The position numbers and the translations under genes were made by a program. DNA of 64,000 bases from Caenorhabditis remanei (Eukaryota > Nematoda > Chromadorea > Rhabditida > Rhabditidae), in contig NC_071330.1 in NCBI RefSeq assembly GCF_010183535.1, positions 13,373,717 to 13,437,716 of the forward strand. The letters are read 5' to 3'. Shown one piece after another: positions 1 through 64,000 of the stretch; the stretch's first letter is position 1; each line of letters opens with the position of its first letter. The notes under the pieces were generated by a model. That model ran no database searches. It was not told where the DNA came from and worked only from the letters and a program-made list of their open reading frames with translations.

Positions 1-193
1 GAAAATACAAGAATACTGGCCTAAAATGGTCATCAACCAGTTACTTTTCATCAGTTTTTCATTTATTCTTTTGTCGTTTTCAACTATTTTTCCTTAGTCA
101 TACTTAACTCAGCTTCACTTTAGAGCTGCGCTCGGAAGTTTCATCTGAGATGAAATTGCATCCGATTAGTAATCGGATTACGCTAAAGCCAAA

Positions 194-547
194 AAACTGA
201 TCAATTGAATTTGCACATTGTGTAAATTCAAAAAAGAGCGTTCATTTTTGGAGAAAAGTGTACTGCACAATATGTAAACCATTAAACTAACATTCCTGAA
301 AAATCGTTGGCAACGATGTTTGCTTTGGTCGCATTTTCGCTTCGAGACCCAACTACAGTAACTAGAGTAATCTCAAAAGGATTGGCCTAAAAGTGTGTTC
401 TATCAGTCATTCTATTTTTTCCATCCTCCCCTTTAGATTTCGCATTTTTGGTATTGCAAAAGTTTTTATGTGCACTTCAAGTTTCAACGAATTTGTGCAA
501 AACGAATAGTATTCGTTTTACCCAAAAACGCTGCAGTATTCCTATGG
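194..547. repeat. Upstream repeat block, copy 1
   Basis: This block is closely similar, in the same orientation, to 3331-3681. Shared landmarks in order are a gene-distal ACTGATCAATTGAA word, ATCGTTGGCAACGAT, a CGCATTTTCGCTTCGAGACC unit, CCCAACTACAGTAA, and AACGAATAGTATTCGTTTTA. Each copy lies upstream of one member of the paralogous gene pair at 865 and 4248, so the upstream region was probably duplicated with the gene. No coding signal is seen. Confidence 0.75.
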
Positions 548-830
548 TAGCATTTTCGTTTTGAGACCCAACTACAGTAAACCAAAACATTACTGAAAAA
601 TCGTTGGCAACGATTTTTGCTGTAATATTCCTTTGGTCGCATTTTCGCTTCAAAACCCAACTACAGTAATCCGCAAATACATTATTTCATGAAACTTCAA
701 AAATACTGGCCTAAATTCACCACGAATCCATTCCTTTTCATTTTCATCATTCGCTTTTTTGTTTTTTTTTTCAACCTAGCGCGACGCACGCAATCTCTTC
801 CACCTTTTTGTTATCCGATTAGTAATCGAA

Positions 831-864
831 TTGTCTTTTCCAGGTAATCTGCTAACTCATCGCA
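831..864 (+). promoter_or_regulatory. Candidate trans-splice acceptor before the 865 gene
   Basis: TCTTTTCCAG is followed by GTAATCT and then the start codon about 20 bases later. The paralogue has the same arrangement (TTTTCAG then GTAATCT, then ATG at 4248). An unpaired 3' splice site directly upstream of the first ATG is the usual sign of spliced-leader addition in nematodes. That it is used is an inference. Confidence 0.5.
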
Positions 865-2495
865 ATGTCTTCTATCGTGAACACTCCAAGAGAAAAAACT
901 GGACTCCTGGAGACCTCCCACGAGAACATCATCCAAAAAGTGGTCGGTGAGATTCTGGAAACCGTGGAAATCATGGAACGTCTTCTGTCGGATGTGGAGA
1001 GCAGTTTGGATGCTCCAGATGTAGTTGAAATGGTCGTCGAAGCACCAGAGGCTTCACCAAACGTTGTCAACGTCATCAATGCATCGGAAACTGTTGCTGA
1101 GCCTCCAATCGAGAATCCAGCAGAAGACATCGAGGTAAAACTTTATGCTCCAAGAGATTCTGAATTTCAAAACATCTATTTTCAGATTCTTGATGTCCAG
1201 TCTCCAGAATCTTCCACTGTCGTGACAATTCATTTCAATCATTCTCCAGAAGTCATCAACGTCTCTGTTGTCGTCACCGGGTCTTCTGATGATTCTTCTG
1301 AAGTTGTCGCTGAGAATTCATCTGACGTCTCCAACTCCAGCAACCCCGTTGATGAGACTTCAGATGAAAACCATCAGGCGGAAGTCGGTAACAACGCGCT
1401 AAGGGAGATGACAAACCTTTTTAATGTGTCTGGAGCGTCGTCCAAGAAGTTAGACAGTGGCCCGCCAGCAAAGAAGCAGAAGATCGACATGCCACTTCAG
1501 ACATCTACATCAGAAGATTCTGATTCTGACGACAGCACTCAGAATGCGGTAGGCTTATTATCTATTTTTCTTTGCAGTTTTCCAAATTTTCGAATTTCAG
1601 ATGGCACCCACATCATCAACTCTCTCAGAAGCTCTGCTTCGAATCACCGATAGCGCAATGCCTCCGAGTATGCTGAAACATCGGGATGATGGTGTCTATA
1701 AGCATTGTCTTGTCATTGGAAAAAAGATTCAAGAGGAGCATTCCGAAGAGCAAATCGAGATGCTTATTCAAAATCCTCGACAGAGAACTGCACTCTATAG
1801 AAGATACTACGAGAACGGCTGGCTCCATGAGCCCAGCAAGAGCCGTATGGAACAGCTCCCGATCTACGCGGCTCTCATGGCTTCACTGACCAAATCCGCT
1901 TTCATGGATGGCCTTCAACGTGACAAGATGTGCACTGGCAATGACATCCATGTCAAGATTTTCGAGGCTTCTAGAATCAAGGATGCGGAGGTGGCTGAGC
2001 TTGTCAGACAATACACGTCTGGACAGAAGACTGCGAAAATGTTCGGAATGGACATATGGGCGATTCTGAATAATTATGAGAATGTGATGGGAGTGAAGAA
2101 GGTTGCAACACTCGGAGACGTACCCGATGGAGCGTACTTGGTATGCTATGGAGAGGTATTTACAGTAGCTTCACTGTTCTAGGAGTAATTAAAAAAGTTT
2201 CCAGCTCCCCGACTTCCCTTCCATCCAGTCCAAGCATCTCACATGTCTAATTGTCAATCCATCCAATCAATCAATCCGTCTCATATGTCATCTCGACCAT
2301 TTTGTAAATGGTGTGATCGCCGGAGCGGCTTGTGGACGATCTCAAGCCAATTTTCCGTGTATGTGGTTTGGTCCGACGGTGAAGCAGCCTTCTGGAGATA
2401 TGAAGACTGCCATCAAGTTGTCCGCGGCGTTCAGTGCTGTCACAGATGGAAAAAGAGACGTCAAGGACATCTATGGTGTCGATGGATACATCTAA
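865..2495 (+). CDS. Unrecognised nematode multi-exon protein (paralogue of 4248-6937)
   Basis: Four exons join in frame: 865-1134, 1186-1548, 1601-2155 and 2205-2495, giving 492 residues, with GT/AG borders throughout. The N-terminal ~210 residues are acidic and Ser/Val-rich, look disordered, and end in a basic patch (KKQK) followed by EDSDSDDSTQ. The C-terminal ~280 residues (exons 3-4) look globular, starting MAPTSSTLSEALL and carrying the conserved phrases GWLHEPSK and MEQLPIYA. The paralogue at 4248 has the same exon plan, the same basic-acidic junction and the same LPD(F/I)..IQSKHL start of the last exon. I do not recognise the family and assign no function. A nuclear role would fit the basic and acidic linker but is only a guess. 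The reading frame is intact. Confidence 0.85.
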
Positions 2496-2725
2496 TTGTT
2501 GTCTTTTTTGAAAATGTTTTGTTGTTGTTTTACTAGTTTTTTTTCTATATTGTTATCTGTTATCTTTTGTTATCTTACATGTTTCTTTCTGATCTCGAAG
2601 GTCATCTGAATATCTCATCTGTTCCATTTGTTACATTTCTTACTGGAAATAAAGAATACTCTAGAATTTTTAGATGTACACTCTTCCCTTGAATTTCAAT
2701 CGCCTCAACCTCGTTTATCTCCGAG

Positions 2726-2802
2726 CGTCCCGATGGCGCAGTCGGTAACACGGCGGCCTGTCGTACAAGAGGTCGCTGGTTCAAGTTTTGGTGATGGCAT
2801 CC
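2726..2802 (+). pseudogene. Degenerate tRNA-like sequence
   Basis: TGGCGCAGTCGG matches the internal A-box consensus of tRNA genes, and GGTTCAAGTTT about 38 bases further resembles a B box. Between them GGCCT/AGGTC can pair as an anticodon stem, but the loop is ten bases instead of seven. The T stem and acceptor stem do not pair properly. It is best read as a decayed tRNA or tRNA-derived SINE head; a functional tRNA is unlikely. Confidence 0.45.
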
Positions 2803-2879
2803 AAAAAATGAATGAGCGTAAAAACGGTTAGTAATCGTTTCGATTTGATCCGGTATCAAAGAGATCGGAAGTTTCATGA

Positions 2880-4140
2880 ATGATGATGAAAAAACATCCG
2901 ATTAGTAATCGGATGGTATAAAATCGGAAAAATTGAAATTGCACATTCTGTAAATTCAAAAAACCGTGTTTGAATTGAAGTTGGTCGCATTTTCGCGTCG
3001 AGACCCAAGGTACAGTAACCTTGAAAACACTGGATTATTGGCCTAAAACAGGAACCAGGCATTCATTACTTCTCGTTTCTTGTTTCCAATCTGCTTCTTC
3101 TCTTATGATGTGTATCTCGTAACAGAACATGTCGCATTTTCCGTTCGAGACTCAACTACAGTACCCTAGTATTCTTAGAAAGATGCTTCGTTGCCATTTC
3201 GAAAAACGGTTAGTAATCGTTTTTATGGAAACAATCGCACGATTTAAGGCAGTATAGATAACACTGATTGTTACTAAGTTTCAGTCAATAAAAACGCTTT
3301 GATCGCATTTTCGCTTCGAGACCCAACTACAAACTGATCAATTGAAATTGCACATTGTGTAAATTCAAAAAAAGAGTGTTCATTTTTGAAGAAAAGAGCA
3401 CTGCACACTATGTATTGAACTAACATTACTGAAAAAATCGTTGGCAACGATTTTTGCTGTGGTCGCATTTTTGCTTCGAGACCCAACTACAGTAACTAGA
3501 GTAATCCCAAAAGGTTTGGCCTATAAGTGTGTTCTATCAGTCATTCTACTTTTTCCATCCTCCCCTTTTGATTTCGCATTTTTGGTATTGCAAAAGTTGT
3601 TTTGTGCACTTCAAGTTTCAACGAATTAGTGCAAAACGAATAGTATTCGTTTTACCCAAAAAAGCTGCAGTATTCCTGTGGAGACAACTACAGTAAACCA
3701 AATAATTAAAATATGATGTGCCTAAAACGTGTCAGTTTAAAAAATGAATGAGCGTAAAAACGATTAGTAATCGTTTTTACGCTCTTTTTTTTGTTGAAAA
3801 AATTTGTGAATAAAACTTGTTGCCGTAAAACTACTGTGGCCGCATTTTCTCTTTGAGACCCAACTACAATAATCCAAGAAATTCCAAAAATACTGGCCTA
3901 AAATGGGCACCAACCAGTTATCAAGTCATTTCTGTTTTCTTGACTCTGTTTACAAACTTTTTTTTGGAAATTTAGGAAATTGTGCACTGCAAAATTCATA
4001 ATAATTTGTGCAAAGCAAAACTCAGTCATGTTGTGAGAAAATTCTCAATACTAAGTGTCTTTCTTGCTACAGTAACCCACTCACTGATCGCATTTTCCAT
4101 TTGAAACCCAGCTACCGTAATCTGATAAATTTCACGTAAT
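2880..4140. repeat. Array of short TACAGTA-type repeats between the paralogues
   Basis: The intergenic stretch consists of repeated words: GATTAGTAATCG palindromes, CGCATTTTCGCTTCGAGACC, CAACTACAGTAA, and TGGCCTAAAA. The sub-block 3331-3681 is the second copy of 194-547. No exon-like reading frame was seen. Confidence 0.7.
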
Positions 4141-4247
4141 TCGCTTAAAACCTCTCCCGGTTATTTATTGTTTTCACAACTTCATTTTTTCCTGCTCCTG
4201 TATAAATGTGCACTGCACAAATTTGATAAATTTTCAGGTAATCTATA

Positions 4248-6937
4248 ATGTCTGCTCATTCCACTGCAATGACATCCATCGAAAACATTAGCCTTCTCAT
4301 TTTAAAAATTCAGGACTCTAAAGTTCAAAAGGTACTTTTTTTGAATATTCAGAGATTTCATAACTCAATTTCAGAAAACTTCTGAGAATATCAAAGCGCC
4401 AAAATCCACCTCAACAGCTTACCCGATTACAACTATCAAAGAGGAAGTTCCAGATTCAGATGATTCTGAAAATGAGGGAAATCCAAAGCAGAAGAAGAAG
4501 AAAGTGACGGTTGTGGAAGATTCTGAAGTAAGTGACGTCGAAGAAGACGTCAAGCCTATTCTGAAGACTGAGGTTGCTCAAGGATCAGAAGCTTCGGAGG
4601 TTCTGGGAAACATCGATATTTCTGAAATCATTAGTGATGTTGAGGTAAGAATTTAGTATAAAATCCAAGAAATTCACCGCAATATTTAGATGGTTGATGT
4701 CTCGCCAGCCGACGTCAACACTGAAGTCATAGAACGTCTTGTGACGGAGGTGGAGAGGTCTCCAGACGTTTCCACTACAGTCGTCAAAGCAACGGATCCA
4801 CCCAAGATTTCTGAAGTCACAATGAATGAAGAATCTCCAAGAATTGATGGCGACGTTGAGGTAAGAGTTTGAATTCTACAAAAGTTCAGGATTTAAATAA
4901 CCTTTATTTCCAGATGCCACACGCAAAATCTCCGCGACATCATTTTACTGATGTAATCTTTGTTTCTCCTACCGTCGTTAATACCCAAGGCTCTTCTCCA
5001 AAAGTCGTTGACGTTGACGTTGATAAGGATTCATCTAGTACTACCAGAAGTGTTAGCGAGTCTTCAGATGACGTGGAGGTATACACTTCCAAACCGGATA
5101 ATTTCAAATCAAAACTTCATTTTAGGTACCTGAACAGCAATCTGATGAAGAATATGATACTTATGAAGCCGAGGTTATCCAAGTCAACAAAACTAGAATC
5201 CGTGACGCTGTTGATGAGGATTCAGATGAAGACCGTCAACTCGGTTACAGCGTGATGTCAAAAGTAGCGAACATTTTTTCTGCATCTTCTGATAAATCAG
5301 GACCATCTCTAAAAAAGCAGAAGAAACACATGGCACTTCAGATGTCTTCATCAGAAGATTCTGATTCTGACGACACCACTCAAATGACGGTAAGCTCATT
5401 TGATATCTCCTAATTTCCCAAAACTTTAAATATCGGCTTACAGATGGCTCCCACATCTTCATCTCTCTCAGAAGCACTGCTTGAAATCGGCATGCCATCC
5501 GGTGCTCCGAGTATGCGCAAACACCGGGATGAAGGTGTCTATAACCATTGTGTTAGCATTGGAAAAAAGATCAAAGCGGAGCATACCAAAGAGCAAATCA
5601 ATCTCCTCACTTATTTCTCCACTGCACGGAATGAGCTCTACCAAAGATACTGCAGAAGCGGTTGGCTCCATGAGACCAACAAGACTAAAATGGAGCAGCT
5701 CCCTATCTACGCGTTCCTGATGGCGCCTCTCACCAAAAATGTCTACATGGAGGGTCTTAAAAACGATAAAATCAAAACGGCCAACGACGTTCATGTGAAG
5801 ATTTTTGAAGCTTCTCGATTCGACGACTCCACCACTGCGGAATGTCTGCAAATGTGGATTTCTGGAAGTATCCAGAGTTCCACGTTCAAGATATGCTTGT
5901 CGTTGATCAGAGAGGCGAATGAGATTTGGAGAGACTTGGCGAGCGGAAAAATCAAACATTTTGTGAAGGATATGAAGATTGTGGACAGTTTGGAGAAAAT
6001 TCCGGATTTCGGATTTTTGGTCTGCTTTCAGAAAGTAAGGCTTTACTAATATTTAATATTTTGAATCCGACCGGCCCGTAACTCGCTTAAATCGCAATCT
6101 CATGAGCTGAAAAATATACCAAAATGTAGATCTCGGCGAGTTCTATCTCTCTAATGCGTTTTTGACACGACCTAGATAAAAAATATGTAAATTCGAACTT
6201 AAAATAAGATTTGTTAGTTCTAATATCTGTAACTCTAAAGACGGATTACGGTTATCCGGGAAAATGCTTCAAAATGTGAAAAAAATGAACATTCCTATGA
6301 TAATACTCAAGAATACCCTAAATACAAATGTTCAGCTCGAAAATGCTCCAAAACAGTGCTGGTTGATTTTTGGGTTTCTAGGCCACGCAAAGTTCTTCCC
6401 TTTCAAAATTATTATAATTTGGGCCTAATGACTACTTGTTAATGTGGCCGGGCTATAATTGCTTTTTTTGCCTTTTTTTGAACTTTTTTCCTCAAAGATA
6501 TAGAACTCGCAGAGATCTACATTTTGGTATATTTTTCAGAACATAAAACTCAGTTTTAACCAAGTTACGCGCCGCCCCGCCCCCATGTATGATATTTATC
6601 TAACAACATATAATTTCAGCTCCCCGACATCGCCACTATCCAATCCAAACATCTCAATTGCCTTATCATCGAACCATCCTTCGCAACCACCCGTCTCATT
6701 CTGAGCCATACCGAGCAATGTGTTCGTGCGAGTGTCCATGAATCCGCGTATCGAGGAAATCAAGGAATTTTGAACTATTATTGCTTCGGACCCAAAATCA
6801 AGCCATTGCAGGATGATGTGAGACGTAAGACTTCGACGAACTTGGTTTCGGCATTCCGATTCTCAATGGGAGACTACTCGGCCAAGTTCTTCACGAACCC
6901 GGAGAACAGGCTCTATGCAATTTATGGTTATTTCTAG
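4248..6937 (+). CDS. Unrecognised nematode multi-exon protein (paralogue of 865-2495)
   Basis: Seven exons join without a frame break: 4248-4331, 4375-4644, 4690-4860, 4914-5078, 5126-5389, 5444-6034 and 6620-6937, about 620 residues. Exons 1-5 encode a long low-complexity acidic region with a KKKKVTVVED patch and, at the end of exon 5, the same EDSDSDD stretch as the neighbour. Exons 6-7 encode the conserved domain (MAPTSSSLSEALL, GWLHETNK, MEQLPIYAFL; last exon LPDIATIQSKHL). It is longer than its neighbour because of extra N-terminal exons. The last intron (6035-6619) is enlarged by a fold-back repeat. A trans-splice-like TTTTCAG lies 11 bases before the ATG. Function unknown. Confidence 0.85.
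6072..6580. repeat. Fold-back MITE in the last intron of the 4248 gene
   Basis: The outer ~75 bases of both sides are inverted copies: GGCCCGTAACTCGC at the left against GTTACGCGCCGCC at the right, each followed inward by AATATACCAAAATGTAGATC and GCGAGTTCTAT. A relative lies at 8433-8752 and a single arm near 44,105. The element is confined to the intron and leaves both splice sites intact. Confidence 0.75.
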
Positions 6938-8331
6938 AGATTCACTTTTTTGTAATTTGTTGTTGTTGTTGTTATCTAACCCTGATCTCTAATGATCCGA
7001 CGAATCTGTTCAATTTGTTTTGTTATGTCACAGTATGGAAATGAAATTTATTTCAGGAAAAGTTATGAATAAAGTTTTACCATAAAACCTACAGTAATCG
7101 CATTGCACCTTACTACGAGCATTATAAGCCTGTAGCTGACTAGAGCTATCCAGCATCAGTTTCGGTGTTGTTTTTCAGTAGGAGTTTCGACTAGATTGAT
7201 ATCTATTATACTAATTACTCATAAAAGAGAATGAAAAGTTTATTGAGAATTACTGTTAAAAATTGGATAATTAAACTTTAAAACAAATTTACATGGTTAA
7301 AGTGGTTCCAGTGGTGATTGAATGATAGTTTATTATTTAGATGTCAGAATATAAATCTCAGAAATTAGAACTCTTAACCAGAGTTCTGCAAAGAATGAAT
7401 ATATTATGTAACAAGTCAACTATTTATACTATTTTCTTCAGCTCCGCCTTGCCTGCTCCTCTCTTCTATCCTTGATCTTTTCCTGTGGAGGCGTTGATGG
7501 GGCGTTGTGACATACTGATACACTGTACTGCATGTAACCTTTCCACTGCGGCTGCTCCTTTGATTTTCTTCTGACATTAACTTGATATCTTCCTGGTTAT
7601 ACTGCAAATACCAAGATTGAAAAATATGACTTGAGAGAGAAACTAAATCTTACCTGTGAGATTCAACTTTAGTGTGTTTGCCGTTTCCTTTAGCAAAAAA
7701 GGTTCCTATTTCTTTTTTCGTCCCTTTCCTATTGCTCCGCCTTCTTAACGATGGTTCTGATGACGTCTCTTCTGATTCTTTCGCAGTACTCTTAATTTCT
7801 TCTTGATAAACCTTCCTTCGGCGAACTTGTTCTTGTTGGTGCGACCATGTTCTGTTCTCTGGACGGTCTCCTGTTGCTTTTTTCGTTCTTCATCTTCTTC
7901 CGTCTTCCGTTCCGTCATTGTTTTGATTGCCAGGTCTGCTTCATCAATCAATTTCTATGTTGCGACAGAGATTGTCTTCTTTTTCGGAATCCTGGGTAGT
8001 CCTTGGACTTTGCGTTGTCCGGCGTGGCTTCTCTTTTTAGTGTTCCAGTGAGTTCTACCGCATCATACTCCATCTCTTCTCCGGACATCTTGCGGACTTT
8101 TTCCTTTTTCCTCTAAAACGAAAAAATTATTCTTCTTTTTCTCCTTTTTTCTTTTCTTCCACTTCTTCCTGTTTTTCCTTATCATTTTCTTTTGTTCTTT
8201 TTTTTTCAAATTTTGCGCGGATTTGTCTTTTTTTGTTTTTTTCTAAGCTCCTCCTCTTTTCCTCCTTTACATATGGCTCCTGGATGTTTCGTGTTCCGGG
8301 TAAAATTGTTCAGAAAATACCTCACTTTTCA

Positions 8332-8424
8332 GTGATTTTTTTCATATTTGGTGTCGAAATGTCTTATAATAGATTATCTAGTTCTAACTTGAGACATTTC
8401 GACACCAAGAATGAAAAAATCATA
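8332..8424. repeat. Short perfect-stem hairpin
   Basis: GATTTTTTTCATATTTGGTG / TCGAAATGTCT on the left is matched by AGACATTTCGACACCAAGAATG / AAAAAATC on the right, with about 28 bases between. It is a compact stem-loop next to the MITE at 8433 and may be part of a nested insertion. Confidence 0.6.
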
Positions 8425-8432
8425 CTTGAAAA

Positions 8433-8752
8433 CCGGGCCAACACTGAGGGGCGCGTAAAACTAAATGTTATGAGCTGAAAAATATACCAAAATGTAGATC
8501 TCACTATCAGCGATTTCTATGACACTGACCTACATAGACCGGATGACTAGTTGTTAATGTGCCGCGGGCCGGGTAACTGTGCCAAAAACGCAAAAATTTG
8601 TCAAAAAAGTCAGTCTAAACCGGCCCTCGATACATTATTGATTTGCTATCCGGCCCGTATTCAATCAGAGACATAGATCCCGCTGAGATCTACATTTTGG
8701 TTTTTTTTCAGCTTACAATGATAAGTTTCAAGCGAGTTACGCGCCGGCCCGG
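8433..8752. repeat. Fold-back MITE, same family as 6072-6580
   Basis: The ends CCGGGCC...GCGCGTAA and TTACGCGCCGGCCCGG are inverted copies, with AATATACCAAAATGTAGATC inside the left arm and GATCTACATTTTGG inside the right arm. The family also occurs in an intron at 6072-6580. Confidence 0.7.
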
Positions 8753-9964
8753 TTTGCCTGATCCAAAAAATGGGTACCTATCAAAACATGTTTTTGATTT
8801 TTTTCGAAATTTCAAAGTAAAAGTAGAGACCGCAACATTTTTTTCAAACTCAATTTTCCATTAATATTTCCATCCTGGCCTGTTCTTCAGGTATATCGAA
8901 GTACATTCCCAAAATTTTTCCCGAAAATATTCACTCTCTCCGAAGTTACAGGACCTTTTAGTCAGCCATGTTTTCTACTGAATTCTCTTGGGGAATTCTT
9001 TCGTTTTCCTGACCACGCAAAAAATAGTTTCTGTTTTCACGTTCAATCCGTCAAATTTTGGAAAAAATTGGGAAAGTTCGAACCAGAAACTGTTTGATTA
9101 AAAACCCAGCGTGTTACCCATTGAACTAAATGAGCACAAATGTGACGCTGAAAATAGGAGAATATATTATTGACGTGATTTTTTTAAATTAAGGAGAATT
9201 TTTTGAAGGATTTTCAGCATATTTCGAGATAAAACATCAAATATCTAAAGTTCTACAATACGGATTTTTTAATTTCTAAGTGAATCTACATCGAAATTTT
9301 GCGTAGATTCTGATTCCGTCAAGAAACGATGCGAGTCTGACTTGCATTAACCTGAACTGACGGAAAAACTACTTTTCTTTTTGAATCTGTTGTCTTCGGA
9401 CACCGAAAAAACCACATTTTACGAATCAAGCGCTTTCCAAATCTTGGCTCCAGGTACCTGAAGAGATTTCCGAAAACAATATGTCAGAAAATATATAGGT
9501 AATCACTGTAAATTTTTTGATGTGATGCCTCGAAGTTCAGCTGGCTCCCAAAAAAATTCTACAACACGAAAATTGAATTTTCTTTCAAAACCTATTGGAG
9601 TATGTCCAGAACTACTAGAAACAGTAAAAAAACGATGCGAGTCTGACCTACAACGATCTCAACGTGACATTTTTCTGAAAAAAGCGAAACGTTTTTTGAG
9701 TTTTCTGAGAAAATTAAACATTTGGGTGAAACGAAAGTCTGTTCATTGAATTCTACGTACTCGATTACATGGGGGTAAAAAATTTTCATTCTGTTTTAGC
9801 GTACTGGGCTTTCAGGGCAGACCGTCAAACGTTCTGATAAGCTCCCCATTACGCCCCAAGAGAAGAAAATGAAAAACTCCGCCCACGTTCATTGCGCTCC
9901 CTAAGTAAAAGTGCTTAAATTTTCCAAGCTAAACTTTTTTCAAAATAATTTCAAAATAATTGAA
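8753..9964. other. No gene recognised
   Basis: AT-rich sequence with scattered short open frames. The phrase AAACGATGCGAGTCTGAC occurs twice (about 9325 and 9632), showing internal duplication. I see no splice-compatible coding region and no recognisable domain. Confidence 0.5.
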
Positions 9965-10249
9965 ATAAAGTGATTCCAGTGGTGATTTGTATAATGGTTT
10001 ATTAGTACGATGTCAGAAATCTCAGATATCAGAACTCTTTGACCAGAGTTCTGTCAAGCATAAAATAGTTTAACAGGAAGAGTATTTATACTTATTTTCT
10101 TCGGCTCCTGCCTCGTCAGCTTCTCTTCTCCTTCCATGCTATTCTTCTGCGGAGGCGTTGGGACGTTGTGATAACGTGCTTCTCAGTACCGCCTTTTGAT
10201 TGACCTTTCTGCCGCCGCTCCTATACTTAACGTCTTATCCTCTGTCGGA

Positions 10250-10990
10250 GGCACGTTGAAAAAATAGACCAACTCACTCTCTGAACACATCTTGATAGTA
10301 TAGCTTTCTACCATTTTATCCCAATTGATCGATTCCAGATCTTCAGATGCTGAAAAAATTTTAGTTTATAAATTTTGAACTGTCTGTTTCTTATCAGGTC
10401 AGTATAGTCATAACATTTATTACCGTAACTCTACAGTTATTACCGTAACTCTAACAATTTTGATAGTTTTTAGGTTTTCAGTTGAAATCGTCCAAATTTG
10501 AGAGCGTATCATGCTATTACTGATTGCCTTTCAGGTAAATTTCTAATGAATCATATAGATCAAAAGTAATACTCAATTTTTTAATTTGACGGTCACTCCC
10601 TAGACAGTTATGGTAATTTCTTCCTCAACTCGTCTCATTTTAGTGAAAAGTAGAGTGACTTTTGACCTGTCGTCTTAAAATGACCATAACTCTCTAAGGA
10701 ATGTTTGTACAAAAAAGTTGTCAACTACAAAAATTAAGCTCTGATTATAATCTGTAAGATCCATAAAAAATCTACTTGATGGGACAATCAGTGATATCAT
10801 GACACTCTCTCAAAGTTGGACATTTTCAATTGAAAACGGTCAAAGTTTACACGTGTATCTAATTTTATAACAATACAGACAAGTTGCTAACTATAAAAAT
10901 GAAGACATAATTTTTGCCTATCCAATCATTTAAGTTTTTCCAAATTAGAATAATTTGTTTCTCGAAATGACTTCCAGGACTGATTTAAAC
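10250..10990. other. No gene; dispersed MITE fragments
   Basis: The stretch contains CATGACACTCTCTCAAAGTTGGACATTTTC-type wording, which recurs near 17,780, 44,170 and 53,010, together with AAAAAAGTTGTCAACTAC. These are pieces of a dispersed fold-back family. No coding region is seen. Confidence 0.5.
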
Positions 10991-11009
10991 AACACTGAAA
11001 AAAACTCAC

Positions 11010-11110
11010 CTTTTCCACATCACAGTCTCCACAATTATCACAAAATAAATAATTAGAATTAGAATTTAATAAAAATAAGAATACATTTTTCGGAGTCTAT
11101 TCAGTAAGAC
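11010..11110 (-). promoter_or_regulatory. Promoter/first-exon cassette, copy A
   Basis: On the minus strand this reads TTACTGAATAG, then GAAAAATGTATTC, then TTTTTATTAAATTCTAATT, ending in GGAAAAG followed by the splice donor GTGAGT. It is closest to copy B at 12,255. No coding sequence was identified downstream. Confidence 0.6.
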
Positions 11111-11346
11111 CCCTAGGATTGGTGAAATGAAGATGAAGAAAAGAGAGGTAGCGCCGGTGATATTACACTATTTTTTAGGTCCATTACACAATGTTATCAG
11201 GTCAAATCGGAGAGAGAGAGGAGTTTTACACTTGACATGTTTTCGAGGTTTGGAAGAAGAGGGTTCTGGTAAATCAACAAGTAAACATAATAAAATTTTT
11301 GAAAAAAATTTTTTTGAGAGAGTTGTTTTTGAGAAATTTTTAATAG

Positions 11347-11682
11347 CCTCTTGTCACAGGGTCTAGGGGTGAGTAGTGAAAATAAACGCGCTCCGCTGAA
11401 ATCAGCTAAAATTTTAGCGCGAAATTCAAAATTAATTTTTTATTTAAAAATTTTATTTATTTATTTAATAGGATTGATCTTGAAAAGATACAAGACAGTC
11501 GAAAAACTGGTCAAAAATGCGCAAAAACGGACATAAATCGACTCAAAAAGTGGTCGATTAAGCTGCGTATCAAAACGTAATGCTTAACGTCGAATTGAAA
11601 AAATTAAAATTTGAATTTGCCGCCAATGTCTAGTGGAGCGCATACGATATCAGTACTCATCCCGAGACCCTGTGTCTTGTGG
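11347..11682. repeat. Fold-back MITE
   Basis: The left end CCTCTTGTCACAGGGTCT and the right end AGACCCTGTGTCTTGTGG are inverted copies. The similarity continues inward through the (T/C)GAGTA(G/C)TG and GCGCTCC words. The core is AT-rich with no open frame of interest. Confidence 0.7.
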
Positions 11683-12089
11683 CTTGCGACAGGCCTTTTT
11701 TTGACACTTCGAGGCCTCATAACTTTTAAAGGATAATTTTCGGGCCTGGCTCTAAAAACTTTTTCTCTTTTTCCTAAAAAAATCCCAATTTTTGGAATAC
11801 CGGTGTCCCCCTTTAAGGCCAATTTTCAGAGTCTTTGCAAGTTTTTGAGTTCATACAACTACATATAAATTGAAATCGTTCATATTCCTCACGCCTCTGC
11901 TCCCTTTTGCACTCAAGGAGCAATGTCCAACGCGTCCTAGGCGCGCCAGGTGCTCTTGACTCTTGACATGTTTTCCAGCAAACAGAAAAGATAAATCGAG
12001 AGAAAAACCTCTTTTGCATGCATTATCCAAATTTCTACTCTCACTCCCTCTCTCTCATTTCCGCCCGACCGGAAAAAGGGGAACACATT

Positions 12090-12364
12090 CCCTCTCTCAC
12101 TCTTATTACTAAGTAAACCCTCATTTTCACGAGAAGAATGAGAGAATTCACGCAGAGAAAAAGAGAATCCTAGACCTGAATAGAATATCGACGAATTCTG
12201 CATTAGTCTCCCCTAACACCACACGAGAAACACATGTCTTCCAGGTGACCTTCTGGTTGGTTGCCGAAAAAATGTATTCCTATTTTTATTAAATTCTAAT
12301 TTATATTTTTATTGTGATATTCCAACGGGTTATTTGGTTTTCTGTGGAGGATTTGTGGTAGAAG
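12090..12364 (+). promoter_or_regulatory. Promoter/first-exon cassette, copy B (duplicate of 14437-14683)
   Basis: It contains GAATAGAATATCGACGAATT, CCACACGAGA, GGTGACCTTCTGGTTGGTTG, then CTATTTTTATTAAATTCTAA and GGAGGATTTGTGG, and ends GTAGAAG with the donor GTGAGT. The 14,437 copy matches through most of this. The element directly downstream is a gag-like frame, so this may be the 5' region of that retroelement. Confidence 0.6.
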
Positions 12365-13667
12365 GTGAGTAATATTTCAACAATTTTTTGGAAGGCTAAA
12401 AGAAAGTATTTAAGTAACGCAGAAAATCAACTACAAAAGTTGTACAATGTCTCAACGGGAACAGCAGAGACAGGTCTGCCGCTAGCATCGATCAGAACAA
12501 TTTATGGATGGAAAAATGAAGCAGAAAATGTAATCAAAAAGCAAAAGAAGTAAGTGAAGAAATATTCGTTTCAGAAAAAAAGCAAGGTAAATACCACAGT
12601 TTCAGGAAAGACTTTCCAATTGATGAACAAGAATCTCGTCGACATTCCAACATTTCACGGAGATATAGAGCAATGGGAAGTTTTCTACCAAGTTTTCAGA
12701 ATAATGGCAGAGGAAGATGACAACATCCCAAAAGTGATGAAACACAACATTCTCCGAAATCATGTGTCAGGTAAGCCATTTGACCTCATTTCCGCTTTCA
12801 AAACCGATGGAACAGAATTCAAAATTGCTCTGTCGAGACTGAAGAAGCAATACACTTCCATCATAATTCAGTACCGGCCAAAATGATATCATGATTTTTT
12901 TTTCAGTTGAAAATTATTTCCAACTTTGAAAGTGTGTCATGGTAAAACTAACTGTCCCACAAAATAACCTTTTTAAGGATCAAACTGACCAAGAGTAGAG
13001 CTCTATATTTGTAGTTGACAACTTTTCTGTGATAGTACTCCCTAGCAAGTTACATATCGACAAAGTAATTTCTCCCTCAAATCGACACATTTCTGTGAAA
13101 AATAGTGCGATTTTTGAGCTGTTGTCTTGAAAAGACCATAACTCTTCAGGGAGTGTCCGTACAAAAAAGTTGCCAACTATAAAAATGAAGCTCTACTCTA
13201 GATCTGTAGGAAAGTAGGACCTTTTCAATCGAAAAAGGCAAAATATGATATTTTTTGCCCGGTACTGTATATACACAAATTTAAAGCTTCCTATCTAAAT
13301 CGAGACAACCATTCAAATATCTCTTGCTCGACGTCAAAAAACCAACTAAAGAATACATTTCCAGGTAAACCAAAAAATGGTCAAACGCCAAATAGAGCAT
13401 GGCTACTCGTCGTACGGATTTTCAACAATGTCCTCAACATCCAAACACAACAGATGCTGCAAGAAATGGCAAGGAAACGTCGAAGAAGAGCTAAAGAGGA
13501 ACGAAACAGTAGGCAACAGCTCATGGTGCACCATCTTAGGATCTGCCCACACCCAAAGTTTCGATCCGAACATCAGAAAGAAAGAAGAGACCAGAGGTAT
13601 ACCATATGGAGTCAAGAAAGCGATAAAGAAAATATTCAGTCAAAAAAGATTCCCAAAAGTTAATTGA
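12365..13667 (+). pseudogene. BEL/Pao-type gag remnant (DUF1759-like), interrupted by a MITE
   Basis: The frame at 12554-12868 contains IPTFHGDIEQWEVFYQVF and KVMKHNILRNHVSGKPFDL followed by ALSRLKKQYTS. This order matches the DUF1759 region of Pao-family gag proteins (sFsGD..eW..F...f; ..KF.yL...l.G.A...i; A...Lk.rYg). A 399-bp MITE sits inside it at 12869-13267. After the MITE a possible continuation (13377-13667) is open in two frames and basic. The upstream piece from 12365 is separated by a likely intron (acceptor near 12574). No protease follows, and the nearest RT fragment is behind a second copy of the leader cassette, so the element is broken or nested. Confidence 0.6.
12869..13267. 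repeat. TA-targeting MITE inside the gag remnant
   Basis: The ends are CAGTACCGG and CCGGTACTG, with inverted inner arms (GTTGACAACTTTT against AAAAAAGTTGCCAACTA). The same termini bound 58,696-59,120. The 5'-CAGTACC end and TA next to the right end fit a Tc1/mariner-type non-autonomous element. It splits the gag-like frame. Confidence 0.75.
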
Positions 13668-14250
13668 AAGGTGTATTTTTTCCTGAATAAATTGTTAACA
13701 AAAAGCGAAGTTCCGAAAATTTAAAAACAATTTTCATTTAATTAGCAAAATTCACAATATTCCGAGTGATCAGGAGTTATGAAACTTTGGATAAAGTAAA
13801 ATATTAAAATTAAAGAAGTGCTCCACCACGGTTAGCTGAACCATAATTGTATTGTTGCACGTTTTGTCTTTGATGACATAATTGCTGCTACGACATCATT
13901 TTTAACATCTTCCTTCAAATAAAACCATTTTCAAAGAAAGATCATTTAAAATAATACTTACGATTATTGGGTCCGACCAAACATTCATTATAGGATTAGC
14001 CGGAGTGTTAGATGGTTGGCTGTTGAAGTGGTGCATGTTGCAACGTTGGAGTGAAGATACCTAGAATATGGTGTATTGTGAAGGGGAAATTATGTATTAT
14101 AACAAAACCAACTTACTTCAAGTATTTCCTGAATTCGTCTTTCTCCTCATCGTCAGATCCATATTATTCACCAAAATGTGATCTGACACGTAATATCTCC
14201 GATTCTGAAAATATAAAAAATTACAAATGCTACTTTTCAACATTGTGACT
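13668..14250. other. No gene recognised
   Basis: AT-rich stretch between the gag remnant and cassette D. A minus-strand short exon-like segment near 13,970-14,050 shows no family signature. I see nothing supportable here. Confidence 0.4.
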
Positions 14251-14251
14251 T

Positions 14252-14345
14252 ACCTTCAAATTAGCATTACAAATAGATAGAAAAAATTAGAATTGAATAA
14301 AAATCAGAAAGACCATTGTTCGACGAGCCATTCAGTAGGCTATCA
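14252..14345 (-). promoter_or_regulatory. Promoter/first-exon cassette, copy D
   Basis: The minus strand reads GATAGCCTACTGAATGG, CTCGTCGAACAATG, CTGATTTTTATTCAATTCT, and ends AATTTGAAG with the donor GTAAGT. Nearly the same order and spacing occurs at 37,800, 39,390 and 40,385. Confidence 0.65.
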
Positions 14346-14436
14346 GAATGTAAATTGTTACGAAATACGGGGAAAGAACAGCGAGTGGGAGCGGAGGGAG
14401 CAGAGAAGCAGGTGTCCTACATGGAGGAACGTCATT

Positions 14437-14683
14437 TCCTCTCTTTCTCTATTACTAAATTCTCACATTTACGAGAAGAATGAGAGAATGCACGCAGAAA
14501 ATAAGAGAAGGCGTTCTCTGAATAGAATATCGACGAATTCTGCATTAGTCTCGCCTAACACCACACGAGACACACTTGTCTTTCAGGTGACCTTCTGGTT
14601 GGTTGCCGAAAAAATGTATTCCTATTTTTATTGAGATCTAATTTGTATTATTTGTTGTGATGTTGGAGGATTTGTGGTAAAAA
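14437..14683 (+). promoter_or_regulatory. Promoter/first-exon cassette, copy C
   Basis: Duplicate of 12,090-12,364 with point differences. It ends GTGGTAAAAA with the donor GTGAGTATC and is followed by an intron-like stretch and an acceptor (CATTTCAG, about 14,750) ahead of the reverse-transcriptase fragment. Confidence 0.6.
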
Positions 14684-14929
14684 GTGAGTATCTGTCAATT
14701 ATTTTTTAGTTCATGCAATCTTAGATAAAACACAAAGTTTCATTTCAGAAACAAGGAAAACAGCCGTGTTGTAGCATTTTTTCCATTCAAACCCAACCAA
14801 CGGCAATTTCTTTCAAACAACAATATTCTGCCCTTCATGATAAGCCAGTGTGGGTGAAATTGATTGAAAGTTTTGAAACCATGGAAATATCAGGGATCGT
14901 TGAAAAAGCCTGAAAATGAATATTTCATC

Positions 14930-15205
14930 CCTTACCAACAAGTCTTCAATGCTGGTAGCAATACCATAATGTACTTCATCAAGGTCCATCTCTTTTACCT
15001 GAACTGCAAGGAATTCTTCGAAGATTGAGAAAAGGAAAATATATCATTAGTGGAGATATTGAGAAAGCCTTTTATATGGTAGGTTGAAAAATCCACACCG
15101 ACCACCCAATAGCGGAAATTTCAGAATAATGAGATTTCAACGACTTCCGTTTGGAGTTGCTATCAATGGCGATGTTATCGCGATAATGTCACCATACACC
15201 ATCAT
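14930..15205 (+). pseudogene. BEL/Pao reverse transcriptase fragment
   Basis: After VFNAGS, and a one-base frame change, the frame reads LHQGPSLLPELQGILRRLRK and then KYIISGDIEKAFYM. A second piece just downstream reads MRFQRLPFGV. These match, in order, the fingers/palm of BEL/Pao reverse transcriptases (LhQGP.LLP.L.giLlRfR, tADIekAFlqi, yrf.rvpFGv). Only about 80 residues survive, with a frameshift and a missing catalytic block, so the copy is dead. Confidence 0.75.
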
Positions 15206-15611
15206 CGACGATTAGTCGTGTCGTGCGCCGCGCCAGAGTACAATCGCTTTAACTCCTCATATGTAGTAGCAGTTTCGTGGACCAGTCTTCGTGAGTATAA
15301 GTACTCTATTGGTTTCAACTCTTTTCATATTCTGTTTCCAACCATTTGTCACTCGTCCATCACTTTCCCCCTTTTTCACCCCTTTTTCCTCCGATCTTCA
15401 TAACCCATTGTTTTATATTCCTTTTTCCCTCTCAATAAACTATATATTCCCACTGAACCACTCGTTGCCCAGAAAGAGAGATTACTCCCCAAGTAGTCTC
15501 TTTATTGGTGCATCGACTCTCGTTAATCATACCAGTTTTTCATTTGTCAGCATAAACTCCCGTATAAAAGGGAGGTACATATCTATCACTCATTAATAAA
15601 TATTATATACC
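15206..15611 (+). other. LTR- or promoter-like sequence without a gene
   Basis: It contains polypyrimidine runs, CTCAATAAAC (a poly(A)-type signal) at about 15,434 and GTATAAAAGGGA (a TATA-type box) at about 15,562. This could be an LTR remnant linked to the adjacent RT fragment. No second copy was found in the window to prove that. Confidence 0.3.
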
Positions 15612-16030
15612 ATAGTTGTACGGAATGCCATTTTCCGAAAACCGGAATCCGGAATCCGGAACCGGAATCAAATTTTTAATTTTCCGGAATCCGGAATCCG
15701 GAACCGGAATGAAGTTTTTCAAATACCGGAATCCGGAATGATTCGATAAACTTGATAGGCCAAGTCATTTTTTCGAGTGTTTTTAATTATATATAAAGTT
15801 TAAAACTACTTTTGAGGTTCAAAACCGAAAAAGAAGTAATGCAGTTGTCTTTAAAACTCAAAAAAAAATTTTTAAATTTAAACTTCAGGATTCCGGAAAA
15901 AAATTCAAAAAACCGGAATCCGGAATCCGAAATCGGATTGAAAATTTTCATTTTCCGGAATCCGGAACCGGAACCGGAATGTCAAAAAAAAAACCCGGAA
16001 TTCCGGAATCCGGATTCCGGACAACTGTGT
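15612..16030. repeat. Element with expanded CCGGAAT repeats, copy 1
   Basis: Ends resemble each other in inverse orientation: ATAGTTGTACGGAATGCC at the left and GGATTCCGGACAACTGTG at the right. The body is full of CCGGAATCCGGAA words on both flanks of an AT-rich centre. The same CAACT(G/C)TG end is seen at about 41,045, 49,620 and 63,905. Confidence 0.65.
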
Positions 16031-16161
16031 TATATACCACTGAACACTATAAAAAGTTCGTTCATCAACGAATGAGAACTGAAGAATGTTGCTCATGATT
16101 CAGAATATTTCAACCAAATTCTCAATTTAGAAAAAAGCACCACCAATTTTGAAGGTGTTTT

Positions 16162-16500
16162 CCAGGGACGAGCGGCAATACCGTTGCCGGAATTGCCGAC
16201 TTTTTTAATGGATTGCCGTTGCCGGGTGCCGACTTTTTTTCGGCAATGGGTTTTTCAGTTTTTTTTCTAAATTTATCCAATTTTCAAGCTGAATTCGACA
16301 AAAGTAATGAACAATTGAAAATTCTTGCTTTCTCGATCCCGAGACCTGGAAAGTTTTCAATGCACGCGCCTTTAAAAGTTCTACGAGTGTAAAAGAGGCT
16401 TTCATTGAACAAACTGAATTCAAGAAAAAAACACCCGACTAATGAAAAATCCTTATCATTACATGTTGTCGAAAATTGCCGGGTTGCCGCTCGTCCCTGG
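16162..16500. mobile_element. MITE with 17-bp terminal inverted repeats
   Basis: CCAGGGACGAGCGGCAA at the left is exactly inverted as TTGCCGCTCGTCCCTGG at the right. Subterminal CGGCAATTGCCG-like words repeat on the left side. No convincing target duplication was found. Confidence 0.75.
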
Positions 16501-16868
16501 TGTCTTCTCAATGAATAAAATTGTTAAAGACAACGAATAGAGCTCTTGTTAAGACATGCATAATCCAAATTCCCCCTATTCTTCTCATTATTTCACCTCA
16601 GATATCATCTTAATAGAAAACGTCGGAGAGAAAGGGAAAGGGAACAGTAAAAAACGCCGAGAAAGTCAGATGACTTACTTTTTTCTGCTATCTCTTCTTT
16701 GCTATCGAAAGTTGACGATCTTCTTGACAGGTCGACATAGGTCGAAAACAGGCGACTGGGAAAATTAAAAGAACATTTATTGCACTAAATGTATTATTAA
16801 ACAAAAAATTAAATATAACTCATTTAGAATTGCTACTTTTCTCTTCGGTGTCCTCCAAGACATCGTCT

Positions 16869-17096
16869 TTATAAAAATACTTCCGGATCCAATCGTTTGA
16901 TTTGGAGAGATGGCCAATATATTTGATGATGATGGCACAAGGTGTAAGTAAGCTCTTCAAGTCTATCCATCGGAGCATTGCAGTCGTCCGCAAGAACCGA
17001 GTACAATGGAGTCTTTGCTGTTCCTTGGAGAGTGGTGTGCGCATTCAAGAAGAATTGCTTGCGAAGAATTGAATTTGCTTTTCGGTAGGTCCATAG
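16869..17096 (-). pseudogene. Argonaute PIWI-domain C-terminal fragment
   Basis: Read on the minus strand, a 75-codon frame contains QFFLNAHTTLQGTAKTPLYS, then VLADDCNAPMDRLEELTYTL and CHHHQI. This is the order of the PIWI domain late region in Argonautes (F.L.sH..lQGT.kp..Y.vL.Dd...s.d.le.lTy.LCh.hqi). The expected continuation towards the last catalytic histidine is lost: the frame drifts and stops at 16,869-16,871. No upstream PAZ, MID or DDE-containing PIWI exons were recognised. I read it as a gene fragment or pseudogene. The resemblance is to the family in general; I cannot tell the WAGO, AGO or PRG branch. Confidence 0.65.
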
Positions 17097-17099
17097 CTA

Positions 17100-17860
17100 C
17101 ACATAAACCGGATTTTTCATATGAGATCTGAAATGTTAACTATTTTTTCAATATGTAAAAGATATTCAACTCACTTACCATAAATAACTCCAGAATTCAA
17201 ATAAAATCAAATACATATAAAAATATAAGGTGACCAGCCGCTCACGTGGCAGTCTCGGACCAAACAATACCTATAATCGTTTCGGCTTCCTTTTTATAAT
17301 ATTCTCCCTGACCCCATTGCTTGGCCCTGTTACAGGAAGACGACTCTTTTTTGTGCATTTCTTTGTTATCTTTTCACTTCGACAACAGGCCGATACCCGT
17401 TTGTCTCTGATATCTCTCATTCACTTTTATTGGGTCACTTTTTTCTAAAATGCTGCGTCTCTGAGATAATCGTTTTAAACTTTCACTCTCCAATTGTAAT
17501 AGGTCATCTTCTACGAGAAATAAAATACTCTCGGCGTTGTAACTTTGCTGAAAGTGATGATACCGTTGAAATTCACGGAGCATCGGATAGATCTCGTTGT
17601 GCTGAATCTAATGATACCCAAGACTCATAAGACGAAAACCAGTGGAAATTTGGCAGATTTTATCTTCTAAACGCTATAACTTTGCTGAAAATTTCGATCC
17701 CAACAAGAATATCAGGACAATTGGATAAAACAACACACCGACAGACAAAAAATAATAATTTTGTGGGACACATTGTCTCACTATGACACCCTCTCAAAGT
17801 TGGACATTTTCCACGGAAAAAGGCACAATTTAATACACTTTTGATCGAACTGTATATGTG
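17100..17860. other. No gene recognised; MITE edge near 17,780
   Basis: Contains GACACCCTCTCAAAGTTGGA and GAACTGTATATG, words of a dispersed fold-back family. A minus-strand frame at 17374-17583 has no family signature. Nothing further can be supported. Confidence 0.4.
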
Positions 17861-17866
17861 CTTATT
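17861..17866. repeat. Left target-site duplication CTTATT
   Basis: Six bases immediately outside the left palindrome end are identical and in the same orientation to 36,741-36,746. The chance of a given 6-mer match is about 1 in 4096, and the length is that known for Mavericks. Confidence 0.7.
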
Positions 17867-17884
17867 AGTAGTGTTCGGTCCCAA

Positions 17885-18085
17885 GATTCTCCACCACCAT
17901 GAGTCATCATGAGATAAGATCTCCGAAAATGGAGGGATACACCGTGTCGGAGATAAGATCTATGGAGGGATACCCCGTAGCGGAGATTACAATCTCCGCG
18001 GTTATGATATGTTATGATATGTTATGATTAGTTATGATAATTCATTATGATTATTAATTATGATTATTAATTATGATTTTTTTGA
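17885..18085. repeat. Subterminal repeats of the left arm
   Basis: GAGATAAGATCTCCG / GGAGGGATAC / CGGAGATAAGATCT units occur twice, followed by TTATGATATG and ATTATGATTATTA runs. Related words on the other strand occur at 62,985-63,140, outside this element. Confidence 0.65.
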
Positions 18086-18351
18086 ATGAAATTTCAAATT
18101 TTTTCACAATTTATTAAAATTTTGCACATTTTTAGATTTTGGCTAGAAATTTCAGAAAAAGAAAACTTTTTACGACTCAGGAAAAAAGTTTTTGCATTTT
18201 TGAAATTTTCACTTCATAATGCTCATGGCCTAGAAATCCAATTGTTAGGCCGAGTGCAATTGTAGGTATAATGCCCAGGTAAGTTCCTTCCAGTCGGGGA
18301 TACTGTACATTATTGAAGAGACAGGAGAGACGACAGAGAAATGTACGAACG

Positions 18352-18569
18352 GGCACCGACACAAGATTTTTAAATTATTCTCGTGTAGGTGGTCGAGATT
18401 AAAATCTAACTCTTCACGTTGAAAAAAAAAGACAAATCATTCAATGTCAAAAATCTGTTCGTGAGCCGACACAAGATTTTAAATGTTTCTTGTGTCGGAG
18501 GTCGAGATTAAAATCTAACTCTTCACGTTGAAAAAAAAAGACAAATCATTCAATGTCAAAAAAAAAGAC
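18352..18569. repeat. Two-unit direct repeat (about 110 bp) in the left arm
   Basis: CCGACACAAGATTTT, then GTCGAGATTAAAATCTAACT, CTTCACGTTG, an A-run and GACAAATCATTCAATGTC occur twice in tandem. The A-runs are where three of the arm-to-arm length differences fall or lie close by. Confidence 0.75.
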
Positions 18570-18609
18570 TGTTCGTGACCATGAAAATCTTTATTGCAAA
18601 AAAACTTAT

Positions 18610-19154
18610 TCAATCCAAAATTCTTGCATATCCTCTATTGAGGTCCACACATCGATTACACATTTTAAGAATCATTCGACCTTCTTCAAACGTCCAGACC
18701 AGCTTTCCAGCACAACACTTCATCACAGCTACATCCAGTTTCCCTTTTGACTTGTCAAGAACTCTGAGTGGGGCATCTGAAATATCAAGATGAATAAAAA
18801 CTTTGCATACAGAAAACAAGTACCGTCAAAGCTAATTTCTCCAAATTGTTCTCGCGAAACCTTCTTTGGTTTTGTTGCACGAGTTCTCGAGACGGGAACT
18901 TTCTTGACAGGCGTTTCCAAGAGTTGTTTTCTACTCTTGAAGAGCTTCTTTATCATTGACACTGCAAAAGACAATAATTTTAAAGCAACTGGCGAATCGT
19001 TCTTACCTGAATCTTTTTGCGAGTCTGGAATCGATTCTCCGTCATGTTCAGAAACAAATTGGCTTGATGGAGGGGAATATTGGTCGAGAGGAAGCGGAAT
19101 TTGCAAAGGCTGAACCGTCGGGAAAACAGTAGGACTTGGGTTCAGGAAATCCAT
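18610..19154 (-). CDS. Unknown protein of the palindromic element, left copy
   Basis: Mirror of 35,454-35,998. Three exons join in frame (mirrored borders 19154-19007, 18961-18824, 18776-18610). Identical at every place compared to the right copy, apart from a homopolymer in the 3' flank. Confidence 0.6.
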
Positions 19155-19482
19155 GAGAGCAATAAAAACAGTCACCGGTTTGTATCGAGGAAAAAAAGCA
19201 AGAATGAAGCTTTTCATAACTTTACAGGAAACAATGCTGACGTCAGAAAGTGGGCGGAGCCAAAAGTGTATAAAAAATCTAATACACCAAAAATATAACT
19301 TTTTGCTGTATGCAGAATAATATGAATTCTCTGAGATCAATTAGAACCTATTCTGCGCATACAATGTGTACAAAGCCGTCAAGAAGATTCATATTTGAAT
19401 TTCGAACGGACATGTCAAACAGCACCTCATTTATAATTCATTGTGAATAAAGTTCTCGTTATAAAAAATTTATTCTTTCACT

Positions 19483-19578
19483 ATGGAAACACTCAATCAG
19501 CACATGCGACAAGTGAGGAAGCAGATTCAAATGAGAAAACATACAAAGAGTGCTGTATTTGAGCACATCTACTCATAG
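19483..19578 (+). CDS. Small basic ORF, 31 codons, left copy
   Basis: An ATG preceded by TTATAAAAAATTTATTC starts a short frame (METLNQHMRQVRKQ...) ending TAG. The TATA-type context is the only support. It could be noise or a first exon. Confidence 0.25.
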   Translation: METLNQHMRQVRKQIQMRKHTKSAVFEHIYS

Positions 19579-19770
19579 ATCTACTTTTTTGTCCGGTGAC
19601 GTTTTTCTCTATCAATTAACAATTTCATCTGATTGTCATACACATGTACATGTCCTCCACTTGTTTTATTCTTTCAATACTTGCTTTGACCCCATTGCGG
19701 TTTTCAATGTAGATGGTCTTCATTCGGTATAGTGGTCTGCAATATTGTAAACGGTTACTCTAGAGATTGT

Positions 19771-20618
19771 CTACTCATACTTTATGGGAATCTTACACTC
19801 GCAATCTTCATACACTGACATACCAGCCAAAAGTTTTTGCCATCGTAGACTGACGTAAAACTCTATTCTACGTAATTTGTCAAAGCAACCATCATACCAT
19901 CTTCTCAAGAACTGATTCATATCTTCATTGGAGATTACCCCATACAGATGTATGTTGGCACAATTCATATCCAGTAAATTCCTCAATGTTCCTGGTATGA
20001 TGATTTCATCCAAATCAAACACCCTCTCATAAACCAACTCGTCTAGAGTGTCCAAGTCTACAGATAATGCTTTTGAGACTTGAACACTCACCAAAAATCG
20101 AGTCACACTGAAACTTTTGACAGGATTCTTCAAAGAGATTGAACATTTCTCAACGAATATGTTGGATAACCATTTGGTAACGTATTCAACTTCTTCTTGT
20201 TTTTCAAGATTAAGACTCAGTCTACCAATACTTTGGATAGAGCACAAATCCATCAATTGGTTTGCAATTTCAAATCCATCAAACAGAACGTTATTCGACC
20301 AGCGACAAAGACTGTTCTTTCTAGATCTTTAGTTCATTGCACCAACGCTTATGATACCCTTTACTTCTGGACACGCGTTGCGGTAAATGGTTATATCGAA
20401 TTCATTATCGCTATCAAACTCTATTGACAACGAGTATTGTCGTCTTATTGCACTTTTGACATAGCCTGATGCTTTCTTTGAGCAAAATGATAATGCGACC
20501 CTGCAAAAACATCAAGTTTTTTCTGCTAAAAAATACAAACTTACATGTCATGTGGACTCATCTGCAGAAGAATATTTTTCAACACGAGGTATGGGAAGCA
20601 CAAAAGTGGGAGAGGCAT
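19771..20618 (-). pseudogene. F-box / FBA_2 protein with one in-frame stop, left copy
   Basis: Mirror of 33,990-34,837. The premature TAA lies at 20,329-20,331 on the minus strand, the same position as in the right copy, so the lesion predates the arm duplication or was homogenised. Confidence 0.7.
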
Positions 20619-22060
20619 CGCAATGGTGTAAGATGTTGAACTCCACATAAAAAATCAAAGTCACAGACGTAAATGTGTTGTAGAACTGCTAAATGGCTAA
20701 AAATATATCTTTAACATCAGAGGCATATGGAAGCTGACAGTATCATACCGTTCGTTTGAATTATTTGAATAAATGTTTCACCTATCTCAGATCAGATCTA
20801 TAGATATCCTGGCGCCCTCATTAGTGCACAAAAGAACGCTACGCACATGTCAATGATTGACACCTCCCTTCTCCCCCCTCAGGGACAATTAGGTCATTTA
20901 AAAGGAGGCTAATATGCGAAATCTTCATTTTTCCGTCAAGAAACTAGAAATGGAACCCGTTCCAAACAACTTTTTCTTTAAGATGTCGAACTCCACATAA
21001 AAAATCAAAGTCACAGATGAGTTGTGGAAATGGTAAATGACTGAAAATATAACTTTTACTTGAATCAGACGTTGTCAAGGAATAACAAATGTTGATCTAA
21101 AACTGTCATAGAACAAAAGTGAAGTACTATGAAATAGTAATGTTGCAAGTCTCTAAAAACAGCACATTCATATTCCTTTACCCCTAACTCTAGCAACACT
21201 CCAACACCACCGACCGGTAAATGAGTTGCCGCGGTGAGCGGTGACGAATGTTCGGTCTACCTAAACGGTGGTGAGTAAAACGAACCCCTTGCAAAGACTG
21301 TTCCATACTATTCTTTCTACAGAACAAGGACAGTTTTATGTTAAAAAAAATGGGTATCTGAATAGATACCTATAATAATCCTAAATGAAACCACACTCAA
21401 TGCGTTCAAATCAATTTCATTACTCCTTTCTTTTCCACTTTTTGTTATATTGCCAGAATAATTCCACCTTTTAAAAAATTATTTGAATACTGTTTTCACA
21501 TATCTCTGATCGCATCTATAGATACCCCTCATTACAGGCGCCCTCCTAAGTGCGCACAAAGAAAGCGCTACGCACATGTCAGTGATTTATGACATTTTCT
21601 CCACTAGGTTTTTTTTTCAGATGAATATTATTGAATCAACAAACTTTTCCGAGAAAAAACAAAGATATTCCCAGTGGATAGAATGTTGAAGCGACATCTC
21701 CAGATTATACGTCATCACATGTGAAAAGCTTACCAAATTATAAGTGTAAAAAATATACAACAAAAACTTTGGATGGTACCTTCTTCATAGTTCGCAACGT
21801 GGAATTGACACATATGGATGAGGAGAAGCAACACTTGATGGATAAAATAAAAACAAATGTGGAAGATGACGGAGAGACGCGAGAAGGGGAGCATGAGGAA
21901 AGAGAAACGCATGACAAATTTTCAAATTGCGCGCTGTCAATGTTTCCGCACCGGTTTTTCTTCTTCTCTCTCGTTTCCACACCGGTTTTCTTCTTCTCGA
22001 CAAGGCGGAGCTTGGAAGCACAATAAATAAGACACAACAAGGAGGCGATTTCTTCATTCT
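20619..22060. other. Left-arm stretch without a supported gene
   Basis: Contains two related copies of GGCGCCCTC...GCTACGCACATGTCA (about 20,810 and 21,535), a repeated TAAGATGTTGAACTCCACAT / AAAAAATCAAAGTCACAGA unit (20,628 and 20,980), and one 127-bp-family repeat. An open frame at 21721-22026 contains FFIVRNVELTHMDEEKQHLM but lacks an ATG context and family signature. The mirrored stretch is 32,548-33,989. Confidence 0.5.
21183..21288 (+). repeat. 127-bp-family repeat, left copy 1 (diverged)
   Basis: Core ACCGACCGGTAAATGAGTTG, then CCGCGGTGAGCGGTGACGAA and GGTGAGTAAAACGAACCCC. It differs at several positions from the other copies. Confidence 0.8.
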
Positions 22061-22168
22061 AAGAAACACTACTGAATGCGTTTCGCCCGATTATGTATGA
22101 TTATTTTTGAATTCTAATTTTATGTTTTTTTTTGCACTGGCGGTTTCGAACAATGGAGGTTGGAGGTT
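22060..22168 (+). promoter_or_regulatory. Promoter/first-exon cassette, copy H (left arm)
   Basis: Reads ACTACTGAATGCG, GATTATTTTTGAATTCTAAT and ends TTGGAG with the donor GTTAGT. The next acceptor (TATTTCAG at 22,415) leads two bases later into the ATG of the gene at 22,418. That arrangement supports its role as an untranslated first exon. Mirror: 32,440-32,548. Confidence 0.6.
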
Positions 22169-22417
22169 AGTTCTGGATCAGTTCCATTAAAAGAATAACA
22201 ATATTTTACTAGACTTCAAAAAAAAACTTTTTCATGTTAGTAATAATGGACAAAGTAAATCCCGTAAAAAATATTTCATATAGGTGCACTCAGTTGCAAG
22301 AGTTTGGTGCACAATATCTCAATCTCATACTAAAGACTGGAATTAAAGCAATTTCTTTTTCTGCGCTTCAAGTCTTTCAAGTTCACTGTTATTCCAACTA
22401 AGACCTTTATTTCAGAC

Positions 22418-23199
22418 ATGTCCTCCTCTCAAAAGCTGTTCAATCACGTTCCAACTACCACCTTCGTCAAAACCGAGGATTCTGTCGATTCTGAGAATTT
22501 CCCAGTCAGGGCGATTCCATACACCAGAGAAGAGCTCTTTTCTCGGATGGAGTTCAGATGAAATCCCCGAGTTCCAAGGGTCATCGTCACCAATCAAATC
22601 AAAGAGGAGTCTCAAAACTCATTCGATGCCTTTGCGCCAAATGAGTTGTTGGATTCAGCTCCTGAAGTCACCCCAGCCATCGATGGACATCAAGAAGACC
22701 TCTTCAACTCAGAATTGGTAGAAAGAACACTTGAAATGTTCATGGATGCTGCGAGCAGAGGACAAACTCTCAATTTGGTATATTATTTTTTCTTTTTCAT
22801 TAATTTTTTGACAAGACCAATTTATTGCTGAACACTCTCACTGATTTTTTCATTTAGACACTTTCAGTTTCTATCATTCAGTACTTGTTTTTTTGTTTTG
22901 CAACTGTCAATTGATAAGTATCACTATCATTGAGTCATCCCTCCCCATATAATATTATTAAGAATAAGTGAATACACCATAATATTCATTCAATTTTACA
23001 ACTTTAGCTATCAATAATTCATTTTTCAGAATCCGGATCCAGAAGAAGTCTTGACTGATGAGGACCTGTAGGAGGAAGATGCCTCAGCCAGGATACCGAT
23101 CCGGATTATTATCCAGATACGCAAGAGCAGCGAGACCGTCCATCAGACTTCAGAATCCCACGTTCCGCCTCACGTGACCCACTCGATTTGGACTATTAA
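22418..23199 (+). pseudogene. Broken two-exon gene of the element, left copy
   Basis: Exon 1 (22418-22777) begins MSSSQKLFNHVPTTTF after a perfect acceptor. It has an in-frame TGA at 22,559-22,561, yet stays open and protein-like afterwards (VIVTNQIKEESQNSF, LVERTLEMFMDAASRG). Exon 2 (from 23030) continues NPDPEEVLTDEDL and meets a TAG at 23,069-23,071. A frame change near there then gives an acidic tail ending DPLDLDY at 23,199. Three lesions make it a pseudogene. No family recognised. All lesions are shared by the right copy. Confidence 0.55.
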
Positions 23200-23606
23200 A
23201 AAATATTGAAATTTATAATTAAAATACATTCTGTATGTTTATAAATTTAATTTGAAAAACGATCTTATTTGCATCACTTCACCAGATTCTAACTAGCAAT
23301 AAATTATTGTGAAAAGCAACAACTGTTAATTTTCTCACTGTTGAATTTTTAAAATTCATCCAAGACATTTCCACTTCTTCAGCCTACAATCCGCAGTGTA
23401 CACCGGGAGAGGTCCGAATATTCATATTCGGAGGCATTTGCTACTAGAGAATGGAAATGTAGTTCCCATCTGGTTTGGATTCCTTCTTGGCTTGTCATTT
23501 TTTGGTTTGTCATTGACTTCTTTCTCCTTCACATGACTAATTGCGCTTTCGTGTTGTGATTGAAAACATTGATTGTGCAACAACGAGAGCGATCGAAATG
23601 TTCTAA

Positions 23607-24060
23607 TTGGACAAAACACAGAGAAAATATTGCAAAATAATGATAAAAGCGTATGGCAAGAGAAGAATTCAAAAAAAAAAGGAAAACGAGAACGATCCAC
23701 GAATTCAACTCTACACTGCTCTGGAAAGAATTGCATCTGACCGTCTCATTTATTGTGGTAACGTGTATTTTTATAAAAAGCGAGAAAATGAACATCTTTC
23801 AGACACGGATTCTGTTATATTCCGTCAGGACAGAGGAACAGATTTACTCGGAGATTTGAAAGGAGAAAGTCTCAGAATGATGACCAACGAGATTGCATCG
23901 GGTTGTGAATTGGTAAAAGTGGTCACGATAGCATCAAAAGTATATGGAACACTGGGTAGAAGAACTGCCACAGGAGAAGAAGACTATTTCGTCAAGGCAA
24001 AAGGGGTGACTCTAAACTCGGAAACGGCCAAAAAAGTGAATTTTGATATGGTCCCCTTTC
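23607..24060 (+). pseudogene. Type-B (protein-primed) DNA polymerase fragment, left copy
   Basis: LYTALERIASDRLIYC is followed by a 45-bp intron (23758-23802). The next exon brings the polymerase metal-binding DTDS motif, then LLGDLKGE, MMTNEIASG and, further on, AKGVTLNSETAKKVNFD. That order is known for the palm and following segment of Maverick/Polinton and related viral-type B polymerases. Only about 150 residues are present; the exonuclease domain, the other palm motifs and the C-terminus were not found. Alone it cannot be an active polymerase. It identifies the class of the surrounding element. Confidence 0.7.
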
Positions 24061-24244
24061 ATACAGTCTTGTACGTTGGCAAGTTTCATTCTCTTTGTTC
24101 TCAAGCACGAGCAAGCAGATAGGGCAGAGCAACAGAAAGAGAAAGTAGCCTCTGTTTTTTTTTTTACCGAAAATCACGCTGCCCCTTTTCCATCTTTTTC
24201 AAATCTTCTCCTATGGGCATGCATAAATAAAGAAGAGAAGAGGT

Positions 24245-24961
24245 CTACTGGCAGGGTTGAAAGAAGACGAAAACCGGAAGAATACGTGCAACAGAAAGTA
24301 AAAAAAGTAAATTTATTGCTTCAATGTTTTGAGATGCATGAATAATAAAGGAGAAGTTAAAACAAATGAGAAAAAAAAAACAAGAATGAACATTGAAGTT
24401 CGATGTGAAGCCAGGGTACGATTGCATCAAATCCACAATCGGCATGTCATCCGGATGGAACAGTGTGGACTTCACTGAAATTAATTAATAAGATTAATTA
24501 TGCGAATACTACAACTCACTTTCGGTGACCATATAAAAACTTGGCTCTTTGTTTGTTCCCTGGAGACTTTTGACACCTTTTGATGCACCCAGAGCAGAGT
24601 AACGGCATCCATGGTCATAAGAAACCATCTTCAAACTAAAAAAATTGAAATTATATTTTCATCTGGATAAAAGCAAGGTTACTTGATTCCCGAAGTATCG
24701 AGCAGGTAGTGGACACAGTTTCCAACGGTGATAACATTCTTGCTGAAAAACAAAATATAATGTTAGTACAGTTTGTTATGAACGTACTTCGAATATGCTG
24801 GTCCACTGAGCAAAAAACAGATAACAAGCAGAAGCAGAGAATAAAATATAATATAAAGGAATTATTAGAATTTCAAAATAATCAGAAAAAGGGTTTTGAC
24901 GACCGCTCACATAGTCATCTTGGCACACATATCATCTTCAGCTTTCGAACGGAAGACATTT
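24245..24961 (-). CDS. Unknown five-exon gene of the element, left copy
   Basis: Mirror of 29,647-30,363, same exon structure on the minus strand. Confidence 0.5.
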
Positions 24962-25144
24962 CTGAAATTAAAGATGTTCGTTGAATCGACATTGAATTTG
25001 AAAGAGTTCTATGCGCAGAAAAGAAGTGATAATCAGAGACAAAAACATAGATTCCGAGTGTCCGAAAGAATAAATGTGCAGCTGTTCTAAAAGAAAATTA
25101 ATGCATTTACCCAATCAGCCAAAAACTCGACTTGCAGGTAGAAG

Positions 25145-25270
25145 AAAAAAACGTTACCTACTTTACTAACCCTAAAACATCCCAACACCACCGACCGGTA
25201 AATGAGTTGCCGCGGTGAGCGGTGACGAATGTCCGGTCTACCTTAACTGTGGTGAGTAAAACGAACCCCC
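25145..25270 (+). repeat. 127-bp-family repeat, left copy 2
   Basis: Starts AAAAAACGTTACCTACTTTA and ends AACGAACCCCC. It is inverted relative to 27,001-27,127, so the two bound a 2-kb segment like terminal inverted repeats. Confidence 0.85.
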
Positions 25271-27000
25271 CTTGCCGATATCATACACATTCTCAATGAC
25301 TGGTAGCGAGTTAGGTCAACTATGTGAGCTCACTAGAGGAAAACACTCGTAGAGGAAACATTAGAAAAAAGAGCGGTCAGTCAATTTATGGCACATGTTA
25401 GCTACCGTGACACGGGTTTTTTTTTGTCTGAACAGGAAAAAAAAACAGTTCATGATTTCCGTTGTCTAAAAAAAGAATACATCGAGATGGGTAAAACACT
25501 GAGACTTTTTAGAAATCTGTGCTATCAAAACTGTTACTCACCTTCAAAAAACAATTAGAAATAATCCAAGAATTCAAAAATAATCAATAATATAGTACAT
25601 CGTCTCGACTCCTATTCAAAAAGAAGTCTGAATAATTATTTTTTGCACTCTAAAAAACAGAAGAATTAACCAACTCACCTAAGAATATTCCTCAATGCAA
25701 GAAGAATGAATGAGAAGATGAGCGGATGGTAGGATTGTCCAGTCTCCGTGTTCTCTGTTGTATCACGACGTTCCCGCCCACTCTCACTTTTTTTTTCACA
25801 TATTGAAAATGTGTTCGATACATGTGGATGAGTATACGTCTCGTGTTCTCTGGGTCTCTCCAACTCTCTACTCTATACATCTATCAGTTCAAAGTGACTG
25901 TACATGTCTGTATCAAAATGAATGTTTAACATGTCGCTGACATCCAGATGCAAGACTGTATGGAAAAAAAACTTTCAATATTTATCACGCCGATACTGAT
26001 AATTTCACACTGTATATACTGCATAGACTACAAATCCCATCTTATACACGATTACGAGTATTAATAAATTTCTTTTCAAAAATTATTTTCTTCACTACAA
26101 ATAAAAATACAACTTTATAAAAAACTGTTAGTGTCTTAAATTCCAACTACGCACCCCCCACACCAAAAACAAAAACTTGGGATTACAACATAATCAGCTA
26201 GCGCAAACTATTTGCAATTCAATACACATTTCAATGTAATTCATTGCAAAATTCTGAACAACCTATAAACACCACAAAACTCGTATCATTTTCAAGAAAA
26301 ATCATGACACGGCCCCTCATTTTAAACAAACCACCCCATTTTCAGACACCACGTATGTATTTTGTGCAATCCCATCAAATTTATAAGCTACCATACGTAT
26401 AGTTTGTGGTACGTTCAGAACATAACTGTTAAGTTTGTCATTTGTATCTAACAAGTTATAAGCTACATCTGAATGCCCGGGAACACCATTTTTTTTTCAC
26501 GACACAAACTTTTATTGTTCAACCATGTTCATAACCCCAGTCAAAGTGTCTTTTTTTGCGGGAATTCACACATGGTCTCCCATTTTGATCTTCGCCAACC
26601 CGGGGGTCGGCATGTTTTATCGGAAAATCTCCGCGCCTCACATCAATGGACTTCTTTTCGATTCCTCTCTTGACTAATTTTTTTGTTCCCTGACACTACA
26701 CTTTGCAAAACATTCTTATAACGACGATTGTATTTTTTCATAAGTTTTTTTCGATTTGCTCTCAAGTACATTTCAAGTCACTTTTTAGGACTGATTAAAG
26801 TAATGAAATGTTTTCTCGAGTAATGATTTGACTTCAGAGTTGTAAAAAATCTTTACCATCATCACTAAAAAATATTGACTGATGGATATCCTTTCCTCAA
26901 ACACTTGAGACAATGTCAACGTAACATCCTTTACTTTTTGTGTCAGTAAGGGTACGACTTCTCAATGCTATGTCTTCGTGTTTTAATATTTGTGCAGGGA
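25271..27000. other. Left-arm stretch bounded by inverted 127-bp repeats, no gene seen
   Basis: About 1.7 kb containing cassette I, CT-rich sequence and AT-rich sequence. Frames up to 66 codons occur but show no splice-supported extension or domain. The mirror is 27,608-29,337. Confidence 0.5.
25541..25608 (-). promoter_or_regulatory. Promoter/first-exon cassette, copy I (left arm)
   Basis: Mirror of 29,000-29,067. Confidence 0.5.
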
Positions 27001-27127
27001 GGGTTCGTTTTACTCACCACAGTTAAGGTAGACCGGACATTCGTCACCGCTCACCGCGGCAACTCATTTACCGGTCGGTGGTGTTGGGATGTTTCAGGGT
27101 TAGTAAAGTAGGTAACGTTTTTTTCTT
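27001..27127 (-). repeat. 127-bp-family repeat, left copy 3
   Basis: Inverted relative to copy 2. It starts GGGTTCGTTTTACTCACC and lies 75 bases from the palindrome spacer. Confidence 0.85.
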
Positions 27128-27202
27128 TCTTTCTTTTTTTAACACTTGTTAGGATAAAAAATCACAGTAATCAATGTTTATTGTTAATTATTAATAAGTC
27201 GT

Positions 27203-27405
27203 AAAGCGAATATAGATAGGTGACATAGAATGCGAACATTCGTTTATTCCTCACACAGTTAGCTCCCCCCACATACTGAAATGTTAGTATTATAATGTTT
27301 ATTGGATTTTTCAGTATAAGTCTAGAAATTATTGAAAATAGACATCAATTTGATATAAGTACATGTGTATACTTCTTGATTATGTTTTTGATCTAATTAC
27401 TTTTC
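27203..27405. other. Unique 203-bp spacer at the palindrome centre
   Basis: Complementarity stops at 27,202/27,406. The spacer is AT-rich and single-copy in the window, with no open frame of note. It is bordered on each side by TTAATAAT-type sequence and, about 75 bases further out, by inverted copies of a 127-bp repeat. Confidence 0.85.
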
Positions 27406-27480
27406 ACGACTTATTAATAATTAACAATAAACATTGATTACTGTGATTTTTTATCCTAACAAGTGTTAAAAAAAGAAAGA

Positions 27481-27607
27481 AAGAAAAAAACGTTACCTAC
27501 TTTACTAACCCTGAAACATCCCAACACCACCGACCGGTAAATGAGTTGCCGCGGTGAGCGGTGACGAATGTCCGGTCTACCTTAACTGTGGTGAGTAAAA
27601 CGAACCC
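27481..27607 (+). repeat. 127-bp-family repeat, right copy 3
   Basis: Mirror of 27,001-27,127. Together they form an inverted pair framing the central spacer. Confidence 0.85.
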
Positions 27608-28999
27608 TCCCTGCACAAATATTAAAACACGAAGACATAGCATTGAGAAGTCGTACCCTTACTGACACAAAAAGTAAAGGATGTTACGTTGACATTGTCT
27701 CAAGTGTTTGAGGAAAGGATATCCATCAGTCAATATTTTTTAGTGATGATGGTAAAGATTTTTTACAACTCTGAAGTCAAATCATTACTCGAGAAAACAT
27801 TTCATTACTTTAATCAGTCCTAAAAAGTGACTTGAAATGTACTTGAGAGCAAATCGAAAAAAACTTATGAAAAAATACAATCGTCGTTATAAGAATGTTT
27901 TGCAAAGTGTAGTGTCAGGGAACAAAAAAATTAGTCAAGAGAGGAATCGAAAAGAAGTCCATTGATGTGAGGCGCGGAGATTTTCCGATAAAACATGCCG
28001 ACCCCCGGGTTGGCGAAGATCAAAATGGGAGACCATGTGTGAATTCCCGCAAAAAAAGACACTTTGACTGGGGTTATGAACATGGTTGAACAATAAAAGT
28101 TTGTGTCGTGAAAAAAAAATGGTGTTCCCGGGCATTCAGATGTAGCTTATAACTTGTTAGATACAAATGACAAACTTAACAGTTATGTTCTGAACGTACC
28201 ACAAACTATACGTATGGTAGCTTATAAATTTGATGGGATTGCACAAAATACATACGTGGTGTCTGAAAATGGGGTGGTTTGTTTAAAATGAGGGGCCGTG
28301 TCATGATTTTTCTTGAAAATGATACGAGTTTTGTGGTGTTTATAGGTTGTTCAGAATTTTGCAATGAATTACATTGAAATGTGTATTGAATTGCAAATAG
28401 TTTGCGCTAGCTGATTATGTTGTAATCCCAAGTTTTTGTTTTTGGTGTGGGGGGTGCGTAGTTGGAATTTAAGACACTAACAGTTTTTTATAAAGTTGTA
28501 TTTTTATTTGTAGTGAAGAAAATAATTTTTGAAAAGAAATTTATTAATACTCGTAATCGTGTATAAGATGGGATTTGTAGTCTATGCAGTATATACAGTG
28601 TGAAATTATCAGTATCGGCGTGATAAATATTGAAAGTTTTTTTTCCATACAGTCTTGCATCTGGATGTCAGCGACATGTTAAACATTCATTTTGATACAG
28701 ACATGTACAGTCACTTTGAACTGATAGATGTATAGAGTAGAGAGTTGGAGAGACCCAGAGAACACGAGACGTATACTCATCCACATGTATCGAACACATT
28801 TTCAATATGTGAAAAAAAAAGTGAGAGTGGGCGGGAACGTCGTGATACAACAGAGAACACGGAGACTGGACAATCCTACCATCCGCTCATCTTCTCATTC
28901 ATTCTTCTTGCATTGAGGAATATTCTTAGGTGAGTTGGTTAATTCTTCTGTTTTTTAGAGTGCAAAAAATAATTATTCAGACTTCTTTTTGAATAGGAG

Positions 29000-29067
29000 T
29001 CGAGACGATGTACTATATTATTGATTATTTTTGAATTCTTGGATTATTTCTAATTGTTTTTTGAAGG
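29000..29067 (+). promoter_or_regulatory. Promoter/first-exon cassette, copy I (right arm)
   Basis: Reads GAATAGGAGTCGAGACGATG, TGATTATTTTTGAATTCTTG, TTCTAATTG and ends TTTTTTGAAG with the donor GTGAGTAAC. A weaker copy, TGATTATTTTGAAATTCTAA, lies at 29,724. Confidence 0.5.
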
Positions 29068-29337
29068 TGAGTAACAGTTTTGATAGCACAGATTTCTAAA
29101 AAGTCTCAGTGTTTTACCCATCTCGATGTATTCTTTTTTTAGACAACGGAAATCATGAACTGTTTTTTTTTCCTGTTCAGACAAAAAAAAACCCGTGTCA
29201 CGGTAGCTAACATGTGCCATAAATTGACTGACCGCTCTTTTTTCTAATGTTTCCTCTACGAGTGTTTTCCTCTAGTGAGCTCACATAGTTGACCTAACTC
29301 GCTACCAGTCATTGAGAATGTGTATGATATCGGCAAG

Positions 29338-29463
29338 GGGGGTTCGTTTTACTCACCACAGTTAAGGTAGACCGGACATTCGTCACCGCTCACCGCGGCA
29401 ACTCATTTACCGGTCGGTGGTGTTGGGATGTTTTAGGGTTAGTAAAGTAGGTAACGTTTTTTT
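29338..29463 (-). repeat. 127-bp-family repeat, right copy 2
   Basis: Mirror of 25,145-25,270. Confidence 0.85.
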
Positions 29464-29646
29464 CTTCTACCTGCAAGTCGAGTTTTTGGCTGATTGGGTA
29501 AATGCATTAATTTTCTTTTAGAACAGCTGCACATTTATTCTTTCGGACACTCGGAATCTATGTTTTTGTCTCTGATTATCACTTCTTTTCTGCGCATAGA
29601 ACTCTTTCAAATTCAATGTCGATTCAACGAACATCTTTAATTTCAG

Positions 29647-30363
29647 AAATGTCTTCCGTTCGAAAGCTGAAGATGATATGTGTGCCAAGATGACTATGTG
29701 AGCGGTCGTCAAAACCCTTTTTCTGATTATTTTGAAATTCTAATAATTCCTTTATATTATATTTTATTCTCTGCTTCTGCTTGTTATCTGTTTTTTGCTC
29801 AGTGGACCAGCATATTCGAAGTACGTTCATAACAAACTGTACTAACATTATATTTTGTTTTTCAGCAAGAATGTTATCACCGTTGGAAACTGTGTCCACT
29901 ACCTGCTCGATACTTCGGGAATCAAGTAACCTTGCTTTTATCCAGATGAAAATATAATTTCAATTTTTTTAGTTTGAAGATGGTTTCTTATGACCATGGA
30001 TGCCGTTACTCTGCTCTGGGTGCATCAAAAGGTGTCAAAAGTCTCCAGGGAACAAACAAAGAGCCAAGTTTTTATATGGTCACCGAAAGTGAGTTGTAGT
30101 ATTCGCATAATTAATCTTATTAATTAATTTCAGTGAAGTCCACACTGTTCCATCCGGATGACATGCCGATTGTGGATTTGATGCAATCGTACCCTGGCTT
30201 CACATCGAACTTCAATGTTCATTCTTGTTTTTTTTTTCTCATTTGTTTTAACTTCTCCTTTATTATTCATGCATCTCAAAACATTGAAGCAATAAATTTA
30301 CTTTTTTTACTTTCTGTTGCACGTATTCTTCCGGTTTTCGTCTTCTTTCAACCCTGCCAGTAG
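29647..30363 (+). CDS. Unknown five-exon gene of the element, right copy
   Basis: Exons 29647-29697, 29803-29820, 29866-29925, 29973-30088 and 30134 onward join in one frame through introns in changing phases, with no stop. Recognisable stretches are VFRSKAEDDMCAKM, NVITVGNCVHYLLDTSG, MVSYDHGCRYSALGASKG and STLFHPDDMPIVDLMQSYPG. The preserved phase over five exons argues for a real gene. The 18-base second exon is unusually small. The final 45 residues (after NVHS) are Phe/Leu-rich and probably not coding, and the true start was not found. Cassette copy I lies upstream at 29,000-29,067. No family recognised; it could be a structural or cargo protein. Confidence 0.5.
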
Positions 30364-30547
30364 ACCTCTTCTCTTCTTTATTTATGCATGCCCATAGGAG
30401 AAGATTTGAAAAAGATGGAAAAGGGGCAGCGTGATTTTCGGTTAAAAAAAAAACAGAGGCTACTTTCTCTTTCTGTTGCTCTGCCCTATCTGCTTGCTCG
30501 TGCTTGAGAACAAAGAGAATGAAACTTGCCAACGTACAAGACTGTAT

Positions 30548-31001
30548 GAAAGGGGACCATATCAAAATTCACTTTTTTGGCCGTTTCCGAGTTTAGAGTC
30601 ACCCCTTTTGCCTTGACGAAATAGTCTTCTTCTCCTGTGGCAGTTCTTCTACCCAGTGTTCCATATACTTTTGATGCTATCGTGACCACTTTTACCAATT
30701 CACAACCCGATGCAATCTCGTTGGTCATCATTCTGAGACTTTCTCCTTTCAAATCTCCGAGTAAATCTGTTCCTCTGTCCTGACGGAATATAACAGAATC
30801 CGTGTCTGAAAGATGTTCATTTTCTCGCTTTTTATAAAAATACACGTTACCACAATAAATGAGACGGTCAGATGCAATTCTTTCCAGAGCAGTGTAGAGT
30901 TGAATTCGTGGATCGTTCTCGTTTTCCTTTTTTTTTTGAATTCTTCTCTTGCCATACGCTTTTATCATTATTTTGCAATATTTTCTCTGTGTTTTGTCCA
31001 A
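30548..31001 (-). pseudogene. Type-B (protein-primed) DNA polymerase fragment, right copy
   Basis: Mirror of the left copy. The only arm difference found in this neighbourhood is a T/A change at 30,443, just outside the homologous part. Confidence 0.7.
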
Positions 31002-31408
31002 TTAGAACATTTCGATCGCTCTCGTTGTTGCACAATCAATGTTTTCAATCACAACACGAAAGCGCAATTAGTCATGTGAAGGAGAAAGAAGTCAATGACA
31101 AACCAAAAAATGACAAGCCAAGAAGGAATCCAAACCAGATGGGAACTACATTTCCATTCTCTAGTAGCAAATGCCTCCGAATATGAATATTCGGACCTCT
31201 CCCGGTGTACACTGCGGATTGTAGGCTGAAGAAGTGGAAATGTCTTGGATGAATTTTAAAAATTCAACAGTGAGAAAATTAACAGTTGTTGCTTTTCACA
31301 ATAATTTATTGCTAGTTAGAATCTGGTGAAGTGATGCAAATAAGATCGTTTTTCAAATTAAATTTATAAACATACAGAATGTATTTTAATTATAAATTTC
31401 AATATTTT

Positions 31409-32190
31409 TTAATAGTCCAAATCGAGTGGGTCACGTGAGGCGGAACGTGGGATTCTGAAGTCTGATGGACGGTCTCGCTGCTCTTGCGTATCTGGATAAT
31501 AATCCGGATCGGTATCCTGGCTGAGGCATCTTCCTCCTACAGGTCCTCATCAGTCAAGACTTCTTCTGGATCCGGATTCTGAAAAATGAATTATTGATAG
31601 CTAAAGTTGTAAAATTGAATGAATATTATGGTGTATTCACTTATTCTTAATAATATTATATGGGGAGGGATGACTCAATGATAGTGATACTTATCAATTG
31701 ACAGTTGCAAAACAAAAAAACAAGTACTGAATGATAGAAACTGAAAGTGTCTAAATGAAAAAATCAGTGAGAGTGTTCAGCAATAAATTGGTCTTGTCAA
31801 AAAATTAATGAAAAAGAAAAAATAATATACCAAATTGAGAGTTTGTCCTCTGCTCGCAGCATCCATGAACATTTCAAGTGTTCTTTCTACCAATTCTGAG
31901 TTGAAGAGGTCTTCTTGATGTCCATCGATGGCTGGGGTGACTTCAGGAGCTGAATCCAACAACTCATTTGGCGCAAAGGCATCGAATGAGTTTTGAGACT
32001 CCTCTTTGATTTGATTGGTGACGATGACCCTTGGAACTCGGGGATTTCATCTGAACTCCATCCGAGAAAAGAGCTCTTCTCTGGTGTATGGAATCGCCCT
32101 GACTGGGAAATTCTCAGAATCGACAGAATCCTCGGTTTTGACGAAGGTGGTAGTTGGAACGTGATTGAACAGCTTTTGAGAGGAGGACAT
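31409..32190 (-). pseudogene. Broken two-exon gene of the element, right copy
   Basis: Mirror of 22,418-23,199 with the same in-frame stops (32,047-32,049 and 31,537-31,539). Confidence 0.55.
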
Positions 32191-32439
32191 GTCTGAAATA
32201 AAGGTCTTAGTTGGAATAACAGTGAACTTGAAAGACTTGAAGCGCAGAAAAAGAAATTGCTTTAATTCCAGTCTTTAGTATGAGATTGAGATATTGTGCA
32301 CCAAACTCTTGCAACTGAGTGCACCTATATGAAATATTTTTTACGGGATTTACTTTGTCCATTATTACTAACATGAAAAAGTTTTTTTTTGAAGTCTAGT
32401 AAAATATTGTTATTCTTTTAATGGAACTGATCCAGAACT

Positions 32440-32548
32440 AACCTCCAACCTCCATTGTTCGAAACCGCCAGTGCAAAAAAAAACATAAAATTAGAATTCA
32501 AAAATAATCATACATAATCGGGCGAAACGCATTCAGTAGTGTTTCTTA
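32440..32548 (-). promoter_or_regulatory. Promoter/first-exon cassette, copy H (right arm)
   Basis: Mirror of 22,060-22,168, upstream of the broken gene 31,409-32,190. Confidence 0.6.
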
Positions 32549-33319
32549 GAATGAAGAAATCGCCTCCTTGTTGTGTCTTATTTATTGTGCTTCCAAGCTC
32601 CGCCTTGTCGAGAAGAAGAAAACCGGTGTGGAAACGAGAGAGAAGAAGAAAAACCGGTGCGGAAACATTGACAGCGCGCAATTTGAAAATTTGTCATGCG
32701 TTTCTCTTTCCTCATGCTCCCCTTCTCGCGTCTCTCCGTCATCTTCCACATTTGTTTTTATTTTATCCATCAAGTGTTGCTTCTCCTCATCCATATGTGT
32801 CAATTCCACGTTGCGAACTATGAAGAAGGTACCATCCAAAGTTTTTGTTGTATATTTTTTACACTTATAATTTGGTAAGCTTTTCACATGTGATGACGTA
32901 TAATCTGGAGATGTCGCTTCAACATTCTATCCACTGGGAATATCTTTGTTTTTTCTCGGAAAAGTTTGTTGATTCAATAATATTCATCTGAAAAAAAAAC
33001 CTAGTGGAGAAAATGTCATAAATCACTGACATGTGCGTAGCGCTTTCTTTGTGCGCACTTAGGAGGGCGCCTGTAATGAGGGGTATCTATAGATGCGATC
33101 AGAGATATGTGAAAACAGTATTCAAATAATTTTTTAAAAGGTGGAATTATTCTGGCAATATAACAAAAAGTGGAAAAGAAAGGAGTAATGAAATTGATTT
33201 GAACGCATTGAGTGTGGTTTCATTTAGGATTATTATAGGTATCTATTCAGATACCCATTTTTTTTAACATAAAACTGTCCTTGTTCTGTAGAAAGAATAG
33301 TATGGAACAGTCTTTGCAA

Positions 33320-33425
33320 GGGGTTCGTTTTACTCACCACCGTTTAGGTAGACCGAACATTCGTCACCGCTCACCGCGGCAACTCATTTACCGGTCGGTG
33401 GTGTTGGAGTGTTGCTAGAGTTAGG
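33320..33425 (-). repeat. 127-bp-family repeat, right copy 1
   Basis: Mirror of 21,183-21,288. Confidence 0.8.
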
Positions 33426-33989
33426 GGTAAAGGAATATGAATGTGCTGTTTTTAGAGACTTGCAACATTACTATTTCATAGTACTTCACTTTTGTTCTAT
33501 GACAGTTTTAGATCAACATTTGTTATTCCTTGACAACGTCTGATTCAAGTAAAAGTTATATTTTCAGTCATTTACCATTTCCACAACTCATCTGTGACTT
33601 TGATTTTTTATGTGGAGTTCGACATCTTAAAGAAAAAGTTGTTTGGAACGGGTTCCATTTCTAGTTTCTTGACGGAAAAATGAAGATTTCGCATATTAGC
33701 CTCCTTTTAAATGACCTAATTGTCCCTGAGGGGGGAGAAGGGAGGTGTCAATCATTGACATGTGCGTAGCGTTCTTTTGTGCACTAATGAGGGCGCCAGG
33801 ATATCTATAGATCTGATCTGAGATAGGTGAAACATTTATTCAAATAATTCAAACGAACGGTATGATACTGTCAGCTTCCATATGCCTCTGATGTTAAAGA
33901 TATATTTTTAGCCATTTAGCAGTTCTACAACACATTTACGTCTGTGACTTTGATTTTTTATGTGGAGTTCAACATCTTACACCATTGCG

Positions 33990-34837
33990 ATGCCTCTCCC
34001 ACTTTTGTGCTTCCCATACCTCGTGTTGAAAAATATTCTTCTGCAGATGAGTCCACATGACATGTAAGTTTGTATTTTTTAGCAGAAAAAACTTGATGTT
34101 TTTGCAGGGTCGCATTATCATTTTGCTCAAAGAAAGCATCAGGCTATGTCAAAAGTGCAATAAGACGACAATACTCGTTGTCAATAGAGTTTGATAGCGA
34201 TAATGAATTCGATATAACCATTTACCGCAACGCGTGTCCAGAAGTAAAGGGTATCATAAGCGTTGGTGCAATGAACTAAAGATCTAGAAAGAACAGTCTT
34301 TGTCGCTGGTCGAATAACGTTCTGTTTGATGGATTTGAAATTGCAAACCAATTGATGGATTTGTGCTCTATCCAAAGTATTGGTAGACTGAGTCTTAATC
34401 TTGAAAAACAAGAAGAAGTTGAATACGTTACCAAATGGTTATCCAACATATTCGTTGAGAAATGTTCAATCTCTTTGAAGAATCCTGTCAAAAGTTTCAG
34501 TGTGACTCGATTTTTGGTGAGTGTTCAAGTCTCAAAAGCATTATCTGTAGACTTGGACACTCTAGACGAGTTGGTTTATGAGAGGGTGTTTGATTTGGAT
34601 GAAATCATCATACCAGGAACATTGAGGAATTTACTGGATATGAATTGTGCCAACATACATCTGTATGGGGTAATCTCCAATGAAGATATGAATCAGTTCT
34701 TGAGAAGATGGTATGATGGTTGCTTTGACAAATTACGTAGAATAGAGTTTTACGTCAGTCTACGATGGCAAAAACTTTTGGCTGGTATGTCAGTGTATGA
34801 AGATTGCGAGTGTAAGATTCCCATAAAGTATGAGTAG
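33990..34837 (+). pseudogene. F-box / FBA_2 protein with one in-frame stop, right copy
   Basis: Exon 1 (33990-34063) reads MPLPLLCFPYLVLKNILLQM and exon 2 continues VALSFCSKKASGYVKS, a typical Caenorhabditis F-box (LPyLVlk.iL.qM.p.dLv.LSlCSkkA). The rest of exon 2 (34108-34837) carries an FBA_2-like region with LDMNCANIHLYG and MNQFLRRWYDG. One TAA at 34,277-34,279 interrupts an otherwise continuous frame; the downstream frame stays open for 186 codons. Family members bind Skp1-type adaptors to deliver substrates to ubiquitin ligases. Being host-like, it is probably cargo picked up by the element. A sequencing error at the stop is unlikely because both arms share it. Confidence 0.75.
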
Positions 34838-35029
34838 ACAATCTCTAGAGTAACCGTTTACAATATTGCAGACCACTATACCGAATGAAGACCATCTACA
34901 TTGAAAACCGCAATGGGGTCAAAGCAAGTATTGAAAGAATAAAACAAGTGGAGGACATGTACATGTGTATGACAATCAGATGAAATTGTTAATTGATAGA
35001 GAAAAACGTCACCGGACAAAAAAGTAGAT

Positions 35030-35125
35030 CTATGAGTAGATGTGCTCAAATACAGCACTCTTTGTATGTTTTCTCATTTGAATCTGCTTCCTCACTTGTC
35101 GCATGTGCTGATTGAGTGTTTCCAT
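35030..35125 (-). CDS. Small basic ORF, 31 codons, right copy
   Basis: Mirror of 19,483-19,578, identical where compared. Support is equally weak. Confidence 0.25.
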   Translation of the reverse strand: METLNQHMRQVRKQIQMRKHTKSAVFEHIYS

Positions 35126-35453
35126 AGTGAAAGAATAAATTTTTTATAACGAGAACTTTATTCACAATGAATTATAAATGAGGTGCTGTTTGACATGTCC
35201 GTTCGAAATTCAAATATGAATCTTCTTGACGGCTTTGTACACATTGTATGCGCAGAATAGGTTCTAATTGATCTCAGAGAATTCATATTATTCTGCATAC
35301 AGCAAAAAGTTATATTTTTGGTGTATTAGATTTTTTATACACTTTTGGCTCCGCCCACTTTCTGACGTCAGCATTGTTTCCTGTAAAGTTATGAAAAGCT
35401 TCATTCTTGCTTTTTTTCCTCGATACAAACCGGTGACTGTTTTTATTGCTCTC

Positions 35454-35998
35454 ATGGATTTCCTGAACCCAAGTCCTACTGTTTTCCCGACGGTTCAGCC
35501 TTTGCAAATTCCGCTTCCTCTCGACCAATATTCCCCTCCATCAAGCCAATTTGTTTCTGAACATGACGGAGAATCGATTCCAGACTCGCAAAAAGATTCA
35601 GGTAAGAACGATTCGCCAGTTGCTTTAAAATTATTGTCTTTTGCAGTGTCAATGATAAAGAAGCTCTTCAAGAGTAGAAAACAACTCTTGGAAACGCCTG
35701 TCAAGAAAGTTCCCGTCTCGAGAACTCGTGCAACAAAACCAAAGAAGGTTTCGCGAGAACAATTTGGAGAAATTAGCTTTGACGGTACTTGTTTTCTGTA
35801 TGCAAAGTTTTTATTCATCTTGATATTTCAGATGCCCCACTCAGAGTTCTTGACAAGTCAAAAGGGAAACTGGATGTAGCTGTGATGAAGTGTTGTGCTG
35901 GAAAGCTGGTCTGGACGTTTGAAGAAGGTCGAATGATTCTTAAAATGTGTAATCGATGTGTGGACCTCAATAGAGGATATGCAAGAATTTTGGATTGA
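35454..35998 (+). CDS. Unknown protein of the palindromic element, right copy
   Basis: Exons 35454-35601, 35647-35784 and 35832-35998 join through phase-1 introns with GT/AG borders and end in a TGA, giving about 150 residues. An in-frame ATG at 35,391 could add 21 hydrophobic residues. The N-terminal part is Pro/Ser-rich, the middle is strongly basic (KKLFKSRKQ, RATKPKKVSR) and the C-terminal 55 residues look globular with cysteines (KCCAGKLVW, CNRCVDLNRGY). A TTTTTATACAC TATA-type box lies about 120 bases upstream. It is the outermost gene of the element and its frame is intact. The basic middle suggests nucleic-acid binding, which is only an inference. No family recognised. Confidence 0.6.
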
Positions 35999-36037
35999 AT
36001 AAGTTTTTTTTGCAATAAAGATTTTCATGGTCACGAA

Positions 36038-36255
36038 CAGTCTTTTTTTTTGACATTGAATGATTTGTCTTTTTTTTCAACGTGAAGAGTTAGATTTTAA
36101 TCTCGACCTCCGACACAAGAAACATTTAAAATCTTGTGTCGGCTCACGAACAGATTTTTGACATTGAATGATTTGTCTTTTTTTTCAACGTGAAGAGTTA
36201 GATTTTAATCTCGACCACCTACACGAGAATAATTTAAAAATCTTGTGTCGGTGCC
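36038..36255. repeat. Two-unit direct repeat in the right arm
   Basis: Mirror of 18,352-18,569. Its T-runs are one base shorter at 36,070-36,077 and 36,178-36,185. Confidence 0.75.
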
Positions 36256-36521
36256 CGTTCGTACATTTCTCTGTCGTCTCTCCTGTCTCTTCAATAATGT
36301 ACAGTATCCCCGACTGGAAGGAACTTACCTGGGCATTATACCTACAATTGCACTCGGCCTAACAATTGGATTTCTAGGCCATGAGCATTATGAAGTGAAA
36401 ATTTCAAAAATGCAAAAACTTTTTTCCTGAGTCGTAAAAAGTTTTCTTTTTCTGAAATTTCTAGCCAAAATCTAAAAATGTGCAAAATTTTAATAAATTG
36501 TGAAAAAATTTGAAATTTCAT

Positions 36522-36722
36522 TCAAAAAAATCATAATTAATAATCATAATTAATAATCATAATGAATTATCATAACTAATCATAACATATCATAACATAT
36601 CATAACCGCGGAGATTGTAATCTCCGCTACGGGGTATCCCTCCATAGATCTTATCTCCGACACGGTGTATCCCTCCATTTTCGGAGATCTTATCTCATGA
36701 TGACTCATGGTGGTGGAGAATC
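36522..36722. repeat. Subterminal repeats of the right arm
   Basis: Mirror copy of 17,885-18,085, with AGATCTTATCTCCGACACGG and TCATAACATATCATAAC words. Confidence 0.65.
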
Positions 36723-36740
36723 TTGGGACCGAACACTACT

Positions 36741-36746
36741 CTTATT
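36741..36746. repeat. Right target-site duplication CTTATT
   Basis: Immediately follows the right terminus ...ACACTACT and matches the left duplication exactly. Confidence 0.7.
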
Positions 36747-37079
36747 TCCATATTAAAATATTATTGGAGCCCTAGGATGACGTTGTCCATCATTCACAAA
36801 GATAAAGGAAATCTCCGGATGTTAGGTACGTCCTTTCCGTGATTCTGGATCTACATAGCACAGTTATGAACAATTTTATTATATGAAAACTTTAATTACA
36901 GGAATATAAATCTACTATACATCAATCTCGGAGAGTTTTAGAAAACAGGATGATATTTAAGTACTCGTCTTCAAAAAAGTCGTCGAATAATGCTCCGAAA
37001 TCAAGGGTAGTGAGAACTTTAGCTGAAATGTTGATTCTTCATGATAAATCCAAGAAATACGAAAATATTATGTAACCTA

Positions 37080-37895
37080 CAATAATTTGACTTCCGATAA
37101 CCTCAGTTTTTCTCAGTGATCGAACCCGGTGTGGTTTTTTGGTGGTGGCAGCATCGATGGTAAAGAGCTAGAAAACGAATGATTTTGAAAACCAAGCAAT
37201 TGTGTCTCAAACTCACCACACCAACTTTATTCCTTTTCTGCGGTCATTGACACGGAAATGATACCAACTGAAAAAAAACAACAAGCTAGAGGGAAGTTTT
37301 TGGGTTTTTCAACTTACGATGGTTTTCTTATTTCCGGGCTTGTTGAGTCCAAGCGTTGGTGAGAAGAGGAGATTGTAGGAATTTATTGTGGGATCTGAAA
37401 TAAATGGATGTTTTCAACTGAAAATCCACAAAGTGGGGAACTTTCTATATAATTCGTTATGGGGTTATTCACCTCCGGAAAAAAAAGTTTTTTCCCTAGA
37501 TTCATTTGCCGGAAAAACAGTTTTTTTCCGTTTTTCGCCGTTTTTTCCGGCAAATGAATCGAGGGGAAAAACTTTTTTTCCGGTGGTGAATAATCCCATT
37601 AAAAAAGTTTCAAAAACTCACTATGTTTGCGACGTTGTATTTTTTCTTATGCAGCTCTTTTTCTCAATTCGTAGATCTCATCATCTTTTTCTTCCAACAT
37701 GTTTATTTTGATCACATTATTCAACCGGTTTACTTCTTTTTTCAGTTTTTCGATTTCTGTCAATATTTTCTATTAAAAATATTACTTTCCATCACACTTA
37801 CTTACCTTCAACCACAACAAATAATAGCAAAAATTAGAATTCAATAAAAATCAGGGGAAAAATATTGTTCGACGAGCCATTCAGTAGGCTATCCT
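37080..37895 (-). pseudogene. Degraded spliced gene led by cassette copy F
   Basis: On the minus strand the cassette (37895-37800; CCTACTGAATGG, CTGATTTTTATTGAATTCTA, TTGAAG then GTAAGTAAG) is followed by exons 37769-37622, 37394-37318 and 37267-37217. The first is heptad-like and charged (ILTEIEKLKKEVNRLN, MLEEKDDEIYELRKRAA) but hits a TAA. The second reads INSYNLLFSPTLGLNKPGNK and the third WYHFRVNDRRKGIKLVW. The last two faintly resemble the N-terminal region of cytosolic carboxypeptidases, but the splice phase between them does not match. I call it a decayed gene; the similarity is weak. Confidence 0.35.
37462..37597. repeat. Small fold-back MITE
   Basis: GGTTATTCACCTCCGG followed by AAAAAAAAGTTTTTTCCC at the left is mirrored by GGGGAAAAACTTTTTTTCCG and GTGGTGAATAATCCC at the right, with CATTTGCCGGAAAAA inside. 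It lies in an intron-like gap of the minus-strand gene. Confidence 0.75.
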
Positions 37896-39389
37896 AGAAT
37901 AAATTGTGACGGAAAAGGGGAAAATAGGAGCGCGAGAGGGCTTTTATCTAACCTATCCATCTTAGAGCCATCTGCTCTGTATCTGAGGATAGATATATCT
38001 GAAGGTTCAAAAAGAGCAATTAAAGAGACGCTTATTAGTCTGTAGATAAGATCGGATCGAGAGAGTGGAGAACAGATAGGTGTAATTATGTAGACGGAAT
38101 GGGATTAAACAGGGGACACAGGTGAAGCTTATTAGGGGATGCAGAGGTAGGCTAATTGGAAGATTCAAATGATGAGAAAGTGAGGAGCATAGATCGTCAA
38201 AAAGGCAATGGGGTAATTAAATAGTGGAGTTTTATATCACAGCCATCTTCAGCCGGCCTTTTAGGGGACCAAAAGGGTAGGCGATCTTCAAAAATTCAGT
38301 TAATTTGTCTAGCAAGGGAAGTCTTTGGAGACGCCACTTTCAAACGGCCTATAAATTTGGTTATAGGTATATTCGACTACGGGGAGTGAGTCCATTTCTG
38401 CAGCCAAAACCTGCTAAATGCGTCTGTGAGTCGAGTTATGAGCTCTCAAACTTATCATATAGTAAAGCGTCTTCATATGGAATTCTAAATCGGCCGCATA
38501 TACGTTACCGCGCGGTTTAATTTGTGTTCCCCAGCGGTTTACCTGTGTAAATACTGCCACGTCACCAAACGCTACTGTCTGGCGTCAGAGAAATTTTCCT
38601 ATCTCCACATACTCTCTGAGAAATGAAAGAGGAAACGCTGCTCGCTACTGTAGCTCCGAAATCTTAATATTTTTCTCTCTGATGATCTGAAACTTTTCAG
38701 GAAGGTCTCGTACAAAAAAGTTGTAACTGTTGTAGACATTGTAGTTGCCTTCTGTTCTTTTCATAGGTTCTTGGGCAAACAGACCAACTCAGCAAGATGT
38801 AGATAACCTACTACACTAATCCGTAATGAATGCCCTTCATTAGTCCTCATTATGTCATTTTGAATGTCATTAGTACCACTTGGCACAATGTCAAAATCTT
38901 TAAAAATGTGCACATGGAATAATAAATTTATTTATTTATTGGAAATATCATTGTAGACCGCGACGCGACCGCATTGCTTTGAGGGAGGTGAGGGGACAGT
39001 GTACTGAATATTAAAAAAAGGATAGTTACGCAAATATAAAAAATGTGTTTAATTATACAATTTCAATACACCGTCAGTCAGCCCCGCTTCGACACACTAG
39101 CTTCATTTTGTATTTCAATTAATTCCATTTTGATCTGGTGGGTTTGATTTCTCCTTGGCTATTTCTCTCCAACTCATCGGATATCCCAACTTTGAAAAAT
39201 CGGATCCCACGACCTTGAATTACAAGAATGTTGCACTCGCTCTCTTCCTTTTCTCCTTTTTTATCGATCTGCACGTGAGCGGGGTCCAGCGTACCATGTT
39301 ACATCCCCCTTTTCCATGAGACAAGGGCTTCAGGAGCCTGAAAATAATCATAAATTTGAATTATCAACATCATTCTTCAAAAATTCTTA
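37896..39389. other. Repeat-rich stretch, no gene recognised
   Basis: Contains a segment (about 38,545-38,930) duplicated at 41,145-41,340, sharing GCCACGTCA, CCACATACTC, CTGAGAAAT and the ACAATGTCAAAATC word. A plus-strand frame near 38,305 lacks a convincing start and any family signature. Confidence 0.45.
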
Positions 39390-39500
39390 CTTACCTTCAA
39401 ATTAGCAAACACCAATACAAAAAATAGCAAAAAAATTAGAATTTAATAAAAATCAGCGGAGAAGTATTGTTCGACGAACCATTCAGTAGGCTATCCAAGA
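39390..39500 (-). promoter_or_regulatory. Promoter/first-exon cassette, copy E
   Basis: Minus strand: GGATAGCCTACTGAATGG, TTCGTCGAACAATAC, CTGATTTTTATTAAATTCTA and CTAATTTGAAG with the donor GTAAGTAAG. Similarity continues upstream into ATTTATTCTTGG, suggesting a shared core promoter. Confidence 0.65.
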
Positions 39501-40384
39501 ATAAATTGTGACGGGAAAGGATGAAGAAGAGCAAGATGGTTAGAGAGAGCAGAGAAGCAGAAAGTAGGTCAGACGGTCAGATGTTTGGATAGAAAGAGAG
39601 AAGAAGAAACGGGAGAACCCATCTTCGCGATGAGTGAATATAGGGGTTTTTTGTGGACATCTGGACACAGGGGTCCTGAAAAAGGCGTTGAATGAACAGA
39701 AAAAGGAGGAGGCCAATAATGAGTTAATCTTTCTAGACCATTTTTTTCTGAAAATTCATTGTTTTCAATAATTTTTTCTCGCTCGAAATTCCAAAATCTA
39801 GTTGGGAATATTTAGACGTCCCAACTCACAGGCTCCCAAGCTTCCAATACGCCAAGCAATGCCAGAAAAAGACGCGTCAATCAAGTAGCTGGCGCAAATT
39901 CGGACGATTTTTCGAAAATTTTAGCCTTTTTCGATCTTTTGTTCTGTTACATTTCACGGATTGTTTTTGTTAGAAAGACATTCCTTAGACTGAGAGACGT
40001 TCAAAAAGTGTAAAAACTTTAATTTTCGTGGAGTAAATAAAAAGATACGGCCGTTTTCACAGTGAAATTCATGAAACTTTAAAAGTATAGAACTCCTCCT
40101 ACGCTGAATAAAAATTCAACTTTTTGGGCTTAATAGACTCGAAAAACACTAACTTAAAAAAGTTCGGGAATTGTTTTTGGAAAAATTGTCACAGACACTT
40201 TAAATTCCCAAAAAACTGCATTTCAAGCCAAAAAATGGGGTCTAAAATTTGAATTCGCGCCGAAATTGCGAAATGCGTCAACAAAAATCGGCAAGTGCGC
40301 AAACAAAAACACGCGAAACGCGCAACACCGCACCTTGCTTTATCGGAAGCGGGGGAGACTGTGCAACTCATTTTCACCATTCCT

Positions 40385-40497
40385 ACTTACCTTCAAATTA
40401 GCAATAAAAACAACAACAAAATAGATAGTTTTAGAAATTAGAATTCAACAAAAATCAGAGAGTACATTGTTCGACAAACCATTCAGTAGGCTATCTG
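40385..40497 (-). promoter_or_regulatory. Promoter/first-exon cassette, copy G
   Basis: Minus strand: GATAGCCTACTGAATGG, TTTGTCGAACAATG, CTGATTTTTGTTGAATTCTA and CTAATTTGAAG with GTAAGTAGG. The CTACTTTCTGCTTCT sequence upstream is shared with copy E. Confidence 0.65.
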
Positions 40498-40689
40498 AAT
40501 ATAAGCGATCGGGTTAGAAGGAGTATAGAAGCAGAAAGTAGGTCATTTGAAGCGTCGTTGACACGAAAAAATGAATTATAATAGAACGAATCAACTTAAT
40601 TTGGTAGGTTGTCTGCCGGGGTGCCGTAGATAGTTGGCGGGGTGGGCCGTGTGACGTGGAAATATTTGTTTGATACAACTCTGGTGAAC

Positions 40690-41055
40690 AGGGTCTCCAT
40701 ATTGCCAGTTTCCGGAATTGGAATTCGGAACCGCAAATTACATTTTCCGGAATCAAATTTTTGAAATCCGGAATGCCGAAAAAACCCGGAATTCCGGAAT
40801 CCGGAATTCGGAATGATTCGATAAATTTGCAAGGCCAAGTATTTTTTTCTAGTGTTTTTAATGATAAATAAAGTGTGAAACTACTTTTTAGGATCAAAAC
40901 CGGAAAAAAGTACTATAGTTCTCTTTTAAACTCAAAAAATTATAAATTTAAACTTCTGGATTCCGGAAAAAGGAAACTCAAAACACCGGAATCCGGAATG
41001 AAAATTTTCATTTTCCGGAATGCCGAAAAAACCCGGATTCCGGACAACTCTGCTG
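40690..41055. repeat. Element with expanded TTCCGGAAT repeats, copy 2
   Basis: CCGGAATTCCGGAATCC-type words flank an AT-rich centre whose sequence (AATGATTCGATAAA, GGCCAAGT, TTTTTAATGATA) is the same as at 15,735. Right end GGACAACTCTG. Clearly a relative of 15,612-16,030. Confidence 0.7.
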
Positions 41056-41661
41056 CTCACGTCACTTTCTTTAGTACGTACCCAATGATGGATTAGGGTG
41101 CCGACACTCTAGGAGTCGTCATCTTATCGTCGGTTGAATAAATATTGCCACGTCATCTTATAAGTCTCAATGGAGCACGTTTACCGCCACTACTGTCTGA
41201 GATATTTTCCTCTTTCCACATACTCCCTGAGAAATAAAAGCTGGGCTACTGTAGATTCAAAATCTCAATATTTTCTACCATTTCGGCACAGTGTCAAAAT
41301 CCAAAAAAATGTGTACACAGGAATGAGAGATTTATAACAGAATTCTGAGAAAAAGAATGGCTGAATACATAAATAATAAATTACACAAAAAACCAGTATA
41401 TACAAACAGTTAAAACTCAAAACTTTGAACAGAATAGTCATTTCTTGGTACTGAAAACGAACAAATTGATGTCAAATGGAGAGAAGAATTTGGTTTCGCT
41501 CTTCTTCTCCGAGTTCTTTGTCACGTAGATGCCGACACTTGATTCATGGCTTTTCAGTGGGATTCGCAGCACTCCCGGGTATTCTTTGCATCTGGAAATA
41601 TGCAATTTTGATTTCGGATTTTTCGAGATTGTCTCATCGTTTCACGGATAATATCACAGTT

Positions 41662-42450
41662 CACAGTCTCCCAGACTCCGAGTAAGAACTGCAAGGAAAT
41701 TTTTGATCTACCCTCATGAAACGAAAATTTTGAGAAATTTGCAGGTCTAGAACATTATTTCATTATTTTTTAGCGTAAAGCTCAAGGTCAGAAGTAAGAA
41801 TAATTTCAGTTTTAGAATTATTCTGAGAGCATTATCCAACCATTCAATCCAAAAAATTCTGGTTTCAAATACTTTTTCAATTCGAAAAGGCAATTTTTCA
41901 TTTTTATTTCGGAAAAATCTACGGGATTTGTTCATTTCTCAACATTAGCCAGCGAATGATAGCTCAAAACGTCCGCCGGAGATTTGTACACATTTCTGTA
42001 GGACGGTTTTTCAATTTGCTCATTAGTTTTCGAGAAAATAACAAAAAATTGAAAAAAATTTGGAATTTGATCGATTTCTCGAAAACTAATGAGCAAATTG
42101 AAAAACCGTCCTACAGAAATGTGTACAAATCTCCGGAGCACGATTTGAGCTATCATTCGTTGGATAATGTTGAGAAATGAACAAATCCCGTAGATTTTTC
42201 CGAAATAAAAATGAAAAATTGCCTTTTCGACTTGAAAAAGTATTTGAAACCAGAATTTTTTGGATTGAATGGTTGGATAATGCTCTCAGAATAATTCTAA
42301 AACTGAAATTATTCTTACTTCTGACCTTGAGCTTTACGCTAAAAAATAATGAAATAATGTTCTAGACCTGCAAATTTCTCAAAATTTTCGTTTCATGAGG
42401 GTAGATCAAAAATTTCCTTGCAGTTCTTACTCGGAGTCTGGGAGACTGTG
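41662..42450. mobile_element. 789-bp near-perfect palindrome
   Basis: Arms of 376 bp (41,662-42,037 and 42,075-42,450) surround a 37-bp loop. Termini CACAGTCTCCCAGACTCC and GGAGTCTGGGAGACTGTG are perfect inverts, and CAGTT occurs directly outside both ends (possible 5-bp target duplication). Only a few mismatches between arms were noticed. Open frames inside are mirror images and probably not genes. Confidence 0.8.
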
Positions 42451-43249
42451 CAGTTAACATTTCGGTAGGGAATGTAGTTCAAATATACGGTTTTAATTTT
42501 GAAGTTGATAACTTTTTCTGATGTCTCTCGGTAGGTTTTGCTTCAAACTCAGAATAGTTTCGATTTTTGAATTCAGCTCATCAAGACGCTTTGAATGAGT
42601 ATAATCATGACTCGGTTTGGACCGAATCAAGTCTCGACACGAAAACTACCGTGGTTGGGATTTGGGATACTTTAGTTTTCGTGGTGGACCTCGAATTGAA
42701 GCGAATCTAAGCATGATTATTGTCATTCGAAGTGTCTCGATAAGATGAATCCAAAAATCTAGGTGTCATAAAGTTTGAGAGTAAACTGGACGAGTTACGG
42801 TAGCTGAAAATGTGAAAGTTGTTACGAAAAACTTCGAAAATTTGTAACTTTGCTGGTTTTTATCGGTTTTTCACGGATTTTAGCCTAAAATGTCGCGAAT
42901 TTCACAATCTTGGTTTCAAAACGATCCAAGGGAAAAATTATTGTGAAATTCGATTTTTGAACCCGCGAGACCTGCGGAAATGACTCTAGATCGTTTCTAA
43001 ACAAAGATGTTTCGAAACCAAAGACATGGTTTCAAAACGTCCGGCTCAAAAAAGTCTCCAAGCCAAAAAACTGGCAGGGTTTCCACATATTAGGTCGACA
43101 CATTTCTTACAACTGTGCTCCACCGAAATTCCCTTGAAAAATGTCACTTTTTCTCTGAGTCTCTCAATTTCGCACACAATTTTCTACGATTTCGGTAGAG
43201 CGCGGTTGTAAAAAGTGTGTCGTGCTAATAAAAACCGAAACAATCAAAC
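42451..43249. other. No gene; contains a fold-back repeat (42,575-42,755)
   Basis: CTCATCAAGACGCTTTGAAT / GAGTATAATCATG at the left and CATGATTATTGTCATTCGAA / GTGTCTCGATAAGATGAAT at the right form the ends of the fold-back family that also fills the P450 introns. Confidence 0.55.
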
Positions 43250-45481
43250 TCACCCCAACATCTCCGACTGCTCCACGACCGCACCTTGTCTCGCCGACAA
43301 TCCAACCAACAAATGTTTGATATCATCGACCGTCCTGACACCCAACGAGAACCATGTTCCATCTTCTCTTCCATGCTCAATCCACTCATCAATCACAATA
43401 GAAACTTCCATCCGTTGGAACGCTTGACACTCGAGATGCGCCTGACAAATGTCCATATCCAGAATCGTATGCAGCCATGTCGCATACTTTGATTTATCGA
43501 GGATTTGCACAAAGTTGGCGGTTTGAATCCATGGATGTTTGTAGTCCTCATCCTCCTGACGCATTCGAGTACCACTGATGAATACTGTATCGAAGGGGAT
43601 GCTGGATTCATGGAGATATGGTTGAATGGACTCGAGGGTTTTCACTACGTTATGGTCTATTTTAATGTCTCGAACCGCCAGTCTCAAGTCATCCGGTAGG
43701 AAAGCAGTGGAATCTTTTTTACTAATTGACAAATATTTCACAGTGATCGGCATGACCCTTCCCTCGAATAACTTCTTTGCAAGATACAACATTGTGTCAA
43801 TAAACTCCCGGTTATTCACAATACGCTCAACTTTCGAATGTCTTCCGGACTTCATGGACATTTTCAGGTATGGTGAGCCTTCGATTCGGAGATTTGTCTT
43901 ATCGAAGCAACACGCGGGCTCGTAGTTATCCACTTTGAATATTGTGTTGTTTATAATGATCTGATTGGTTTTGAACGTGAGTTGATCGACGTTGAGGGGC
44001 GTGGCTGCTTCGATTGGGCGGAGCGATGGGATTTTGTGCGCTAGGCGGATTCTGGAAACATTTATTTGGGTTTGGATACTAGTCGATACGTGCCCTGTTT
44101 TATGAGCTGAAAAATATATCAAAATGTAGATCTACAGTAATTTGCAGTTTTTAGCTGAAAATGGTCAACTTTATGAGTGTGAGACGGCCTCCCTGATGGT
44201 ATCACAATATTGACTGTTTACGAAGTGTGTAGATCACAAGTAGCACTACATTTTTGTAGTTGACAACTTTTTCGTTAGCTCCGCCCACTTTTGAGATGTG
44301 CGCCTTTTAAGATGAACGCGCTCTTTCTCACTTCGAAGGCGCATATCTCAAAAGTGGGCGGAGCTAACAAAAAGTTGTCAACTACAAAAATGTAGTGCTG
44401 GATTTGATATACAATTTTGCAATTGCTTATTTTTTGTTTGCTCCGCCCACTTTTTAGTTATGGGTCTTTAAATATAACTGTTTTAACAAGTCCTCACCAC
44501 CAACCATTTTTCGCGCCAAAGGCGCTCCAGACGCTTTTATATCACGATTCTAGCGCCGCAGGCACCCCAAACTGTTTTAAATAGGCATTCTAGCGCCGCA
44601 GGCATACCAGGACACTTTTGCGCCGGAGGCATATTTAAAGGCGCATATCTCAAAAGTGGGCGGAGCTTGCATAAAGTTGTAAACTACAAAAATGAAGCTC
44701 TAGTTGTGATCTATACATTCCATAAGCAATCGATATTGTGAGACTATCAGGGAGGCCGTGTCACACAGACGAAGTTTTTGAGAAAAAAAGGTAATTCTCC
44801 CATTCGATTGGTTATAACTTTTTAGGGAGACCTTACCCAGAAAAGTTGTCAACTATAAAAGTAAAGCTATATACATGATCTACATGTCCTAAAAAATTTG
44901 GCTCATTGAGACATCAGGAAACGTTTTTCTAAGGTAGCTGTGATGAAGATTGAAGAATGACCCAAGTTTCAGGCGGTTAAAGTTAACGATATTGCTTCAA
45001 ATTTAATATGAATCAAGAGTACAAATCAAGATCTTCATATTTGTAGTTGACAACTTTTTGTTAGCTCCGCCCACTTTTGAGATATGCGCCTTTGAAATCA
45101 TTAAAGGCGAATATCTCAAAAGTGGGCAGAGATAACAGGTTATTCTAGAATTTTGGGTCGTTTCAAAACCAGAAGATTTCAAAACAGTGGCTTCCAAATT
45201 TCCTGGTTTCAAAATGTCCCCCGGAGTCCAAAGTCCATACTTTCATCATACCAGCATTATCAGTGTGGTGATAAGACTCTACTGTTAGAAACTAACAACT
45301 TCTCAATGAATTTTTACATAAAATGTACACACATCTATAAAATTATGTGTATTACGGTTTCGAAAAATCGAATTTTTCATATAAAAATCACTCACCTCGA
45401 ATTGACATTCATATGTTTGAATATTAATTTCATCGATTCTCGAGGCAATTCTTTGGAAGACGGTGCTGTTGATGACGTCAT
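43250..45481 (-). CDS. DUF3557-like nematode protein
   Basis: Exon 1 (45481-45396) encodes MTSSTAPSSKELPRESMK followed by IFKHMNVNS, and joins in frame (phase 2) to exon 2 (44051-43250), which starts IRLAHKIPSLRPIEAATPLN, for 295 residues. The order (P.eS.k.i..hm....R, RL..kIPSLRpiE...PL.vd.L, a ...LAKKLFEGR..I.VK.L segment, HESSIPFDTV, and a terminal DEWIEHGREDGTWFSLGV) is that of the Caenorhabditis DUF3557 family, a lineage-expanded group of unknown biochemical role. A trans-splice-like TTTCCAG lies eight bases before the ATG. The 1.3-kb intron is inflated by fold-back repeats. The stop follows a possible donor (GGTGAGTTTG), so a further exon cannot be excluded. Confidence 0.7.
44225..44770. 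repeat. Fold-back repeat in the intron of the DUF3557-like gene
   Basis: GTTGACAACTTTTTCGTTAG / CTCCGCCCACTTTTGAGAT is inverted about 60 bases later as ATCTCAAAAGTGGGCGGAG / CTAACAAAAAGTTGTCAAC. The loop reads AAGATGAACGCGCTCTTTCT. GGCGC(A/C)-rich tails follow. A second full copy is at 52,430-53,010 with the loop in the opposite orientation. A third partial copy is near 45,040-45,135. Confidence 0.8.
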
Positions 45482-45639
45482 GGTGGAGCTGGAAATGTTG
45501 AGCTTGGGAAAAATTGAGCACAAATGAGAAAGAAATCCAAAAAAACGGAGAAAAATTAATGAAACGGAGTTTTTTAGATCCACTGGACCCAAAATAGCTA
45601 AAAACAAAAGGGAAAGGGCTAAAAATTGTCGAAAAATTC

Positions 45640-47095
45640 AATAAAAATCACTGAAAACCACTAAAAATCCTAGGACCCAGCAAAAAATCGTAACGAGAGA
45701 GCACGAACTCGAAAATAGAGCCAAAATAGCTAAAAGTAGTGGAAAATAACCATTTAGGGGTAAAACTAGCCGTAAAATTCAATAAAAACCACTAAAAATA
45801 ACCAAAAAACATCAAAATCCCGCAAAAAAACTGTCCCGAAGCCATCAACCTGCTGTAAACCGTAACGAGAGAGCGCACTAAACCGTAGGGCCGAAAATAA
45901 GACTAAAATAGCTAAAAGTAAAGCAAAATGACTACTTGGGGAAAAAAATAGACGTAAAATTCAATAAAATTTACTAAAAACCACCTAAAAACTTCCGAAA
46001 CCCCGCAAAAAACCGCCTCGAAATCATCAAGCCACGAGAGAGCACCTTGGACCGTAGACCAGAAAAAATAGCTAAAAAGTAATGGAAAATAACCATTTAG
46101 GGGTAAAACTAGCCGTAAAATTCAATAAAAACCACTAAAAATAACCAAAAAACATCAAAATCCCGCAAAAAACTGTCCCGAAGCCATCAACCTGCTGTAA
46201 ACCGTAACGAGAGAGCGCACTAAACCGTAGGGCCGAAAATAAGACTAAAATAGCTAAAAGTAAAGCAAAATGACTACTTGGGGAAAAAAATAGACGTAAA
46301 ATTCAATAAAATTTACTAAAAACCACCTAAAAACTTCCGAAACCACGCAAAAAACCGCCTCGAAATCATCAAGCCTGCTGTAAACCGTAACGAGAGAGCA
46401 CCTTGGACCGTAGACCAGAAAAAATAGCTAAAAAGTAATGGAAAAGAGGCATTTAGGGCTAAAAACAGACGTAAAATTAAATAAAAACCACAAGAAACTA
46501 TCAAAAGACTCAAAATCCCGCAAAAACCGCCTCGAAATCATCAACCTGCAGTAAACAGTAACAAGAGAGAGCACGACACCTTGGACTCGAAAATGGGAAC
46601 AAAATAGCTAAAAGTGATGGAAAATAGGCATTTGGGGCTAAAAACAGTCGTAAAATCCAATAAAAACCACTAAAAACCATAAAAAAGGCTGAAATCCCGC
46701 AAAAAAAAACCGTCCCCAAAACCATCAACCTGCTGTAAACCGTAACGAGAGAGCACACTAAACCGTACGGCCGAAAATAAGACTAAAATAGCTAAAAGTA
46801 AAGCAAAATGGTTACTTGGGCATAAAAATAGTCATAAAATCCAATACAAACAACTAAAAACCACCAAAAAACCCCAAAACCTCGCGAAAAACCGTCCCGA
46901 AACCAACAAAGGGCCCACAAAACTGTATACATGATATCAAAACAGCTAAAAACCGGGAAAAATACGATTTGGGGCTAAAAATAGTCGTAAAATTCAATAA
47001 AAACCACTAAAAAACTCCAAAAAACCTTCTAAACCCCGCAAAAAAAACCGTCCTCGCTAGCAGTAAAAACCCCTCCAACGAGAGAGCACCCCAGA
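45640..47095. repeat. Tandem repeat array, unit about 170 bp
   Basis: Units contain TAAACCGTAACGAGAGAGC, a CCGAAAATA(A)GACTAAAATAG word, TAAAATTCAATAAAA(A/T)C, CCACTAAAAA and CCCGCAAAAAACCG, repeated about eight times. A higher-order period of 343 bp is visible (45,741 against 46,084 are nearly identical for over 200 bases). Sequence decays toward the right end. Confidence 0.8.
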
Positions 47096-47844
47096 CCGTG
47101 GAGACATAGACGAAAAACAGACGGAGAGGAAGGAATCGGATTATAAAACTGCCGCCCAACACATACCGCCAACACAACACACGCCGTCTTTTCCCGCCAT
47201 TTCGACGAGTGTGATATGGCGGACGGGGGGACCCTTTTTCCTATCCATGAGAGACCACACGAGGCGGAGAGAGAGCAGAGAAAAAGAGTAATGGCAGAAA
47301 AAAGGAGACGGAGAAGAGTGTTATGTCATGCTGCTCTTTGCCTTGCTTGCAACACCTGGCGTGTCTTCGGCGCGTGAGTGTACTGGGGTGCCTTTGGCGC
47401 GTTTGAAGTTAGGATTGCAGTAGCTTAGGTAGTTTTATAGATATCCGCCTGAAAGTTTTTGGGTGGGATGCTGAAGTGTTAGGGATGGTATTAGTGAAGT
47501 TTGGGATCTGATTTTTTGGATTGAAGTCAAAATACTCGAAAACTGGTTTAGACTCGGCTAAAAACAACAATTTCGAGTAGTTTTCAGCTGTTTCTCAAGT
47601 AAAAAAAGGATTCAAAAACCAGTCTTCTAGCTATTTTCAGCAAAAACTCCCAACATTTCAATCACCCAGTGACTTAAATAAAAAAATAACTTGTCCAGTG
47701 GAAAACGGCCAAATTCCAGAAATCTGAAATAAAAATCATTGAAAATAGACAATTTAATGTCTAAAACATTGCAATTTCAACAACAAAATATAACAAGTAA
47801 CGAGTGGGAATGTGGATAAAACGAATGCAAACATTTCAATTCAA
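47096..47844. other. No gene recognised downstream of the BTB gene
   Basis: Contains GA-rich and GGCGCG-rich words (GGCGTGTCTTCGGCGCG, GGTGCCTTTGGCGCG) of a dispersed repeat and the 3' flank of the minus-strand BTB gene. Confidence 0.45.
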
Positions 47845-50115
47845 TTATTGTCTCAACTGGAAGAATCGGTTGATACTATTCTCGAGTGACCAGTAGAAAT
47901 TGTTCTCTTGACACGATTTTGGTGTCGAGAAGATGTTCGGAGCCTTATCGTGAATCGAGTAGCTCCATTTGGTATCGCCAATGGATGTGGCGATTTCTGG
48001 AAGGGAAAAAATCGATTTTTAGGAGGAAAAACGCCCTGAAACTGAATTCCGAGACAGCCTCAATTTTCCCGTTTTTCCCAGTGATAACTTGACTTTTTCA
48101 GATAATTAATTGTTTGAGAAGTCAAAAAGAACTTTTTTTGCATAGTTGTCAAGGCCTGGGCAAATTGCCGCGAAAGTCAAATTTTCAAATTTTTTGAATT
48201 TTTTTCGCGAAAAAGTCAAATTCCCGACTACCAGTCAGAATTAGAAGAAATTCTGAAAAATAGTCAAACATTGAAAAAATTTCGAAAAAAAATTGGAAAA
48301 ATTTCGAAAAAAAATTGGAAAAAAGGGTAATTTTTTGAAGCCGGGCCTTGAAAATTTTCTACCGGGCCGGCCCGAGCCTTGACAACTATGTATTTTTGTA
48401 ATTTGATGAAACTCTCTGTCTGGCGCACCTCATACGCGCTTCCGATATCTGGGGTGCCTTCGACGCGCTTGTAATTAGCTTTTTGCGTTCAAAAACCGAT
48501 TATCCGGTGATTTTTAAAGAAAAAATAACTGAAAAACGTAGATTTCGGTTTTTTTCAGGTCTGGCGCACCTTGAGGCTGCGAAACGTCCCGGTTCCCTGT
48601 AATTTCTGAAAACTCACTGAAATAAATATCGAAATACTGTTCGTATTTCTTTTGGAAATTGGAAATGCTGAAGTATCGAGTGGCGGTTTCCCAGTTTTCC
48701 ATTCGGTAGTGGATAATGAGAACTGGCTGAAAAAAGTGGATGATTTTCAAAAAATTACGAATTTTCGGATGATAAATCTTAAAAATCTGATCAGATTTCT
48801 CTGAAAATTGTTCTATTTTTAGCTGAAGAAGCTATACTCATTTTCAGAGAAATCTGATCTGATTTCTAAGATTTTCAACTAAAAACGAGTCGAATTTTCT
48901 AGAAAAAGCATTTTCGCCACTTTGGGGTTCGCGAAAATTAAGAAACCATTCAGAAACCACCCAAAAAGTATGAAAAACGCCTAAATTGGTTAAAAAGCTG
49001 AAAAACTGTTACGATATCGGTTTGAAAAGTTTAATCCGTGTTTTTCGACGTGAGTTTTAATTCCGTAGTTGTCAAGGCACGGCCCGAAGGCCCGGGCAAA
49101 TTGGCGCGAAAGTCAAATTTTTGAATTTTTTTGCGAAAAAGTCCAATTTTCGACTATCATTCAGGATTAGAAGAAATTCTGAAAATTAGTCAAAAATGGT
49201 CACATTTTCGATGAAAAATTGAAAAAATTTCGAAAAAAGGGTCATTTTTTGAAGCCGGGCATTGACAACTATGAATAATTCCAAAAAATTCTGAAAATTT
49301 TTATATTTTTAGCTGAAGAGAATTGAATTTTTTTTGCGATTTTTGAAATGGCGGAAAGCGGAAGGCGGAAAGCGGAATGAAAATTTTTAAAGCGGAAGGC
49401 GGAAGTTTAAAAAAAAAATTGGCGGAATGAAAAAATTGGCCTTATTTTGTTGTAAAAAGCTTTTAAAAATGATTAAATCTGTATTAAACTTCCTTTTTTG
49501 GTAAAAATTGTTAGTTTTTGCAAAAAAAACTCAAAAAATATCAGTAAATTCGAGTAGGCGAACAAATTTTTCAAGCTTATTTCATTCTAGGCGGAAGGCG
49601 GAAAGCGGAAGGCGGAACTCCGCTCAACTCTGTTTGCAATCGCGCTCCATCTCACTCCAGTAGAGCGTACCTTCTCGGGATTAGTAACAATCTGCATCAT
49701 CTGAACATCGCTTTCAATAAGACGAAATTTCGGTTTAGCGGCACTTTCAGTTGGCACCTTCTCAATGCATATTTTAACGAGTCCATCCAATTCATAATTC
49801 TTCGCTTCCTTCAGAATCTCCTGAATCTCTTTCAGGGATTCTGGAAGAACGACGTCTTCGTCTCTCATGAAATTCAGAATCAGACGGAAGTGTTTCGGGT
49901 CTCTATCGATGAATACGCACCCATTTTCGTCTTCTTTCAACTGAAAATTCAAATTTTTCGAACAATTTTTTGGGTGTTCGGTAGAGCGCAGATACCTTAT
50001 CCTCCGATTCGAACATTGTCTTGAAGAATCCGTCGAATTTAGTGAGCGTCGGCTTTGAAGTCTTGAAAATGACGCCTCCGACATCGAGTTTCACGATTTC
50101 GTCATTGGCAGACAT
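47845..50115 (-). CDS. BTB/K-channel tetramerisation (T1) domain protein
   Basis: Four exons join in frame: 50115-49996, 49940-49671, 48726-48618 and 47996-47845, giving 216 residues. The start reads MSANDEIVKLDVGGVIFKTS, a classical T1/BTB_2 beginning (v.lnVGG..F.t...TL). It is followed in exon 2 by GCVFIDRDPKHFRLILNFMR, again typical, and helix-rich NYELDGLVKICIEKV. Exons 3-4 add PVLIIHYRMENWETATRY and ATSIGDTKWSYSIHDKAP, a C-terminal half seen in small worm BTB proteins. Such proteins usually act as oligomerising adaptors for cullin-3 ligases; here that is by family only. A TTTCAG lies about 20 bases before the ATG. Introns 2 and 3 each contain a copy of one MITE family. Confidence 0.85.
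48141..48390. repeat. MITE in intron 3 of the BTB gene
   Basis: Ends CATAGTTGTCAAGGCC and AGCCTTGACAACTATG are inverted. Inside are GCGAAAGTCAAATTTT and TTTTTGAAGCCGGGCC. The sister copy is at 49,064-49,273. Confidence 0.8.
49064..49273. repeat. MITE in intron 2 of the BTB gene
   Basis: Ends GTAGTTGTCAAGGC and GCATTGACAACTAT, the same family and orientation as 48,141-48,390, slightly shorter. Confidence 0.8.
49345..49630. repeat. Element with expanded GCGGAAG repeats, copy 3
   Basis: GGCGGAAAGCGGAAGGCGGA runs at both ends surround an AT-rich centre. The right end CCGCTCAACTCTG matches the ends of the CCGGAAT-type elements at 15,612 and 40,690. Confidence 0.65.
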
Positions 50116-50285
50116 TGCTGGTGAGTGGGTTTACCTGAAATCAAGAAAATTGTGGGAGAAAATGAAAAAAATGGAGGAAAACGCAGTAAAAAATGAGTGA
50201 AAGGGCTGAAAAAACGGGAAAATCTGTGATGTGAAAAAAGAGTAAAGCTTTTTGCAGTATTTTAGTTATTTTTAGCAAAGTTTCG

Positions 50286-51146
50286 CCAATTTTTGACTGC
50301 AAAATCTCTGAAAATTGTATGAAAACATGCTTTCAATGTTATTTCAAAGGAAATTCAAACGTTTTCAAGCTAAAAACACAAAACACAGCTTTTGTTTCAT
50401 TTTAGAGAAGTGTTGATGAAAAAATATAAAAATTGAGTTCAAAAACTTTGCGAAATACCGTGTTTTCCTGATTTTTCAGCCTAAAATTTTATTTTTACTC
50501 GTTTTGTACTGCTTTTACTGTAAAAAATTAATTTCTGGTAAGAATTTTCAAAAAAAAATCGCGTGCAGGAACGCAGGTGCGGCAGAGAGTTGTGGGCGGA
50601 GCTTAAGCTGCAAGCGGATGAAATTCCAGCTGATTTTCTAACGATCTTGCTGTATATTTGCATATTTTTTATGTTTAATTAATTAAAATACAAAAAAAAA
50701 CATGAAAACTATGCAAATATACAGCAAAAACGTTGAAAACGTCAATTAAAATACGATTTTATATTGAAATTCAATGTTGATCGTTAGAAAATCAGCTGGA
50801 ACTTCACCATTGCAGTTTAAGCTCCGCCCACAACTCCCTGCCGCACTTGCGTTTCAGTCCGCAGAGTGTTTTTTTTTTGAAAATTCTTACCAGAAATTAA
50901 TTTTTTTACAGTAAAAGCAGTACAAAACGAGTAAAAATAAAATTTTAGGCTGAAAAATCGGGGGGAAAACACGGTATTTCGCAAAGTTTTTGAACTCAAT
51001 TTTTATATTTTTTCATCAACACTTTTCTAAAATGAAACAGAAGCTGTGTTTTGTGTTTTTAGCTTGAAAACGTTTGAATTTCCTTTGAAATAACATTGAA
51101 AGCATGTTTTCATACAATTTTCAGAGATTTTGCAGTCAAAAATTGG
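50286..51146. mobile_element. 861-bp fold-back element
   Basis: CCAATTTTTGACTGCAAAAT at the left end is inverted as ATTTTGCAGTCAAAAATTGG at the right end. The complementarity runs about 370 bp inward (through AGCTCCGCCCACAACTC, GCTGATTTTCTAACGATC), and TATATTTGCATA near the centre is again inverted. Arms differ at scattered positions. Frames inside are mirror images and not convincing genes. Confidence 0.75.
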
Positions 51147-52429
51147 TTTTGCAATAAATAAACGTTCGGAACAAGAAATTTCGGGTTTCTCGATCTTTTT
51201 CGCTCCAAAAACTTGCCGGAAAAGGATTTTTCTGAAAATTTTTTATTAAAAACGCATGAAAAATATCAAAAATCTGCTTTCAAGGTTGAAAATTCGGCAG
51301 AAATCGCTGAAAACGTCTTGTGAAAAACTGAAAAATAATGCGTCTGTTTTTGCTCGTAAAGTGCAATACATCGTACGCAATTGCGTACCGTAACTCTGAG
51401 TTTGAATTTTAGTGGGTTGCATTAAATTTCAGCAGGAAAAATATCGAAAAAATAGGAAAATTCGAGTTTCCCATGTTCGAAAATGTCGAAAAACTTACTA
51501 ATTTAAAAAAGTCTGAAGATAACTAAAAAAAAACAGCAAAAGTGTGAACTGGCGCGTCAAATAAAATGCAAATTCCTCGGCATAATAATGATCTCTGCAG
51601 AGATCTCTGTTTTATCTCGAAAACAATTGAAAAAAAGAGAAAATTTGTTGGGAAAAGAGAGGAAATGAGCAAAGAATCTTGTTCGAGAGGACTACACGGG
51701 AGCGCACGGAAAAACTCTTCCACCAAAAAGCTTATTTTGAGTCAGAAGAACAGGAATTGTAACGTTTAGAGCGATTTTTAGCATATGAAGTATCGGAATC
51801 TGGAATAAAACAAATCTGAAGCTTCAGTCCTCCTTTGATATAACAGCAGAAAAAAATACATGAAATTTGATCGAAAAAATTACACAATTACACACAAAAC
51901 ACATTTCCGATCGCTAGATTCACCACTCATTTATTTTATTTTCTGCCTTCTGTTCCGATGTTTCACGTACAAACCAACACAGGATTCAAATTTCACTACT
52001 CTAGTTTTTGCACTTTTGTTTTGGCAGGAGAGAGAATCCTATCTCTCAGGTCATCTTCTAGTGTCTTCTCTGTGTTCTCTCGTTTTCTTTTCTTCTTTTT
52101 AAAACGGAAGAGAGGAGATAAAAAGAACAGAGTAATTGCATTGATTTTTCATTTTACTATAGTAGTCATTTAGCAGTTTTGACCCACAAATTGATGTACT
52201 TTGTTCAAAAAATGTAGTAGAGGGTACAGAAATATCAAGATTTGCCCAGTCCGGTCGCCCCGGAGTCAAATTTTTATCAAAAATAGTCAAAAATCCTATG
52301 TACGCTTGAGTTTTTATCGATAGTTGAAAGCACAGCATAGTCAAAAATTTGACTTTTTTGCGAAAAAAATTCTAAAAGTTCAAAATTTCAAATGTTTGTA
52401 CTGAGGATTTTTCTACGTGCCCAAATTTT
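51147..52429. other. No gene recognised
   Basis: AT-rich. A CTCTGTGTTCTCTCGTTTTC polypyrimidine patch lies around 52,060. CAGTCAAAATTTG-type words near 52,260-52,340 resemble MITE debris. No splice-compatible coding segment was found. Confidence 0.45.
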
Positions 52430-53010
52430 TAGATGGTTGTGTAGTCCAATTCTAGAGCTTCATTTTTGTAGTTGACTACTTTTTGTTAGCTCCGCCCACT
52501 TTTGAGATATACGCCTTTAAAACCGGCAGTGAGAAAGAGCGCGTTCATCTTAAAAGGCGCATATCTCAAAAGTGGGCGGAGCTAACGAAAAGTTGTCAAC
52601 TACAAAAATTTAGGGCTGGATTTGATATACAATTTTGCAATTGCTCGCTTTTTGTTTGCTCCGCCCACTTTTTAGTTCTGGGTCTTTAAATATAACTGTT
52701 TTAACAAGTCCTGACCACCAACCATTTTTCGCGCCGAAAGCGCTCCAGACTCTTTTATATCACGATTCTAGCGCCGCAGTCACCCCAAACTGTTTTAAAT
52801 AAGCATTCTAGCGCCTCAGGCATACCAGGACACTTTTGCGCCGGAGGCGCGCCAGATCACGTATTCTAGCACCGCAGGCATTTTTAAAGGCGCATATCTC
52901 AAAATTGGGCGGAGCGAACAAAAAGTTGTCAACTATAAAAATGAAGCTCTACTTGTGATCTATACATTACAAAAACAATCGTTATTGTGATACCATCAGG
53001 AAGGCCGTCT
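52430..53010. repeat. Fold-back repeat, second copy with inverted loop
   Basis: Same order as 44,225-44,770: stem with TTAGCTCCGCCCACTTTTGA, loop, inverted stem, GCTGGATTTGATATACAATT, then TTTAAATATAACTGTTTTAA and GGCGC-rich tail. The loop here reads GTGAGAAAGAGCGCGTTCAT, the reverse complement of the loop in the other copy. Confidence 0.8.
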
Positions 53011-53262
53011 CACACTCTCAAAGTTTGACATTTTTTAACTAATGAAAACGGCGAAAATTTTGAGAATTATGGAATTACCACTGCTGTATCTGTCTTGAAA
53101 GTAAACCTGCAAAAAAGTAGTGAACTATAAAAGTGGAGTTCTATGATTTGACTACACAGTTGTATGAAAAATTAAGCTTTTGAAATATATTCTTACTCCC
53201 GTTCCAGCAAACTGCATCCATGTTACTCTTTCCTCCAAAACCAAGTACATCTCTTATTCCAG

Positions 53263-56200
53263 ATTACCCTTATAATCCTTACCTCCATATTCATTGCTAT
53301 TCTAACCTTCTCCCTCTGTATCATTTATCGACGACGAGAAATATTCAAAATTCGATCGAAAATTGGGCTGAAAGGGCCTGAGACTCATTGGTTTTGGGGA
53401 AATTTGAAGTTGGTCATCGAGTGAGTTCTATTTGTTTTCCGTCACTTGAAATTTCAAAAAATTCAGAAGAATTGCAGCCAACGGGTACAATGATTCTCCC
53501 ACTTGGCATCAGGAGTTGCATAGAGAATATGGAGAGACTTTCGGGTGAGTTCTTGGTCAGTTCCGACTCAAATTCATTTTGCACATAATTCCGAAATTCA
53601 GCTCGTTGAGAGCTCTCAGAAAAGTATAAACAAGCCTGGTATACGATATGCTCCTTTAAACTCGGCCTACTGTAGTTTTCGTGGTTGGACCAAACTGAAA
53701 GCGAATCTAGGCATGATTATACTTTTCTGAAAGCTCTAAGTGGGCTGAATTCAAAAAATTGATGGGATTTAATTTTTATCAGAAAAAAACCGTGATTTTC
53801 GAAAATTTTTGAAGCCATCTTCAAATAATTCAAATTTCCAGACTCTATTTCGGCACTGAATTTGATATCATCCTCTCCAATGAAGAAGACATAAAGGAAG
53901 TGTTTATCAAGAACTTTTCAAACTTCTCAGATCGATTAACTCCGCAAATTTTCGAAATGAATAGTAAGTGGGCTCCGACACAGAGTTTTCGAATTTTTAA
54001 AGTTAAATTCTGATTCAGAATTAGTAGAATTTCACGAATATCCTCAAAAATGTTCAATGAAACATATCTTATCAGATTCAGCTCGTCGTGACGCTTCGAA
54101 AAAGTATAATCATGCCCATATTCTGAGCAAATCGGGTCTCACCACGAAAACTACCGTAACTCAGGATCTAGACTACTGTAGTTTTCGTGGTGAGACCCAA
54201 CTTGCTTAGAACCTAGACATGATTATACTCATTCGAAGCGTCTTCCCACGCTGAATTTGATGAGATCAGTTTCATGACCGAGAATTGGGTTTCTAGGCCA
54301 CGAAAGCTCAAAATGTGAGTTTTAGGCCGCAAGTTATGAAAATTGGCGCGCCTAGTACGCGTTTTCTCACAGTCAGTTTTCTTCATTTTTCGATCGTAAA
54401 ACTCCGGGACTATGCTGTGCCGGGTCTTGACAAGTATGCTGGCGCACCTTTGACGCGTTTCCTTTTCCAGATTTGAATAGTTCTCTCTTGCAAAACACGT
54501 ATGCAACGGGGTGGAAATCTACTCGCACTGCTATCGCTCCAATGTTTGCCGCCGGAAAAATAAAGGCGATGCATGAGACAGTCAGCTTGAAAATTGACAC
54601 TTTTTTGGAGATTTTGGAGGAAAAATCAAGAAATTCAGAAGAGAAATTTGATATCTATGAGTTAGTTTTGACTATTTTTTTGAAACTTTTAAATGTTTTT
54701 TTATTCAGAGATTTCCAACGCCTCTCCCTTGACATCATCGGAAAATGTGCATTTGCGATTGATAGTAACTGTCAGAGAGATGAAACTGATGTATTCTATG
54801 TGCAGGCGAGGAAGTTTGTGTCAAGTGTCGATATTCGGAAGAGTTGGATTCTCATAGCTTCTTGTGGGTGGATTTTTCATTTTTCATATTAGTTTTATTT
54901 CAGATTCCGATATTTCAGACAATTCTAAGAAACTATTTGAGCACAGGGGAAGTTTAGCGCGTGTTTATCGTATCTTTCAATAAAAAACGCGACGCACACG
55001 CAACGCGACTGGCGCGGTAAATTCAAAACTTTTCGTTGCGGACCTTACGTCACCCCTGTGTTTGAGCAAGAATCTTGTCCGATAGGATTTGCAAAATTTC
55101 AAAAACTTTGTGAAAAAAATATCATTTTTCGAACCCAGGCTGAGATTTTGCAAGTCTGGGGTTGAGGGCTTTTAGAAAAGTATATTCATGTCTGCGTTGG
55201 GTCCCCGTCACAGAAATTACGGTAGCCTAGATTCTCTGAATTTTTTTTTCGAAATTAAGAATTCTACAAAACTACTGTAACATGATCATTTTCGGCACAG
55301 CTGAACTGAACTTTTAAGGACACTTTTGAATTCAACACTTTAAGAGCTTCCAGAAAAGTATAATCATGTCGCAGGAGAACTACAGTAACCCAGTTAGAAA
55401 CGCATACTGTAGTTGGGAGGTCGAAGCCACAAACCACTCAAACATACTAAAAACTCTAAAAACCACTAAAGTTACAGATTTTCGAAAACTGTCGAAAATT
55501 GATATTTTACAAAAACTACTGTAACTTGGTCATTATTCATTCAGTTCAACTTTTAACAACATTTATGAATTCAACACTTCAATGGCTTCCAGACTACAGT
55601 AACCCAGTTTAAGACTCTACCTAGTCATGATTATACTCTTATAAAAACTCATCATAAACTAATTAAGCCTAATTAACCCACGTCTTCTCAAAAATGAGTG
55701 TTTCAGTCATGCTCCCCGAGCTCTCTTGGATATGGAAAGCTCTCTACCGATTCACTGATTTAGCCGCTGCAGAGATCCCTCTGATAAATGGATTATCGGA
55801 TATGTAAGTGGGCAAACAGGACTAATATCCGACACTAATTTTTCCAGATACGAAAGAAGACTCGCCGGAGAAGGATATGACAGTGTCGACCTCCTGAAAC
55901 TCCTTCTTGACAGAGGGATGTCTAAAAAAGAGGTCACTGAAAATTGTTTCGCATTTCTCATAGCTGGATACGAAACGTCCAGTACGGCTATGGTTTATGG
56001 GGCGTATTTGTTGGCAAAGTATCCGGATGTTCAGCGGAAATTATATGAAGAAATAAAGAAAATGAAAACGAGTGATCTGAGTTATGAATCAATTCATCAA
56101 ATGAAATATTTGGACGCTTTTTATAAGGAGACACTTAGATACTATCCGCCCGTTATTCAGTGAGTTTTTATTTTGTTGAAATAAGCTGAGCTTTCAGAGA

Positions 56201-57219
56201 AGCATATATTTGGGACAAGTTGGGTCTCACAACGAAAACTACAGTAACCCGTGTTTAAAGGCTCATACCGTATATGGGTTTTTGAACGCAACCCAGGCAT
56301 AATTATACTTTTTTGAAAGCTCTCGTCGCGCTATTGGTTCAAAATTATCGAGACTGAAACCCCGCCGGGCAAGGCCAGTGAAAAATATCAAATCGGTCTG
56401 GCCCGACCTTGCCCTGCAGTAAACAGATCAAGTTATAACAGTTTTGAGAAAATAGTGTTGTTCGAAAACTTTCGAAGTTCTGTAATTTTGTTGGTTGATA
56501 CTATTTTTGGGCGGTTTTCGACTTACTTTAAAATGCCTCATTAAGCTACATAGGAAAAAATTGAAAAATGGGCAAGGTTCCAGAAATATATAATCATTCC
56601 AAGAAAGTATCCCAACTACAGTAACCCAGGCGCATGTTGTAGTTAAGACTCAGCTTTTCGCTAGGGTAGCGTGAAACTAGTCACCAAGATAGGTTAACTG
56701 GGTTACTGTAGTTTTAGTGGTGTGTCTCTACCTATGGCATGATTATACTTTTCTGGAAGCTCTTGAAGCGTTGAATTCATGATTATTGTTAAACATTCAT
56801 CTGGACCAAAAATGACCAAGTTTCCAACTCTATTTTCCAGTTTCAATGCAAAAGTGTGCCAATCCGACATCACAATCCGCAACCAATTCTATCCGAAAGG
56901 ATGTGTCGTGAAAGCTCAACCCTACACAATCCATCGGTTATCTTCTAATTGGGAACGCCCCGAAGAATTCGATCCGAATCGTTTTTTATTCTCCGAAGAA
57001 AGTTCAAGTAAACTGAGATGGATCCCTTTTGGTATCGGACCCCGTTACTGTATCGGGATGAGGTTCGCTGAGATGGAATTCAAGACAACGATGGTGAAGT
57101 TGGTGGAGAAGTTCGAGTTGGGAATAAGGGAAGGGGAAGATCGAGATTTGATTCCGGAATGTGTTGGTGTTATATTAAGACCAAAGGGACCGGTTAGGTT
57201 GGAGTTGAAGCTGCGGTAA
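53263..57219 (+). CDS. Cytochrome P450 (CYP3-clan type, CYP13-like)
   Basis: Eight exons join in frame: 53263-53420, 53467-53544, 53842-53963, 54471-54660, 54709-54863, 55707-55803, 55848-56159 and 56841-57219, 497 codons including the stop. Landmarks: an N-terminal membrane helix (TLIILTSIFIAILTFSLCII) then GLKGPETHWFWGN; the I-helix oxygen-binding motif AGYETSST; the K-helix ExxR as KETLR; PERF-region RPEEFDPNRF; and the heme-binding loop FGIGPRYCIG with the Cys ligand. All core motifs are present, so the enzyme fold is complete. Such enzymes sit in the ER membrane and oxidise lipids or xenobiotics. No in-frame ATG exists at the 5' end: the first codon after an acceptor-like TTATTCCAG is ATT where a Met is expected. 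Introns carry many fold-back repeats. AATAAA follows at about 57,250. Confidence 0.85.
53597..53750. repeat. Fold-back repeat in P450 intron 2
   Basis: TTCAGCTCGTTGAGAGCTCT and GAAAAGTATAA at the left; TTATACTTTTCTGAAAGCTC and GCTGAA at the right. TACTGTAGTTTTCGTGG lies inside. Confidence 0.7.
54075..54256. repeat. Fold-back repeat in P450 intron 3
   Basis: GATTCAGCTCGTCGTGACGC / AAAGTATAATCATG and CATGATTATACTCATTCGAA / GCGTC...GCTGAAT are inverted; CACGAAAACTACCGTAA is inverted as CTACTGTAGTTTTCGTG. Confidence 0.75.
55150..55660. repeat. Cluster of fold-back repeat fragments in P450 intron 5
   Basis: At least three partial copies of the same family are recognisable by AGAAAAGTATA(A/T)TCATGTC, CTACAGTAACCCAGTT and CATACTGTAGTTGGGAGG words, adding about 700 bp to this intron. 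Confidence 0.6.
56185..56780. repeat. Fold-back repeats in P450 intron 7
   Basis: Two copies: about 56,185-56,335 (GAGCTTTCAGAGAAGCATAT ... TATACTTTTTTGAAAGCTC) and about 56,575-56,780 (TTCCAGAAATATATAATCAT ... TGATTATACTTTTCTGGAAG). Confidence 0.65.
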
Positions 57220-57739
57220 CAAATAATGTTGAAAAATAATAAAATTCAATAAATATCATCTTCTCTTTTTGTTTTATTCTATCATCTAGAAAATTCTAAA
57301 TTCAATAATGTGCATCTTGTATTTATCCATATTTCTCAAAGCCCGGTCCGGGAAGGCGCGGGTGAAAAAAATAACTATTTTATTCCAAAATTTAAGAAAT
57401 TTTTTGAATTTTTCATCGAAAATGTGGCAATTTTGATGTTTTTTCAAAATTTCTTATAATTCTGAATCGTAGTAAAAAAGTTGACGTTTTCGCGTCACGC
57501 CAGGTTCCGACTGTTGGTTCTTGGCAATGTGCCAAAATCTTTCAGCATTTTTTTTTCCATAATACATAATACATATGTCAGTTAAGGTTTTACCATCTCC
57601 CAAAGATCAAGAGCGTCAACGTCACGCCAGACTCATCATACACGGGTCCAAGCTGTTAGAGATGTGTATCAGAATGTTAATTAAAAAAAAGAAACCGTTG
57701 AATTCTTTTTTTCAGAAAAAAATCGGGAACATAAGTCCT

Positions 57740-57890
57740 TCCTAAAACGCGTCAAGGACACACCCGACACCCGTCTATCCGCCCAATCTATCCCTTTTCA
57801 CTTTTCTCATGAATCATAGAAACGGACGGCTGGCCGAATGACCTCAAGAACAAGATTCAAACGGAACTTGACATTAGTTCAAAAAAAAGT
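57740..57890 (+). repeat. Conserved non-coding block, copy 1
   Basis: CTTTTCACTTTTCTCATGAA / TCATAGAAACGGACGGCTGG / CGAATGACCTCAAGAACAAG / ATTCAAACGGAACTTG recurs with few changes at 60,056-60,195. A TATATGAG box lies about 150 bases downstream. Confidence 0.7.
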
Positions 57891-58248
57891 AATATGTTCC
57901 TGTATAAATTCTGTTGTTATAATATAATAGTGAAAAAAGTTTGGCGGAGATAGGAAGATTCACTTTTTGTCAATAGTTCTTCGGACCGGTGGACGCTTAG
58001 AGAATTTCTTTTTTTTCTGTAATTCTTGAACCGGTCTTGAGGATCCCCCAACTATTTATATGAGACGTTCTGAAAAATCTGATCAGTTTACAATTTTTCC
58101 AGATGACTTAATGAATAGATGTCGAACAATTTTTATGATTTTTATTAAGTTCTGATGTTTATTTTGTACTGTATATTTGTAACGGTAGAAGGTAGGCAAC
58201 TACTTAAAACTGTGCCATTTTTATAATAGCTTGGTTTACAGAAGTCAT

Positions 58249-59365
58249 ATGGGAATAGAAAAAGTTCAAGAGTTTTATGGACTGGAAAATCTCAACCAAG
58301 ACCCGGACATCATGAATGAGGAGTTTCCTTGGTGTCAACTGCCCGTCGGATGTAATTTTCATCATCGATTTCTTCGAACAATATGCACATTTTTGTCATA
58401 AAATTGGTGGCAAACGAGGTGAATTGATATTCTTGAAAATTTGCAGAAACTGATTGAAATGAGTTTTTTCAGTGGGGAGACGTCATTTGGAGAGATGAAA
58501 TATTTTCAACCCAAATTGTCTTCGGGAAGGTTAAGAAGAAATAATGAACCATCTATTCACGACGCCACTTCGTCAGATCTGATCTTGAAGATGTTACATG
58601 GTGAGCGATTTTTTAACTGGAAAAAACTACGCCTCGAAGGCAAAATTTGACTATATAATTGGAATCAGCGCGCTTTTTTCAGTTTTCCAACGATATACAG
58701 TACCGGACAAAAAGGTATCAACTTTGGCTGTTTTCAGTGGAAAATGACCAACTTTGACCGTGTATTTTGGTGTCATCTGATTGTCTGATAAACTTGATCT
58801 TGTATGGGTTGTACAGAGCAAAAATAGTACATCATTTTTGTAGTTGATCATTTTTTTGTAGGGACACTACCAGGAAAGTTACAGGATGTCAAAGTGAAAA
58901 TCTCCAAAATTACGATAATATGCATTGAAATTAGTCGATTTCTGGGAGTGATGGGTTTCTTTACCTGTAACTTTCAGGGTTGTGTTCATACAAAAAAATG
59001 GTCAACTGCCAAAATGATGTGTTATTTTTGCTCTGTTCAACCCATATAAACTTGAGTTTATCGGACAATCAGTTGACACCGAAAACAGCCAAAGTTGATA
59101 TCCTTTTGAGAGGTACTGTAGGTCCCATAACTCTGATTCCATGACCTTAAGTTACTGTAACTCCTTGAAAATCAGGCCAAACCATCTCAAATGTTGCAAA
59201 AACCGATATTAAGTTTATCAACAAAAATTTAACAAAAGATTTTTTAACTTAACAAATCATTATTTTTCAGACCACCGAGATGAAATATGCAGATTCAAAA
59301 TGTCAAGCTGTCTGTGCCATTCCCAATCCCAATGCTTTTTAATGGGTCTATTCTGGAGGTAGTAA
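58249..59365 (+). CDS. Possible small spliced gene, function unknown
   Basis: An ATG at 58,249 opens a 50-codon frame (MGIEKVQEFYGLENLNQDPD...) behind an acceptor-like TTTACAG. A separate segment from 58,448 (SFFSGETSFGEMKYFQ ... SSDLILKMLH) ends at a donor (ACATGGTGAGC, 58,602). It joins in frame across a 670-bp intron to 59,271, giving DHRDEICRFKMSSC, LCHSQSQC and a stop. The Cys spacing is compatible with a small secreted peptide but matches no family I know. The first and second parts do not splice in frame by any border I found. The intron contains the MITE 58,696-59,120. Confidence 0.3.
58696..59120. mobile_element. MITE with ~190-bp inverted arms, TACAGTACC ends
   Basis: TACAGTACCGGACAAAAAGG and ATCAACTTTGGCTGTTTTC at the left are inverted at the right (GAAAACAGCCAAAGTTGATA, GGTACTGTA). 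TA flanks suggest Tc1/mariner-type targeting. The termini match the MITE at 12,869. Confidence 0.8.
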
Positions 59366-60055
59366 AAACAGCAAAAAACTATTTTTTGCTAGTAAAACCG
59401 TTTTTTGCTTTTTTGCTACCTCCAGAATAGCCTCATAAAATAAATTCTCAATAAAATTGTTTAAAATTATCTGTTGTTTAAATTTTAATCGTGAAAATTA
59501 AAATTTCAATAGAACCGGTATTTCTTATCACTAGTCTTGCTCTGCCGACACTGAAAAGAATAAATTATTAAGAAAATATGACTAAACATATCAAATTTTC
59601 GAAACGATACTCAAAATGAGTTTCACAACAAAAATTGTATATTATATCTATTTTCAAAAATGGAAACCGACGTATTCTTTTATCCGATTTTTTCCAGAAC
59701 TTGCAGTTTGAAATCAATATAAAGGAGAACTGAAATCTTTTTTTTCAGAATCTGATACTTCAGAAAATTCTGAACAACTTTCATAGTTGGAGCATGTGCT
59801 AAAAATTGCTCTGAACGCTCTATATTCCCGTTTTCCCGGCTCAAAAGTAGCCTTCGTGGAAGAGTTTTCCCACGCGAATTTTGCAAAATGATTTCTTTTT
59901 ATTTCTCGATTTATTGTTTTCTTGCTTTCTTGCTTTTTTCTACAAAATTTCGTGTTATTTTCAATTTATAACGTAAAAAAAGAAGAAAAAAGTCATCCTT
60001 TAAACCAAAAGAGAAAATTCTCAAAACTAATTCCTCAACAAATCATAATTACTAC
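59366..60055. other. No gene recognised
   Basis: An inverted CTGGAGGTAGTAAAAACAG / TTTTGCTACCTCCAGAATAG hairpin lies at 59,350-59,430. The rest is AT-rich without coding signal. Confidence 0.45.
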
Positions 60056-60195
60056 CTCAAACGCGCCGAAGACTCACCGGACACCCGTTTAATAGTGTCT
60101 TTCCCTTTTCACTTTTCTCATGAATCATAGAGACGGACGGCTGGCTAAATGACCTCAAGAACAAGATTCAAGTGGAACTTGGCATTGGTTTTGAA
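60056..60195 (+). repeat. Conserved non-coding block, copy 2
   Basis: Second copy of 57,740-57,890, followed by TTTTATATAGATCG (a TATA-type box) at about 60,240. No gene resembling the one at 58,249 follows. Confidence 0.65.
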
Positions 60196-60693
60196 TTATT
60201 GTTTGAAAGGGAACACCGGTATTCCAAAAATTGAGTGTTTTATATAGATCGACTCAGAGTTTTGGGAAGAAGGAAAAAGTCTTTTGGAGCCAAGTCCGAA
60301 AATTTGTTCTAGAAGTCTTTTTTTTTTGACCCGGTTTGCAAGTTTGCTTTTTGACGGGCACTGTCTATCGTTCGTTTCTCCGCAAGGGATATCTCTTTTT
60401 ACATTCAAACTGTCTCTCCGCTCGTGTCGATCAAGATAATACGGCTAATACACGGATATCGGCATTCGTCAAAAATTCATACTCATTCCAGATGAATGAG
60501 AGCCAACCAAAAAAACAATGGAAAAAATAATGAAGGCGCCCTCCTTTAAAATACTTTTGAATTTCACCAATTACTCATAGTCAGATCGATTAAATCATTG
60601 AATTCCATTTCGTGTCTGTTTGAAAAAAAAAACCGGAATAGCCTTCCGTCAAGATTGTTCCTTTCCTCTTTTTCCTAAAATCGTCACTCTTAA

Positions 60694-61319
60694 AGGTGGA
60701 CAAAACTCAACTCTGATATTTTCATAGAATAATGTATGAGTACCGGTGAGTTCATTTTCATATCGATAAAATTTTAAAAATCGGTCTGGAACCCGCTGAG
60801 AGCGATCGCCGGTGAGTTTGGGCATTTCGGTGGCCTAGAAATTCGACTTCGGCCATGTTGAATTTTTCAAATTTTAACGCTATTTTCGGTCATTTTTGTT
60901 GTTTTCTTTCAATAATTTCGAAAGTAAACGGCAAAAATTGATTGAATTATTACAAAAATGTTAGAAAAAACGAAGAAAACTCGAAAAAAACAACATTTTC
61001 GAAAAAGTTCTAGAATGTTCCACGCCCACAGAAATGCCCAAACTGTTTCGGCGCTCGTTCTCCGCGGGGAATGAACCGAATTGAAAAATTCTTGAAATAT
61101 GAAGATGAACTCACGGAAATGAACAAAGGAACATACGACTGAACTCGAATTTCTGAGCCATACCGCCAATTTTCACCAGCCACCGAAATGCCCAAACTCA
61201 CCGGCGATCGCTCTCAGCGGGTTCCAGACCGATTTTTAAAATTTTTTCGATATGAAAATGAACTCACCGGTACTCATACATTATTCTATGAAAATATCAG
61301 AGTTGAGTTTAGTCCACCT
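60694..61319. mobile_element. 626-bp fold-back element flanked by TTAA
   Basis: AGGTGGACAAAACTCAACTC at the left and GAGTTTAGTCCACCT at the right are inverted, and the arms match for about 130 bp. TTAA lies at both borders (60,690-60,693 and 61,320-61,323), the target duplication of piggyBac-type transposons. A related sequence at 63,460-63,520 reads CCTAAAATCATCACTCTTAT then CCCCAAGACGTCCTACTGAA without the insert, effectively an empty site. Internally, CTCTCAGCGGG / CGATTTTTAAAATTT blocks are repeated. Confidence 0.8.
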
Positions 61320-61324
61320 TTAAT

Positions 61325-61432
61325 CTCAAGACATCCTACTGAATGGACTGTCGAAACTTTATGTTATATTGATTTTTATTGAAATCTGAGCTGTATTTTC
61401 TAATTATTGGATTAATTTTAACAATTTGAGGT
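61325..61432 (+). promoter_or_regulatory. Promoter/first-exon cassette, copy J
   Basis: CATCCTACTGAATGGACTGT, CGAAAC, TTGATTTTTATTGAAATCTG and a donor AATTTGAG followed by GTAACA. The next acceptor (AATTTTCAG, 61,479) opens the helicase fragment. Confidence 0.6.
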
Positions 61433-61479
61433 AACACCATATTTTTCTTAAGCTTTGTAATAAAAATACTAATTTTCAG

Positions 61480-62040
61480 GAACAGGAAAATCTTTTTTCA
61501 TTAAAACTTTTGAAACTCTAACCCCACAAATCTCACAGCCAATGCTCTAGAAGCAAAGCCTGTCTACAAGTTTTGTCGCTGGACCCCCGGTATAGGACGG
61601 CTTCAAATACGAGTATGACCCAAACTTGGAAATAGTCATCGCTGACGAGGTTGGGTGCATGAATGCCCATATCCTCGAAGTATCCAAGATGACTCACCGT
61701 TCGGAGGATGTTCAGTTATTTTGGTGGGAGACTTTCTCCAATTTCCCGCAATCGAAGAAATGAATAGCGAGACTGAAGAAAGGGAAACGTTTCAATTGTA
61801 CAATGGTAATTCAAAATGTAATTTTTTTTCCAAAGATTATCATTGTACTATTTTGCAGCAAAAGATGATCTGATCTACCTTAAAAGTCAAACAATATGTC
61901 CTGAAATCGCACTCAAATACATTCGTTGGCTAGAGCACCTTGATCCCGATTTGAAGCCTGTGAGAAGGAGAAGAAAAGATCAAAGTGCAAGGACACGAAT
62001 ACTACGTGTTTAAACAACGTGATATTCTTGAGGTATTGAG
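61480..62040 (+). pseudogene. PIF1/Helitron-type helicase fragment
   Basis: GTGKSFFIKTF (Walker A) follows the acceptor directly; then, after a stop, LEIVIADEVGCMNAHILE (Walker B, DE). After a frame change FGGCSVILVGDFLQFPAIEE appears, the signature third motif of PIF1-like helicases. DDLIYLKSQTICPEIALKYI follows after a short intron. Stops and frame changes separate the motifs, so it is dead. Such helicases occur as host PIF1 and in Helitrons; no Rep domain was seen. Confidence 0.65.
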
Positions 62041-62640
62041 GAAATGTAAATTTTGATTGTTTTTATTTTTTAAAATTAGATGTATGGATGCATGTGGCAT
62101 GGTTGTATACTACTCGTGATGTAAAATGCCCAAAAGGATCGACGTTACAATGGGAGTGCTTTATGATGCAACAATGGCAAGAAAATCTTTACTGGCTTCA
62201 CTGTGTCATCAATTTGGGAATGTGAAATCAAGTCCGAGTTGAAAAAGAATAGAGAAACCCCGTGGATCCCTATTTTTAAAATATTTTTTCAATAAAACTT
62301 TTTTATATTTTCCAATGTAAAAAGAATGTTAAATCAAAGAGACATTGTCTTCTTTCGGCAGAACGTGAAGAGTGTTTTATTGAAAGATTTTAATCTTGGG
62401 GCCACTCGACAAGGAAACATTCAACAGTCTCACATTTCCTTTTTCCCTGTCGTCTGCATCTCTCTGTTTCCTCATAAACAAAAAAGTACAGTACCCCAAT
62501 TAAGAAAACGCAATTGGGAGCCGAGTTTCGAGGTCATGAGCAATATTATATAAAGGGAAATTTTCAAAAATGCGGGAACTTGTTTCCCCCGTCTTGAATA
62601 GTTTTCTGTTTCTGAAGTTTTTATTAAAAACTTGAAAAAA
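62041..62640. other. No gene recognised
   Basis: AT-rich sequence following the helicase remnant, with short frames only. Confidence 0.45.
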
Positions 62641-62649
62641 AAACGATAA

Positions 62650-62905
62650 AGTCATAATTACAGTAACCCTATGGGATCCAGGATCCAAAAATCAAGATCC
62701 AACTACAGTAGCCTATAGGATCGAAGGATCGGGAGGGATCTGACTACAGTAACCCAGTTACAGAACTCCTCCTGAGACTACAGTACCCCCGATTCTGGAT
62801 CTTAAATTCAGAATAGTACAGTAACCAATAGGATTAGATATCTAGCACCCAGGAAACTACAGTAATCCATAAATTCAGGATCCTGGATCTCAAATCCAAT
62901 GGGTT
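62650..62905. repeat. Cluster of CTACAGTA(A/G)CC repeats
   Basis: Seven occurrences of (C/T)(T/A)ACAGTA(A/C)(T/C)C, mixed with GGATCCAGGATCC and CCTATAGGATCG words. Confidence 0.65.
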
Positions 62906-62984
62906 ACTGAAAAATTGTGAAAAAAATTGATAGAAATTGAACCGTTAAGGTGGAAAAGTTCCATAAAACTTGAGTAATTATAAT

Positions 62985-63140
62985 TAATAACTAATCATAA
63001 CTTTGATACCATAATCATTATACCACCCGCGTAGATCTTATCTCTGACAGGGTGTTTTTTTCTTTTCTTTTCATTCTCGGGGATCTTATCTTTAATTAAG
63101 TAGGTGCTTTCCTGCGTTTTCGGAGATCTTACCTTCGAGA
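62985..63140. repeat. Sequence related to the Maverick arm termini
   Basis: AATAACTAATCATAACTTTG, GTAGATCTTATCTCTGACAG and TTTTCGGAGATCTTA words follow the order seen on the right arm at 36,540-36,690. No AGTAGTG terminus was found beside it. Confidence 0.5.
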
Positions 63141-63484
63141 GGATGTGGAGATAATTAGGAGCGAGCACTTTTGCTTTGGCAAGGGGGCTAATCTTGATGG
63201 GGGGATTATATTGAATGGGGAGAGGGGGAGCCTTCTCTAATCCACTTTGTGGAGGTATTATGAGTGGAGGTCCTATAATCCTATTCCAGGACACATTTTG
63301 GGGGTCATATTTTTGAATTAAGGGGGGAGGGGGGACGCTTTTTGAATTTCACACCAGTAACTCAAATCGGCTTATTATTCGTCCTTGAAAATCACAACTT
63401 GGTGACTACTTGAAACCCAGATTAGCTCTCCGCTATGGTTGCTCCTCCCCTCTTCTTCCTAAAATCATCACTCTTATCCCCAAG

Positions 63485-63595
63485 ACGTCCTACTGAATGG
63501 ACTGTCAAAACTATATTTTATAATGATTTTCTTTGAATTCTGATCTGTATTTTTTCAACACTGTATTTTCATATTTCCATCAGAATATTCTACTA
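63485..63595 (+). promoter_or_regulatory. Promoter/first-exon cassette, copy K
   Basis: CGTCCTACTGAATGGACTGT, CAAAAC, AATGATTTTCTTTGAATTCT then CTGTATTTTTTC. It is followed within 30 bases by the ATG at 63,618. Confidence 0.5.
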
Positions 63596-63617
63596 TTCAA
63601 CGCTAAAGTTCTCATCA

Positions 63618-63680
63618 TGGCTACCCTCAGTGACGAACAAGAATTCTACATTCGAAAAATTCTAAAAACTATCGAAAAAA
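63618..63680 (+). CDS. Possible first coding exon of a gene running off the window
   Basis: ATG starts MATLSDEQEFYIRKILKT and the exon ends in AAAAAA with the donor GTGAGT. Cassette K lies just upstream. Nothing downstream within the window could be joined to it. Confidence 0.3.
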
Positions 63681-63744
63681 AAGTGAGTTTAAAAAAAATA
63701 GTAAATACTTTTGGCTCTATTTCAGTTTAAATGTCCTTTGAAAA

Positions 63745-63905
63745 CTTGAACGTCCCAAAAAACATTTAGACGTCCCTTAAAACACTAAGACGTCCCTTAA
63801 ACGTCCTTTCGGATCTCAAATATGTTCAAAAATGTTTAAATGGTCCCAAAAAAGCATTTAGACGTCCCAAAAAACATTTGAACGTCCCAAAAAATGTTTA
63901 GACCA
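63745..63905. repeat. GACGTCCC minisatellite
   Basis: About seven units of the form (A/T)GACGTCCC(A/T)(A/T)AAAA separated by CATTTA or ACACTA. Confidence 0.75.
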
Positions 63906-64000
63906 GAGTTGCGCGGAATTCCGACTTCCGACTTCCGGATTAGAAATTTTACTTCCGACTTCCGACTTCCGACTTCCGGATTACAAATTTTACTTCCGAC
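63905..64000. repeat. ACTTCCG-repeat element, copy 4, cut by the window edge
   Basis: Starts AGAGTTGCGCGGAATTCCG and runs into ACTTCCGACTTCCGG repeats. The start matches the ends of the CCGGAAT- and GCGGAAG-type elements in inverse orientation. Confidence 0.7.

Follow-up and report, generated by a model that had tools for sequence, protein, structure and literature searches.

Mavericks/Polintons generate a 6-bp target-site duplication upon insertion and carry terminal inverted repeats that start with 5'-AG. Foldback and other long-TIR transposons have a short spacer flanked by long inverted arms, and the symmetric defective genomes of adenovirus Ad12 (SYREC), which are linear and protein-primed, carry a second, inverted copy of one end across the centre. 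The stretch of 64,000 nucleotides of Caenorhabditis remanei DNA analysed here (the window) harbours a non-autonomous palindromic Maverick (Polinton) derivative in which two inverted polymerase-side halves are joined inside the integrase gene. Like a Maverick/Polinton this element has a 6-bp duplication, AG... termini and remnants of PolB and integrase, but it has neither an intact integrase nor matches to ATPase, protease or capsid genes, and its terminal inverted repeats make up the entire element, one Maverick half being present twice. The layout of long inverted arms and short spacer is shared with the Foldback-type elements, but each arm here is a Maverick half that ends in a Maverick terminus. 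As in SYREC, one end of a linear protein-primed genome is doubled in inverted form; SYREC, however, is virion DNA, whereas the Maverick palindromes are integrated in the nematode genome. Long inverted repeats of Caenorhabditis stay alike, and the authors of their description favour selection on structure over gene conversion (PMC1803023). Their arms are near-identical and evolve jointly, as in the window element, but they are inverted paralogous gene pairs, and neither the abstract nor the Discussion of that paper presents them as transposons.

Structure and gene content of the window element

The element spans positions 17867-36740 (18,874 bp) and is a near-perfect palindrome with the following features:

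17861-17866: left target-site duplication, CTTATT
17867-27202, + strand: left arm, 9,336 bp, terminus 5'-AGTAGTG
18732-19220, - strand: ORF without Pfam match, present again in the right arm; its amino acid sequence is 97% identical to that of an ORF which complete element C carries close to its PolB-side end
19771-20328, - strand: ORF with an F-box-associated (FBA_2) domain, E 2.2e-9; second copy in the right arm
23698-24131, + strand: PolB fragments, rearranged and decayed; mirror image at 30477-30910 of the right arm
26440-26958, - strand: Maverick rve integrase remnant interrupted by several stops, adjoining the centre; mirrored at 27650-28168
27203-27404: central spacer, 202 bp
27405-36740, - strand: right arm, 9,336 bp, mirroring the left arm
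36741-36746: right target-site duplication, CTTATT

Between the arms there is one substitution (24165/30443), and indels of a single A occur at three places, near 18422, 18531 and 18597; given the length of the arms, chance likeness is not an issue. An earlier note, made from the sequence alone, had described a near-perfect palindrome with arms of about 9.34 kb, AGTAGTG termini and CTTATT repeated outside both ends, all of which is borne out. Its spacer of 203 bp is 202 bp by our measurement, and its span of 17861-36746 covers the palindrome together with the duplications.

When we compared 1 kb outside either end no similarity was found; the flanks are thus not mirror images, which argues against a host segmental inverted duplication as well as against two separate head-to-head insertions. 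Complete elements do occur as an inverted pair on C40, 86 kb apart, but the window shows only two outer termini with one pair of duplications outside them, and neither inner termini nor inner duplications were seen at the centre of the element. We therefore regard either origin as extremely improbable.

The AGTAGTG terminus is common to complete Mavericks of the same genome, with which the element shares 94-95% identity over its terminal 600 bp, supporting the Maverick derivation proposed earlier. The complete Mavericks sharing these ends encode PolB, rve integrase, an A32-type ATPase, an adenovirus-type protease and a capsid protein with the major capsid fold. Element C (18,955 bp, duplication GCCATT) contains PIF1, PolB, rve, A32, Peptidase_C5 and the capsid fold; complete element D is flanked by GACGTT. 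Similarity to element C also identified the polymerase fragment that the earlier note had placed in each arm, whereas no Pfam match was found for the 171-aa ORF at 23607-24119 taken alone. The protein-primed type B polymerase is thus represented by rearranged fragments and the rve integrase by the central remnant with stops, and the capsid, ATPase and protease genes of element C gave no tblastn match to the window arm at E 1e-4. The asymmetric gene order that Mavericks/Polintons show between their terminal repeats is absent. As its integrase exists only as a remnant with stops, we class the element as a non-autonomous derivative and not as a complete Maverick.

A sister palindrome and movement in palindromic form

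The earlier note had proposed a search for copies with the same termini and different duplications, and such a copy was found on C5. The arms of this sister palindrome are 99.5% identical to those of the window element, its 6-bp duplication is CACTGG, and its flanks are unrelated to those of the window element. The centre (26950-27410 of the window) is identical at 461 of 461 positions in the sister and 88-94% identical in the palindrome at C2:16.88M. The same centre in combination with a different duplication and unrelated flanks indicates insertion as a palindrome for one of these elements at least; to this extent the proposal that the element moved as an inverted dimer is supported. Judging from these sequences, Maverick palindromes very probably move in palindromic form.

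Among the variable gap-free sites of the window element and its sister, 20 of 24 are common to both arms of one element. The integrase is cut at the centre, where its residues are 115-320 in the window element, 115-281 in the sister and 322-360 in the palindrome at C4:3.92M. The spacers of window element and sister have opposite orientations in contig coordinates, but a flip of the spacer was dropped from consideration since a symmetric element has no orientation.

Related palindromes in C. remanei

The window element belongs to a recurrent class of palindromes in C. remanei. Among the listed PolB matches of about 100 bits or more (150 of 287 candidates scored, extra pieces of entered loci omitted), inward-facing inverted Maverick PolB pairs were present at 19 or more further loci and outward-facing pairs at none, the pairs of one family not being independent of each other. 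A 20th inward pair (C4:24.29M) was excluded because it lies next to element B only by chance. Among the matches listed (integrase from 185 bits up, minus C1:12717174 with 250 bits and C6:10050976 with 191 bits; 26 of 27 capsid-ORF matches), neither an intact integrase nor a capsid ORF lies within 15 kb of any of the 19 pairs, and at least 13 of the 45 unpaired PolB loci have both an integrase and a capsid ORF and at least four an integrase only. The two integrase matches set aside lie near no listed PolB pair. Of the weaker integrase matches listed, only the two central remnants at C4:3.92M are found this close to one of the 19 pairs (15 kb or less). Duplicated capsid-side halves would escape a search with PolB as query, and four partial capsid-ORF matches with alternating strands lie at C6:3.69-3.71M; for both reasons we gave up the general rule that it is always the polymerase side that is doubled.

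The ends of 10 of the 19 pairs were checked: seven have matching duplications (GATGAC, AACAAT, ATCGGA, TGAGAT, CTCCAT, GTCATT and AAAGAC), two do not, and one, C2:16.88M, has mirrored flanks (about 800 bp), on account of which it is not read as a transposed palindrome and was withdrawn from the duplication count. An assembly artefact, for example long reads folded via a missed adapter, might be suspected where one AGTAGAT copy adjoins a gap and another has a suspicious flank. At nine full-size loci, however, the palindrome is bounded by Maverick termini with matching 6-bp duplications, the flanks are unrelated between loci in the six of these nine that were compared (window element against sister; four AGTAGAT elements against each other), centre sequences recur and 19 of 19 PolB pairs face inwards, leaving an artefact with a negligible probability.

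Both ends were found for eight AGTAGAT palindromes (21.4-22.3 kb), their symmetry being judged from the ends and the paired polymerase matches. Matching duplications are absent in two of them: at C2:1.157M the left flank repeats the left flank of C4:23.72M, and at C4:5.187M the right end is damaged and adjoins Ns. The centre of one AGTAGAT element is mostly not self-complementary (49 positions tested), implying that AGTAGAT elements have spacers. The family is 69-74% identical to integrase-bearing loci. The PolB at C4:3.92M has about 50% amino acid identity to that of the AGTAGAT family, compared with 94-97% to that of four ordinary Maverick loci, and the C2:16.88M palindrome is 97% identical (DNA) to element C. 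These identity values, obtained with few queries, suggest three or more separate palindrome origins.

Unlike the window element, other palindromes contain open PolB exons. With a pN/pS of 0.02-0.10 in 11 of 12 comparisons and 0.28 in the remaining one, the PolB exons of one palindromic family look to be under selection. Palindromes are similar in length to their complete relatives (18,874 and 18,862 bp versus 18,955 and 18,751 bp; 22,344 bp versus 22,205 and 22,266 bp), a match that concerns two lineages, is confounded with a break in mid-element and does not extend to the C2:16.88M palindrome (16,277 bp).

Origin and meaning of the palindromes

Taken as a whole, the window element is probably best explained as a mobile non-autonomous palindromic half-Maverick that may have arisen by fold-back and been integrated in trans. 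As a linear Maverick copy undergoes protein-primed replication, the strand from the polymerase-side end would break or stall in the integrase region, snap back at inverted sequences and be extended into a hairpin, which the next replication round would copy around to give a linear inverted dimer. At its two ends this dimer would carry an identical origin and an identical integrase site. Polymerase-bearing families could replicate it with their own PolB, the window element with a helper's PolB, and integrase supplied in trans by an intact Maverick would insert it, creating the 6-bp duplication. For the fold-back step as the origin of the palindrome we consider the chances roughly even.

Alternatively, break-induced copying of the polymerase-side half within the chromosome may have overwritten the capsid-side half of an ordinary Maverick, with the palindrome being mobilised later. 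Such copying would end in the right terminal repeat, so that the duplication would be spared, and element B is a form of complete element C in which a window-type arm takes the place of the capsid-side end. The mirrored flanks at C2:16.88M and of a Maverick at C6:21.2M show tracts that extend beyond the element ends; within-chromosome conversion thus occurs and might create or maintain palindromes. The joint evolution of the arms (the 20 of 24 sites) agrees with this, and PMC1803023 offers gene conversion as one mechanism for the likeness of long inverted repeats in Caenorhabditis. That a centre recurs at several sites whose duplications differ, also in the AGTAGAT family, nevertheless demands later movement of the palindrome, an objection that does not reach the origin step or the single-copy element at C4:3.92M. 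On balance we consider conversion in place unlikely.

Returning to fold-back and integration in trans, palindromic derivatives that retain one end but no intact integrase or capsid genes have the expected look of satellite or defective genomes of such a linear replicon. Palindromic Mavericks might even be distinct self-perpetuating satellite replicons of the defective-interfering type, a suggestion we make tentatively and with some doubt: they would arise recurrently from the polymerase-side half, use their own PolB or that of a helper to replicate via a giant hairpin, be held near parental length by packaging and insert by means of a helper integrase, and the AGTAGAT family would have retained a polymerase under selection during its spread in palindromic form. 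No description of palindromic Mavericks was found among the matches listed for open-licence papers, which leaves the earlier note's claim of novelty uncontradicted, and the mobile palindromic state of this giant transposon class appears to be undescribed so far. With the palindromic derivatives, linear extrachromosomal copies, an integrase acting in trans and a possible size limit set by packaging become open to testing, and these derivatives indicate that near-perfect palindromes of 19-22 kb can reside and spread in an animal genome.

Structure and coding content of the palindromic element

The window was placed by genome search at C3:13373717-13437716 (C followed by a number denotes a contig of this genome). 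The element proper, W, occupies 17867-36740 of the window (18,874 bp) and consists of two 9,336-bp arms, distinguished by a single substitution and three 1-bp indels, and a 202-bp spacer, with CTTATT at both ends. Alignment of the arms and the end sequences thus bore out the palindrome with a CTTATT duplication that the earlier note had described at 17861-36746. Mavericks have AG ends and a 6-bp duplication, and the termini of W read AGTAGTG. The flanks, compared left against right over 1 kb outside each end, show no similarity, indicating that the palindrome boundary is exactly the element boundary.

Each arm carries near its end an ORF in common with the complete Maverick C (listed below) as well as an ORF that encodes an F-box-associated domain, FBA_2 (E 2.2e-9), and looks like a captured host-type gene; constraint on both is weak. 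The polymerase fragment noticed earlier in each arm was recovered as rearranged pieces of the type-B polymerase (PolB), and an integrase remnant with several stops adjoins the centre in each arm. A tblastn search of W with the PIF1, ATPase, protease and capsid genes of C gave no match, and W can only be non-autonomous. The FBA_2 ORF (19771-20328 and its mirror) is also present in relatives A, B and E and at C6:21.14M. Elsewhere in the window, 61901-62257 is a further PolB-like stretch with 72% DNA identity to the polymerase region of C, and host-type genes beside W match DUF3557, BTB and cytochrome P450 (43253-44122, 49590-50084 and 54473-57216).

Close relatives of the element

Matches to the first 2 kb of W occur at several places in the genome. 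The close relatives are:

C5:21368385-21387246, 18,862 bp: A, sister palindrome, duplications CACTGG
C4:24293135-24310790: B, recombinant Maverick, duplication ATTATC
C4:19300610-19319564, 18,955 bp: C, ordinary asymmetric element, duplication GCCATT
C1:13155413-13174163: D, ordinary asymmetric element, duplication GACGTT
C2:16880632-16896908, 16,277 bp: E, palindrome with a centre of W type

The search for other copies with a different 6-bp duplication succeeded with A, which carries CACTGG versus CTTATT in W; its arms are 99.4-99.5% identical to those of W, the centre is identical at 461/461 positions and the flanks are unrelated. Leaving out gapped columns, which include the single W substitution, the four arms of W and A have 24 variable sites. 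At 20 of these the two arms of each element agree and W differs from A; the remaining four are private to one arm of A.

Elements C and D have terminal repeats of about 600 bp and are 96-98% identical to each other in long aligned blocks. C encodes a PIF1 helicase (E 2e-18), PolB (7e-19), an rve integrase (7e-9), a Pox_A32 ATPase (3e-5) and a Peptidase_C5 (7e-5), and on its far side a 446-aa ORF without Pfam match, whose predicted fold (mean pLDDT 80) matches major capsid proteins of iridovirus, PBCV-1, mavirus and Sputnik in a viral library, with E down to 3e-15. C is a complete Maverick. B is 99.96-99.98% identical to C across 11.3 kb and has a W-type arm in place of the capsid-side end, demonstrating that palindromic and complete elements exchange sequence; no capsid-ORF match lies in B among the matches listed. 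Another PolB fragment is located ~0.7 kb outside its left end. In E, 2.6 kb are found in one arm only, and the flanks are mirrored too, over about 800 bp per side (the left side compared except for 200 bp).

Inward-facing polymerase pairs across the genome

The PolB of C matches many plus/minus pairs spaced a few to ten kilobases apart. Using PolB as query, fragment searches of the genome returned at least 85 loci; among the matches listed, pairs within 15 kb comprise at least 20 inward, no outward and at least four same-strand pairs, the inward counts being lower bounds in which pairs of one family are not independent. One inward pair, a chance neighbour of B, was dropped, leaving 19. Among the matches listed, neither a full integrase nor the capsid ORF lies within 15 kb of any of these 19, and of 45 PolB loci outside inward pairs 13 have integrase and capsid ORF and four integrase only. 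The 27 capsid-ORF matches listed have close opposite-strand neighbours only at C6:3.69-3.71M, where four partial matches (C6:3693506-3708140) alternate in strand and may represent the capsid-side half copied in inverted orientation. Same-strand PolB copies about 14-21 kb apart occur at C6:183-214 kb, C25 and C41. At C40:57-144 kb two inverted Mavericks with integrase and capsid ORF are separated by 86 kb and have the same PolB match score, which suggests a large inverted duplication.

Ends were examined in ten of the 19 pairs. Duplications match in seven and fail to match in two, and the flanks of the remaining one (E) are mirrored. Within the class, the AGTAGAT family, named after its termini, accounts for eight palindromes whose ends were both located by pattern search. 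In the first four looked at, all duplications match (GATGAC, AACAAT, ATCGGA, TGAGAT), and the terminal 730-1,161 bp are identical from arm to arm and about 2-21% divergent among elements. The other four add two matching duplications (CTCCAT, GTCATT); C2:1.157M and C4:5.187M, the latter adjoining Ns, lack a match, giving 6/8 in all. The inner symmetry of these elements is judged from equal-score paired polymerase matches, and in P1 (C5:8.37M) most of the 49 central positions tested lack self-complementarity. The sequence preceding the centre is similar in P1, P3 (C1:2.72M) and P7 (C4:23.73M) and different in P4 (C4:8.50M), the likeness of the first three indicating that at least some family members inherited the palindromic state and moved in that form. 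Two further palindromes are:

C3:3564195-3564513, 319 bp: mini-palindrome with AGTAGAT ends, GCTGCC on both sides
C4:3912266-3934609, 22,344 bp, 285-bp spacer: C4:3.92M palindrome, duplication AAAGAC

The arms of the latter have 5 mismatches over about 10.1 kb of alignment; its flanks contain mirror-related repetitive stretches beyond the duplication.

Origins, arm identity and mobility

Four ordinary Maverick loci share 94-97% identity with the PolB of the C4:3.92M palindrome, which is about 50% identical to that of the AGTAGAT family. AGTAGAT PolB is 69-74% identical to integrase-bearing loci and 71% to the C2:5.48M pair; for the palindromes C4:3.92M, E, C5:16.15M and C2:1.27M the value is 49-54%. 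The family includes an 86-88% subfamily that is likewise paired; E shares 97% DNA identity with element C. Judged from these sequences, the simplest count would be three independent palindrome origins, to which others may add. The way back from palindrome to ordinary element would require regaining the capsid half. The PolB exons of the AGTAGAT family look selected: comparisons among four copies gave a pN/pS of 0.02-0.10 in 11 cases out of 12 and 0.28 in the remaining case. For other ORFs of the family the values range from 0.13 to 1.05. The exon is open across its full 252 residues in 5/9 paired loci, and the match is divided between frames in 4/9.

The palindromes combine Maverick ends and duplication with one element half present as two inverted copies, the centre interrupts the integrase gene in both the C clade and the C4:3.92M clade, and the same palindrome is present at different sites. 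Such a structure could arise by fold-back during protein-primed replication, with the integrase presumably supplied by a helper. Packaging would be possible, hinted at by palindrome lengths close to those of complete relatives (18.86-18.87 versus 18.75-18.96 kb; 22.34 versus 22.21-22.27 kb). This match is, however, also expected as the consequence of a mid-element break, and E (16.28 kb) falls outside it.

Youth, gene conversion or replication that runs round the hairpin may account for the identity of the arms. Conversion-like tracts do occur, as shown by mirrored flanks at E, C6:21.2M and C4:2.75M (3/20 bases different in the last). The Maverick at C6:21207795-21230060 has flanks that are exact mirror images at 20/20 bases read and hence has no duplication; here a tract of conversion appears to have extended past the element. 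Long inverted repeats of Caenorhabditis are reported in PMC1803023 to keep their structure.

Maverick traits used for comparison, other than the AG ends and the 6-bp duplication, were taken from PMC8232201, PMC9683012 and PMC3671162. In searches of the open-access literature, none of the titles and abstract beginnings listed described a palindromic Maverick. W is real and has clear boundaries, it belongs to a class that recurs in this genome, and the palindromic Maverick appears to be a new form of a known transposon type.
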